Shown here piece by piece: positions 1-64,000 of a stretch of 64,000 nucleotides of DNA; position 1 is the first letter of the stretch, and each line of letters opens with the position of its first letter. Below the pieces are notes generated by a model that saw only the letters and a list, made by a program, of their open reading frames with translations, did not search any database and was not told where the DNA came from. Origin of the DNA: Ianthella basta (Eukaryota > Porifera > Demospongiae > Verongiida > Ianthellidae); contig OZ025879.1 of NCBI GenBank assembly GCA_964019415.1, positions 2,918,794 to 2,982,793 of the forward strand, given 5' to 3'. A program made the translations under genes and the position numbers.

Positions 1-1984
1 CTGAACTGATTATATGAAAATTTATAGAAATTTGTTCTGCATGGTATACCAATTGTACATTACATTTGTGTGTAAACCACAAAGCTTGCAGGCTATTAGC
101 AAGCTTCAGATTTTATGACATGTATCTGATTTGATATATTGTGTACCGTATTGCACTCAGCCACCTGCACATACATGACAACTGATGCATAATGTGCTGG
201 CAGATCTAGGCTATGTAAAAATGTACATAATCTGGAAATTTAGAAGCAAGCAACATAGAGCAGTATGCATCATTCAACAGGTTACTGTTGCATACAAGCT
301 AGTACAACAGATTAGCAGCTGCCACAGCACCAGCCTCCCTGGCAGTGAGGGCAACATGTGAGGGGACATAGGTATCCGGGCAAGTTGCATTCCATACCAG
401 GGCACGACCATACTTCTAGGGCATCACTGTTGCCGCATCTGGCCTCTTCCCATCCATATATGGGAAGAGGCCAGATGTGGCAGGATGGCCATATACGTGA
501 GATGCCTGCATGATGGCTCTAGGTGTGAAGGTACTTGGGCTGATGCCAAAGCGCTCTTGATTAGATCATTGATTGCCGCATGCCTTGAGTGGCGGCTTTG
601 ATGTTTCCTGCAGCTTAGGCCATGTAACCCAAGGTGGTCCACTTCCATACCACACTGGTGGCAGCGGTGTGGCTGACAAAGAGCAGAAAGCAGGCGAAGT
701 CCCACTGGCGCCACCCTCACCACATTGCCGTCGATGCGAAGACCGAGTGCCGACTTGGGAATGCCTGCAGCCATGTCCCTAAGTCCTTTCTCCTAGTTAC
801 TAGGAGGCAAGCTCTTGTTGTCAGCTATAATTTAAACTACCCAGAGGGTTTCTTTATATACGGAAGAATTGAGAGAATTATAAATAACTGATTAGCAAAC
901 CCACCACACTATGAAAACAGCCCCAACTGCAGACTGGGGTTTGGTTAGACCATAATCAGTGCAAGCTACAAGAGGATATATTCGGTACATAGACCCTCCC
1001 CGGCTCTCCGGCCTGCAGCTGTGCAATGCAGGTCACATTGGTGACATTGCACATTCTGTCAAAGTACAATTGTACCATCCGCACAATAAGCCTGCAAGGA
1101 TAGCTATAATTATAGGGTACTGTTGTTGGGGTTTACTACAAAATGAAGGTTCCAGGTGTAGATCTGTAGCTATATATGAATATAGAGCTATTATAGGTAC
1201 TTTAGTTCCAACTGTCAGCTGTGTGTGTGCATGTTAACGTTGCTTGTGTATGTGTGCTTATGATCATGAGTAGTGCATGGATGATGTGCATATCTATATA
1301 TGTCGTCCAGACGGCAATGTAGTACACTACCATCAGGAATGGACAGGGTGGAACATGTCCATTCACGACTATAGCTGGATATATAGCTCCAAGTTACGGT
1401 GGCCATTTTATAGTGGAACACGTGGTCTATACAATATAATCATAGCCTACCTCGTCCAATGTCACATAAACTTTTCTCCCGTATATAGAGAATCCCTCTG
1501 GATATTTTAAATTATATCTGGGGTTTGAAACAACCTAGTATATATGTTACACGCAAACCTCGAATCTGCGCAAAGCTGCAACCTCGGCCATGTGACTGGG
1601 AAGAACCTTGCCTTTACATTCTTAAAAGCACTGAGTAACGCACAGAGTAAAGCAGACCTCCTGAAATATCCTGGCACAGATCATGGGTGGGTATAGGATA
1701 TTCTACTAGTATATATAGAATTCTTAGAGGGATAAAACGCACCAAAGGGAAGAAGAGTATCCTAGTTCGTTTAACCCGGCCGAGGAGGATACCGGAAACT
1801 ATGACGGAACGGCTAGAGCATGCATATTCCTCGATCTTTGCATATGCATGCAGAGCTAAAATGCGGAACGGAAATTGGGCAACCGTGCGTGACCCACCCT
1901 GATGCTTTTGTTGGCCATTTTTCCTTTGTATAGAGTGTGACTAGCCACCTCCTTTCTGGTCGCATCATTAACCATTGCAAAGTA
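1..1984. other. Non-coding upstream stretch
   Basis: No coding region is supported here. Open frames are short, overlap on both strands, and lack conserved motifs or splice context. The only clear structure is the hairpin at 436-477, listed separately. AT-rich runs such as tatatat are scattered through it. Confidence 0.6.
436..477. repeat. Perfect 18-bp hairpin, 6-nt loop
   Basis: The left arm at 436-453 (CATCTGGCCTCTTCCCAT) is the exact reverse complement of 460-477, with a 6-nt loop CCATAT. It could be a transposon remnant or a structured RNA. Nothing around it decides which. Confidence 0.8.
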
Positions 1985-2002
1985 ATGGCGGACTCCTCAA
2001 AG
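1985..2002 (+). CDS. Tentative first coding exon of gene 1 (MADSSK)
   Basis: ATG at 1985 opens six codons (MADSSK) followed by gttagg, a usable but weak splice donor, leaving phase 0. The next candidate exon at 2836 enters in phase 0, so the two could join. Other family members also begin with very short first exons, which supports the idea. No promoter element was recognised. The call rests on phase agreement and gene position only. Confidence 0.3.
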
Positions 2003-2225
2003 GTTAGGAAGTTGAACTTTTAGCTTGAGTAGCAGTTTTACGAAGAGTACAGAGCGCACCCATGGCTAAGTTGTTATAGAGCGGCCCGAGGGTAAGTTGC
2101 AAGTGATAGGGAGATGGCCAGAAGCTCGAGTCTGAGACGTTAATGACCGAAAATCGCCGTATCCGAATACTATACATGATAGCCAGCTATAGATATAGGT
2201 CCTGGGGTTACCGTAGTGGTTCAAT

Positions 2226-2778
2226 CAGTGGCGGATCCAGGGGGGGGGGGCACTGGGGGCAATTGCCCCCCCCTTTTAGTCCCCTCCATTATAATTTCTA
2301 TTCCTTGAATACTCATCCAATAGTTGAGTTAGCTCAGGAATCATTCAGAACACTTTTATTTAGTAGTTTACTGCTTTTATAGCTTATTTTCAATTGACAC
2401 AGCAATTATTTAAGCCAAAATAACATCTCGCGAGCGTTAAGACGGCCATATTATTCAATCTGTGATGTCATAAAAATGGCCGCTTGATGCATAAAATTCT
2501 GTTTCATCCATTGCTATTGCTTCTTTTGCTACTATAGTGGTACTGCAGTAGCAGAAGTTGCACATTTAGGTGTATATTTAGTCTAAGGGAAGGATCAGAT
2601 AATGAATTGACAGAAAAATGACAGTTGCCAGGCTTAGCAAAGAGCCTGGAACTGTAGCTACTAAGAGTCTAAAAACCCATGTAAAATGCCCCTATTTTCA
2701 AAATTTCTCCGAGGGTGGATGCCCCCGGACCCCCCTACAGGCTGCCCCCCCCTTTACAAATTCCTAGATCCGCCACTG
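2226..2778. mobile_element. hAT-like non-autonomous TIR element
   Basis: The element starts CAGTGGCGGATCCAGG and ends CCTAGATCCGCCACTG, forming near-perfect terminal inverted repeats. TCAAT flanks both sides (2221-2225 and 2779-2783), a candidate 5-bp target duplication. Internal G/C runs lie near both ends. TIRs of this CAGTGGCG form are common in hAT-type elements, but hATs normally make 8-bp duplications, so the superfamily is uncertain. It has no coding capacity. Its right end lies 57 bp before the splice acceptor of the degenerate DD exon at 2836. Confidence 0.75.
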
Positions 2779-2835
2779 TCAATGTTGCTATACTGAAGCA
2801 TGCTTGAAGGCTTCCTCCTCTGTCCCATCCTGTAG

Positions 2836-3113
2836 AGTGGTAGCGCACCCACTACTAAAGACCTGATGGATGTGTCTCGTTGTCTGACTACTGATTGGAA
2901 GATGTTTGTTTGTGCGATCGACGTCCCTGACATCAAGATTGACTCTATTATAGAGCGGTACAGAGATGACCCGTGGGAAACAGAAGTATCAGTGTCTGTG
3001 CTACTGGTTGAATGACAAAGGAGATCAAGCAAGCTTCAAGCAGTTAATTGATGCTGCAAAGAAGAGTGGACAAGTGAAGTTGGCCAAGGAGATCGAAACA
3101 ATCTCAACACAAG
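2836..3113 (+). pseudogene. Degenerate Death-fold exon, 5' part of gene 1 locus
   Basis: After the acceptor (cctgtag) the frame reads TTKDLMDVSRCL, then DWKMFVCAIDVPDIKIDSII, a helical Death-fold pattern. A 1-nt frameshift near 2965-2975 moves the rest (QCLCYWLNDKGDQASFKQL) into another frame. The exon ends at CAAG|gtgtgc in phase 1, matching the phase-1 entry of the exon at 4692. The same domain, also damaged, recurs at 22559-22860. Either the allele or assembly has a single-base error, or this exon is dead and gene 1 starts further downstream. Confidence 0.55.
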
Positions 3114-4691
3114 GTGTGCTCGGTATGTAGGTAGCTACATTTCATGAAACTACACTGTACTGCTTGTTGATATGTGTGGTTTGAACACATTTTATTGTTT
3201 CTGTGGCTACACACATGTGATTTTGACTTTGCTATTAATTTTGTCAAAAATGTCACAACCAGTGCGAGGTACTACCATTCAGAACTTCTCGTCAGAACCA
3301 TTCATACACCTCATGATGTAGCAAATTGAGGATAAAACACTTCCCCTAGGGCAAATCTCTGATAAAATAGCCAGCAAGTACGCTAAATTGTACAATTTTC
3401 ATACAAATACAAGTGCCATTGGAAACATAACAAGTCATGATTATGTGAGTGTTCTGTATTAAACCGGCAATGGCTCTCCAGAGGCAAACAGCAAGTGCTA
3501 GGACAGATTTGCATCCAAGACATTGCTGCTATACACATAAACTAGCTGCAGTGGCCGCCTTCAGCAAGCTCTGTAGGAGGGTCCAGAGTATACTGTAAAA
3601 TACCAAGTAATGGGCTATCTATTACTAACTACTAACAATTATACTAACCTCGACATTTTGGCATGTCTGTGCTGTGTTCATTTTGTATAGTGATTATGTC
3701 GTTAAAAATGGGTATTTGCCCCACACTCCTTGGCAGCAGCTTATTCGCACACAACACCCTCTTTATATCGCATTTCGGCACATTCTGCATTGGATGGGAA
3801 TTTTGGTCCTGATTCGTGGACACTCGAGGAAACAACTGTTTGGGTTCCTCTTTTACATTGGCAGCATAGGAGCATGCCCGGAAAACCGTATATTTTCTCT
3901 GTAGATTCAAAATGGCGGACAGTCATTTGGAGTTTTTTTGCAGCACACTCCTTGGCAGCAGACTTGCATTCATAGTGGTCCCCCACTGCATGCTGATCGA
4001 TGCTGGTGCCTGGTCCCCTGACCTTCAGCAACTTGCGCTGGTGTATATAAATAATATATATAGCAATTCCATGTGGAGGATTTTGTACTGTGCCTTTTGT
4101 GGAATTACGTACATCTCACACATGCTGTGACCCCTTATAAAGTTCATATGATTGTATGATTCCCAATACCAGCTGGTGTCAATTTTCCCTTCCTTGCCTA
4201 CATTTTTTCTGAGGTAACTTACATTAGGCTTGGCATAGTTTCAACTGGCTTATCTATCTTACGTAAGAATAGAATAGGAGCACTGTACCATACTGATAAG
4301 TGGCTGCAGCAAGCAGTCCACCTATCAGATTAGTGGAACCTTGTCATCGTTCTGTACTGACCTGTTGTACATAGGTTCTAAGTGGCAGCAGTTAGCAGCA
4401 ATCTTGGTTTACCACTTATCTTTCTTACCAACGTCTAGTGCAGCCACAAGTGCTAGTGATAATCTTGTTTTACACAATGTTTGGCGATCATGCGTCTTCA
4501 ACATGAAATGGAGTAACATAATATAGTTAGGGCCTAAAGGCCTAAAGGTCCTAACCATGTATGACAATTTTATGCTTCGATTGTGTTTGATTGCACAATC
4601 CGAAAATTGTTCTCATGTTCATGGTAATACACAGTGTCACATGCTGCCTTAGCTTTAAAATGCTTTGTACTTACTCTCATTGCCACTACAG
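3114..4691. other. Presumed intron of gene 1, no recognised content
   Basis: Overlapping ORFs on both strands around 3644-4130 have no recognisable motif. No TIRs or tandem repeats were noticed. It would be an intron if the exons at 2836 and 4692 belong together. Confidence 0.4.
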
Positions 4692-4730
4692 GTAGTCAGC
4701 ATGAAGCAAAAGAACCGTTACCAAAACCGG
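4692..4730 (+). CDS. Gene 1 linker exon (phase 1-1, 13 codons)
   Basis: A 39-nt exon lies between ctacag and the strong donor gtgagc. Entered in phase 1 it reads SQHEAKEPLPKP with no stop and leaves in phase 1. That fits both the upstream degenerate DD exon (phase 1 out) and the large exon at 6398 (phase 1 in). Low-complexity charged/proline linkers of this kind also separate domains elsewhere in the family. It is too short to prove without transcript data. Confidence 0.5.
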
Positions 4731-5673
4731 GTGAGCATCTGCACACAAATAGTACTATAAATGCAGTGAAACCTTGCTAAATTGGTAAATTGTGGTGCTT
4801 TAGTGGCTCTTTGTGGCTAGGGAGGTTGGTTGTTTTAGAGAGGTGCCTGCCTAACACAGTGACCATCTTAGATAGCTTCCACTGTAATACTTTCTTGTCC
4901 TTCATCCTATATTTTACTAGTGCAATTGCCTGCAAAGCTCTAAGGTTTACTTCTAGTCACATGCCCATTGTGATGTCGTCAGACTCCCGGACACATGCAC
5001 ACCTCAGGTGGGGAACGCCGACCATGCAAGAGACACAAACTTCACAAAGACACACTGTAACACCACGACCACGCGGCAGACGGTAACTCACTTCACTGTA
5101 TACAACGCAAGCACAAGACAGATCATCAACTGAGCATGCGCAGACACACATGGTATAAAACTAACCATGCATATTATAAGATGACAGAATACACGTGAAT
5201 CAAACGTGAGCAATAGCACGTGGCCAATACTACACACATGCTAAAACACAAATCATGCATATACAGTACACCCATCATTGCTTCACTAGTCTTATGACAC
5301 ATTAGAAATCACCATTCGCTGGCTAAGAGCAATCCACTCTAATGCACACACATGAGGAAACCAAACCCTGTAGGTACCAATTAATATATTAATAGCACAT
5401 TCGTGTATCAAGGAGGAATTGTACATTTGTTTGGCTTCTGTGAAAGGCTGATGGTTACAAGCTTTTCATGGCTATTGCCTAAGTGATGCACCCACACGGG
5501 GAAGGATGAGGTACCATTGTGCGAAATGATTTGTGTGCAACGGAACTGTATAGTTGCGCTCTAATCTAGAAAGGAATGCAATAGCCTATATAGCTTGTAA
5601 CCATTGCTGAAATTAGAAATTGTATTAGCAGAGTTGGCAAAGACTTCTCATTATAGAGTGATTGGAGCCAATG

Positions 5674-6239
5674 CAGTCAGGCGTCGCGTGACCCCTCCTC
5701 ACGGAAGGGTCAGGTTAAGTCTAATACATTGACTTGTCCACACAGAATGCAATTATGCGCTGTGGAATGTAATTTCTGCGCTACATTATGCCTCGCTTGT
5801 GGCCGCAAGTACGTGCGACGGCTCGCGACACTTACCTGATCTTTCATAATAGCCGTCATAAGAGCGACAGCAAGGACTATCAATGTCCCTTCGACCGGCA
5901 ACACCAGGCCGAACACTGCCGGCGGGCATGCGTAGCACAGGCTCTTGCCGAAACCAGTCAGCAAAACAGCAAAAACATCCCTCACAGAAACGATGCCAGA
6001 CACCACCTGAAGTTGCTCTGGCTGCATGGTAGACTAACCAAGGCGCTGGATGGCTTCCGTCACAGCGTATAACACTCTCTGCTCTATGCTCTGGTCTGTT
6101 GCCATTTGCGGACACGCGAGCAATAAATATTTCACACTTTTTCTGCAGTCTGATTGGGCACGCAACCATTGTGACATGCTGCACAAGTCAATGTATTAGA
6201 CTTAACCTTCCGCGAGGAGGGTCACGCGACGCCTGACTA
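5674..6239. mobile_element. TIR element carrying a captured helicase exon
   Basis: About 60-bp terminal inverted repeats (AGTCAGGCGTCGCGTGACCC... at the left, its complement at the right) are flanked by a perfect 9-bp duplication GAGCCAATG (5665-5673 and 6240-6248). The 9-bp duplication fits Mutator-like elements, but no transposase is present. The inner region is mostly a RecQ-type helicase exon on the minus strand, so it resembles a Pack-type gene-capturing element. It sits in an intron of gene 1. Confidence 0.85.
5836..6105 (-). pseudogene. Captured first exon of a RecQ-like DNA helicase
   Basis: From ATG at 6105 the minus strand reads MATDQSIEQRVLYAV, then an in-frame TAG about 24 codons in, then QPEQLQVVSGIVSVRDVF, a Walker A stretch (TGFGKSLCYA) and TAIMKDQ. 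It ends at a canonical donor CAG|GTAAGT at 5835-5831. The order is that of helicase motifs 0, I and Ia in RecQ proteins, which unwind DNA 3'-5'. The later motifs, including the DEAH box, are absent. The stop and the lone exon show it is a fragment carried by the surrounding TIR element. Confidence 0.8.
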
Positions 6240-6397
6240 GAGCCAATGTTGGTGAAATTGGATATGCAAATATTTAAAGATGTACAGCATATAATTCAAC
6301 GTATAACTGAAACCATCTGCCTATATACTAATGACATACACAAGTCCTAATAGTCAGTGATATGATTGACAATACTTCGTTGTCATCTGTCACCCAG

Positions 6398-7299
6398 TCC
6401 TGCAAAGAAAACGGCATAGGTCATCAAGCCTGAGTTCAGAGGAGTTTGAGCTGCAACAGTACCATGTTAGGAAACAACTTCAGGACTACATGGCGATGAA
6501 GATGGATCTTTTGAAACAAGATATCTCTGACCTTCGATCTGAATCTGATCCCGATGTCATTATCAAGCTGCTGTACAGTAATGCCTTTCATGTCATCTCG
6601 GAGCTGCTGAAACCCCACCTTGAAGAGGTGAAAAAAGCAGCTGATAGATATTGCCAACTTGACCTTCATCAAACAAAGCTGACAATGGGAGAGACTGCTT
6701 CTGCTACATCGATTGAAGGACTCCTGAACCAGATGTCTGTGACAGGAAGGTGGGATAATACACGTTTCCTGAGGAAGGCTGTGCATGCTATCCCACCATC
6801 TGCACCTGAGCGAGGAGTTGCAGAAGCCATTCTGTCACACTACAACCTTCACTTGGTTGTTCATGAACGTGCTACATTGTTGAAGGAGCGCCTAGCCAAG
6901 AGAAAGGAGTCTGAAAACCCCAAAATTGAAGATGGAGGACGACTAGTGCCACTGGAGTTGACAGTGTCAAAAGACTTCAGTGCCATCACATGTGAGGATT
7001 GCCACCATCTTCAAGTTTGTATTCTCAGCACAGTGTATGGTATTCCAGAAGAGAGCATTGTCTGCCGTAATGCGGAGGAGCGTTGCAGCACAACCATCAC
7101 CTTCCTCATCCCCAGCCAATACAGTGTTGCAATCTTGCAGCACAACACTCAGTTGGACACGGTGTGGGTTCTCTTAGAACTGGACGTGATTGAAGTGGCC
7201 ATCCCAGAATTGTTCTCATTCCAGCCGTCTGTGGATTACTTTGTGAAACTGCTGAGAGAAAGCAGGACCTTTACCGTGGACCTCATTAGAGTGACAAAG
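6398..7299 (+). CDS. Gene 1 exon: N-terminal alpha/beta region, unnamed
   Basis: This 902-nt exon enters in phase 1 after cacccag, ends at ACAAAG|gtacat in phase 0, and is open throughout. It encodes about 300 residues. First comes a charged helical part (EEFELQQYHVRKQLQDY) with several amphipathic helices up to about residue 150. A basic linker follows (LLKERLAKRKESENPK), then an alpha/beta part of about 110 residues with alternating hydrophobic strands (GIPEESIVCR, TITFLIPSQY, VWVLLELDVI). I do not recognise the family. It lies directly before the Death domains, where ZU5/UPA or similar modules sit in other DD proteins, but it does not resemble them by eye. Confidence 0.85.
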
Positions 7300-7427
7300 G
7301 TACATAGTCCTGCCTGTGTTTCCAGTGTTTTAATGGTACATTGTAATAAGTGTTTGCTGAAATAGTTAATATTCACATAGAGTGCTTATATTACTTATAC
7401 ATTATGCATTATCAATTCATACTGTAG

Positions 7428-7469
7428 GTACTGCCATACCAGATGTACGTTTTGCTGGATTCAGATGTG
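7428..7469 (+). CDS. Gene 1 small exon (14 codons, phase 0-0)
   Basis: The 42-nt exon between actgtag and gtatgt reads VLPYQMYVLLDSDV. It continues the phase-0 frame of the previous exon and hands over in phase 0 to the exon at 7616. It extends the strand-rich region of the N-terminal module. Confidence 0.75.
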
Positions 7470-7615
7470 GTATGTTGATTTACTTCAATACACTAATGTT
7501 TCCGAACTAAAACTAAACTTGGCTATACTGACAAAGTCCTACCTTACCGCTGAAGTATTAATGAAGAACTGTATGTGTGCACCTTTTATATGATAGTATT
7601 TTATAATGTTTGCAG

Positions 7616-7673
7616 GAGCCACTGACACTGTTTGGCCTAACAGACCCAAGAAAAGTGGCTCCCACATGGGATG
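7616..7673 (+). CDS. Gene 1 small exon (phase 0-1)
   Basis: The 58-nt exon between tttgcag and the strong donor gtaggt reads EPLTLFGLTDPRKVAPTWD and leaves one base, G. That base completes the first codon of the DD exon at 11578. No stop occurs in this frame. It closes the N-terminal module before a 3.9-kb intron. Confidence 0.75.
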
Positions 7674-7689
7674 GTAGGTATATGTGAGC

Positions 7690-7805
7690 TCACATGTCTC
7701 TGTTTACTGCCGAGCCAAAAGGCGAGGCAAGTAATCGTGACGCGTTGTCGTCCCCCGTTTGTATATATGTATGTATGTATATCCGTCGCAGTCAACCCGA
7801 GACAC
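7690..7805. repeat. Dispersed repeat, copy 1
   Basis: A GCCGAGCCAAAAGGCGAGGC palindrome-like head leads into AAGTAATCGTGACGCGTTGTC, a TATGTATG run and GCAGTCAACCCGAG. The same order recurs at 16903-17082. It is a short dispersed element in two introns of gene 1; the class is unknown. Confidence 0.7.
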
Positions 7806-8059
7806 CTAGATTGCACAATAGCCCAGTGTTCTCTGCAGGGCTCACGACAACAAAACGCTCTGCTTGGCCACCATCGGCCACGAAACAGCTCAACACTCCA
7901 CGTAATCACTGCACCCTGCGTTCAGATTGTTGGTAACGTCATCCATTGCTTCAGCGAGGGCTACACGCCTGTTGGCCATTCCGCCATATTGACTGACGTC
8001 ATTTGCCCCGCGTGGCCGGGACCACTTCCACTGTTCACTCGGGTAAAGCGATAACGCGC

Positions 8060-8490
8060 ACTGTGTTAGCACAGCACGGATGGGCTTCCCTGCGCAGCTC
8101 CAAATAGGTAGGTGTCGATTGCCCAGCTGCTATCCAGTGCTTCGTCTGGCTTGCTATTCCTTCTTTCTGTCAGCCAGTGAAAGCAGATTACAGTTCTACT
8201 GCCCAAAATGTACTTGCCCTGGCTGAGTTATGCTCATGAACTGTACTTTACTGAAATAGCTAGCTATATACATTCAAGCGAGGCTGGTTGCATTTTAATG
8301 TATGCCCTAGTTACTTATTGAAACCACTTAACTTGTGCTGATGCCTGGGTATTGGCTAGTCAGCTCACATAGCTAGACCGCTTTCTCCCCTCTATTACTA
8401 TATTATGACATTGTACAGGATGGGAGAAAGGGTCTAGTGAACAGCCTATACTGTTTTTCAGAGCATGAAGCTAATTACATAACCACTTCT
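8060..8490. other. Intron of gene 1, no recognised content
   Basis: Intronic sequence between the dispersed repeat and the LINE. No exon with compatible phase was seen. Confidence 0.5.
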
Positions 8491-9129
8491 TTTGACAACA
8501 TGTCATTGCCTAAAATTATCATTCCATCTTTTCCTTGGCTGCCCTCTTCCTCTTCTTTCTTCCATTTCAGCTTGGTATACTCTCTTTACTAGCCTGTCTG
8601 GACCCATCTCTTCCAATGCTTCTCTCCATCTCCTTTGGCTGTTTTTCAATTTCTCAAGCACCCCTTCATGTTGTAACTCCTCCCTAATCTCCACATTTCT
8701 CACCCTGTCAACCCTTCTCTACGATTCGCCTTAACACATGCATTTCTGTTCCCTGGACTGCCGACTCTTGTTGTTTGTTTAGTACCCACGTTTCACTTCC
8801 ATATACATCAGTTTGGGTACTACAATGGCATTATATACTCTCAACTTTGTCCTCCTACTCAACTCCTTCCTCTTCCACACCGGTTCATTCAACACCCCTA
8901 TCACTCATGCCGCCTTCCCAATCCTACTCCTGATTTCATCTTCCATCCTTCCATCTCCACTTATCATCACTCCCGAATACTTCACTAATTCCACTGACTC
9001 CAACTTCCTGTCCCCAACTTCCACACAGCAATGTCCTCTCTCCTTCCCCACCTTCATTACTTCCGTCTTCTCCCAATTCATTTTCATATCCCACTTTGTC
9101 AATGCCTCATCCAATTTTGTTAGATTCAC

Positions 9130-9693
9130 TCATAGGGACTCTTCACTGTCTGCCGCCAACACCATGTCATCCGCAAAAAGCAAAAAATCAATATTCTCCT
9201 TTCCCAATCTCACACCTTCCTTGAAGCCTTCACTTGCTTCCTTTACAATGAAGTCCGAGAACACATTGAAAAGCCATGGTGTACAACCCTGCGCATGCCT
9301 TACCCCTTGTTCCACTTCAAACCACTCCGAATGCTTTTCCCCCACCTTCACTCTCACCTCACACTCCACATACAGGGACTGTATTGCTCTCACAAGCCCC
9401 TCTCCCACCTGTGCCTGTTTTAATGCCTCCCACAGCTTCACCCTATTCACTCTATCATACGCTTTCTCCAGATCAATAAACGCCATAAATAACTCTCTCC
9501 TCTTCTCAATTCCCTTCTCCATTACTTGCCTCAAGGTGAACACTTGGTCTATACAACCTCTCATTGCTCTAAACCCGCCTTTCTCTTTCATCACTCTCCC
9601 CTCTGTGCTCGCTCTTAACCTAATGTTCAATACTTTACCAAACCATTTCCCGGCCACACTCAGCAGACTTATTCCTCTGTAGTTACTGCACAT
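9130..9693 (-). pseudogene. LINE reverse transcriptase core fragment
   Basis: This open segment of 187 codons holds the RT fingers and palm: SNYRGISLLSVAGK, then RAMRGCIDQVFTLRQV, FIDLEKAYDRV and FLLFADDMVLAA with the two catalytic aspartates. It reads on into the 8905-9129 segment (KLDEALTKWDMKMNWEKTEV, the RT thumb region) after a break. The enzyme would copy its own RNA at a nicked target. The disrupted frames make activity unlikely. Confidence 0.85.
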
Positions 9694-9896
9694 TAGCCTG
9701 CATCCCTTCTTGTAGATGGGAATGACAACTGCTCTCCTTCAATCCCTTGGAGCCTTACCAAACCTCATCACCATATTGAACACCATTTGCTTCCACTTCA
9801 TTAAGCTTATTCCTCCTGCCTTCAACAACTCCACTTGAATCTCACACACACCTGACTTTTCCCATTCTTCATCTTTCTCAGCTCTCTCACCATTTA

Positions 9897-10511
9897 CTAT
9901 AGCTCAATCTCCTCAGTCTCTTCCGTCATGCTTACACCCACCCTACAGTTCTCCACATCTTCTCTTGTCCCTGAATACAGTCCTGTGAAGTACCTCTTCC
10001 ATCTATCTACGACCAACTCCTCCTTGCCCACTATTATTTCATCCTCATCCTTCACTCTTCTAAATACCTCTTCTCTTCCCCTACCTCCCAAGCGTCTCAC
10101 CTTCGACCAGAACCGCTTCTGCCCACCCTGTGCATCTGCTTCCAACTCTCTACCAAGGTCAATCCACTCTTCATTCTTAGCTCTCCTCACTACCCGCTTG
10201 GCCTCCCTCTTTGCTTCTACATATCTCTGCCTAGATTCATTCGTTGTCACTTCCAACATCTTTCTGTATGCTATTTTCTCTGCAGCCACAGCTTTCTTCA
10301 CTTCCTCGTTCCACCATTTTGTCTTTTTTGCACCTCTCTTCTTCCTACTTACTCTACACACTTCACTAGCCACCTCTACCACTGCCCCCTTCAATTCGTC
10401 CCAAGCCATCTCCACTGAACTCCCCTGACAGTTCCTGAATTTCTCTGTGATCTTTCTTTCAAATTCTTTTCTACATTTCATTTTCCCTAATTTCCTTACA
10501 CTCCACTCCAT
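9897..10511 (-). pseudogene. LINE linker region between endonuclease and RT
   Basis: A 204-residue highly basic, helical segment (KKRGAKKTKWWNEEVKKAV, then QKRFWSKVRRLGGR) ends in two adjacent stops (TAG TAA) just before the RT. This composition and position are typical of the region between endonuclease and reverse transcriptase in LINE ORF2. Confidence 0.75.
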
Positions 10512-10640
10512 GTCTCCTCACTTCTGGCCCTTTGTTTCTTGACTCCCTACAATCTTTTTTCATCACCAATAGCACTAAATAATGATCACTACCAGTTTCT
10601 GCCCCTCTCATAACCTTGGTATCCTTAACTTTAATACTTC

Positions 10641-11577
10641 AACGAAATATGTATTAATATAATTGCTAAACAGGAAGCCTCTTCTGTGTACACCTTAGTA
10701 AGGGCTGAAATGGTATGTCTGTGGCTGTGTTTGTTTGGGTGTGGTGATGCTGGGCAATATGATGGTGTCATCGGTTGAAGCAATAAATGCGTTAACTTGT
10801 CTGCAAACCGTGTCCTTTCTATTCTGTGAGTATTCTGCTGGCTGGATAAGTGTGGCTTTGCATGGGGATGGAATTGAACTTATCACATTGCTGGACCGGT
10901 CACTCACCCCATCATAAAAGTAGAACAGAAATTCATTATAATATTGGAATAACGTGCACACCTAAGATCTTGTCCTTGTCAATATGTGTGCTGATGCATG
11001 ACTTATTTGCTGCTCATACCCCACCATACCTCTGCTAAAATGGCTGTGGGTGCTACCACACAGACAATGGAAAGTGGGTTAGGCCCATAACACCACATTT
11101 CTTTGACTTGCAAGCTCATGCAGCATATTAGATCTTGGACGACCAACCAGATTGCTAGCATGTAGTCTCATTACATGATGAGTTATTTGGCACTCTGAAA
11201 TTGTGGTACTGTCTTTATCTTGTCAGATTCTTGCCTCTTTCAAGTATATAGAGAGGCTCAGTGATCTGCCTCAAAATATAACTTTATGAAACGCCCACAG
11301 TTCCAGGGCCAGCCATTTTCCAAGTAATAAAAGAACTGATCGCATGACCATGCAGATGGCATGCTAGCAATTAATCTGATTACTCCTCAAGCTTCTGGTA
11401 TGGTTTTGTTTGTAGTGGGATGCAGCCATTATAGCTGGGTAGAAGACTAATCTGAAAGGGCATCTTCATATATGCAACAGAGGCTATATGCATGCGTGTG
11501 TACATCTGCAAGGAAGTGTTTGTGTCACTTGACTTCTACATCATGTTCATAATGGCCTATCATTACTTCCTCAACAG
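10641..11577. other. Remainder of gene 1 intron
   Basis: No exon, repeat or element recognised. The intron ends at cctcaacag, immediately before the first DD exon. Confidence 0.5.
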
Positions 11578-12061
11578 TTGGTGCATCCCTGCAGTCTTCA
11601 TTGGTTATCAGCGATCCTGAATATGTGGATGATCGACCCCCTGATTCATCCTTGCCAATATCACCTGTATCCAACCTGCCAGAATATGTGGAGCCTGGGT
11701 TATGTACAACCTCCACATACCAACGCAATGCAACAGACTCCACTGATGAGCCCCCAAAACATGAGGCATCTAATTTCTCTTCTGAAGTGAGCAAGGTAGA
11801 CCTTCAGCAAATTGCCCAGAATCTGCCAAATGACAAACGAATGGCGCTGGGAAGAGTTCTTGGCCTCTCTGAAACAGAACTGGATTCACGTTATCATGAT
11901 CCTGTCGAGCAGTGCTACCAGATGCTTCTGCTCTGGCAGCACTCACAGTTGGAAAAGGCTACATGGGAGACGCTGGAAGAAGCATTGCGTTCAGAGGAGG
12001 TGGGTTGCCCAAAACCCTGCCTTCATCTAGTAAGGAAATCTCAAGCCAGTGAAACCAAACC

Positions 12062-12063
<2 letters not shown>
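11578..12063 (+). CDS. Gene 1 exon: Death domain 1
   Basis: A 486-nt exon, phase 1 in and phase 1 out. The first half is an acidic/proline-rich linker (ISDPEYVDDRPPDSS). The second half is a Death domain: VDLQQIAQNLPNDKRMALGR, VLGLSETELD, CYQMLLLWQ, LEEALRSEEVG. Compared with DD2 and DD3 it lacks about six residues between helices 2 and 3 (LDSRYHDPVEQ instead of LDNIVANPKYNDPVEQ). Death domains mediate homotypic assembly of cytosolic signalling complexes, so this part should face the cytosol. The donor is the first GT of a long (GT)n tract. Confidence 0.88.
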
Positions 12064-12097
<34 letters not shown>

Positions 12098-12182
12098 ACG
12101 CGTGCGCATGTGTGTGTGTGTGTATGTGTGTGTATGTGTGTGTGTGTGTGTGCGCGCGCATGTGTGTGTGTGTGTGTACGAG
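12064..12182. repeat. (GT)n microsatellite starting at a splice donor
   Basis: About 120 nt of GT repeats with scattered CA, CG and AT interruptions begin directly at the donor of the DD1 exon (CCAG|gtgtgtg). Any length change leaves the donor intact but could shift donor choice by multiples of two bases. Confidence 0.95.
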
Positions 12183-12750
12183 CATGTACATGTGGGTCAA
12201 GACCATGCACATGCACATGCATAATTATATACGTATAAGTACCTATTGATAGAGTATCTGTCAAGTTCAATTGGTACTGGTCTAGTTAGGGTGCTTTGCT
12301 TTTTCTAAGATTTGAACAACAACTTCCCATTGGTGGTATCAAGGGTTGCTTTAAATACTTGAAATTTGTATATGAGCATTCTTTTAATATTCTTATATAA
12401 TTCTTATATTCTTATGTCTTAATTCTTAAATTATGTCTAAACTGCCATCGAGACATTTGGCGTTTTTGGCGACGAAGCTTTGGCCTTTTTCAGGGAAGTA
12501 GGATGTCACCTCTGATCCAAGATCCAAGAGCCACAGTCTTTTCATCAGATTTGCCAGCGTATCAGCATATGCATGCAGAGATTAAACTCTGTATCTATCA
12601 TGGGCACTAGTGCCGTGTAACTTTCCCTGTAGTTGTATATAATTTAGGTTTTAAGGATTGTAGAACTTCTGGTATAATTAAATTGTGTGTGTAAAAAACA
12701 AACAGAACGATTCTTATGATTATTGCCCTGTTACTTAATGTCTTCAATAG

Positions 12751-12806
12751 GGAGTGTGTCCAGAACTGAACCACGGGAATCAGCGTCAGGACACGCAGCG
12801 GATAAG
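12751..12806 (+). CDS. Gene 1 linker exon (phase 1-0)
   Basis: A 56-nt exon from cttcaatag to AAG|gtgagg reads SVSRTEPRESASGHAADK in the phase set by DD1. It hands over in phase 0 to the DD2 exon. With the DD2 exon it makes a 1-1 unit that appears to have been duplicated as linker + DD (compare 14737-16462). Confidence 0.75.
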
Positions 12807-13007
12807 GTGAGGTGCCCTTGCATGCACACATAATTTGGCATGTTCGTAGCTTACCCTGCCTGTGGAGTAGTTATTGTGTAGACATGTGCTAATGCAAGAC
12901 AATAGTGTGTATTTGTGTACTAGTCTTGTTCCTAACATATACAACACAACTGATGAGCCTGTTTTTGCAGTGTGTTTTGTTTACCATTGCTTTAACCCTT
13001 CTGCTAG

Positions 13008-13344
13008 GCATTGCCACTTTCACAAAGCAGGTTGACCGATGACGAGCATTGGTCAACAAGTCCAAAGCTGAGTGCTATGGATCTGAAACAGATAGCCCAC
13101 AATCTGCCAAATGACAAATGGAAGCCACTAGGAAGAGTTCTTGGCCTCTCTGAAGCAGACCTGGACAACATTGTAGCAAACCCAAAGTACAATGATCCTG
13201 TAGAGCAGCGCTACCAGATGCTTCTGCTCTGGCAACACTCAAAGGTTGAAGAAGCTACTTGGGAGCTGGATGAGGCATTGCGTTCAGAAGGGGTGGAACT
13301 TTCTCAACTAACAAGGAGGTATCAAACCAGTAAATCAAAATCAG
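13008..13344 (+). CDS. Gene 1 exon: Death domain 2
   Basis: A 337-nt exon, phase 0 in and phase 1 out, between tgctag and gtaagc. It encodes a complete Death domain: MDLKQIAHNLPNDKWKPLGR, VLGLSEADLDNIVANPKYND, RYQMLLLWQHSKVEEATWEL, RRYQTSKSKS. It is very close to DD3 at both protein and DNA level (the stretch around YNDPVEQRYQMLLLW is nearly identical), so the duplication is recent or the copies have been homogenised. Tandem DDs in one chain suggest a multivalent scaffold for DD adaptors. Confidence 0.9.
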
Positions 13345-14736
13345 GTAAGCATATATTGTGTACAACCCCATAAACACTGAACAGTAGTGATAGACAATAA
13401 ACTGAATGAAGCTCTACTGGAATCTCTGGCACATTATGACTGCACATGTGTGACAGGTGCTGGTCAAAGGCAGTAAGGAGAAATGAATACATCAAAGAAG
13501 CAATTGTAGATTGATAATCATGCATGTATGGAAATATCATGCAGGTCTGTCTAGTACATGTATGTGCTGATAAAATTGTCGGCACATGAATATGCTTTTT
13601 ATTGTGACTTGTGTAGGCGGATCAAAGGGATTTTGAGTACTTTATATTGCATAATCCTGCAGTGTGCTTTATGGCCGTTCTGTATGGAAGTTATAGAACG
13701 CTAGTGTGCCATAAAGTACGCTACCAAGAAACGCAAGCACTCAAACTCCATACTTATGCTTTTAAAGGTATCCTGTCCAGTGCGGCCTACTGAGATCGTG
13801 AATTTCGAAAGTTTGTCTTCATTTCTGCTGAAAGATGACCTCGCCGCTCTGTAAGTAAAAACGTAGCCTGCTACCCATCCTTAGTTTCTTAAAGGCGACA
13901 ACGAGTGTACTAACAACAGAGGGAGCGTGCTTTGCTAGTCCCTTTTGCGTCTCTTGAACTGGCAGTGTGAGTGGGCATCTTCACACTAGCTAGCTAGTTA
14001 GCCGAAGAAACAGCAACAACGCCAGCAAGTATTTGTTCTTCTGCAATAATAAAAAGAACAATGCACAGCTCAGACCTGTTCTATTGAGGCTCATTGAGAG
14101 TCTTCTCGCCAGCGAAGGAGCGTTTTCGCCCACTGCTGCTACAGCTATTCGCTTCTCTCTTCCTTCCATCTGACCAGAATGTAAGGCAAGTTTGAATGAA
14201 GTCAACCAATGAGATTAGAGATGACGCAATAAAATCAGCCAAATGTGACTTGCAGATGACACAATCGGAAAATGGAAGAGTGCAGGTCAACCGTCCACCC
14301 GCACATTCACAATAAACCACTTAAAGTTGGTTAGGAGTCCCTTATGAAATTTATTGCACTCGAGGTGAGGTCTTGTTGCCTGATATAGCACCCGGCTTTG
14401 CCTCATGCTGTATCAGCAACTTGACCTCACCTCTTGTGCCATAAATCCCATAATAGACTCCCAACCAACTTTACGTAATACATAATTATATTTGTATATC
14501 ATTCTGTAGTCACATGCTGTAGCAGCAAAATGACAGCACCAACAACAATATTAACTAAGTTCACATTATGGAATAAGAATTATTATTCACACTATTTTCA
14601 GTGAGAAAGATAAATAGTGGACATAAATCTCATTGTTTCAACTGTAAATTGCATTGCAAACAATATTTTGTGTCTAATTTTAGAGTGAATGTAATCTGCA
14701 TCATGGCTTACATGTGAAATTCGTACATGCCTATAG
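13345..14736. other. Gene 1 intron between DD2 and its next linker
   Basis: No exon or element recognised. Mixed AT-rich intronic sequence; a short ORF pair on the minus strand near 13990-14320 has no motif. Confidence 0.5.
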
Positions 14737-14849
14737 TGTTGAAGGAGAGTGTGTCCTTGAGTTCTTATATGAAGGACAGCCTAAGTCTTTCATGCAGTAC
14801 TGAACCACTGGAAGCCCCCTTGGCAGCACCAGAAGATGCAGCGAATAAG
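14737..14849 (+). CDS. Gene 1 linker exon (phase 1-0), extended
   Basis: A 113-nt exon from cctatag to AAG|gtgggg reads VLKESVSLSSYMKD, SLSLSCSTEPLEAP and LAAPEDAANK without a stop. Its start (ESVS) and end (TEP...AA.K) match the 56-nt linker at 12751. The middle has about 45 extra bases, so the linker was either lengthened here or shortened in the other copy. The phase fits DD2 (out 1) and DD3 (in 0). Confidence 0.7.
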
Positions 14850-15689
14850 GTGGGGTGCTCTCGCATGCATACTAAATTTGCATATTACCCGCCCATAGAG
14901 TAGCTGGTAATCATGAGTTGTGTAGACATGTGAACGTGAAAAACAGTAGTGTAGACTATAATCTTGTTCCTACCATAGCTATAGCGCAACAGTTCCTAAC
15001 ATAGCTATAGCACAGTTTTGTTAAATGAAACTAAGAGTGTGTCATCTACTTATAATGGAACTAGGCCAATTTTTTTGTTCGCACTAATCTCCGAAACTGA
15101 CCGAAGGATTCTCAGCAAACATGGTCCAAATGTCAAAGTGCTATCCGGAGGGTGTCTTCAGTGGGTTGTTCTGTGAAAGCTTACGAAATGCAGGTTTTGC
15201 GCTGACTAGCCATGAATTACTATAGGACGCCATCTTTGTTTAAAATTTATGGAGGAAAGCAAGCTAGATTACGGAATTTGCAGTGAATGTCTTTGTTATG
15301 CAACTTCTCCTTGGAAGGATGGCGTGACAGCATTTTTTCTATCTTATACTGTATCTTGAAGTAGGAAGCCGTGGATGGCATAAGCTCTACCATATATAGC
15401 GGAAGAGTTTTCTTGCAAGATACAAAGCGGCCCAATGGCTAGAAGATGGGCCTCAAGTTATCCGGGTTATTGATTATGCAATTATATGATGATGTCATCA
15501 CAACTTTCTGCAACACATTTTGCAACCACAGCAGTGCAAATAGGCCAAACACTGGACTATTCAAGAAATCTAGACATTCAAGGATGCTAAGGGTTCTCAA
15601 GAACCGTCAACAACTTTCACCACTTGAAGACCAATGCTCAACTGATGATCATCTGGAGTTAGCTCAAGGGAAGATAGAACCATGCAGGA

Positions 15690-15835
15690 ACCAGCTCAAA
15701 TGAACAACCAGGAGCCAGTTAAAAGGAAGTCAGCTTAAAGGAACAACCACGACTCGGCTCAAGGGAACAACCAGGATTCAGCTCAAAAGAATAACCAGGA
15801 GTTAGCTCAAAGAAACAACCAGGAATCAGCTGCAT
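15690..15835. repeat. Minisatellite, about 28-nt unit
   Basis: Five to six diverged copies of a unit like AACAACCAGGANTCAGCTCA follow one another, between two gene 1 exons. Units vary at one to several positions. Confidence 0.8.
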
Positions 15836-15960
15836 GTTACTCTATAACTGCAACATACAACTTCCTTAACTTTCACTTAGTAGCCATTACTTGGTAGCCA
15901 GCATTGATATTGTTTTGCGTCAGAAGCACTGGCATAGGAAGTGCCTGCATGGAGTGCCAG

Positions 15961-15997
15961 AGCAGAGAAGTGTGCTATAAAGGCACACTTCTCTGCT
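15961..15997. repeat. Perfect 15-bp hairpin, 7-nt loop
   Basis: AGCAGAGAAGTGTGC (15961-15975) is exactly complementary to 15983-15997, with loop TATAAAG. It lies in the intron before DD3. The stem is too short for a normal animal miRNA precursor. Confidence 0.8.
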
Positions 15998-16134
15998 AGT
16001 ATGATTAAAAAGCGATGTAGGTTAAATGATAGTGCATGAATGCATATTATCACATAATAGTGGCATATTACATTGCTGTGTGCCTTCTTGGTGTGGTTTG
16101 TTTATTGTTGTTTTAATGCTTCCATATGCATTAG

Positions 16135-16462
16135 GCGTGGCTACAACCGTTAAGCACTAGGATGTTAAACCCAGAGCTGAATGAGAGGGATCTACTGCGA
16201 ATTGCCAACAATCTGCCACCTGACAAGTGGAAGCCACTGGGAAGAGTTCTTGGTCTGTGTGAAAGAGACCTGGACAACATTGCAGCAAACCCAAAGTACA
16301 ATGATCCTGTAGAGCAGCGCTACCAGATGCTTCTGCTCTGGCAACAGTCACAGGTTGAAGAGGCTACACGGGAGAAGCTGGAAGAAGCGTTGCGTTCAGA
16401 GGAGGTGGGGCTCCCTCAACTAGCAAGGAGATATCGAACCAGTGAAACGAAACCAGCTGCAG
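16135..16462 (+). CDS. Gene 1 exon: Death domain 3
   Basis: A 328-nt exon, phase 0 in and phase 1 out, between gcattag and gtgtgc. It encodes a full Death domain: RDLLRIANNLPPDKWKPLGR, VLGLCERDLDNIAANPKYND, QRYQMLLLWQQSQVEEATRE, LARRYRTSETKP. It is the last DD before the membrane part; its donor joins in phase 1 to the 9TM exon at 17787. The DD array would sit at the cytosolic N-terminal side of the first membrane segment. Confidence 0.9.
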
Positions 16463-16902
16463 GTGTGCACACACAATGATTCCTCTGTATTTTATGTGGT
16501 GCTTTGAAATAGATCCCTAACATATTTTCACCGAATCCCTACATCTGGCCAATCCCAATGTGCTTTCTGGATTGATTGGGGGGAGGGGGGCAATGTGCTT
16601 AATTAGTCACAGACATCATCTACAGATGTTGCCAGATTTAGGGATTGTTGAAATGTTTCTTTCAAAACATGAGCTTGCACAGTCATTTCCATGTAGCTGA
16701 CTAATTAATGCTGAGCGACTCTGACTGCTTCTTCCTCCTTGTACATTATCTACCAGTTTTCTAGGTGGTGCATGCCTGAAGGCACCGTGTTATACCCTAC
16801 ATCCCTTTGTATTATGGTGATATCCTTATAAAGTGACTTGTGGGTGGATGGAAGGAAATTTGAGTACCACATTCATTGCATACTCGTACAGCGTGCTTTG
16901 TT

Positions 16903-17082
16903 GCCGAGCCGAAAGGCGAGGCAAGTAATCGTGATGCGTTGTCGTACCCCTACGGTTTTTTCGTCAGGTGGTTTTGCCATACCTTGCAGGTACACACTGC
17001 ACATCCCTACATCAGCCCTTGTTTTTGGAGGAAACACTTTTATATATGTATATACGTATATCCGTCCCAGTCAACCCGAGCA
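16903..17082. repeat. Dispersed repeat, copy 2
   Basis: GCCGAGCCGAAAGGCGAGGC, then AAGTAATCGTGATGCGTTGTC, an insertion of about 80 nt, a TATATGTATATACG run and CCAGTCAACCCGAG. It matches the element at 7690-7805 in order and sequence. No coding capacity. Confidence 0.7.
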
Positions 17083-17243
17083 CAGTCCTATTGCTATCCT
17101 TTGATATTTGGCAAGAAACCAATTATCATTCACCCACGCTTTCCTTAATAATTTCCTAATAATCACTTCTGTTACAGTGTGTTGTAATAGTAGTGATTAT
17201 TTGAATTATTTGGATTGTGGGATTATTTATTTTTTGATTATTC

Positions 17244-17297
17244 TGTGCTTATTAATCTGTTACATCCCAAGAGGGATGTAACAGATTAATAGGCACA
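17244..17297. repeat. 25-bp near-perfect hairpin, 4-nt loop
   Basis: Arm 17244-17268 pairs with 17273-17297 across loop AAGA. All pairs are canonical except one position that can form G-T. The inner arm reads ATTAATCTGTTACATCCC. It is in the last intron of gene 1, 490 nt before the 9TM exon. Confidence 0.85.
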
Positions 17298-17786
17298 AGC
17301 CACGAGGGCTCGAAGCACCAAGCCCAACATGGTTCATGTCCAATCATCTGAGAGTCTCTGTATATACTGTTCAGACTGTTTATCTTTTTTGGAAATATAC
17401 AGCATTTTCCAGCACCGGGAACAGTTGTTCCCACACACATGCATGTCAACGTGCAGCCAATTTTGAATAGCTTACCATGATCCATGCAGTTAATAGACAG
17501 TGCTTTGCACTAAAATGGATACACAGTTTCAAGCTCACTACTTTTTCATAAATTATATATACTGCATTTTTCCATGATAATAGCTACACAGTTTGAAGAT
17601 GTAAGATTAAGATACACTGGTGAGATACTCCACACAGCCATAGTTTACAGGCTAAAGCCAGTTATTGTGCAATACATTTCTTTTCTCAGGCATACACATA
17701 CAGATCAGAAGGTGACCATTTAATAATTATATGAATCAATTGGGATATAATCACCCTTTTATACATCTCTGTATTTTCCTTGGCAG

Positions 17787-19351
17787 ACCTGAATGACAGT
17801 GACCCTGATATACCCTCACCAGCAGCAGCTGCTTCCAGCCAGCTAGAAGTAGATATGGAGCATGACTCACAACCAATTGTTGCACGTAGCATTCCTACCA
17901 GTTCCTCCCCCAATGTTCCCAACCCCAATGAAGAAGCTGACCAGCCACTGGTGCTAAATCCCACACACTTTCTTTTATACAGGAATCTATATATTGCAGG
18001 CTGGTGGCCCAACCTCATCCGCAATTCTGTTTTGGTCACACTCTATATCTTTCTCGTCATCCAGCTGTTTGCCACTGCCAAGATTGCATACTTGCTTCAT
18101 GACAGGCCATCCTATCCCGCCACCTGCAACCACAGTGGACTTATTTTTGTGGTCACTGTGGTGTTGCGCTGCATCACTCGATTTGTCTTCCCCCTGTTAC
18201 TGACCCTCCAGTTTCACTACGTCTTGTGCAGGCTGAATCTTGCCGTTGATAGGGGATGGAAATTTCTACAAGAAATTCAGAAAGATGAAAACTTTAATGT
18301 TTTGCAGAAGGTTGCCCTCATTCTCATTAACATTCAGATTGACACAACACATCCGGTGAATAAGCAGAAGAAGAAAATTCTTCAAAGGGTAAGGGAAGAC
18401 TTTTCAGGCGACCTTCATGCCATGTGCCTTTCTTCCATTTTGGAGGGTTTCTTGCTAACATTTGCACTGATTGGACTTGGAGCAGTTCACTATGAAGAAG
18501 AAACGTATCCCAACAAAACTGGTCTCTTTATGCTGAAATGTTTGGACATCATTTCTTGTCTGGTTCTAAATATCTTCTGCAGCTTGATGCTTGCCTTCTG
18601 CTTTTATGAGCTGAAGCTTAAGTACACCATCACTGCTGTATTAGAGGCAGAGAATCTAGTCACCGCAGACTCTGTTGTGAATGTGACACTGAGAGGTTCT
18701 TTGAAAATAGAGGCTGAAAAGATTGTGAATCGCTTGGTACTCAACTGGTGTGCAGCAGACATATTCATGCACCTTGGCACAGGAGTGTTCTCTATCCTCC
18801 TAATTATCAGTGCAGTCACTGGCCTACCACTGAGCTGTGGTGTGTGGGTCCATCCAGATCAGTTGGAAACTGATACTCAGATCCAATGGCTCTATTTCGT
18901 CATGGTTACTGTATTATCCCACCTTCTTGCCACCAGCATTTTCATCATCCCTCTAATGCGACCTGTCGGTATCACCCTTGAGATCCTGGGAGTTCTATTC
19001 ATCTACTACATGTATCAGGAACAAGCAGCATATTCACAGTACCTTCAGATATTGTATGCCATCTTTCCAGCTTGCTATTGCTTCTGGTACCATTTTGCAA
19101 TTGTTGCATACGAATTCCTGTTCACGTATCGCTGTAAGACCCAAAAGCATCTCCATTTCAAGAAGATGGTGTATTCAATCAGCCTTATACTATTACTAGT
19201 TGTGGCACTACTTGTTGCAGTGTATACTGAGTACACAAACTTAGCAGTTGACAAGGACATTGACCATGCGGAGATGCTATCAGGAAATATCAATCGGGGC
19301 TCACTTGCTCATGCTTTCCAAAGTGACAGAGGTAGCTGCCAGGAGAAGTGA
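17787..19351 (+). CDS. Gene 1 terminal exon: nine-TM membrane domain
   Basis: A 1,565-nt exon entered in phase 1 (cttggcag|AC), ending at TGA. After an acidic/proline linker of about 75 residues come hydrophobic segments at roughly residues 82-103, 119-145, 215-235, 247-275, 327-350, 380-400, 406-424 (weak), 430-455 and 473-492. Shared family marks are GLPLSCG after segment 5, FYELKLKY after segment 4 and LYAIFPACYCFWYH in segment 8. The segment 2-3 loop is basic, placing it and the Death domains in the cytosol. It is the most diverged of the five copies and lacks the C-terminal coiled tail. I do not recognise the family; receptor or transporter are both possible. Confidence 0.88.
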
Positions 19352-19627
19352 AGTGTGTGCTTGCCTCTCATATACATTTCACCATTGCTTTAAAGGACAT
19401 CCTATCCATTGTATTGCTTATTTTACACTTCCAAATGTTTGTTTCAATGTATAGTGTGCATGTTATTAACTTGTGTGTGCTTAAGGGTGAGAACATTTAG
19501 AGTTGTTAATCAATGGACAAACTACCTGGTTTAGCTTGTTTTAACTATACTATCTTGGAACACATATTATAATTAATGGTACGTATATAAATGACATACT
19601 AATGAATAATGCGAAACACGCATAATA

Positions 19628-19680
19628 ATTGGGATGAGCGAAGCGAATTTAGCCCCTAATCTGCGTGGTGCGAAATCAGA
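19628..19680. repeat. Dispersed repeat fragment (GATGAGCGAAGCGAA)
   Basis: AATTGGGATGAGCGAAGCGAA followed by GCCCCTAATCTG and GTGGTGCGAAA recurs at 46431-46485. Dispersed element of unknown class. Confidence 0.7.
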
Positions 19681-19837
19681 CCAAAGACATGGTACGTTGT
19701 AGAAGTCGTGGTACGTTGCATCCACTCCTTTTATGGTCAGTTCGTTCTTTGGACCATTGCCCATGCGCATTTGGTGACTACGCAACTGGCAAAACTGATG
19801 GCAACTGGCTGCCGCACTTGAGCTCCTCCAGAATACT

Positions 19838-20655
19838 GTATACGTAGCGGGAAATTTTGGATTGGTGCACATTTTCGTATATTCTGTATGATGGCTCACC
19901 ATACAAAAATAAATACTACAAAAAGTTATACATTTGAACTATTAATCACGTCACATTTGAACGTGGGCAATCTCCCTATACATTGATAGAGCAATGGCTT
20001 TGTACTGGTACTTCCAGCCTTTGAACGCGGGCACCGTTCCAGACCCCAGTGGACCTCTGTCAGCACACATTATAGCCCTGGAGCGATTAAAGATGCCAAC
20101 AAAGCTCTGAGAAATGTGTCACAAGGTAGCAGTAAGCAAAGAAGGAAATACGCCAAATTACACCAGAACAAAAGGCATCAGTCAACAAGTATGTCTCACT
20201 GCGTGGCAACCAGGCAGCTATTCATCGTTTTTCGAAGCAGTTTGGAGTCAAAATGAAGCCTATACTTTGGCTCAGACTTGGAAAGGGAAGTATCTGGCCA
20301 AAATCAGCCGCAAGCGGAAAGCTGGTGAGATGAGCGATCTCAGCGTCAAGTCCTTGCCCGTCAAGAAGCGTGAGAGACCTTAGGATCAACCCCGTTCCCA
20401 TTCTCACACTTACATGGAAATTCCTGTTTAACCACAGCATCCCAGACATCATTATAGACATGGTACCTCCTCACCATTGACTCCACCAAAAACGACGACA
20501 TCATTGACATGTGCATGTACTTGCTGGGAGGCATGGAATTGTCTGCGCACGCATACATACGAAAATAAGAATACCAAAATTTATTCTAAAGGTCTTACAG
20601 CCATTTATACGAAACTTTGCACGTCCAAAGTTTCCCGCTATGTGGTATTCTTCGC
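19838..20655. mobile_element. TIR element with transposase N-terminal remnant
   Basis: GTAGCGGGAAATTTTGG at the left (about 19845) faces CCAAAGTTTCCCGCTAT at the right (about 20620-20640). Similarity continues inward (TGCACATTTTCGTAT against ATACGAAACTTTGCA), giving imperfect TIRs of about 40 bp. Between them lies a plus-strand remnant of a transposase DNA-binding region. The exact ends and the target duplication are unclear. Confidence 0.65.
20130..20383 (+). pseudogene. Pogo-like transposase N-terminal fragment
   Basis: One frame gives TPEQKASVNKYVSLRGNQAA then IHRFSKQFG, a helix-turn-helix start. After a frame change the next gives AQTWKGKYLAKISRKRKAG then SLPVKKRERP and a stop. This order matches the N-terminal DNA-binding part of DDE transposases common in invertebrate genomes. 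The frameshifts and lack of a DDE domain here mark it as dead. Confidence 0.55.
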
Positions 20656-20659
20656 GGCA

Positions 20660-22130
20660 CGCTTCCAGTGATTGCTTATGATGATGAAAATATAATTGTG
20701 CGAACTTCCTAACTACAGCCCATTTGACGGATTTTAATGAGATTCCAGTTCCTACCCTCTGCACCCTCAGCCTGACAGAGGGCAAACCCGCAACCTCGGC
20801 AGCAGGTATCATGCACTTCACCGCAAACTGAGTTACTCCTGCATGTCACCTTCGCAGCAGCAGGTGACTCTTCTTATACTTACTTTGCATTCACTTCATT
20901 ACCCACATTTCCCCAGCATCCTTACTGGTCAGTACACGTAAACGGTGACCTCGCCCAACACCCACAGCTGCAGTCATGTACACGCTGTGCTTGCCCCCAC
21001 AATGCCTTGCATTCACCTGGTAGATGTAATACCTAGCTGATATAGCAAAGGCACTGCATGCTTACATATCAATGCAAATTTTATCGTTAAAGTACAAGCC
21101 AAATATATTCCAGGCCTATATTGAACAGGTGAGAAGCTCTGACAGGATGTATAATATTTTACTATGGACATGAACATCACAGGGGCAGAGGGTATGCCAT
21201 GCAAGAGAAGAGTTCTCCTTACAGCTATCCCTATCAGGGCTTGTTGCTGTCTTCATTTGAGGAATAGGACTTGTCCACTAGTACTGTGGTGTGTTAAATG
21301 GACTTGCTAGCCGAACCCTATATATGACACACCCAATTGTAGCTTCACCCAAACAATTTGATATATGCTTGGGAGTGGCAGGGGAAACTTTCTTACAGCC
21401 TCACTGCTTTGCCATATAAGTCATTTACATGGGAGTGGCCATGGCACACATGCCACCTACCTGTCATAATATACATACCATTCCTTGATCACATTGAATC
21501 GTACATGCACGCATGGAAGCTTTAAACTGATTGTCCTATGGAAGGGGTCAAGATTACTGATCTATTATGCAGGCCTGGAGCTAGGAAGCACTTTAATATT
21601 ATAGGTGGTTAGGCCATGTCCAAATAATACCAGGAAGTACCTTGGCTATAAAAAATAAAGACCAGATCTAAAGAATCTGGTCAGGTCATGGCCTGGGATG
21701 CCTGGGCAGCTCCAACAGCCTTGTTATGATTGTGCGAATCTGCTCAAAGTGCTTTCACTGCATGCGATTATATAATACAGTGCTCTAGCAATATATATAG
21801 TATACAGTGTAAATATGTAAGAAATCAATGATTAGATATGGCCTCTATGCATGCATACATGCAGTGTGCCTCACAGTCGCATGGAGGCCACATGAACTCA
21901 CATACACACAGGGGCCACAACATGATGTGGCATGGATGTGGTAGCACCATAACTTTGCATCAGCCAAAATATGTACAACAAGTCTTAGGTTACAGTACAT
22001 GACGTCTCCCAATGCTGAGTATAGGAGGTGCAGCTATATATAGCAGCTACTCCACCAGTATCACCAACATTGACCAGAATCTACAGTTAACATTGCTGCT
22101 TTACAAGTGAAAGACAGTTACCTGCTGATG
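20660..22130. other. Intergenic, no gene recognised
   Basis: No ORF with motif or splice context. AT-rich sequence between the TIR element and the damaged DD locus. Confidence 0.5.
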
Positions 22131-22261
22131 GTGTTGTCAACAGTGAGTATCCTAGGATGGCAGAGCTGATGTGGGTTGGTTAACTCTTCTTGCAATTGAT
22201 CTGTAGCTAGTCCTATACTTAGCTACGTAGCTGTACTGTAACCAGCTATATAATGCAGGAA

Positions 22262-22442
22262 CTATGTATGTTCAAGAAAAGCATTTGTTTGAGACAAAAT
22301 TTGTAGATGGAAAACTTGACAGTGGGTATATAGAAAGGATGGGTTCTCTGATTACCAGCTTGATCACAACAAGGTTTGAAACCTTGCCTGGAGAACCCAC
22401 CCCTTTTTCATGCCTACGCCAGCTGAGAAGCGATCACTTCAG
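22262..22442 (+). pseudogene. Tentative exon upstream of damaged DD
   Basis: The open stretch MYVQEKHLFETKFVDGKLDS ... LRQLRSDHFS ends at AGCAG|gtatgt in phase 2. That matches the frame of the following exon at 22559 (VESNEEFLHIPTNKELTYI). A possible start ATGGTGTTGTCAACA|gtgagt lies at about 22130. I recognise no domain. It probably belonged to a gene 1-like paralogue. Confidence 0.35.
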
Positions 22443-22558
22443 CAGGTATGTGATCTGGGATATCCTCCATTTTTTCACACTCTGGACCTTATTAGTCAAA
22501 TGGGCTATGTAGCTTTTCTATCAAGTATTCTATGTGTCATTTTTCCTTTCCACTGCAG

Positions 22559-22860
22559 AGTGGAAAGTAATGAAGAGTTTCTCCACATCCCCACCAACAA
22601 GGAGCTGACTTATATTTCCCATCTTCTGCCCCCAGCCCTGATTGGAAGATATTCATTCGTGAGATAGGTGTCCCTGAAAATAAGATATGTGCTATAATAG
22701 AGCAACATAAAAATGAGCATTTGGAACAGATTTACCAGTGCCTCCATAGTTGGATGAATGACAAAAGATACAAAGCAAGCTATAAGCATTTAATTGATGG
22801 TGCAACATAGAGAAAAGCAAATAAGCTGGCCAGTGACATCAAAACTATCACAAAAGGAGG
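22559..22860 (+). pseudogene. Damaged Death-fold exon
   Basis: The exon follows cactgcag and ends GGAG|gtaagc in phase 1. It reads TNKELTYISHLLPP, then after a 1-nt frame change DWKIFIREIGVPENKICAII, QIYQCLHSWMNDK and YKHLIDGAT, then an in-frame TAG and RKANKLASDIKTI. It is the paralogue of the exon at 2836-3113 (DWKMFVCAIDVPDIKI). One frameshift plus one stop make it non-functional as read. Confidence 0.7.
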
Positions 22861-23204
22861 TAAGCCTGGCATGTAGTGTAAAATATGTGGCTGTATCCTC
22901 TACTGTATATGAATGTGTGATGAAGGAAGCCTGTCAGTGCATGTTTTATGTATGGCCTGAAATAACTTAAATTCAGAACACATGCTCATGCATGCAGTGG
23001 TGGCTGTAGGCAGTGATCATTATGATATGGTAAAATTAAATGCAAAATCTGATATAAATAAGGGGATGATATATTTGAGTAACGAAACAAATAAGTTGCG
23101 CTATAACTATACATTCCTAATGCATTATAATATTTATAATAATGTTGCATCAGTGCTTCATTCTCTGATCTCTGAATATGCACTCTTCTACTATACAGAT
23201 TCCA

Positions 23205-23600
23205 CACTTACCAGGAGGGCAAGTAAATTTCCCTCCCAAGGTTAAGATGGAAAGCTGTCAGAGCATGCCCTGACTCCACTCCTAAAAGAAGATAAAAGCC
23301 TACAACCACTTGAGCCTGAGCGTCCTCGACTTGAACCATTTCTGGCCATACCGATTCCTCCATTATGTTCAGGCTCGTTTGCCATTCTTGGGTGCCTTGA
23401 AAGGTCATTTTGCTGCTAATTGCTATTTCACACTTGCTCTTCTCCATGCTGACACTTGCATTGAGCATCTATTTCTCAGCCACTCAGCATTCCTGCATCA
23501 GCGATGACCGTTCAGCTATATATTTTATCAACTTGCAATTGGATTGCATATGGGATCTCAGCGAAGTATCATTAATGCACCCTAGCATTAATTTACTTAA
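23205..23600 (+). pseudogene. Possible 9TM-exon stub
   Basis: After a possible acceptor (ctatacag) the three frames alternately give PLEPERPRLEPFL, then KVILLLIAISHLLFSMLTLA followed by LSIYFSATQHSCISD, a hydrophobic segment placed like segment 1 of gene 1. Stops and frame changes interrupt it, and nothing later in the family is found. It may be the truncated membrane exon of the damaged DD gene at 22.2-22.9 kb. The resemblance is weak. Confidence 0.25.
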
Positions 23601-24355
23601 ATATGAAAAAGTAATATTAGGTAAGCGTATTATAGCTACTGTAGCTAGCTAGCTAAATACAGACATACATGTACAGTGCAATGCATTATAGCTATCTACT
23701 GATAGATCTAGCTGCAGACTAATGTAATCTATGGACATGAACGTTTCATTTGGAATGCAATCTATAAGGGAGTTCCTTTAGCAAGCAGCCTATAGATACT
23801 CCTCAGTATACATAATAGCTTATAATTTTATGTTCATTAGCTAATGAACATAACTCGGTTCATTACGAACATACATTTCTCAAAACAGCAGGGAAATACA
23901 GATATAAGATTAGACCAATAAAAATGCCTAAACAATTAGCAGTATAATCAAATGCACCAAGCAGTTTCTTCTGAAAAACCTGGAGGGTTGATATCCGTTA
24001 GCTTCACATCGCTATAGCATAAGAAAAAAGACGCGATTTCCAAACATGTTGGGTAATAACTGAGTTACCCACAGCCTTGCGTGCATGGGAGTTAATAGGC
24101 TGGGAACGAGACTATAGGGAGCTATGGAGGGCCATGGGCAGGGCCTGGGGGTCGGTCAAGGTCACGTGCGTTCGAAAATTGGCCGACGCGGCTGCTCTTT
24201 ACTGTGCATTTTACCTATATACTATCTAAGAGCAGACATATTTCGAGAAACACGTTGCATCGCTTGTTTCTTTGCTTCTGAGCACACAGTTAGATAAGTA
24301 CTTTCAGAAATTAAACCGTTCCCCGCCGTTCCCCAACATCTAGGTAGGTGTACAA

Positions 24356-24491
24356 GGGTGTGTGGCCAATGAAAAAGAAAATAGTGGGGTTAGAGGTCAC
24401 GAAACGTCCTGCATTTAGTTGTTGGGTGTGTGGCCAATGAAAAAGAAAATAGTGGGGTTAGAGGTCACGAAACGTCCTGCATTCAGTTGTT
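24356..24491. repeat. Direct 68-bp tandem duplication
   Basis: Two adjacent copies (24356-24423, 24424-24491) differ at one visible position (CATTTAG against CATTCAG). Each contains GTGTGGCCAATGAAAAAG. The near identity indicates a recent event. Confidence 0.95.
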
Positions 24492-25238
24492 GAATAATCT
24501 GCTACGTATTGCCCACAAACTATTCGCCTACATTGAACAACGTAGCAATGAGCCTCTTCTTCTACGTCTAGGTAGGTTTTGCAAGCATTTAACAACGCCG
24601 GTTTCTTTTTTCTTTTTTCTTCTTTTTCTCCCCTGTACAGGCAGTGCGCATGTGTGCCCATTGTATCTCTCAATACTGTATTGGTACTTGTGCAAAATTT
24701 AACAACGCCGGTGTACTAGTGTTCGCTGATGCTGGCTACGAGGCAGATCGAGCCTAATCTGGAGTACTGAGCAAGTGCTGCTGTGGAAGTGACTCCTTAG
24801 AAGCTGCATGGTAGCGAGTCCTCAATGACTGCAAGACTGCATGCTGGAAATGGCTTAAGCATGCTGGCAGTCCTCAAGAAGCGTTGCGATAACTTGCAAC
24901 AACCCAATCGTGAAAACGGTCCGACAATTAAGCCCAATTCACCTTATGGCTCCTTGGCTACGTACGTACGAGTCATACCAGGGGGGGCGAATGCAGTACA
25001 AGCTTAAGGCTCTGCCATAGCTCAGGTTGTAGACACACACCATCTATCTATGCACACACTGACTCGGCCTTGGAGCACAGTGAGCTAATTCATGGAGACG
25101 CGATTGGAATGTCAGGAATGTAATTATTAAGGTGCTGATATTGCGCAATTCCAGGACCTTGTCCAACCCTTTGTAGACCACGCCCTTGGTCTTGTTTACG
25201 GAAGTGCCTACTGGGGTGGTTTCCCAAAGAAAGCACCG

Positions 25239-25247
25239 TGACGTAAT
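25239..25247 (+). promoter_or_regulatory. TGACGTAAT motif upstream of gene 2
   Basis: TGACGTAAT lies 29 nt before the first ATG of gene 2. It resembles CREB/ATF or PAR-bZIP sites. The same or a one-base variant precedes genes 4 and 5 and occurs at the window end. Function is inferred from recurrence only. Confidence 0.45.
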
Positions 25248-25275
25248 ACAGGGCGTTCACGTCCGTGGATTTCTA

Positions 25276-25303
25276 ATGGGTGGCACAGTTGAGAAGTTTG
25301 CTG
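25276..25303 (+). CDS. Gene 2 first coding exon (MGGTVEKFA)
   Basis: ATG at 25276 opens nine codons and one base before the strong donor gtgaga. Phase 1 out matches the phase-1 entry of the 9TM exon at 25811. The tiny first exon resembles those of genes 3, 4 and 5 in size and phase, though it ends Phe-Ala rather than Asp-Pro. No Death domain was found between the two exons. Confidence 0.6.
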
Positions 25304-25810
25304 GTGAGAATCGATCATTTAGGGCGAAGGAAGTCCGTATAGGTCTATAGCTAGGTATCTATCCTAGCTCCTTCTATTGCATTATCTCATGCACATGTGT
25401 GCTGGTCTCCCCTCCTCCTCCTCCCCCCCCCCCCCTTCTTCCACCACCACTTGTTCACCTGTATCTACACCCCTGTGGCTACAAGACTCTGGTTTCACAA
25501 TTTCCTTATTAGTCCACAGCTATCACTGGTCTGCATGAAAACAGCTGTAGCTACTGGTGTATTCTAACGGACCACACCACCATTTAGTTAGCTACCTGTG
25601 TGTGACTTTGAATGTCTGGTTCATCTTATAAAGTGGTGGCCAGCTAGTTACTGCAATTTGAGCCCATGCATTTGACAGTGATTGTGGGCATGCATGCAAG
25701 TACAACTGCTGACACAGCCTATAGGACGAAGTGATGTTGTATAGATTAGAATGGTACTCTGAAAGCTCTATAGCCCATTCTGTGTTTTGTATTTGTGCTC
25801 CACTTTGCAG

Positions 25811-27660
25811 GGCATCCAGTTGAATGTAGTGAAAATGAGAATGACCAAGCACGCCCAATACCTGTTTCACCAAGATCTGTTCACCGCCAATTACCAGCCA
25901 CAGTCCCAAGCGTCAACCATGAACATGAGCAGATATCAGAGGCGGTAGAGGAATCTGAGCAGGACAACAGGCTTCAGCAGAACACTGACGGGTGTAAGCA
26001 AAACAGGCACCTGGATGAATCACATGCTAGGCAGTCTTTGCCAAGCTTGTCATCAGACCAGGACGCCAGTGAGGCTGAACGACATCAAGAGATCCATCCT
26101 AGCTGTGCCCCACAGCACCATTCAGCAGTGACAGCTAGGCAGGATTTAGATCAGCAGACAGAACAGAAAAAGCCCATACTTCATCTCTGGAACTTTAGAG
26201 CATATACATGGGTAAGAAAATTTAGCTATTATACTACTCTTGTGGTAGTAGCCCTCACTACCCTAATGTGTGCGCAGATGTTCCTTGTCAGCGTGGACTG
26301 CTATGAGAGTTACAACATCCGCTCAGAGCATTCCCAGTGTTCCTGTTCCTTCCCCTATCCATGGCTTGTCACTGCTGCACTGCGTATTACCTCAAGGTTT
26401 GCATTTCCATTACTGCTGAGCATTGTGTTCTGGTACCAAGTGGTGTACAGGAATGAAACAGCAGGTAAAGATCAGCCACGTACTAAAAGAACGTTTGCAA
26501 CTGAAATACAGAAGGAACACAATCACAAGATTGTCAGAGACATTATTCAGAAGTTTTGGGACCTCTCCGTGAAACCATCTGATAATTGGCTAGAACTCCT
26601 CAGAAGGATTCGAGACAAGATGGATGCTGATCTGACTTGGATGTGCAGTACGTCTCTTGTTCAATCATTTATCCTTGTTATTTCCTTGTTCGCTTTCCAT
26701 CTTGTTGAAGCAAATGGCACTAACAGGTCTGGCTCCTCTTTTTGGCTTGGGGTTGCCGATATCCTATCTTTTGGAATAGTGACAGCTGTCTCTGGTGTCA
26801 TGCTGTCCTTTTACTTTCTTGAGTCTAAGATCAAGCATTATATTAGAGCAGTCCATACCCTATCAAGCACAAGTCGCACACTTCGTGATAAAGCAAAGGA
26901 GGCAGAGCACTGCATCACTAATCGGTGGTATCCACTTGAGATTGGAATGCGCTTTGCGTCCGTAATAATCCCTGCCATTCTTCTCATGAACTGGGCCTCT
27001 GATATTCCTCTGAGCTGTGGGTTTTCTGTGAGTATAGAAGCCATTGAGGAGCGGTCTGCAGCCGCTTGCTGGATGGGTTTCATTGTTGTGGTCATTGTTG
27101 GGCAAGTGATGGTAACTAGCCCTTTCAATCCCATTTATATCCACTGCACTGGTCTCGGTATGGAGATAGTTTTCCTCTTCATATTCTACCTGACCTTTCC
27201 TACTAAGGAATGGATGCAACTGACTCACGTTCTGTATGCCATTGTTCCACTCAGCTACTTGATCTGGTACCACGTTGCATCCATTTGTAGGCAGTGGCCG
27301 GCAATCAACCGGACAAAAGAAGGGAACCCCACCTATGTCTCACGGCTTGCTTCACGAACAGGACTACTCATTCTCATACTAGCCACACTATTTGCTTCAC
27401 TAAACGTGGAGTATGGCCACCTCCATCCGAGTGCCATTGACAAGTACAAGTACATGTACAATGCAGACATCATGGCACAACCAGCTGCCTTCAGCCAAGC
27501 CTTAGCCTCAGCAAGTATCAGCAGCATGAAGCATGAAAGGGCTCTTTTGAAGCAACTGGCCGAAAAATATGATGCTATGGTGTACTTTGTTGAAGAGAAA
27601 CTAAAGAACGAGTTAGATGGTGAAGTTTCATCTCTAAAACGAAAACATGTCAACACCTGA
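25811..27660 (+). CDS. Gene 2 terminal exon: nine-TM membrane protein
   Basis: A 1,850-nt exon entered in phase 1 (ctttgcag|GG), ending TGA; with its first exon about 625 residues. The N-terminal 130 residues are polar, Gln/His/Ser-rich and likely disordered. The membrane part follows KPILHLWNF: segment 1 (TTLVVVALTTLMCAQMFLVS), a Cys-rich loop CYESYNIRSEHSQCSC, segment 2, a basic cytosolic loop, segments 3-4 ending FYFLESKIK, segment 5 with DIPLSCG, then segments 6-9. A tail (KHERALLKQLAEKYDAMVYF) looks like a short coiled coil. No frame damage. The ligand or substrate is unknown; nine segments with cytosolic N-terminus predict an extracellular tail. Confidence 0.88.
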
Positions 27661-28144
27661 AAGCTCATGGTCAAGTTATGACCTGAACAGCATATCCCTT
27701 TTGTACTTTACGTATAGCAACACTATGTTAATGCATACTAGCTAACTGTATGACACATTTATGTAACTTGTTTGTGCACTGTGTATCTGCATGCATGTGT
27801 TCGCACATTATTATATCACTTTTATGTAGCTACACATATGTACTGCTGAGCTGGTTATGCTGTGCGCGCAGAATAATGTTTTTGGGACATGCTATTGAGG
27901 GCCTTCAAATTTTATGGCTATCTGCATATTTTCCACTGCATGTCTTTCTTACACCTGCAGCTGTCCACTTCCACAGCACCTGCATGTATCACATGGATCC
28001 CCACTTCTTCGTTCACGCACACCTTAGTGAACTACTCAGCTGATACGATAGGCGCCCGTGTGTTATAATTAGATGCCTTGGTGCGCTTACTATAAATGGG
28101 GCGTTTTGCTGAGTGGGCAGGAAGAAAAGACAAACGTATCTCGA
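27661..28144. other. Intergenic between genes 2 and 3
   Basis: Gene 2 3' end and gene 3 upstream region in about 480 nt. No ORF with support. No TGACGTAAT motif was seen here, unlike upstream of genes 2, 4 and 5. Confidence 0.5.
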
Positions 28145-28160
28145 ATGGACAAGGATCCCG
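28145..28160 (+). CDS. Gene 3 first coding exon (MDKDP)
   Basis: ATG at 28145 opens five codons (MDKDP) plus one base before the donor gtgaga, phase 1 out. It ends on Asp-Pro like the first exons at 35396 and 41760. It would splice across a 4.3-kb intron to the 9TM exon at 32438, also phase 1. With so short an exon the call depends on comparison with the other genes. Confidence 0.5.
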
Positions 28161-28439
28161 GTGAGAGTAAAAGACAGGCTTCAGTGTTTTCCAAGTATTA
28201 CAGTTCAAAGCTCTTTCTCCGTGGCCGCTGTATGGCGAAAGGAGCGCGCAGGCCTGTAGTTTAAAACAACACGCGAAAGTATTTAATAGCTATATTAGCT
28301 ATATTTTTGTGTTTGAACATAGCTAGCCACGCATTATTGGGCGAGTAGCATGGTGTGCGTATGTGACTATGAGCCTCAGCTGTTGGGGAATCCGTGGGAG
28401 GAAAGGAGGGAGTGGGAGATACAGTTGAGGTGATAGTAG

Positions 28440-29800
28440 GTAAACATCTGTGCACAACTGAACACAATTGTACTGTACTCATCCTAACTGTAGATAGTCA
28501 TTCTCTTGCCTCTTCTATGAGCTTGATGGTAAAAATTAATGTTCCGAAAGGATAAAAGTGCACCTGGAATGCACGCGTTTAGAGAGCAAGCCAGTTTAAA
28601 GAGAGGGAGGACAGGCAGTGGGAGAGGTGTAGCTAGCTAGGGAGAGGGGGAGTAGCATGAGTGCCATTGTTGATATAAGTGGCTGCAGGGAATACTGTAA
28701 GACTGGAGGGAGGACAGACTTCAGTCTGCCTCCGTCATCCCAGTAGACTTGATCATGGACAGGCCATCCATTGCAAAAGAGAGAATTAGTGTATAAGACA
28801 AACCATAGCTGGAAAGCGCAGAATCGGAACTTTAAACTGTAGCTAAATTAGTTTCGTGGTGGACCCTTTCATCTGTTGTGCTTCTGCTATTGTGCAATGC
28901 CCTGCACAGTGAAAAGATTTATAGCAAGTCAAAATTATCTGGCCCACAAAACTACTGCTAGCGTAAGCTGCCAATTATCGGTCACATTTCATACCTTGGC
29001 GTGTAGTCAATCAATCAATCAATCATTATTATTTGAGTGCACGCACCAAATGGTGCTAGGACACAAAAGGTCCAATGCAGCACTAGAACACAAGAATCGC
29101 TACAGGAGATAGTTCCACAGGAGAAAAAAAAGAACAGAGTTGGGAACGTGAACAAAAAAGCATATGCTTATACAACAAAACGGGCACACCACATATAGAG
29201 CTAAGATGCTTTAGAATCCTAGGATCAGCGCATGCTAGGGACAATACAATAGCAGTCTGTTCACTACGACTCTGCTCTTCAAATCTGACCCAACAGTTGG
29301 CTTCTGTCATCAGAGGCTGCCTGAGGTGGTCCCAGGCAGGGCATGTAGTTCAGCCGTGGAATGGCGTGCGAACAGCTCGACGAAAGGCCGACTTCACATA
29401 CTCGTTTAAAAATACTGCTGATTTTAGTTTGTAAGCAAGAATCAAACAGTTGATGCGGTGTTTGACCAATTATCGGCCACCCTGACCTATTATTGGCCAC
29501 CTGTACAAATGTCTATACCGATTGTTGGCTGAATTTCAAATTCTTGTCTGTCTCACAGCTTTGGAATGGCATACACAGCTAAGGCTTGCACTTTCTTGAA
29601 GGCCAGGGACCCTTGAACGTGCATAGTAAGTATGGACTAATAGCTTTGGATGGTGAGTGAACTACATGCGTGCATTCCAGGTGTGCTTTTATCCTTTCGG
29701 AACATTTTACTGTCAAGCTCATAGAAGAGGCAAGAGAATGACTATCTACAGTTAGGATGAGTACAGTACCTAGTGTGTTCAGATGTGCACAGGTGTTTAC
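28440..29800. mobile_element. Element with about 135-bp inverted repeats
   Basis: The left repeat at about 28440-28577 and right repeat at about 29665-29800 are reverse complements with few differences; they share GTACTGTACTCATCCTAACT and TTCCGAAAGGATAAAAG. The 1.1 kb between has no coding ORF and contains a short (TCAA)n run. This looks like a non-autonomous DNA transposon with long TIRs or a foldback element. No target duplication was identified. It lies in the gene 3 intron. Confidence 0.75.
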
Positions 29801-30095
29801 AGGCGTGGACAGGTTTCATAAAGCTAAGTACAGTACGGACATAGCTTCTCTTTGCCGCTGCTATCTTCGATGCAGTCCAGAACACAGTCCTTGTGCAGCC
29901 AACGTGGGCATACACACTGGACCCAGTCTGTGCCAGCTCCCAGCTCAATTTCTTTTTGAATGGCTTGGAAACACACAGCACTGATCCCTGGAGAGAGGGC
30001 CATCCTCTAGTTGGCGTCTTTTTGCTGATGATCTGTCCACACAAGCTGCACCAACCCCTGCACCTTGACCCTGTTCCTCTACTGGCTTTGCACGC

Positions 30096-31410
30096 TTCGT
30101 GACTGCTCAAGTGCCTTAATTGCTTTATCTTTCTCTTTTTGAATCTTTTCTTCTGCTCGTTGTCTTTCTCGTTCAGCCTTCTTCTGCTTCTCTTCTTTAT
30201 GTTGCCTCTTCTTCTCTGCTCTCTGTTTTCTTTTCTTCTCCTTCTCTTTTTCTTGTATCTTCTTCATCCCCTTTTCCTTGATTATAGCCAAACATTCTGC
30301 ACTTGTCAGAACTCTAGCCCCATGATGGCTCGGGTATCAGATGAAGCAACTGGTGTTTTCCTCTTCTTAATGGTGGTTGGCAAGTGCAGATACTTATCTA
30401 GTGGACTTGTGTTGTGCCCATCTGTTTGAGTGGATGGGAGCAGTCCCACTGCAGAACCAGGGGAGGAGATGGTTGCTGCTTCAGCTGGTGGGGAGGAGGG
30501 AGATGTGATCAGTGGAGAGGCAATGATGCCAGGCAATAAGTTGCTGGCAGAGACAGCTGGATGAAAAGAACTGCAAGCCAGAGGCAGAGGTGAGGCGATC
30601 ATGTGTTGAAGTGCTGAGGAGGCAGAGGGTGGCCTGGCTGGATTGATAGGAAGTGGAACAAGTGGGGTGATATGGGAGAACTCCTGGAGCAATGAGGTTG
30701 GTTCACTTGGTTGTGTGTTATTGTGCAACGCTGCTTCTGGATGGTTGAGGCGAAGCCATGCCACGCACTGCTGATCATAATGGATGTCGTACCCTTCCAC
30801 ATATCTCTTCTCATGCAGATCAATCTGCTCAGGTGCAAAGGCAGATGCGGGGGTATCTAATGCGCTTGTGGTCTCACCATCTCACAGAGCTTGGAGGTTG
30901 AAAGGGTGGATTCCACATTTCTTGATGCCAGCCACTATGTTCTCTGGTGTGAGGGCCTTCAACCAGGCTTGGGCAAAAACCTAGAAGAAGGTGAACATTG
31001 TCACCACCATACCAGGGTTGTGCTGTTGAAACTCGTGGCAGGCATTTGACCATTGCCGGTTCAGAGGACCAAATACCATGCAGTCAAGGGGTTGTGAATC
31101 CTGTGTGGTTTGTGGGGACAAACAGAAGAGGCTCACACCCTCCTCCCATGCTAACTCAATGCTGGCTGGTTCATAGTGGGAGCTGTGGCCGTCGGATAGC
31201 AGGAGCAGTGGCCTTCCTGGGACAGCATACTTGAGGAAGTGTTTCTTGAGCCAGTGGCTGAACAGCTCTTGGTCTGTCCACCCCTTGCCACTCATGCCAT
31301 AGTAGGTTTCACAGAACTTCTCCCACAGTCCGTTGGTGGTTGAGGTACTTTCCCTCAAAAATGACCATAGGTGGAATGGACTGTCAATGGCATTAACGCA
31401 GCCTACAATG
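30096..31410 (-). pseudogene. Pogo/Tigger-like DDE transposase, inactivated
   Basis: The minus strand reads a DDE_1-type catalytic region: MVIFEGKYLN in a shifted frame, then YYGMSGKGWTDQELFSHWL, LLLSDGHSSHYEP (catalytic Asp), and DSQPLDCMVFGPLNRQW. It continues VFAQAWLKALTPENIVAG, CGIHPFN and a Lys/Glu-rich coiled tail ending near 30096. Damage is clear: in-frame TAG near 30979, TGA near 30884, and frameshifts near 30320 and 31340-31400. The N-terminal DNA-binding part is missing. It lies antisense in the gene 3 intron, next to a pogo-like MITE. Confidence 0.85.
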
Positions 31411-31473
31411 GCAAGGAATAATTAGGCCACCAATACTGTCCTGGTCGAAACTAGCACACGAGAAATTGTAGTA

Positions 31474-32048
31474 CAGTGGAACCCCTATAATGCGAACACC
31501 CTTCGGAACAAGAGAAGTGTCCTGATTATAGGGGTGTCCGCATTTAAGAGGTACAGCCTATATGCCCATATGTTAAAACAATTATGTAGTACACCTGAAA
31601 AACTATCAAAATAGGACGAATTTGTAAAGGTAGAGGTGGTTTGCTTGAGTACTCGACTCACGCACCATTTCTGAAGACAGTTCTAAAGGGTAGCTGTTCG
31701 CGCTGAACTTTCCCATGTTATTGACACTTTCAAAATCTTCAGTATAGACGATTTGCAGCACTCGCCAACTTCTATGCTGTTCTTGTCACTTGTTGGAGGT
31801 AGCAGTGCACATTAGGGAGTGGCCATTTTCTGACAGCTGATTGAATTGTCCAGATTATCGGGTGATTTTTATACAGAGTTGTATAGGGTGGTCACAGGGC
31901 GCTGTCCGCAATACGGAATAATGGGGTGTCCGCATTTCAAGGGGAACTTTATACAGGTAACATAGGGCCAATCGTTGGGACTTTAGAAAGTGTTCGCATA
32001 ATCGAGGTGTCCGCTTTATAGGGGTGTCCGCTAGGTGGGGTTCCACTG
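31474..32048. mobile_element. Pogo-like MITE with TA target duplication
   Basis: Starts CAGTGGAACCCCTATAATGC and ends GGGGTTCCACTG, flanked by TA on both sides. The TIR of about 13 bp plus TA duplication is typical of Tc1/mariner-pogo elements. GGGGTGTCCGC-type motifs recur several times inside, facing both ways. No ORF. The neighbouring dead transposase belongs to a superfamily that could have moved it. Confidence 0.85.
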
Positions 32049-32437
32049 TAAATGACTGTTAACCATTTACTTGGCAGCCATTTTAAACACTAAGTGGAAA
32101 ATTGTGGCAAAATACATACAAAATATAAATATAGTGTTTAGTGTGGACTAAGCACGATCAAATAACTAACAACAATGATAGTTCATTAATACATCCGGAC
32201 ATTGCCTTATTGTATCTGGTACTCCGATTTGAGATTTCATTCAAATACTATTCAGCAAGTTTGAATGCATGCGTGCTCACACCATGAATTCTGTATATCC
32301 TACTCGTATATAATCAATTATTTGTAAAGATTTCTGCCACAGTCCACAAAGAGGGTGAAGCTGATTCGAATAGTGTGATATTGAAGGCTCTGCAGCACTG
32401 CAACACTGTGATGTTTTCTTCTTACTTCCCATTGCAG

Positions 32438-34298
32438 GGTTTTCAAGTACATGTACTGATGATGAGCATACAGCTCCCAGTACATTGGCATCACCAAGAG
32501 CTGTTCACCCGTTTACAGCTGTCAGTGCCTTGGGTACACCAGAGCATGAGCAGTTAAGTAGACCTGAGGAAGAGTCAGGACATGGTGAGCAGGACAATAA
32601 ACATCGGTACACTAGTCGACATGAACCAAGGAGGAGCTGGAATGAATTGCATTCTAGGCAGCCCTTGCCAAGTGTGTCGTCCGACCTGGATGCCCATGAT
32701 GTCGACCAACATGACAGAACTCGCCTAGAATCTAATAGCTTATACCATGCTCCACAGTGGCGTTCACCACAGGATTCAGCTGAATGGCAGGATACAGATC
32801 AGCAGCAAGAAAAACCCATACTTTATCTCTGGAACTTTCGGCATATACTTATGTACGAAAATTTAGCTTTAGCACTACACTCGTGGCGGTTGCCCTCACT
32901 GCCCTAATGGGTATGCAGATCTTCCTCGTCAGCGTGGACTGCTATGAGAGTTACAACATCCGCTCAGAGCATTCCCAGTGCTCCTGTTCCTTTCCCTATC
33001 CATGGCTTGTCACTGCTGCACTGCGTATTGCCTCAAGGTTCGCATTTCCTTTATTGCTGAGCATTGTCTTCTGGCGCCATGTGGTGTGCAGTAAAGCAGT
33101 AGCAGTTGAAAACCAGCCAACTAGTAAAAGGACGTTTGCTATTGAAATAGAGAAGAAACACAATTACAAAGTTGTTAGAGAACTAGTTGAGAAATTTTGG
33201 ATTATCTCTGTGAAACCAACAGACACTGGGCTAAAGCTTCTCCAAAGGGTTCGGGATAAGATGAATACTGAGCTTACATGGATGTGTATTACATCTCTTC
33301 TCCAGTCAGCTCTCCTTATTGTTACATTATTTGCTTTCAATCTTGTTGAAGCAAATGATACTAACATGTCTGGTTCCTCTTATTGGCTTGGGGTTGCAGA
33401 TATCCTATCTTTTGGAATAGTAACAGCTGTCTCTGGTGTCATGCTGTCCTTTTACTTTCTTGAGTCTAAGATCAAGCGTTATGTTAGAACGGTCCATACC
33501 CTACCAAGCACAAGTCGCACACTTCGTGATAAAGCAAAGGAGGCAGAGCACTGTATCACTAATCGGTGGTATCCACTTGAGATTGGAATGCGCTTTGCAT
33601 CTGTAGTAATCCCCACAATTCTCCTTATGGGCTGGGCCTCTGATATTCCTCTGAGCTGTGGGTTTTCTGTGAGTATAGAAGCCATTGAGGAGCGGTCTGC
33701 AGCCGCTTGCTGGATGGGTTTCATTGTTGTGGTCATTGTTGGGCAAGGAATGGTGACCATCCCCTTCAAACCGGTATTTATCCGCTTCACTGGACTCAGT
33801 ATGGAGATAGCCATCCTTTCTATATTCTACCTTACCTTTCCTACTACGGAGTGGATGCAACTGAGTCACGTTCTGTATGCCATTGTTCCACTCAGCTACT
33901 TGATCTGGTACCACATTGCATCCATTCGCCGGCAGTGGCTGGCAATAAACAGGACAAAAGAAGGGAACCCCACCTATGTATCAAGATTGGCTTCTCGGAT
34001 AGGACTACTCATCCTTATCATAGCCACACTTGCAGCTTCAATTCGTGTGGAGTACAGCCACCTCCATCCAAGTGCCCTTGGCAAGTACAGCAATACAGAC
34101 ATGAATGCACAGCTGACTGCATCGATTGTCAACACAGGCATCGGCAGCATGAAGCATGCACAGGCTCACCACGAGAAGGCTCTTTTGCAACAACTGGCAC
34201 AAAAATACAATGCCATGCTGTACTTTGTTGAAGAGAAAGTGGAGAGCAACAAAGATGTTTGCTTTTCCTCAAAAGGACAAAAACGTTGTAATGTCTGA
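32438..34298 (+). pseudogene. Gene 3 terminal exon: nine-TM protein, frameshifted
   Basis: The exon starts in phase 1 (attgcag|GG) and reads a polar N-terminal region (SPRAVHPFTAVSALGTPEHE and onward) up to KPILYLWNF near 32838. There one base is missing relative to gene 2. The remaining segments (SAYTYVRKFSFSTTLVAV onward, CYESYNIRSEHSQCSC, FYFLESKIKRYVR, DIPLSCG, all nine TM segments and the coiled tail ALLQQLAQKYNAMLYF) continue in the +1 frame to a stop at 34298. Otherwise intact, so it is a very young pseudogene or carries a sequencing error. A 116-nt block is identical to gene 2. Confidence 0.85.
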
Positions 34299-35334
34299 AG
34301 CTTACCAGACCTCCTGGTTTTGAGTTTGACCTGTGTGCATGTTAAGTTTTCACTTTGTGTCTAACAATGCATGTATTCATTTAGCAACTACATAGCTGGT
34401 ATATTCACTCAGTAATTCGAAGCAGGCATTGTGCATGGAACTAGCCTTCAGTAGTGTATAATATCTGTGTCACAAGGGCGTTGATGAGAGTTAAATGAAG
34501 TTCGATTATTTGTTGCTGTCTATGTAGCAATGTATTTGAGTGTGTGTTAGCTATGGAGCCTTGTCATGTGCTTTCGAATTCTCAACTCAATTGTTGCCCT
34601 GGTGGGTGATGCTATATGTGGAGTACGATCATTCTATGTACGTATGGCTCTCTATCTCATCGTTCCTAAGATGAAGTAGGTGACTGTGCATGAGTATGAG
34701 CAATATTGGCCATGGGCTGTTTATTGTAGTGTATGCGTGTAACAGTGAAACTGCTGCCACATGCATGGGTACGGTGTACCTGCTGCTGTGCACCATATTC
34801 ATACCTCTGCATGCACCTCAGATGTTCCCATGCATGCTGATAGTACAAAAGGAGCCCAACTATGCCAGCTACATTAATTCTTAGCTACAGTTCTTCATGC
34901 TGCATTAATTGTACTGTGATTCCATGCATGCTTTTCAGATGCAGCTTGTTCTTGTTACTACTTCCTTGTGTATTAGCTATAGGTGTTTAGTGTTTGGCAG
35001 TGTTCTTCAAATTCTCAGGCACTCACATCCACAATAATACTCTTGCTACCCCCCCTCCCCTCTCCCAACGTCTGCCACTCAAACTTCCTGTCTCCATCTC
35101 TTGTTTCCATCTACTCCCATCCGCATCTCCCATGCACTACCTCTCTCCCCTCAGACAGCCTGGCTTTGTCTGCCCTTCTCTTTTACTTCACTGGAACTCA
35201 TAGCTACGCACGTTACACCACACGCACACATACACGCCATGCTGGTTAGTAGCAGAAGTCGCTGCATTCGATTGGATCATAAATCTATTTGGTTTGGCCC
35301 ATGCTATATATGTGCATACTGGGGAAAATCATTA
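34299..35334. other. Intergenic between genes 3 and 4
   Basis: No gene recognised. A pyrimidine-rich stretch near 35045-35175 gives open frames without motifs. Confidence 0.5.
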
Positions 35335-35343
35335 TGACGCAAT
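35335..35343 (+). promoter_or_regulatory. TGACGCAAT motif upstream of gene 4
   Basis: TGACGCAAT lies 53 nt before the first ATG of gene 4, one base different from the motif upstream of genes 2 and 5. The sequence resembles C/EBP-ATF composite or CREB/ATF sites. Confidence 0.4.
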
Positions 35344-35395
35344 CCAGCGTGTTTTTTTTACCACCCCTTTCCTATGACAGTGCCGGGCTGCGGTG

Positions 35396-35426
35396 ATGGC
35401 GAACGTAAGAGCACAGATTGATCCAG
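35396..35426 (+). CDS. Gene 4 first coding exon (MANVRAQIDP)
   Basis: ATG at 35396 opens ten codons plus one base before the strong donor gtaaga, phase 1 out, ending in Asp-Pro. The downstream 9TM exon at 37402 enters in phase 1. This is the same architecture as genes 2 and 3. There is no Death-domain exon in between. Confidence 0.6.
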
Positions 35427-37401
35427 GTAAGAATCATAGAACTGATACTATGTATGAGAATGAAGAATCGTCCGAACTTCACTGTATACCTCAGACTCTA
35501 GATACTCTCTCTGCCACTTTTTATGGCGGAGTGGACGTTCGATCCTACGTACTTCCGTAGCTAATCTATTGCTTCAAAGTTGTGTAAAACGACGACACAA
35601 GAAGCTACAGGCGGCTAGGAAAAGTATCCACTTTTGTAGAATCTCTGTACTTGATCCGAACCAGTAGCTAACTCTTCATTGTTGGAGCACACGACCTATA
35701 GGCCTAGGTATAGATACATGTTTTAACTTGTTCACCTTTGTGTATCTAGCTATATAGCTAGCCCCCCTCCCCCCCACCTCGGGACTCCCTAGGTCAGTGG
35801 TGGGGATTGTCACACTTGAGGTGTAATATTCCCCACCCCTTGGGCTCTACATTGGTGCTGATTCCCACCCATTAGGGTCAGGATCCCCACCCGTATGAGT
35901 GGGTCCAAGTTAAAATTGTAGCTAACTAGCTCGACTTTGTTTGCTTGTATGCATGACATAACGTCACTGAAAATAGTACGCATAACTAGCTGTGGTAGCC
36001 TTTGCCACGTCGTCACCATCACCAGGCGCAATCACCACAGCGCACGCTTGCTCTCCAAGCTGAGCAGGAAAGGTCTTCTCTTCCATGTCTGGTGGAAATG
36101 TTATAGCACTTTGTGATTACCATAGCTACCCTATATTTAATGCTGCTAAACAGCACACCAGTGGTAGCTGCATACCACTGCTGGGCACTTACAACACTTA
36201 TACATGTTCATATGTAATAGAAACATGTATAATATCACAGCCAACCGGCGCTGACCAATTCCACACACCAAGGGCTCCAATTGCTAGGACAATCCCTATA
36301 CCCCCAGACCTGGGGTGTCCCAAGGTAGGGGGGACAATAGTCGATAGGTGCATTACATAGCACATTGTCTCATGGCATAGATATATTATGTCGTTGAGAT
36401 GAGTGTAATTCCGTAATTCCGGAAATAATCAAAGAACACGAAGCAATCTCCATGGTGATTGAAGTTGTGGCAAAGGTAACGCATGCAGTGTAGTAAGCCT
36501 CTGGCATTAGCTACATGATGGTAGCTAGTACCGATGTTAGCTGTCGACGAAATGTAAAAGAACTCAAACAATTCAGTGATGCTTGTTTGCACACAGAGAA
36601 GACAGGACTGGTGCAAGTGGTAGCCCCTGGACTGTAATCGCTCTCGTCAAAGTTGAACGGTCGCATATATATACGGCAAAATTTCACCCCTTTTCCTTTG
36701 CACCAGCAAAGTGATGGCAGATTTAATTACCCCATGCAGTCATTAGCATGGAATTGCCTCAATTTACCCTACAAGCTATAACCATGCCAAGTGGAACCAG
36801 GACGGTTTTGTGTGTTTGAACATAGCTAGCTAGATAATATTAGGCAGATGCCACGCATTGTGTGTGTGTGGGGGGGGGGGGGGAGTAATGGAGCTCTATA
36901 AGCAGCTAATTAGCTAAAGGAGCGGGGAGACCTGGGTCCATGGGGAGGAGAGAGTGCATGGGAGATAACTAGCTATAGGTGGGATAACAGTGGGTGGATC
37001 TATGGAAGGGAGGACAGGAAGTTTAGTGGAATATACACAAGGGAGGTGGAGTGGCATGACTTCCAGTGTGAAGTGAGGAAACATCCATTGCCTTATTGTA
37101 TACAGGAGTGGTGCTCCAGGCAAATTTTGCAGTCTAATTACTGATCTTTATGAAATTCGTGTGTACATGCATTTCATTCTAAATAGGTGAAGGACCCACA
37201 CTAAAACTTCTATATAATTACTGTATGTATATAATGTTGAACTTGTGTAGCTGCTACCATTATGGGCCTGTCTTTCTGCGATGACTTGTGAACCTTCAGT
37301 TCAGATTGCTGCTATAGTCCACTTAGGGGTTTGAGGTTGAGTTGCAAGGTATTGAAACCTCCATAACTCACTCTGTGCTGTTTTCATGCTTCCTAATGCA
37401 G
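35427..37401. other. Gene 4 intron
   Basis: About 2 kb of intron with a poly-G run at 36867-36885. No element or further exon recognised. Confidence 0.5.
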
Positions 37402-39290
37402 GGCTTTCAAGTGCATGCACTATGGATGAAAATATCACGGCTCCCATTGTATTCGTATCACCAAGAACTGTTCACTACCAGTTCACAACTGCCACAGTTT
37501 TGGGTGCCACTGCACACAAGCAGTTGACTAGAGCTGAGGAGGAGTCAGAGCATGGTGAGCAGGACAAAAAGCATCCATATAGCAACCGACGTGAACAAAG
37601 AAAGCGCTTAAATGAAGCACGTGCTGGGCAGGCCTTGCTATGCGAGTCATCAGACCTGGATGTCCATGATGTTGAGCACCATGAGAGGACCTGCCAAAGG
37701 TCTAGCAGCTCATACCATGTTTCACAGCAGCATTCATCACAGATTCCAGCAGAATGGCAGGATACAGATCAGCAGCAGGAAGAAAAACCCATACTTTATC
37801 TCTGGAATATATCAGCATACAATTGGGTGCGAATCTCTAGTTGTAACACTACACTTGTAGCTGTAGTCCTCACTGCCCTAATGTGTATGCAGATCTTCCT
37901 TGTCAGTGTGGACTGCTATCAGAGTTACAACATCCGCTCAGAGCATTCCCAGTGCTCCTGTTCCTTCCCCTATCCATGGCTTGTCACTGCTGCACTGCGT
38001 ATTACCTCCAGGTTCGCATTTCCTTTACTGCTGTGTATTGTATTCTGGCGCCAAGTGGTGTGCACGAAAGCAGCAGCACTTGAAGGTCAACCATGTACTA
38101 AAGGAACATTTGCTGCTGAAATAGAGAAGGAACACAATCATAAAATAGTGAGAGAAATAGTTCAGAAACTTTGGGATACCTCTGTGAAACCAACAGAGAG
38201 TGGGAAAAAGCATCTTAAACTATTTCGAGACCAAATAAATGATGAGCTCACATGGATGTGCATTGCATCTCTTGTTCAATCTGCTGTCCTTGTTTCTTCC
38301 TCTATTACTTTCCATCTCATTGATACACCCAAAGCCAACTGGTTTGACTCCTATGTTTGGCTTGGAGCTGTTCGTACCCTTTCTCTTGGAATCATAACGG
38401 CTCTCTCTGGTGTCATGTTGTCCTTTTACTTTCTGGAGTCTAAGATTAAGCGTTATGTTAGAGTGATTTATACCCTACCAAGCATAAGTCGCACACTTCG
38501 TGACAAAGCAAAGGATATGGAGCACTGCATCACTGATCGGTGGTATCCTCTTGAGATTGGGATACGCTTTGCATCAGTAATAATCCCCACAATTCTGCTT
38601 GTGAGCTGGGCCTCTGACATCCCCCTGAGCTGTGGGTTTTCTGTCAGTACAGAAGCCATCACAAAGCAGTCTGCAGCTGCTTGCTGGATGGGTTTCATTG
38701 TTGTGGTCACTGTAGGGCAAGTAATGGTAACCAGCCCTTTCCATCCAATTTATATCCGCATAACCGGACTGAGTATGGAGGTAACCATCTTCTTCATATT
38801 CTACCTTACCTTTCCTACTAAGGAATGGATGCAATTGAGTCACATTCTGTATGCCATTGTTCCACTGAGTTACTTGATCTGGTACCACATTGCTTCTATT
38901 CGAAGGCAGTGGCTGGCAATAAATGGATCCAAACAAGGGAACCCCACCTATGTCTCAAGGCTAGCTTCTCGGACAGGACTGCTCATCCTCATCCTAGCCA
39001 CACTATTTGCTTCACTATACGTGGAATACAGCCACCTCCATCCAAGTGCCATTGGCAAGTACAACAGCACAAACTTCAACACCCATATACGGCTGCCTGC
39101 ATCAATCATCAATGGACCCATCATTCCTGCAGGCATCAAGAGAATACAACATGTCCCTACTGACCATGAGAAAGCTCTTCTGCAGCAATTAGCACAAAAG
39201 TACAGTGCTATGCTGTACTTTGTGGAAGAGAAGCTAGAGAGTAAGAGAGAGGATAGAATTCTCTCACAAGGACAAGGGCATTACACTTGA
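37402..39290 (+). CDS. Gene 4 terminal exon: nine-TM membrane protein
   Basis: A 1,889-nt exon, phase 1 in (aatgcag|GG), stop at 39290; about 639 residues with the first exon. The polar N-terminal region of about 125 residues (EEESEHGEQDKKHPYSNRR, ending PAEWQDTDQQQEEKPILYL) precedes nine hydrophobic segments at roughly 152-175, 198-222, 295-318, 333-357, 395-418, 440-462, 468-485, 492-515 and 535-555 (counted from 16 nt before the exon). Family marks: CYQSYNIRSEHSQCSC, FYFLESKIKRYVR, DIPLSCGFSVS, LSYLIWYHIASIRRQW. A possible N-glycosylation site (NST) follows segment 9 and the tail ends in a coiled segment. Intact frame. Confidence 0.88.
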
Positions 39291-41653
39291 TCGCATGAAA
39301 GCCCAATGCCCAACCTGGTAAAGGGTCTGAATTACATGTGTGCCTATGTTATAGGTCTTACTTGTAGCATGCATGATAATTTCTAGCAAAATGTGCATTA
39401 TTTAATTTATATACACAAAGCAAGCTAATATACTAAACTAGTTTCTGCATTTATTGTAACAGTGTGTAGCTAGGTACTGTGAAATTTTGTATTCATATGG
39501 ACCCATATGCACTTATGCAGATATTCCTTATAATTTTGGTAGCTATGACATGTTGTGTTTAATTTGTTATAGCTACTACTCTTGTGGACTAAAAAAAAAA
39601 GCAAGCTATAGTGCTCATATCTAGCTACTGGAGGCTGGATATCCGCATCAATAATGATTACATTTGAGAATTCGAATGTCTAAAATCTAACTACTCCACG
39701 TGCACGCAATAGCGCAGGGGGCCGGGCCCGGGGGTTAAGTGATTGCTTCAGTCTGTCTGTCTGTCGTCAAAAATTTCAGCTGATTCTGGACGTTTCGGGA
39801 CTCCACGCTGGCTCCGCGCATGATAAAATAACGGAAAATTGATAATTATATATTAAGTTGTGTAAGCGTACCCTTCTTCGACCAACACGGTGCACATGCC
39901 AAGCAATTCCGGCCTTTAGCATTACTAGAGGCCGCCATTTTGTTTACCGTACGTAGGAATAATATACGGACGGTGCGCAGAAGTGGCGAAGAAGACGACT
40001 GCGGACAGCTAACAGCAGTAAAGACCCTGAATGCCTTCCCTTTACATTCGCTGAGTATACGTAGTTGGCCCTTTCACTGAAACATTCTTTGCATGACTCA
40101 TAATACATTCTTGCTTTTCTGTCAGCAATATAGCTATTCTTGTTCCCTTCCCTAACTCAGATATCCAGAAGCAGTGGTCGCAGATACAAGTATAGCTCAC
40201 CTCCCCTCTATTTAGAACAGGCAATGCATACATACATAGCCCAGTACATTCCCATTAATGATACTAAATACCAGTGCAAACCCATGGCCATGCACATGAC
40301 CAAATAAAATTATCATAACTGCAGTGGATTGAATGTAGTCCCTTGTCATGAATTGCATAACTACCCATTAGGCCAGGAACATTCCATTCCCAGTTTATCA
40401 TCTCCGCCCACATGCATTTTACCCAGCCTCTCCATTTTTCATTATTCAGTTTTCAGATCACCAGCTACAGGTTAACTCAGCCTATCCATGCAGAGGCCCA
40501 AACTGACACTATCTTGCTAGCTAATCTCACCTGCCAGACACATTATACTGATCACACAGTGCAGACTGCTCCAAATTGAAGCAAACAGATTGCCATCTAT
40601 AATGGTGTATTTTAATAGCTAGATACTTAGAGTGAATAATGAAAAATGACCTCCCGCCCTTATGCCCTTTTCAAATGTACTTGATGATAAACCACACGGC
40701 CTTATAGTGGAAGTCACAAACAAATGTAATAGCTCCACATCAATCTTCCTTTTTATGGGGTGCCATCAGTAACAAAATTCAAGTTTAATTCCAGTTTTAT
40801 AATGCAACCATGGGAATTTTATCTTAAGCATGCAGGTATATATAGTTCAAATACCTGGAATAACTTTTAGCACTTTTATTGCACTCTGCCACTTTGTTCA
40901 AAAGTCTCCATTTTTCCAGGCAGCGAATGGCTAGCTAGCTACCGACTTCAAAATAACTTTAATATTATTCATGAATGAAGGAATCTGGAAACCTGGTCCG
41001 GCTCATGTGTATAGACGACCCACTTCTTGCCAGTTTACCACGAAGTCTAGCTTTCTGCCTAGCTGTACGGCATAGTAACTCTGGTGACAACAGAATAGCC
41101 ACACAATGGCGCACCTACACCAGGGCCTACCAGGATCTGTGCCCCAGTTAACTTTGCTTGTACCTAATGGCATGAATTAGCCAGAAGGGATATAATTTGG
41201 CTACTTCATGCAAGCATATGCATTGGAATTATCAACAGAATGCACCAGAAAGCGCGCCTTGGAACAACTAAAATCCTCTAAACTTCCTGGAGGGCATGCC
41301 CCCAGACCCCCCTAGAGATGGTGGTAGGCCCAGAGAGCCCACCAGGTGCCCGGGATACTCAAAATTCCAGATAGCTACGCCACTGGCTCAGCCACGAACA
41401 TACCATGGCCCTCCTTAGAGTTTTGTGACAATCTAACAAGACACTCGATCAATAAGCTTGTATTCAGCATCATTCTACTAAGACATGTCGTTCGATGGGT
41501 AGATGAAGAAATACGAACATAGTAAACACAAGAAGGAACGCAGCCATGTTAGTCTCGTCCCCAGTCCCATTCACTCTGAGTCCCATTTACAAATGGCGGC
41601 CAGTGGGCGGGAACTGGACTAGTATAATAATTATTATTGGGCTATCTTGAGCA
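39291..41653. other. Intergenic between gene 4 and first exon of gene 5
   Basis: No gene recognised. A poly-A run lies at about 39591. A transposon end lies at about 41280-41395, listed separately. Confidence 0.5.
41283..41393. mobile_element. Solo right end of a hAT-like element
   Basis: CTGGAGGGCATGCCCCCAGA followed by CCCCCCTAGAG and ending AGCTACGCCACTG resembles the right part of the element at 2226-2778 (GGATGCCCCCGGACCCCCCT, ending CCGCCACTG). No matching left end was found. Confidence 0.5.
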
Positions 41654-41662
41654 TGACGTAAT
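41654..41662 (+). promoter_or_regulatory. TGACGTAAT motif upstream of gene 5 first exon
   Basis: TGACGTAAT lies 98 nt before the ATG at 41760. A further CACGTCACC, containing the reverse of a CRE half-site, follows 14 nt later. Confidence 0.45.
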
Positions 41663-41759
41663 ATGCCACGTCACCTTGTAAAATGCTGATGTGGCAGCAA
41701 AGATCTTTGGGCACAGTCACTGTACCGTATGTGGATGATGAGATGTAGCCCGATCGCGG

Positions 41760-41787
41760 ATGGCTGACAAAGTTGTGGTTGATCCTG
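41760..41787 (+). CDS. Gene 5 first coding exon (MADKVVVDP)
   Basis: ATG at 41760 opens nine codons plus one base before gtgaga, phase 1 out, ending in Asp-Pro like genes 3 and 4. The next exon with compatible phase is the Death-domain exon at 47690. If joined, the protein starts MADKVVVDP-GGATASSSW. The 5.9-kb intron contains duplicated repeats and a MITE. Confidence 0.5.
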
Positions 41788-43114
41788 GTGAGACCACGCA
41801 GGCTTCTGTGTATGCTAGTGTCCTTACCACCCGTCACCGCGCCGCTTTTTGCCGAAAGGAAGCGCGTCCACGTCCTCTAGGACGGATGTGTTATCGGACC
41901 GCCGCAAGGTACTCCCAGAGGTCCCGTGCTTCATAAATGTCTGGTTGCAGATCAGGCGCAAGACGCTGCAGAGCAGAGAAGGAGTAGTCTCATCGAGCAA
42001 CAGCCGAGTACTACTGTATAATACTGTTTTTCGTCGCGTTTCCACCAGTTTTAATCCAACTTGCGAGTTTGCTGTGTTTAACTGGGACGTTGACTCTGAT
42101 TATCGCTGTCTTGTTTTGATCCCATACGTTCGTAACCAAATCTGTATCAGTAGTGTTTGTCTTTTTACATTGAGCTTGGTTGCCTTCTCAATGTCAGAGC
42201 TAGTCGACTATCTATGGTCAGAGTCAGTAATCGTGCTTCCGACAATATTTTAAAGGGTCAGAGAATTGAGTTTCCGGTGATCGAGCTGAAAGTTGCTTTT
42301 TAAGAGCGGGGCAGGAGGACTTTCGGCATCACGTCTGTTTTAAAGTGTTCTAGAGTCAGCAAGGTGTCTGACTGCATAGATAGTTTGGGTACATCATATC
42401 CTTCCTGGAATAAATGTTTAGAATAACAAGAACTGTCCAAGCATTGATCACTGCCTCTATACTAATATTTCAAGCATAATCAATGCTCGTCAACACCTTC
42501 TATGGTCATTCTCAATAATCTCCTGTAGCTACGTATGATGTATTTTCTGACCTCAAACCCTCAGGCAGAAGAAAACCTAGAGCTGCTACTGTTTCAGTTC
42601 AACTCATGCACAAGTGAATACCAGGTAGCTAGCTATGCACAGGCATGATTGATATTGATAGCAAAGCCCATAAGTGCACATCTGGTATTGCCTCCAGTGT
42701 TTGAATGTTTCCTAGTACACATGGTCCTCCTACCCGTGTCCCATCTTTTCAAAGCACTACCGACTGAGTGCAAATATAAGTATTCACTTTATGAGGATTC
42801 AACCATTTCTGTGTCCAGCAATCAACAGAGCATTTGCAGGCCTGTCAGCCAACATTTGTGATTTGCTGTGTCTGGTTCTCATTATAACAACATAGGTGGT
42901 GCTTCAATCATGACATAACATGTTTACGAAAAGAACATAATGGACATTTTCTAATGCCAATCAATTTTATACTGATACGGCAAGAAATTTGGCGGATTGC
43001 TAGAAATGTCACTTGGCAGAATTTTCTTTGGTGGTTGGGCATGCTTTGTGCCATAATGACTGTGACATTCATAGCGAAATGGCTCATCCTGGAATGGGCA
43101 GAGCTAGGTTGCTA

Positions 43115-43215
43115 CACAGTTGCTTTTTTGAGGGCGCTTTTGCCTATATTGTTTTCACTTTTAGGTATTCGTATGGCTTCATGTTTGTATATATGTATGT
43201 ATATGTGTGCGTCCA
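43115..43215. repeat. Head segment of a dispersed repeat
   Basis: GAGGGCGCTTTTGCCTATAT, then TGTTTTCACTTTTAGG, TTCGTATGGCTTCATG and a TATGTATG run match 44930-45010 in order. Dispersed element, class unknown. Confidence 0.6.
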
Positions 43216-44337
43216 CGCAAAAAAACGGCTTCGTGCATAATTGCGTACTGTTCAGGAAGCGGAAAAAACGAAATCGCGAACAAAATTGTCCACCTCTGCG
43301 GCGTAGTGCGTGCTAATGTCAGTCGATGTGGTGGATATTGTAGATCTCTTCAAGGCCTTTCGTTTGATACCTCACTTGCTTACTTTCGCTTGTAAAATGG
43401 CTTTTAGAAGCCTTTACATTTCAAAGGTGGTTCGGCGCAACTGGATGAGGACTAAGTAACCGGCAGAAGGCGTAGACTGCAATCAGCAAACAGTCGCCAC
43501 AGATTAGAACAACTTCCAAGGGGCCACTGGATGCTTTAGTTGAATGGTGATGGCAGAACAAGTTGATGTTAAGGACGATACCTCGAAGGGGAGAAGAAGG
43601 ATTTGAAGTGATGGCTGACGTCCACAAACTAAGAGAAAGGCTCTCAGTTTGGGCGTATTAGAGTGTTTATCCCTTTCCTGGCCTGCATGTGTCACTCTCT
43701 GAATGGGCTTCCTTGCTGTAATATGTTTCTCTATTTCCCCTTCTCCAGTCAACACCTCTTCTACCAAGTTTCTGCCTACTGCCATTTTTAACCTATTACA
43801 CCGTTCCATAATTAATATTTGTGAACCTGTACCTGACCTCATTTCTCAATCTAGCCTGTATGTGGCTAGTCACTCCTGCACCTCTCCGTAATGTACTCTT
43901 TTCCACTGCCAGCCTTCAGAAAGCCTAACCTTCCCATTTCCTCTTAATACTCGCTGTATTGGAGGATGACCCCAACAAAATCAAAGGACATGGGTGCTGC
44001 ATGCCCTTACGGGCTTATGCCATTCAAACTGCAAGTTTCAAAGGCTAGCTTACCCTGTTGTGCCTGTCCAAAGACAGCAATGTTACCATTTTGAAGCGTG
44101 TAGGATGTCATGAATCTATTTATTACCTTCATGAATATTATTATACCAACTAATGAATACTATAATTAATAAAATACATATTCATGAAACATTTCTCACT
44201 GCAATATCTCGCAGAAGGAATGGAAATAGGAACTACCACGCAGCAGTTTATACCTTTCACATAGATAATGTACTATGTGCAGTATCTCAATTTTTGCCGA
44301 AAATGCACGAAGCCGGGTTTTTGCATCGACACTCACA

Positions 44338-45740
44338 TATATATATGTTTCTGTCATTGCAAATGGCGGCGCTCATGTCGTTCTTTACAAAGCTTTAAAT
44401 CGTCTCTAATGTTGTTTTACCATCTTTGAATCGAACAAAATGTGGTCATGAACATGTGTTAATAGAGTGATACTAATAAAAAGCCTAAGGAACGTCTCTT
44501 CTGCAAGATACAGCTCCAATTATCTCTGATGGACATTGTAAAATGGCCGCGCGCTCGACGCTCTCTGTTTGCTAGGCTCAAAATCATCTTTCTTTATATT
44601 TCGCCGTGTATCCAAAGAGCGCAAAGTGTTTCTAGAACATATTTAAGTAGTAGCCAGCCATGATTTACTCATAGGCACACTTCTCTTGGCACAAAGTAAC
44701 AATTACATTCTCATTCAGAATCTCAAAAAGATGAAAAAGCAGTTAGCAAACATTTGACAGTTAGGTAGGGGTGCTTTTACTGGATGACTGGCGGCTCTGG
44801 AGACTTGAAACTCTTGCAAACCCAACAGTCTAGTGTATCTTGATGTATCTTTCAGGCCAACAACAATGCTGTACCCCCAACTATCTAATTTACTTAACAT
44901 ACATGGAGAAATTGCTAGCACGAGTTTTTTGGGGCGCCAAAGGCGCCCCTATATTGTTTTCAGATTTAGGTCTTCGTATGGCTTCATGTTCGTATATATA
45001 TATATATATATATATTTCTGTCATTTTGCAAATGGCGGCGCTCACGTCGTTCTTTACAAAGCTTTAAATCCTCTCTAATGACGTTTCGCCGTGTCTGAAT
45101 CGAACGAAATGTGGTCATAAACATGTGTTAATAGAGTGATACTAATAAAAAGCCTAAGGAACGTCTCTTCTGCGAGATACAGCTCCAATTATCACTGACG
45201 GACATTGTAAAATGGCCGCGCGCTCGACGCTTTCTGTTTGCTAGGCTCAAAACCATTCTCTTTATATTTCGCCGTGTATCCAAAGAACGCAAAGTGTTTC
45301 TAGAACATGTTTAAGTAATATTATTGTGGTAGGAAGCTTACTTAACTGTTTTTCTGCGAGGTACAGCCCTAAATACAACAGAAGTCTAGTGACCCGTAGG
45401 CCAATAATGGAGGACCAGCGAGTCATGACACATAATTATAGCGCGATAGATTCGCTCATATAGTCATCATAGGGTAGCCTTTTAGCCAGCACACTCCTCC
45501 TCCAGGCACAAAGTAACAATTGCTCATTTAGAATGTCATATAGATCAAAAAGCAGTAGGCAAACATTTGACAGTTTGGTAGGGATGCTTTCACTGGATAT
45601 GACTGGCTGCTCTGGAGACTTGAAACTCTTGCAAACCCAACGGTCTAGTGTGTCTTGATGTATCTTCCAGGCCAACAACAATACTGTACCCCCAACTATC
45701 TGATTTACTGAACGTACATGGGAAAATTGCTAGCAAGTAG
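44338..45740. repeat. Tandem duplication, unit about 600-730 bp
   Basis: Copy 1 (about 44338-44930) and copy 2 (about 45010-45740) share long nearly identical stretches: CAAATGGCGGCGCTC, AATAGAGTGATACTAATAAA, GAGACTTGAAACTCTTGCAA, AACAACAATACTGTACCCCC. Copy 2 has about 120 extra bases after 45318. A TA microsatellite and a GGGGCGCC palindrome separate the copies. No coding capacity seen. Confidence 0.85.
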
Positions 45741-46430
45741 TTCGAGGTTCAGGGGCGCCCTGGCGCCCCACGAGTTTTTTAACTCGAAATACTTGTTTTA
45801 ACTCGAAATACTTCTTGACCATAGCTGAAGTAATGTTGTTGTAATTGTCTTGTCAATAAAGTCTTCACGAACAAGGGAATTCCAAGTCTTTTTGTGAGTA
45901 GAACTGCTGAAGCTCAGCTGACGCCTGTGACCTCACACACAATCATAGCTACCACTTTGACATAGAAACAGAAAATAGGCTGCCAAAATCTTCCTGAATA
46001 AGTGATCAGCAACGATATGAACATCAGTCTACACAGTGACCATGTATATATGACGCTATTCTAATTGCCTTCTTCACACTGACAAGCTAGGACAGCTCGT
46101 CTACCACCTCTGGTGTCCAAAGCTCTTTGGAAACATGATGTCCTCGCATGCAGCTGTCAATGGTGAACTCCATGCTGTCAATTGATGTTGATATCGTTGC
46201 TGATCACTTATTCTGGCGCATCCAACTTCAATTGCAAGCCTAGTTTATTGGAAAGAATACAATTATGCAATAATGATGGCAGATTTTGGCAGAAGAAATA
46301 TTGACGGATTCCTGTCAAAACTGCCAATCTACCAAAATAAATTATCAGCCAACGTTTAAATCTGGTCATATGCTAGGGAAAGCAAACAATTGGGAATATA
46401 ACGCATATAGGGAAATTGAATGGAATGTAA

Positions 46431-46485
46431 TTGGGATGAGCGAAGCGAAGCCCCTCTAATCTGGGTGGTGCGAAACTGGAAGTTT
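46431..46485. repeat. Dispersed repeat fragment (GATGAGCGAAGCGAA), copy 2
   Basis: Matches 19628-19680 (AATTGGGATGAGCGAAGCGA, CTAATCTGGGTGGTGCGAAA). It sits directly before a minisatellite. Confidence 0.7.
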
Positions 46486-46640
46486 TGGTACATCATGGTT
46501 GTGCAATAGTTTTGGTATGTCACGGTTGCGCATTATAGTTTTTGGTACGTCGCGGTTGCGCAATAGTTTACCATAGATGATATGTACGTAGCATTGTGCA
46601 ATACGTCTTGGTACATTGTACTTGCACAATACCTTACCAT
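46486..46640. repeat. Minisatellite, about 33-nt unit
   Basis: Four diverged copies of TTTTGGTACRTCRCGGTTG followed by YGCAATAG. Units decay towards the right. Confidence 0.75.
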
Positions 46641-47268
46641 ATATGGTAGGTTGGTCGCATTGGATAGTTTTGGGTAGGTGGGTGCTTGGATGCTGGCTCT
46701 TCTGGCGGAATCAGAGGTCTGCAAGGCCGACTTCTAACTTCTAACGTTTTGGCCGGTTGCCTCTACAAGGACTGCACGGACCAGGTGCGAAGTGTGCTGC
46801 TCCTTTCATATAGTTAAGGTCTCTTACACTTGCTTGCTACAGCCGCCTCTGTGACGGGCTACTTTTGTCTCTTGTGCAATTGCAATAACACAGTCTCTGG
46901 TGCCGGCTTTTAGAGTTTCACACACCTTACTCTTCTGCTGGACAGGTGACTGTCAGGATAGTGAGGGTTAACTGGACGGTGTGGCCATACAAGGACTGTA
47001 TGGGCCAGGTGGTAGATGTGCCATTGCTTTGATAGTTACCTCTTACTCTTGCTGGCTATTGTATGGTTCACCTATAGGCATAGTCTAATGGTCTAAATCA
47101 TAGACTCGGTGACGAGAGGGGCTGGTGAGAAATTGGAAGGACGCCTGAGAGGCAAGGGGGCAGGTAAGCAGTGTGGCATAGACTTGCTGCTTAGCTGGCT
47201 ATATTGCTGGAGTTGCCTGGGCAGTATTTAGCACACCGCGGCTGCCAGTTCCCAGCTGTTTAGATGTA

Positions 47269-47445
47269 CAGTCGATTTCAGAATGCTTGGCCAAAATGGC
47301 AAATGGCAAATGGCGTGACATCACAGCAAATGGCAATACTGACAATAGGTGTGACATACTAGCAAGCATCAAAACTAATAGTGATGTCAAGCCATTTGGC
47401 CGTTCTGCCATTTGCCATTTTGGCCAACCATTCTGAAATCGGCTA
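47269..47445. mobile_element. 177-bp palindromic MITE, TA duplication
   Basis: Ends read AGTCGATTTCAGAATGCTTG and the complement of AGCCGATTTCAGAATGGTTG. Both continue into GGCCAAAATGGCAAATGGC, giving TIRs of about 38 bp. TA flanks both sides, pointing to Tc1/mariner-type mobilisation. No ORF. Confidence 0.8.
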
Positions 47446-47689
47446 TAGTCTCAATCGTACCCAGACCCCACCCATCTGCCGGCCGGCAATATTATTATGG
47501 CAGAATGCACTACAACTAATTTCTAACTAAATCCTGATTGCAATTGCACGCATGTGTGCATTTTCTTGATAATAATAAAAAATAAAACTTTTGAGGACAA
47601 AAACAAAATAACCTTCACGCTCACCCCCACAATGCCTTGCATTCGACTAGTTCTACGAGTTGTGTACTGTTGTTTAATGCTCCCACTAG

Positions 47690-48025
47690 GTGGTGCCACA
47701 GCCTCGAGCAGCTGGATGTTTGAATCCCAGGCATCAACAAGCCCAATGAGGAGTGAGATCCTTTTGCTTCAAATTGCCAAAGATCTGCCAAATGAGAAAT
47801 GGAAACCATTGGGAAGAGCTCTTGGCCTCTCTAAAACAGACTTGGACAGCATTGTAGCAGACCCACAGCTCCACAGTCTTACAGAGCTGCAATGCTACCA
47901 GATGCTTCTACTCTGGCACTCGCAAGCAGAGCCTATGTGGGAGAAGCTGGCAGAAGCTTTGCACTCAGAGGAGGTGGAGTGCCCTCATCTCGCAAGAAGA
48001 TATCTAACCAGTGAAGTGAAACCAG
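47690..48025 (+). CDS. Gene 5 exon: Death domain
   Basis: A 336-nt exon, phase 1 in (cccactag|GT) and phase 1 out (CCAG|gtgtgg). It begins GGATASSSWMFESQ and then encodes a Death domain: SEILLLQIAKDLPNEKWKPL, ALGLSKTDLDSIVADPQL, QCYQMLLLWHSQAEPMWEKL, LARRYLTSEVKP. It is close to gene 1 DD1-DD3; its entry phase matches DD1. The upstream partner is likely the exon at 41760 and the downstream partner the linker at 49530. The reading frame is undamaged. Confidence 0.85.
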
Positions 48026-48866
48026 GTGTGGATGCATGCATGTACACATTAATGGTACTTTAACTGTGTATGTAAGTGCATTTGTACACTAGGCCTTAGA
48101 CAAATGCTGATTTTACTATTTGAGACGTCAGAAGTAGCTTAATGCTTTAAAGCTTCATTGTATATACTAGCCGAATGTAGCATTCCCAGCATAATTATCA
48201 CTTGAAAGTTGAGCGTTTAACCAATCAGAACCATTCATTTAATTGGGAGCATTCCGTAAAACTCCGTGCGTACAGAATTTTTTCTTATGTTAATCCATTT
48301 CGTCTAAAGGAGTCCAGCGGTGAAAGCACTAACCACCTTAGGTCACCCTCCATATTGCCTTGATATACTCTTCCAAGTTTGGTGAAGATTGGTGGAAAAT
48401 TGAAGGAGGAGTTTCTGGAAAACGAAACACAATCTTTTCCCTATCTCTTAGATATGGTGGGGACTGTAAAAGTGACAAGAACTGGGATGGAGCGACCTTA
48501 AACCAAATTTTGGCTTGGCGAGGTTACTCACAGTACGCCTCTTCGTAATCCTACCACGTTTTGTGACGTCCAGAATTGAAGGAGAATATCCCAAACAACG
48601 AAAATGTACGTTACGTTTATTATCTAAGATAAGGAAACCTAAACAATTTGTGACTATGATGTCAATAAGACCTTGTGCAAGATTAAAGATTTCACTTGCC
48701 TCCAATCATATTGAGCAAACTGCCCAACAGGTCAGAAACCTGATGAGAAGCCAACAAAGTGAAACAAGAACAATAATTTACTTAAGTTTTGTCGCTGACA
48801 AGGAAAAACTTTCTGCAGAGGACAGAAATGAAGTTTCGAATAGTAAAATAAACTTCAATCTTTAGG

Positions 48867-48925
48867 AAGTGTGTGTTTGTGTGTGTGTGTGTGTGTGTGC
48901 GCGCGCGCGCGCATGCGTGTGTGAC
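48867..48925. repeat. (GT)n(GC)n microsatellite
   Basis: About 60 nt of GT repeats passing into GCGCGC. It lies in the intron after the gene 5 DD exon. Confidence 0.9.
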
Positions 48926-48998
48926 ACCATTGAAATTGGTGGCTAGGAGACCATGCGGTCACAGAGGGGCCAGAGAATCTCTCTCTTTCGCACGGAGT

Positions 48999-49118
48999 CG
49001 GCTCATCTGCTTCAGCTGCATGGTGTTCATGACGCCTAATGGAATGGATGTGTGCGCCTCGTGTGCTTCATCTGCACGGCATTCATGATGCCTAATGGAA
49101 TGGATGTGTGCGCCTTGT
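48999..49118. repeat. Tandem duplication, about 55-60 nt unit
   Basis: GCCTAATGGAATGGATGTGT followed by GCGCC occurs twice, each preceded by CATCTGC and a TTCATGA block. Two copies with a few substitutions. Confidence 0.7.
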
Positions 49119-49440
49119 GGCTTCTCGCCAGCGGAAAGCGCCACTCACATTGCGAGCAGAGATCGACCATCGTAAAATCTCCAGTGAACCACATACCGTG
49201 GTCTTCGGCTGTCAACCATCTTCCACAGCATCCTCTGGGCCTGACTCGGCTGAGGACGGGAGGTCAATTACGGCCATCAACGGCCAGGCACCCAGCAACC
49301 CTCAAGTTCAGGGTAAAGTCTGGCATGAGGCTTGCCACCTCACCCTTGGAGGACTTCAACTGCCCTACGTTCCAGGCCTTTGGCCTGTACCTGCCCTACG
49401 TCCGTGATTGGACAAGGTGTATGGAAGAAGAAAAAGAAGT

Positions 49441-49459
49441 GTGCGTGTGTGTGTGTGTG

Positions 49460-49490
<31 letters not shown>

Positions 49491-49492
49491 CT
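49441..49492. repeat. (GT)n(TTG)n microsatellite
   Basis: A GT run passes directly into nine TTG units, 38 nt upstream of the linker exon at 49530. It may form part of the pyrimidine-poor region before that acceptor. Confidence 0.95.
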
Positions 49493-49529
49493 GCATTATA
49501 CACTGTGCTGCATTCCCTTCCCATTACAG

Positions 49530-49688
49530 AGAACGAATCACCAGAAGTTGCCTCTAACCAATTGAAACACTCAAGTACAGGTGCAGATCAGTCATCTAGT
49601 TTAGAGGAAAAGCCAGGCAAAGGCACTTCACAGCGTGACAACCTAGATCAACCAATGATTCAGATGAAGGATGATGAAGATGAACTTG
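49530..49688 (+). CDS. Gene 5 linker exon (phase 1-1)
   Basis: A 159-nt exon from ccattacag to CTTG|gtgaga reads NESPEVASNQLKHSSTGADQ, SSSLEEKPGKGTSQRDNL and MIQMKDDEDEL. It is acidic and polar with no stop in the phase set by the DD exon. This resembles the linker following DD3 in gene 1. The next exon is uncertain; compatible phase-1 acceptors lie at 60525 and 61170. Confidence 0.6.
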
Positions 49689-50400
49689 GTGAGAAATCAG
49701 ATATGGGTTTGTGTGTCTATTAGTCTCCAGAATCCAGGCTTTGCTGCCCATGTCCATTTGTGTCAAAGAGAGTATGTTTGGTCCCACAATCATAGCCCAT
49801 ATATGAAATGCTGAATTGGTATCTGGGCATCCTTTTCACACAGACCACTTAATCCTGATTCGATCCAAGTTGAATCCGGATTAGCATGCATGTTCACATT
49901 TGGTATTGAATCCTGATCAAAATATGGGCTCCATCTGCTTGTGAGGTGTTGTGACCCACATCTGCACTTTCCTCCACTATCCATTTCGTATTGAACCACC
50001 TCACCAACCATTGCTCCACCACATCTTTCATCAGCTTCCCACATGCACCTGGTGTTTCCTCATCTATAGCCTTCACACCCTTTCTCACCTCAACCATCAT
50101 CTCTACATTATTTTTCACTTTTCCGCACATCATGTCCTGGTCTCACCCTTCAATGTCCTTGTGAAGCATTTTATGGTATTCCTTTCATCTCTCAATGAAC
50201 CTCCACCTCATCTACCAGCACGTGGCCATTCTCATGAATGCAGCTCCTACTGTTCTTTGATTTTCTACTATTGACTGTAGCCCAAAATCTCCACAGGTTG
50301 AGAGTATGCAGTATAGTTGAATGTATGCAGTATAGCTGCACTTGGACCAGTTTTTAGCCAGATTTACCAAGAGAAGCCTTCGGTGTTCGTTCTTTTAGCT
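49689..50400. other. Intronic/intergenic, no recognised gene
   Basis: Open frames occur on both strands between 49790 and 50280, but no motif identifies them. Confidence 0.4.
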
Positions 50401-50419
50401 CACTTATGAACTATTATCT

Positions 50420-51645
50420 GAATGCTACTCCTGTTTGGTTAGAGCCCAAACTACATGACGTCCCTTCCATTTTCTGTGCTGACAGCCACTGCGGTGGTGC
50501 ATGATCAGTGATGACCTAATAAGGAAGTCCGAGCTTGCAAGTAGTTGCATGACTGTTTCAATGCATGCACCACTGCCTAGCACTCCCTCTGGACAACACT
50601 GTACTGGTGCTCTAGTTCAGCTCAGCTGGCTCAGGAATGGCTACCAAGCTTGCCATGCTAGAATCTGACCACAGTTTTCATTATACTAATCAAATCAGGG
50701 TATCCCAAGTCTGATGCAGTCGTCAACTGGCTCTTCAATGTGGCCAAGGCATGTGCACACTTTCTGCTCTAGGCAAAAGATACACCCTTTCAAAGACGTG
50801 TTCACACTAGAGCTGTAATGCACATGATCTGGGTATTCACACCTAAAACACATAGGTTGCATTCGAAAGTTCATCAGGCAAACCAAGTCTAAAAGAGATT
50901 TTGATGTGCATCTGTTTCCGATCTGGCTTTGCAAGTTTGACCAATTTTCATGAAGCCTCATAATGTGAATCATGGCCGATACAAAGCTAAAGTAAGCAAA
51001 GTTTTAAGCTTGACACAATGAATGTTTTCTTTGAATGAAACTCAAATTCAGTGGCTTCAAAGTGTATTTAGCTATTTAGTGTAAGCCTACAAGAGCATCA
51101 GCATAGGCCATTTTCTGATCATGAAACCTGCTGTGCAGTACTTGCATCGCCCAATAATCATCAGCACACAATCACATCACCCACTATTTTTGAAATTCCT
51201 AACAGTGAATAGGATCAACACACACGTTTTGCTGCCACCTGATGTGCATTCTAAACAACACAAGTGTGAGCACGCCTCAATTCAATGCTTACATGCAGCA
51301 ATGGCTGTAAAATGACAAAGCAACCTCTGATGGTAATATACTAGACCCAGAAACACATATGTTTCATTGCAAGCTGGGATGGCCTGTCTTTCACTACCTG
51401 GACTTTTTGCTCAGAACCATTAAGCCAGAGAGCATGTACCTCAGGTAAGCTACTTCAGTGATACCAATGTGGCATTTCCTTCACTTCAAGGTCAGGCTGG
51501 AACACGTCTTTGAGGTGGTGTTTAAGCTCATCTTCACTCACTGCATGCACCAAGATGTCACCCACATAATATTATGTAGGTAATGGTTAAGGCAAAGCTC
51601 GCAATACCTTGTCCATGGTAAATTGGAAGTAGCTGGTTGCTCCTG
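50420..51645 (-). pseudogene. Ty3/Gypsy pol fragment: RT to RNase H
   Basis: The minus strand reads, across several frames, RIPFGLPGATSYFQFTMDKV (RT motif 4 region), GDILVHAVSEDELKHHLKDV (the YxDD strand, with Gly-Asp replacing Asp-Asp), KVQVVKDRPSQ then YYHQRLLCHFTAIAA (connection). Further on come YSVVQREC, VHALKQ and TDHAPPQWLSAQKMEG-like RNase H motifs. Multiple stops and frameshifts show an old, dead copy. The original enzyme copies retrotransposon RNA into DNA. Confidence 0.75.
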
Positions 51646-51689
51646 GCAAGCCAAAAGGTATCCTGCAAACCCAGTACAACCTAGACCTG

Positions 51690-52235
51690 TGTAACAATGT
51701 CAATGACTCCAGCCTACAATCAAGCGAGTATAAGGTTACAAGCATAAACACACAACTGCAAACTATGCTTGATGAAAACTGTTCATGCGCAATAAGTTCA
51801 TGTGTGACCAACAGTATGCAACAGATTACGTATATACCAAGTCAAAACATGTACACCACTTTGTTGCGCTTTAATGGCTGTTCCCGTTCCTGAGATACGC
51901 TCACTCAAAGTATGAACTCACACTCGGTGCAATTATGAGAAAATGGCCCATAACCCTTACATTATTATATCCGTAAACATAGCGATGGCATAACTATTCT
52001 TCCTGGTGTGAAGTGCAAGAATGTACTACAGTTTTCAAATTTGGCCAGGGCGTTGGGAGGATACCACAGGTGCGAAAGACGCAAAAATCCGAATTTACTG
52101 GAAACATCACTTGGTTGCATGTTTTCGTCTGTAGTGACACTTTATACGTTGCAACAAGTGGGTCCTTTTCTCAAATCCGCTCACATATGTAAAAGTATAG
52201 GAGAAAATGTACTGAGTATACTACACCTCCTCCCC
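51690..52235 (-). repeat. Probable LTR remnant
   Basis: The sequence starts TGTAGTATACTCAGTACA on the minus strand directly after the end of a Gypsy-type pol. Its far part (GTTTGCAGTTGTGTGTTTAT) is repeated, diverged, at about 53440-53540 upstream of gag. That placement fits a 3' LTR and a 5' LTR remnant. Boundaries are approximate. Confidence 0.4.
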
Positions 52236-52239
52236 CACT

Positions 52240-52690
52240 AAAAATGGTCCATAGTAATCTGGTGGCTGCCGCTTATGTGAAGGATACACTAGCTCACAGG
52301 TATCAAGCGATTGGCTATTGGAGGATTACTCACTGTGGCTGTTATGTGTTCATTCATGTGTTCATTCTCAGGATGAGATGATGTGGCAGGCAACTCCACA
52401 AAACCTTTGGAGTGTAACTCCTGACTCTCCCTAGAATATCACCAGTGGCTTGTCGCTGGTGATATGATCACATGACAATTCCAGCAGACACCAGAGGACT
52501 TTCTGGCTGTGTATGATGAAGGACCATTATGCTTCAGCACTAGTCTGGGTGTCCACTTGAAAATCCTAGCCTAGACCTTGTGACCAACCAAGAACTCTCG
52601 AGTTCTTGCATGGCAGTCATGGTTGTGAAACTGTTGCTCTTGTTGAGTGATGTGATCAGTGCATGAAGGTCACAATAGTTCTAGCCTGGT
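52240..52690 (-). pseudogene. Ty3/Gypsy integrase C-terminal fragment
   Basis: Minus strand: TQQEQQFHNHDCHARTREFL, VGHKV, then IFKWTPRLVLKHNGPSSYT, the GPY/F-type integrase tail. RQPPDYYGPFLVGEEV near 52260 is the usual end of a Gypsy pol. In-frame stops interrupt it. The order gag (upstream) then integrase with no RT between implies an internal deletion. Confidence 0.7.
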
Positions 52691-52699
52691 GCGTAGCTC

Positions 52700-53430
52700 A
52701 CGCTGCAAGAGCAGTGAACTTAAGAGTATGATTTGTAGTTGCGTGTAGTGTGGATCTGTAACTCGGGAGGAAGTTAGATACACCATAGCCTCTGAGCCTC
52801 AATGCTGTCATGGATGTGCTTGACTCCATTGGCTCATGCAAGGCACATGCAGCTGTAGACTGCTTCTGCTCCACAGAATTCTTCATCACAGGGGTTTCTC
52901 TGCGAATGACTCTTGGTGAACTACTCACCAAGGCAGGCTGTGGCCCTTGCAAAGCCTTGTTGCTCTTGTCGGTGGTTTCCATCACCTGTGCAGTGTGAAG
53001 GGCTTCTTGGAACATTAGGTCCTTCAACAAATACGTCTTCTGCATGGCTTACTTCATAGACTGCACACTGTGTGGTCACAATGGGCATCATTGAGGTGAG
53101 CTCCTGCAATTTGGCTGACAGCTGGTGAAGTTGGGCCACATGCTCAGCTACCATCTCTGTTGGAAGCTGGTCCTACCCATGAAAGTAGAAGCGTTCAACT
53201 GTGATCAGTGGCTTTAGTTCAAAATGCTACTGAAGAGCTTCAAGGACTTCTGTTGTAGCCACATGGGAGCAATGAGATTTATGCAGCAACACAGTGTTCT
53301 CCTTTCCGATAACTGAGGAAAACTGATGGCTGCTTGGCTTCGACCACATTGTTAGCCTGGAAGAAAATTTTTGCCTGCTCCTCATATGATAAGAGCAACT
53401 CCTCCTCAGGCTGGAATTCAGATTGGGTGC
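52700..53430 (-). pseudogene. Ty3/Gypsy gag fragment
   Basis: Minus strand segments in several frames: YEEQAKIFFQANNVVEAKQP, VAEHVAQLHQLSAKLQEL, and YLLKDLMFQEALHTAQVMET then ADKS-like text. They follow the order of a retroviral-type capsid (Retrotrans_gag), whose protein packages the element RNA. A zinc knuckle was not identified. Frame changes show it is dead. Confidence 0.7.
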
Positions 53431-53829
53431 CCAACATGCATAGGGCACACCACTGTATCCTGCTTTACAAGCAATAACACACAGCTGCAAACTGCACTTA
53501 TTGAAAACTGTATATACACAGTAAGATATTGCAATTGCATCCAAAACTGTAACACTTTCATCACTGGAGATCCTTGATGACTTCCAGAATATGAGTATGA
53601 AAATCAAAGTGTTGAAGTGAAGGACCAAGTGGAATTTAGGGGGAAGAATGAAACAGGTTCTGCAATGCACAAAATACCTCACTCAATGGAGTACTGCCCT
53701 GAGGGCATACCTTCCTTCAGGCAAAAAAACACCACTTGGTCCAGAGCAAACACCAGAGATGACTATACACACCTGTGCTATATAGCTACACGCAAACACA
53801 ATGGCAAAGTGGGCAACTAAAGCACCGTG

Positions 53830-54925
53830 TGGTCGAGAGCAACGTCATATGATTAGAATACGCTCGTGCGCTAATCAGAGCAACCAAAATGGCTGACAGG
53901 TGCACTAGTAGCTTCGAAGCAAAATCCGTAGCTTTGTGAAGAGGCTGCTTTACAAAAAAAACACTCGTTTTAATTCAATCTTTTTCAGCACTGAGGTGAT
54001 CCATAGGTCTTCTTGTCCGATTCGTTACTGTATGGAAAATCCATAATGAACACACACACCCACACACACACACACCCAACTACTGTAACCCTATGGTGCA
54101 TGCGCCAATGGTTAACAGCGTAACAGGCACACTCCTTAAAGGTCATGGGGAAGCTGCATGAACCCACTCAAGCCAGTAAATGACTTGCACAAACGAGGAT
54201 CATGCACATGTTCTAGCGTTCCAAAGGATGCATTCACAAGTATAGACAGGGCATATCGTCGGCGACGATACAGCGTATCAGTTGCGTACCCCATCACTGC
54301 TGTTGCTGGTAATGGGCTGAACTAAAGCTTTTCAAGCACGCTTGATCCAGTAGCTGCTCTGAAGCTGAAACGTTGCACCTATGCCTTCCTAATGTGTCCA
54401 TGCAGTCTGATGATGGTCATTGTAACACGATCTGCTATGAACTGTTAAAATATTTTTTAATGAATTGCCCCCAAATCCTTACTGATTTGGCTCTTTTGTG
54501 CAAGAAGCTTGTTTGTTTTGCTTTCGGTTGGTGCTTAGAAGCATTTTGCCCGTTAATCAAGTGCTTCCCGTGCACACAGCAACATTGACAGCGATACAAG
54601 AGATTGGTTCATTTTGATACAATAATAGTGCAATGACAGTTTATAAAAGAAAAAGATGAAAATGATGTACACTGGGACAAAACTGCAGTAGTGACATTGT
54701 GTGTTCTCTTGCACAATCTCCCTTTAACGTAACAATGGCTGCTCATTCAGCAGCTTATTCCTGGTAATCTGGAAATGTACAGCAAAATAGAGTTTCTTCT
54801 TGTACTGTGCTCTGAAATCCACATTTCTTCACATATATCTTGCATCGGGTATCTTCCAGGCACATTTGAAGTGGTCTAAATGATGGAACGTGCCAATATG
54901 TTCTCAACTTCAGAGAAAATGCATC
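53830..54925. other. No recognised gene
   Basis: Contains a short (CA)n run at about 54050-54076. ORFs near 54373-54588 have no identifiable motif. Confidence 0.45.
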
Positions 54926-54932
54926 TCTAGAA

Positions 54933-55083
54933 GGTGCAAAATTGCACTCACCTCCAGAAAGTGCAAATTTGCACTCGCCTCCAGAAAGTGCAAATTTGCA
55001 CTCGCCTCCAGAGAGTGCAAATTTGCACACACCTCCAGAGAGTGCAAATTTGCACTCAATCCCCAGAGAGTGCAATTCTGTAA
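54933..55083. repeat. 27-nt minisatellite built on GTGCAAATTTGCAC
   Basis: Copies of GTGCAAATTTGCAC occur at 54961, 54988, 55015 and 55042 with exact 27-nt spacing. Decayed copies lie at 54933 and 55070. The spacer reads TCGCCTCCAGAGA. Because 27 is a multiple of three, open frames run through the array; they are not evidence of coding. The same palindrome builds the array at 56586-56816. Confidence 0.95.
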
Positions 55084-55118
55084 TGCATACCAATGAATGG
55101 TGCTTGAGGGGGTGTCAT

Positions 55119-55197
55119 ACTCACACACACACGCATGCACTCACACACACACATACACACACACACACACATCACACACACACATCACACACACACA

Positions 55198-55292
<95 letters not shown>
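55119..55292. repeat. (CA)n microsatellite
   Basis: About 170 nt of CA repeats, with ATCA interruptions in the first half and a pure tract after about 55200. Confidence 0.98.
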
Positions 55293-55294
<2 letters not shown>

Positions 55295-55439
55295 CTGACA
55301 TGACACATCAACACACAAAGTTAACACTGTTGATGCAACCACTAGTTGGTCGGTCAGTTTAACCATAACTACACACCACACAATTGCAACAAATAATGAT
55401 GAAGAATAGTGCTTGCACAGGCATTCATTCATATGTGGT

Positions 55440-56480
55440 ACCTGGCAAGGTTATTCAGATAGGCAATGCCTTTCTGCCACAACTGAGAGGCCGGACAATT
55501 CTGCAGCACAGTCACTGTCACTGAGGCAATCCAGTCCTAACTGGGCTCCTTGCCACACGGGCAAGCAATGAACCTGGAGAGCCAGGCACTCTTCCTCCGC
55601 GTTAATTCCTTCGGTGCTCTGTAGCACTGACAGGTCTATGTCAATGTAGTCCTACCGCGTTTTCCTTTCTCCTCCAGAGGTGCTCCAGGGGCGGTTTAGC
55701 TCACTGGAAAGCATACACCCGTTACCGACTCGGCCGCCATATTAGCCCGTTGCCATAGCATCAATGGCGGCGAATTGGTTTCCAAGAGTTACACCCTTGG
55801 ATGCGCTCAGTTTGGCAGCAGCAGCTACGCTTCTTACTTTGATGAACTCCTGTTAGAAGACCTATGAACTGTTGGTTCCGCCTGGCAAGACAGTGAGGTC
55901 CTTATAGGGCGCTACTTCTCAGCGATGAAGCTATGAAGAGGGTTGCTTCTAAGGGACGGAACTTCCCACTGCGCTTCCCACCCGCAAGACACCTCTAGGA
56001 CCAGCGTTTTTCTTCCACGTCAACAGCGAGTGTTATTCGTGGACATTCAAGCTCGGAGCAAAGGAAACCTTGCGAATCGCACAACATAGCCTCACCTCTA
56101 CTGTCAACCTAATGCCACACCCCCGTGAATGCTACTCTTTTGCGCCCCCTGTCGGTTGGTGGACCAGCAACGGCCTTGAACACCCAATGACACCCAGTAA
56201 CCACCCTGCCCAAGGATATTGGTCGCGAGTCCAGCCAACCTTCGCCAAGACTGACTGGCTAGAACGGTAATGTAGGCCCTGTCCTATGTCCTTAGAACAA
56301 GGAGAACCGTGTGCATGTGTATCTTGTACTTCCTAATTTCTGTGATTATGTATTGTCAAGATGACTTTTGGCAATATAAGATTTGACTTTGAGCAATGCA
56401 TCTCTCAGGATGCGTAATCTCTTAACAGTGCACCACATCAGGATCTGCATGTTTTCTCTTTGGGGCTCTGTGTGCATGAG
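55440..56480. other. GC-richer stretch, no gene assigned
   Basis: Base composition is higher in G+C than the flanks and short ORFs occur on both strands (for example 56070-56270), but I recognise no domain. It could be an unrecognised transposon piece. Confidence 0.35.
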
Positions 56481-56585
56481 CATGTGTGTCTTTTGTGTGC
56501 TTCATAATTTCTGCCCTGCCTGTATTATGTAGAACTGCTATCTTTTGGCAATGCTATTTGTCATCCTTCAGTAGAGGCATTCCTT

Positions 56586-56840
56586 GTGCAAATTTGCACT
56601 CCTTCCAAATTTGTGCAAATTTGCACTCCTTATGTAAACTTGCACTGTTTGTGCAAATTTGCACTCCTTATGTAAACTTGCACTGTTTGTGCAAATTTGC
56701 ACTCCTTATGTAAACTTGCACTGTTTGTGCAAATTTGCACTCCTTATGTAAACTTGCACTGTTTGTGCAAATTTGCACTCCTTATGTAAACTTGCACTGT
56801 TTGTGCAAATTTGCACTCCTGTGTGAGCTTGCACACGTGA
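56586..56840. repeat. 38-nt minisatellite built on GTGCAAATTTGCAC
   Basis: GTGCAAATTTGCAC starts at 56586, 56613, 56651, 56689, 56727, 56765 and 56803; the last five steps are exactly 38 nt. The spacer reads TCCTTATGTAAACTTGCACT then GTTT. Units are almost identical, so expansion is recent. Confidence 0.97.
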
Positions 56841-57594
56841 TAGCTCAAAATAGTCACTTTGTTGCACACTCACCACAGAAACAGTGTTTCAGTCAGTATC
56901 CTTGCACTCATCAGGCAAAGCAAAGATATTGCAAGTCTTATTTAGCACATTCTTGTACAATAACTTCCAATGTACAAGGACATGGGCATGAGTACTTCAG
57001 TTTGTGGCATAAACCTGTGATGTGCACGAGATTTGACTGAAAACCTTTGAATTTACTTAAAAATATTTTAACGCTTTATAGCAGATCATGTTTTGTGTGG
57101 TGTACCACAGACACAGCTGTACAGCTCTTCCTTAATGGCCCTGGATAGTTTGCAAAGGTGCAGAAGATGTCCACCACAACGTCCTACGGAGCTGGGCAGC
57201 GTTGCTAGTCAATGAGGAAAGGATTTAAAGTGCTACGCTCTGCTCTAGGGCAGGATTACCGTCAGGTCCGGCACACATCCCCAACAAGTTGCACTAAAAC
57301 TCAAATCTGAGGGCCCTTATTTATGATAAGCCACTTACTACACAATCTCAATGGCATATTGCATATTTTACTGCACTTGCCCTCCCGCATGTGGGACATG
57401 GCTATGTAAACAATGCGCAGCCGATTTTGACCTAAGTATTTTGGCTAATATCTCCTAGCAGCTTTGCTGGATCTGAGCGGAAGAAGCACCGAACGGAAGC
57501 CAAGGGACCGCTCTGTAACACTGTGAATAAGCGCTGTTAATAATACTTTTGTACATCGAGGAATACCGACAATTGCAAAGCCACTGAAACAACA

Positions 57595-57890
57595 GTAAAT
57601 GCCGATGTCGCTATCGAGGAAAAGTCACAGCCGCTAGAGAAAGGTATGATTGGATGCGCATTCGTATTATCTAACTTTTGCATGAGGCATAAGTTGTTAA
57701 AGCAATCCGCTGACAACTTATAGCAAGAAAACTATCACAACTTGTTGGTGTTCAAAATGTCGGGTCACATAACTCTAGATAGGAAGGATGCGCAGCATTA
57801 TGCCTCATGCAAAAGCTAGAGAATTTACTTGACTAACCATTTCACTGTTCAGTTCGACAAGAAGCCTTCTCATCGATAGCGACACGACGT
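57595..57890. repeat. Imperfect inverted repeat, about 295 bp
   Basis: GATGTCGCTATCGAGGAAAAG at the left faces CTTCTCATCGATAGCGACAC at the right. Inside, CTAACTTTTGCATGAGGCAT faces ATGCCTCATGCAAAAGCTAG. It looks like a palindromic MITE or foldback remnant with partly eroded arms. Confidence 0.65.
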
Positions 57891-58632
57891 TTTTCTGAAA
57901 GTACAAGGTGAAAGCCTATTAGCATGTGATCTCACGTGGTATTCTCGTGACATTTTCGGAAAATGGCTGACAATCGTTGTGTGCTTCCCATGATTCGACG
58001 GTTCCGCTCGAACGATTCGATCAAACTTCTGCAATTTGGCTTCCTCCCGTCTTCAAGAACGTACATAGCAGCGAAACACTACATTCTAAGGCCATTTCGT
58101 CATGACCTTTTGTCAAATCACGCGAATGTCACATGACAACGCTCGCGTAGCCATGGCAACACAGGAATTCACACCTTTCAGGTGTCATACTTCCTTAAGT
58201 AAACAAAACAGACATGTCCCACATGCGCCGGTCTCGTGCAGTAAATGCAATACACCATCGAGAGCATGTAGTAGCTTGTACATATACATTGACAGACAAT
58301 TGGTACACTCATGCACTGATAATGCAGAGAAGTCTATGTAACAATGTACTGAGTATATATACGTATAATACCACAACCGGGTCTAGAGCAAAAGGTCATT
58401 TTTCACATGCCAGTCCCCACTGTTGAATTCTACTGTGGAGAAGGTCTGTCATGCCAAATTTGTCCCCCCCATAATTAGGCCCCCCGCGGAACTGAAACAG
58501 CAACCGAAATGGTTCCCCCTCTGCTAAATTACCAACGTCAGCGCGGATTGACGGGCAGATTCGTCGTGTACTTGTACCCTGATGTCTTTCCCTAGGTTGG
58601 GATGCTTTCTCAATCCAGGATAACATGTTTCG

Positions 58633-58738
58633 TTCGATGATAAGGCGATTTCGTTCATTAGATGGGCGCTTTGGTTCGATTTATAGGCGATTTCGTTTGA
58701 TGAGTAGATGATTTTGTTCAATGAATAGACGATTTCAG
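58633..58738. repeat. Degenerate tandem repeat (GCGATTTCGTTYGATGA)
   Basis: Four to five diverged units of about 21-28 nt, each containing CGATTTCGTT or a close variant. Confidence 0.6.
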
Positions 58739-58812
58739 CTGACATGTCTTTGCTGCGCGCTCAAGATCCACCACAACAACGAATATCGGGAGACGAAAGG
58801 GACTTTGTCACT

Positions 58813-58948
58813 ATGGCGGAACCATTACGGCAGCCATTTTCTGCCGTTTTTGGCCCGGCGGAACCATTTCGGCAGGGGGAACTTTTACAGCATGACAGGT
58901 CACTGACCTTGAAAGTTGATCTTGAACCTTGTCTAACAGTGGAAGTTG
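58813..58948 (+). CDS. Candidate exon 5' of gene 5 9TM exon
   Basis: ATG at 58813 opens MAEPLRQPFSAVFGPAEPFR, then QGELLQHDRSLTLKVDLEPC and LTVEV, ending at GTTG|gtatgt in phase 1, compatible with 60525 or 61170. It could be an alternative first exon for the last 9TM copy. The first half contains repeated CGGCAG/GGCGGAACCATT words shared with nearby sequence, so it may partly be repeat-derived. Confidence 0.35.
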
Positions 58949-60524
58949 GTATGTGTCCTTTGTTTTACACTTGCTGAGCTCGCAGTATCTAAGCGCATGC
59001 AAAGCTCAACGGACTCCTTACATACTGTAGTAACTCTGTATGGCTACCGCAATTCACTCGGCTAGGACAACCAACTCAATGATGGACATGCGGCATCACA
59101 CTGCACTGAGCATACGTACAACAACAGGGTAAGCTGTGCCTAACTGATCATGCATTACATCATAGTTCAACAGATCATGCATTGCGTCGTAGTTCAGTAC
59201 TGTTCACTACACATGCATATACTCATTCAATGATGCCTTCATCCAACGTCTCTTCAAGCTGCATTTGAACTTTTCTCAGTATTGGGCTAGGTTGTCTTGC
59301 AGTAGTATCATTACAGTATTTCCTGTGCTAGACATGAAGCGGCAGGTTACTGTTGGGAAGAGATCCCAATACTCCACAATATATAGTTAAGAAAGCACAT
59401 CTATAGGCATTCTGGCAGCTCACCACTGGTGGTTCTCCAAGGTTTAGGGATTATACACTCAACAACATCCACAGAGGTTTACCCATTTGGGGTGACTGCA
59501 CAGGACACTGCAGTGGCCTAACAATGGCAACCACCAACGACTTATGATGTGGCTTGAAATTGCTAGGGAATCTCTTGATGATGTCACTAGGTGCAGTTGT
59601 CTTGCACACTCAATATGCTCCATGCCTCTGGCCCTTAACAGCACCTGCTTGACCTGGTCGTCCAAGAATATCATATAATGAGCCCGCTCCATAGCTGATT
59701 TCAATGTCTTGGCCTTTCCTGTCACTCTCAATTGCCACTTAACTACCAGATATAGGCCAAGGGGCTAGAGGTACTGTAGGAACTGCTACAGGAGCAATTA
59801 ATCATGGGCAACAGCATCCAAATTTGGCATTAGCTGCCCTAGCAGCTTATGTCAGTGGGGCGCATCCAGTGTCATTAATATTGCAACTTGCAGGTTTCCT
59901 AACACAAGAAATAATGGTCCCTACATGCAAGAACGCCGCACCATTTAGTCCTACACCCTCGAATTTTGGGACGATGGTTATTGCTCCACTGTGTAACAGC
60001 CTTTACTTGTTTCTGTCCTTTTTATGCCATCCCTACATCCTTGCTATTTTAGTAGATAATTTTTATTATTTCTTGCTTCTGTACATTTTGTAGTGTGTAG
60101 CTAGCTAAGCTGTAGCTACATACATGCTAACACACAACCATAGGACGTTGATGCTGCTATTGGACTTTATTTCTGTAATCCTGGGGCTTGTGGTTTCTGC
60201 TAGCTAAGTACCTATTAGGTTCCATGCTAACCTATCAAAAAGAACACAGAAACAGGTGGCCAGAAGCCAGATGTTGAGGAGATGCTCGACCACAAATGTC
60301 CTTCAAACGGTGCACAACTGAACTTTAGCCGAGGCTAGCCACGTATGCACCTCCAAACGGACATATTATGGTGTTGCTAGGCTATTGAACTAAATTTGAA
60401 GGAGGACTAGGTGAACAAAAGTAGCCCTAGCGTTCACGTACATCATTGTAAAATGGTGTTTCTCACATACGTAGCAACCTCTCCTGAAGGCCCGGAAATT
60501 TACATTTGTGAAACTTGATTGCAG

Positions 60525-60584
60525 ATGTTTCTAACTTACAAAGAAATGCAGCCAGTGGGAAGCAGTGTAACACTGTGATAAAAG
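60525..60584 (+). CDS. Candidate linker exon (phase 1-1) of gene 5
   Basis: A 60-nt stretch between gattgcag and a weak donor gttcct reads VSNLQRNAASGKQCNTVIK in phase 1, leaving in phase 1. It would sit between 49530 or 58813 and the 9TM exon at 61170. Evidence is limited to splice sites and phase. Confidence 0.35.
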
Positions 60585-61169
60585 GTTCCTCCTACTCACT
60601 ATGGTTTGTGCGCTACTGCTGTTGGAGAAGAAAAATAAGAAGGCAGAACATGGAAAATGTTAAAGTCATTTTCTGCCGAAGTGTGCACTTTTGCTTGGAA
60701 GCAGGGTTAGTCCTGTGTTGTATGCAACCAACACTTCCTAATGGGTAGCTTTTTGTGCCTATTTTTAAACCTAAACGATAATAGTGGTACGTTTCATTTG
60801 TATTGCAGCATACAAACAACCACTGCCATCTTTACATAGACAGCACATATCGTGCTGTCTGATACCTCATGTTCATCATCTTTTATACAGTCATTCACTA
60901 TATACACAGTTCCTTATAGCTACGTGCATGTGTGGAAGAGGCAGGTTATATCATGTGTAGCACACTTGCCTTTTGCACATTCTATGCTCTCAACACTTGA
61001 AAAGGGATAAAGCAGCCCGGTTCCACTGTTTGTATGAAGCAACCTATTGCCGTAGCAAATTTGTGTATGATTTCACTGACCACAATGGTGAGAGGTGTAT
61101 GAATGTATTGTTATGTGAGCATATGCATTTGTGTGTTCAACTGGACACTGGTATGTTTACTCATTACAG

Positions 61170-62833
61170 GGTTTTCAACTCCAGCTAGTGATCTCAACAC
61201 CGATACAGATACACCCAGCCCAAATCACACCCGGCCTAAATCACAAAATGCCGTTCTTCGTTCACCAGTAACCAGAAGTGTAAGTCACGACACAGAGGAT
61301 GTGCATGAACCAGAAGAGGAGAGAGACCATGAAGGTCAACAAAATCAGGGGGATGAATCACAGGTAGGGCAGCCCCCAGATACTGAACAGCAACAGGTAA
61401 CCTGTCCAAAATCTTACAGCTCACCTCGTGCTCCTTCACACCATTCACAAGAGAGTCAGACAGGAGGGCAAGATACAGATCCACAGCGGCAGGAAGAGAA
61501 ACCCATACTTTACCTTTGGAACTTTTCTGCATACTCTTGTGTACGAAGATTTTGCTTTCACACTACACTTGTTGCTGTAGTCCTCACTACCTTAATGTTG
61601 ATGCAGATTTTCCTTGTCAGTATAGACTGCTATGAGAGTTACAACATTCGCTCAGAGCATTCCCAGTGCTCTTGTTCCTTCCCCTATCCATGGTTTGTCC
61701 CTACTGCACTGCGTATTGCCTCCAGGTTTGCATTTCCATTAGTGCTGAGCATTGTGTTCTGGCGCCAAGTGGTGTGCAGGAAAGGAATAGCAGCTGAAAG
61801 TCAACCAGGTCCTACAGGAGGAACATTTGCAGCTGAAATAGAGCAGGACAACAATAACCAAGCTGTTAAATACTTGGTTGAAAATGTAGTTCGTTCAATT
61901 TGGGATCCCTCTGTGAAATCAACAGACAATGGAAAAAAGCTTCTCAAAAAGGTCCGAGACAGGATGGATACTGAACTCAAGTGGATGTGCATTACATCTC
62001 TTGTTCAATCAGTTATCCTCGTTGCATCCTTCTTTGCTTTCAATCTAGTAGATGCACATAATACTCACTGGTTTAAATCCTCAGTTTTGCTTGGTGTTGC
62101 CGATACCCTTTCTTTTGGAATAGTGACAGCTGTCTCTGGTGTCATGCTGTCCTTTTACTTTATTGAGTCTAAGATCAAGCGTTATGTTAGAGCAGTCCAT
62201 ACCCTGCCACACTCTAGTCTACCATCAGATAGCCCACTACGTAAGAAAGCAAAGAGGACAGAGCACTGCATCACTAATCGATGGTACCCTCTTGAGATTG
62301 GAATACGCTTTGCATCAGTGATAATCCCTGTGATTCTTCTCATGAACTGGACCTCTGACATTCCCCTGAGCTGTGGGTTTTCTGTCAGTAAAGAAGCCAT
62401 CACTAAGTACTCTCCGTCGGCAGCTGCTTGCTGGCTGAGTTTCATTGTTGTAGTTACCTTTGGGCAAGTGATGGTAACCAGCCCTTTCAATCCAATCTAT
62501 ATCCGTCTCACTGGACTGGGTATGGAGGTAGCCATGCTCATCGTATTCTACATAACCTTTCCTAACAACGAATGGATGCAACTGACTCACGTTCTGTATG
62601 CCATCGTTCCACTCAGCTACTTGATCTGGTACCACATTGCATCCATTCGCAGGCAGTGGCTGGCAATAAACATGACCGATGACGGGAACCCCACCTATGT
62701 TTCACGGCTAGCTTCTCGGACTGCACTACTCATCTTCATCCTAGCCACACTTGTAGCTTCACTATACGTGGAGTATGGCCACATCCATCCAAGTGCCATT
62801 GACAAGTACAACAGTTCATGCATCAATGCATAG
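61170..62833 (+). CDS. Gene 5 terminal exon: nine-TM protein, tail lost
   Basis: A 1,664-nt exon, phase 1 in (cattacag|GG). The polar N-terminal part (TDTDTPSPNHTRPKSQ ... QEEKPILYLWNF) leads to the same nine segments: TTLVAVVLTTLMLMQIFLVS, CYESYNIRSEHSQCSC, FYFIESKIKRYVR, DIPLSCGFSVS, LSYLIWYHIASIRRQW. The segment 4-5 loop has about five extra residues (PHSSLPSDSPLRKK). Translation stops at 62833 right after YNSSCINA, where other copies continue into a coiled tail. Frame-broken remains of that tail follow (HEKAILQQLAHK-like, 62885-62930). The membrane core is intact. Confidence 0.85.
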
Positions 62834-64000
62834 CCAGCTATCATCAATCAGTTGAGTCATCAGCAGCATGCTACATGTACAGGCTGACCATGAGAAGGCT
62901 ATTCTGCAGCAACTGGCACATAAAACGGTGTAATAGTCTACGTACTTTATTAAAAAGGCTATACAGAGTAACAGAGATGAATGCACTATTCATCACCATA
63001 GGTCAAGAACATTTCAATGTGTGAAAGATCCTGGTAGACTTGCTTTTCGATCAACCTTAACTGTGTTCACTTTTCACTTTAGTACACACTATATAATATT
63101 ATGTTCATGCATATACATGTAGATAGTCAGGCAGTGCTTGAACATAACCCTCTTCGTGACGCCTGACTGACATGAAGATGTGTATGTAACTTGTGCTTGT
63201 GCACTATAAAAATTTGTATCTGTATTCATGCATATGCACTGTATCACATTTAGGTACAGTACCTGCATGATGAACTAATTGGAATCAATTATTGCAAATT
63301 TTGAAGAGGCAATGTTGTACATAGCTAGCTATAGAGTTGACACACATTGACTTTTGTTATGCATGGATTGCCAATATTATGTCTTGATCAGCTTAAGATC
63401 TATATATAGGGAAGTACATGACGAAGCAGGAAGTGTTCACCATGCAATATCAATGCATTAATTTTACAGTGCACATGAATATTGAAATCAGGAACATTTG
63501 ATTGTATATATTCACATGCTAAATGTTGTCCAGGAAATTCAACTGTGCATTAATTGCATTAACTTTGATTAATGATGATCAACTTTGCCTATTCTGTCAG
63601 CTATACATGCATGTACACATTCATATGCATCTAATATATATAATTATTACAATAATTTATAAGTATATGCGGGTATATAAGTAAGCTACAGTTGATCATG
63701 ATCAGGACTATTTAAGTCCCTTGTGGTTGAAATTTATATGTTGTGCATGTGTTATATATGGTGATGTCAACGATATGTTTTGTACTATACCAGGTATATG
63801 TAGCTAGCTATAATTATAGATACGTCGTCATTAGTGCTTGCTATGTGTAACAGAATATATTAATCAAATTTCGCAGAAGTTTCACTGTGTCATGTACTTG
63901 TGCCTATATATAATTATTTCAGGGGATTTTAGGATTACCAGTATGGTCCCCACAAAATGATGACGTAATGCTAGTACCTATTTAAAGCCGACGTGTCGTT
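62834..64000. other. 3' flank of gene 5, no further gene in window
   Basis: Starts with decayed coding tail, then AT-rich sequence. A miniature inverted repeat at 63125-63168 (AGTCAGGC ... GCCTGACT) resembles the ends of the element at 5674. A TGACGTAAT motif stands at 63961. Confidence 0.5.
63961..63969 (+). promoter_or_regulatory. TGACGTAAT motif at window end
   Basis: The same 9-mer as upstream of genes 2 and 5, about 1.1 kb after the last gene, followed by TATTTAAAG. It may mark the promoter of a further family member beyond the window. Confidence 0.35.

Follow-up and report, generated by a model that had tools for sequence, protein, structure and literature searches.

A clustered gene family of the sponge Ianthella basta that joins Death domains to a predicted nine-pass membrane domain

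We analyzed a 64,000-nucleotide stretch of an Ianthella basta contig, here called the window; the contig itself is referred to as C12. A gene in this window belongs to a clustered family that combines Death domains with a polytopic membrane domain. That these two parts constitute one gene family under selection is well supported, and judging from the sequences, they very probably reside in one protein. The window gene would carry three Death domains, probably an N-terminal module with a TRADD-N-like part, and a nine-pass anchor. The best overall explanation, to which we assign an even chance, is a family of nine-pass proteins with cytosolic N-terminal Death domains that has a sensing and recruiting role.

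The earlier note had read ten exons in one phase-consistent frame, and this reading held. An AG precedes all ten exons, a GT is found at all nine donors, and the splice phases chain without a stop until the TGA at 19351 (Table 1). The chained protein comprises 1,307 residues, excluding the partial first codon. Exon 1 is entered in phase 1 and has no start codon in the chained frame (its ATG is in another frame); therefore, the 5' end of the gene is missing. Where exon 8 begins is ambiguous, as the AGs before 14737, 14815, and 14827 each lead to phase 1. A search of the whole window against Rfam at gathering scores returned no match.

Table 1. Exons of the gene model and related features in the window (positions are those of the window).
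Feature	Positions	Strand	Content and remarks
Exon 1	4692..4730	+	39 bases, symmetric phase 1-1; without homology support
Exon 2	6398..7299	+	Helical region and RRM-like, TRADD-N-like part (about 6937-7239)
Exon 3	7428..7469	+	Phase 0-0; similar exon downstream of the C5 paralogue
Exon 4	7616..7673	+	Phase 0-1; turns the module's phase 0 into phase 1 of the Death-domain exons
Exon 5	11578..12063	+	Linker and DD1 (11799-11993)
Exon 6	12751..12806	+	Linker, phase 1-0
Exon 7	13008..13344	+	DD2 (13077-13292)
Exon 8	14737..14849	+	Linker, phase 1-0
Exon 9	16135..16462	+	DD3 (16189-16398)
Exon 10	17787..19351	+	Linker and nine-TM domain (peaks 18029-19222); ends with a shortened tail and the stop
Death-domain-like exon	2863..3106	+	Frameshifted over two frames; upstream of the gene model
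Death-domain exon	22631..22798	+	Precedes the TM exon at 25774; genome match has one TAG
Further Death-domain exon	47764..48006	+	Pfam Death 29.5 bits
Paralogous TM exon (type B)	25774..27660	+	
Paralogous TM exon (type B)	32784..34298	+	
Paralogous TM exon (type B)	37356..39290	+	
Paralogous TM exon (type B)	61103..62833	+	

All three Death domains that had been named from the sequence exceed the curated cut-off of the Pfam Death family (PF00531, 22.6 bits), with scores of 35.0 for DD1, 42.7 for DD2, and 50.3 for DD3. Two of the three are clearly exon duplicates; over a length of 109 codons, the DD3 exon shares 96.9% DNA identity with the Death domain at C12:3038977. The two parts of the frameshifted exon upstream of the gene model scored 24.0 bits (2863-2979) and 48.6 bits (2978-3106) against a home-made HMM. 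By reading, this exon has a donor-like end in phase 1 that would suit exon 1 or exon 2, and it could be an upstream part of the same gene. By eye, it resembles the Death domain of L003. For the TM exon at 61103, the closest upstream Death-domain exon that we found is the one at 47764..48006, 13.6 kb away.

The TM exon used as query had 15 matches in the genome, including itself and one fragment, all of them within a single 0.42-Mb stretch of C12. At ten of these 15 loci, a Pfam Death match lies on the same strand within 8 kb upstream, compared to an expectation of about 0.003 per TM exon, and at an eleventh locus, the home-made HMM detected an upstream Death domain. No Death domain was found within 8 kb of the other four with Pfam, or with the home-made HMM over part of the upstream stretches. 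A phase-1 acceptor-like AG, amid AGs of other phases, is present close to where the open frame begins at 14 of the 15 loci. In another assembly, the 706-aa sequence P0012 contains both a Death domain (30.7 bits) and the TM part. Several entries of its source set (P0001, P0004, P0008, etc.) include translated intron tails, and P0012 is therefore probably one uninterrupted frame. P0013 and P0014, whose TM part is close to that of P0012, had no Pfam Death match. The dN/dS values were between 0.23 and 0.46 in all eight TM pairs, indicating purifying selection. The recurrent pairing, the single sequence of P0012, and the selection on the TM exons bear out the linkage of Death domains and membrane segments that the earlier note had proposed.

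Aligned with its closest paralogue, the window copy shows a gap of 14 bases near the 3' end, and it lacks the Cys-rich tail that is present in all 13 aligned relatives. Because this tail is lost and a frameshifted Death domain lies upstream, the window copy may be degrading. The gap, the frameshifted domain, and the weakness of exons 1 and 8 would also fit a decaying copy or a gene-model artefact, in which exons of neighboring genes chain in phase by chance. We consider this very unlikely, however: exons 2-10 are open throughout, the TM exon of the window is under purifying selection in comparison to three paralogues (dN/dS 0.23-0.33), and the pairing of Death domain and TM exon recurs at other loci.

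The alpha/beta module in exon 2 had been left unnamed. The module is not an orphan, and its fusion to the rest of the gene is less secure than the link between the Death domains and the TM part. The module had 115 matches across its own genome and matched 190 proteins at E<=0.001. In the structure model (pLDDT 78.6), a helical region is combined with an RRM-like fold, and TRADD-N is among many tied structural matches obtained with VIA-align. Foldseek returned no match for this model at E<=0.001. In sequence searches, the Pfam scan of the exon and 41 relatives gave no usable family, with no TRADD family among the 42, and single-sequence and profile searches of the PDB sequences had no match. 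Judging by the number of matches and the modeled fold, the module represents a large, expanded family, part of which is RRM-like and possibly resembles TRADD-N. The TRADD-N superfamily has an RRM-like beta-alpha-beta-beta-alpha-beta fold and, in the sections of PMC8195603 available to us, a tiny residue followed by Ser in the beta2-beta3 turn. Ser 230 of the module is invariant in 42 of 42 sequences but is preceded by H, Q, R, C, D, Y, or K, none of them tiny. No match to the Pfam TRADD-N profile (PF13820) was obtained, but this profile was uninformative, being silent across the genome and in every control as well.

The module probably belongs to the same protein as the Death domains and the membrane domain; the fusion is likely rather than certain because the module occurs only once on this contig. 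For the same reason (one of 115 matches on C12), the usual family member consists of Death domain and TM part and is without the alpha/beta module. The locus might instead be divided between an alpha/beta gene that comprises exons 1-4 and a Death-domain/nine-TM gene made up of exons 5-10 and an unseen first exon. This would agree with the presence of a paired Death domain at ten or eleven of the 15 TM loci while the module is on C12 here only, with the stop at 7685-7687 that is met when exon 4 is read through, and with the 3.9-kb intron, containing a reverse-transcriptase fragment, that parts exons 4 and 5. We nevertheless regard two genes as rather unlikely. Exon 5 offers no in-frame ATG ahead of DD1, and its phase-1 acceptor fits exon 4. 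P0004, the fourth match of the TM domain (67%), and P0017, the third match of the alpha/beta module (69%), have longest contigs of equal size (2,146,581). Furthermore, in the C5 paralogue, the module and an exon-3-like exon (phase 0) precede same-strand candidate exons of other modules: a coiled-coil-like frame, whose acceptor is in phase 0, as well as exons for WW and ankyrin. We infer these to be one gene.

The similar exon downstream of the C5 paralogue, which encodes ILPYQMYCLIDPDTK, matches exon 3 at 60% over 15 residues, and no convincing homologue of exon 4 was found in the 25 kb of that paralogue. Among 20 loci searched with short flanks for the exon-3/4 pattern, both exons were found at the window's own locus only. 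The exon-3-like exon of the C5 paralogue, the one paralogue followed further, lies outside those short flanks. Among proteins of about 490-1,560 residues, none scored for the alpha/beta module; this result was not counted against the fusion because most entries of the database appear to be single-exon frames.

The nine membrane segments of the earlier note reappear as nine hydrophobic peaks in the last exon when hydropathy is averaged over 14 sequences. Peaks 6 and 7 abut, and with a stricter threshold, the peaks of the single sequence fuse into eight stretches, of which one spans 44 residues; nine is therefore the best count from hydropathy and not a proven one. The mean number of K+R is 10.2, 6.3, and 3.9 in loops 2-3, 4-5, and 8-9, respectively, compared to 0.8-1.6 in the loops of the other side. 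Because of these charges, the topology is predicted to be N-in and C-out, with cytosolic Death domains. The domain is conserved and contains invariant charged residues. Scanned against Pfam, the TM exon and its relatives gave no usable family, the sole convincing match in the TM alignment being the Death domain of P0012; the PDB sequences gave no match to single sequences or profiles. The structure model is poor (pLDDT 47.6) and had no Foldseek match at E<=0.001. The membrane domain is a candidate for a new protein family. The lipocone, as treated in the part of PMC12419801 available to us, was considered for it and then dropped.

Of the 30 best VIA rows obtained with the low-confidence TM model, seven were solved structures of insect gustatory or odorant receptors, as weak neighbors. 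These receptors are channels with seven TMs, a cytosolic N-terminus, long intracellular and short extracellular loops, and ligand-gated cation conductance. The membrane domain resembles them in its predicted N-in orientation and in its loop lengths; it differs in having nine hydropathy peaks. There is no sequence match between the two, and the structural likeness comes from a model too poor to decide the relationship. The Death domains could be the input and the nine-TM domain the effector, with assembly opening a channel or pore and thereby killing or depolarizing the cell. The N-terminal, predicted cytosolic Death domains, the large, conserved membrane part with its invariant charges, and the receptor-like neighbors would all accommodate such an effector, which we judge unlikely. 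Less probable still is a multipass chemoreceptor-like channel fused to Death domains outside insects, which would couple chemical detection to the nucleation of cell death or inflammation with no bridging adaptor.

A receptor or scaffold, with the membrane domain as input, is the mechanism that we tentatively prefer, at somewhat below even confidence. The membrane domain would sense an extracellular, lipid, or membrane cue and draw the cytosolic Death domains together. The Death-domain array would then recruit cytosolic Death-domain partners into an oligomeric signaling complex, and the TRADD-N-like part, by analogy with TRADD, might recruit a second class of partners. If true, this clustered and selected family adds a class of receptors (or effectors) to early animal immunity and provides a gene set with which to study the cues that a sponge cell perceives ahead of its commitment to death or inflammation.

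Death-domain signaling usually proceeds through soluble adaptors or single-pass receptors. The combination of a Death-domain array with a multipass membrane protein, which the earlier note had called unfamiliar, is likewise undescribed in the literature we searched on sponge Death domains, multi-pass proteins, gustatory receptors, and TRADD, mostly without full texts. TNFR1, Fas, p75NTR, and UNC5 share with the window gene a cytosolic Death domain (predicted here) on a membrane protein; however, they have one TM and a C-terminal Death domain, whereas here nine hydrophobic peaks follow N-terminal Death domains. The vertebrate adaptor TRADD is soluble and has one Death domain and no membrane part, compared to three Death domains and the nine-TM domain of the window gene. 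An RRM-like N-terminal domain precedes the Death domain in TRADD (PMC8195603, sections available to us), and the gene model similarly places a module with a modeled RRM-like part ahead of its Death domains.

The sections of Kaur et al. 2021 (PMC8195603) available to us describe 357 Amphimedon proteins with TRADD-N, one to three Death-like domains, and a variable C-terminus. In these proteins, the Death-like domains precede TRADD-N, whereas the three Death domains of the window gene follow the module. Section 10 of that paper names no polytopic membrane C-terminus for Amphimedon, in contrast to the nine-TM end found here. Ankyrin repeats are among the commonest C-terminal partners in the Amphimedon set (PMC8195603), and ankyrin is seemingly also a partner in the C5 paralogue.

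The ten exons of the window gene could be joined as the earlier note had claimed, with an AG before each exon, a GT at all nine donors and a TGA at 19351; exons 2 to 10 start in phases 1, 0, 0, 1, 1, 0, 1, 0 and 1. Its three Death domains were confirmed by Pfam in exons 5, 7 and 9 (DD1 to DD3; 35.0, 42.7 and 50.3 bits, cut-off 22.6), and no Pfam family matched exons 2 and 10, which encode the alpha/beta module and the TM domain. The DD2 and DD3 exons are 86% identical in DNA, which marks them as a tandem duplication. Exon 1 contains no start codon in the chained frame; therefore, the 5' end of the model is open. On reading the sequence, three candidate phase-1 acceptors were seen for exon 8.

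We searched the genome (209 Mb, 96 contigs) with exon 10 as query. There were 15 matches, including the query itself and one fragment, and all lie within 2.90-3.32 Mb of the window's contig. When a divergent member served as query, 12 rows fell in this cluster and three, riddled with stops, at a single site on contig C15. This site (C15:4746173-4747056) is a decayed copy with several stops, the sole copy that either TM query found outside the window's contig. Five TM exons are inside the window, one being exon 10; the other four (see the table) share 24-27% protein identity with it. The dN/dS values were 0.23-0.46 in all eight pairs compared, and the membrane domain may be a new family. The window copy terminates early and is without the Cys-rich tail of its relatives; at 19320-19380 it shows a 14-base gap relative to the closest paralogue. 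By eye, a charged, coiled-coil-like tail replaces the Cys-rich tail in three of the four other window paralogues, the exception being the one at 61103.

Features of the window outside the ten-exon coding model
Feature	Position	Strand	Remark
Element bounded by 16-nt terminal inverted repeats (94% complementary)	2226-2778		Immediately 5' of the frameshifted Death-domain exon
Element with 20-nt and 29-nt inverted repeats	5675-6238		Inside intron 1
Retroelement fragment	~8503-10517	minus	Inside intron 4
Recently duplicated paralogous TM exon	25774-27660		80-84% DNA identity among the four
DDE_1 transposase fragment	30981-31421	minus	47.2 bits; between TM paralogues
Recently duplicated paralogous TM exon	32784-34298		As above
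Recently duplicated paralogous TM exon	37356-39290		As above
Recently duplicated paralogous TM exon	61103-62833		As above

Of the 15 TM loci, 10 (window gene counted) have a Pfam Death domain no more than 8 kb upstream in the same orientation. An even spread of the 150 scored Death-domain hits across both strands would give about 0.003 per locus; the loci, being paralogues, are not independent trials. One of the ten paired Death domains contains a stop codon, and one pair lies ~270 kb away from the remainder. With a home-made HMM, applied to the window and 15 fetched loci, an eleventh TM exon was also found to be preceded by a Death domain, at a distance of 0.9 kb. For the TM loci at 2951676, 2956443, 2980364 and 3000708, none was found within 8 kb upstream, either with Pfam or with this HMM in the window and fetched loci. 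A phase-1 acceptor-like AG is close to the start of the open frame in 14 of the 15 TM loci (AGs of other phases were also listed), and the cluster Death-domain exons that we read (three in the window, and those of fetched loci L002 and L003) end in phase-1 donors. At two Death-domain loci on contig C18, the first listed donor is phase 0. That a Death domain and this membrane domain are joined in one gene family, under selection, is strongly supported.

Both domains occur in protein P0012 (706 aa, from another assembly): its Death domain scores 30.7 bits, and its TM domain covers 82% of the query. No Pfam Death match was obtained for its relatives P0013 and P0014; the N-terminal part of P0013 aligns partly with that of P0012. 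Compared with the genome or the splice site, P0001, P0004 and P0008 start with apparent translated intron tails, and from residue 2 onward P0008 exactly matches a frame of fetched locus L044. Because several entries start in this way, the protein set apparently consists of uninterrupted frames, in which case P0012 would need no splicing.

The earlier note had also claimed fusion to the alpha/beta module; here the Death-domain/TM pairing recurs, whereas the module is only likely to be fused to the Death-domain array. In favor of fusion, exon 3 is phase 0-0 and has a counterpart behind a module paralogue, exon 4 starts in phase 0 and ends in phase 1, the phase that the Death-domain exons use, and the DD1 exon has no in-frame ATG ahead of its Death domain. 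Against it, the genome-wide search found no second alpha/beta match on the window's contig, read-through of exon 4 runs straight into a stop, and the 3.9-kb intron 4 contains a reverse-transcriptase fragment (PF00078, 70.3 bits at 9130-9738). Also in favor, P0004 (TM, 67%) and P0017 (module, 69%) have longest contigs of equal length and are presumably from one contig; this would show linkage within 2.1 Mb, not fusion. The module itself is very largely expanded, with 115 matches genome-wide; the expansion was noted at 4.0-7.0 Mb of contig C5 and on C3, and downstream of one copy, in the same orientation, lie coiled-coil-like, WW and ankyrin exons.

The Death domains are predicted to be cytosolic. 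They would be clustered when a cue acts on the membrane domain, and the clustered domains would draw in soluble Death-domain partners; a further class of partner may be recruited by the TRADD-N-like part of the module. Conversely, assembly of the Death domains might gate a membrane effector. In the searched parts of the open literature, including PMC8195603, PMC12909245, PMC13012725 and PMC12419801, nothing was found that describes a polytopic Death-domain protein like this one; an example could be listed in the supplementary architecture table of Kaur et al.

At 2863-3106 of the window, a Death-domain exon is split by a frameshift; by eye it resembles the Death domain of L003, which precedes a TM exon of the paralogous class called type B. 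The element in intron 1 encodes, on its minus strand, a fragment whose DEAD-helicase match (22.0 bits) falls short of the cut-off of 26; this may be a captured piece.
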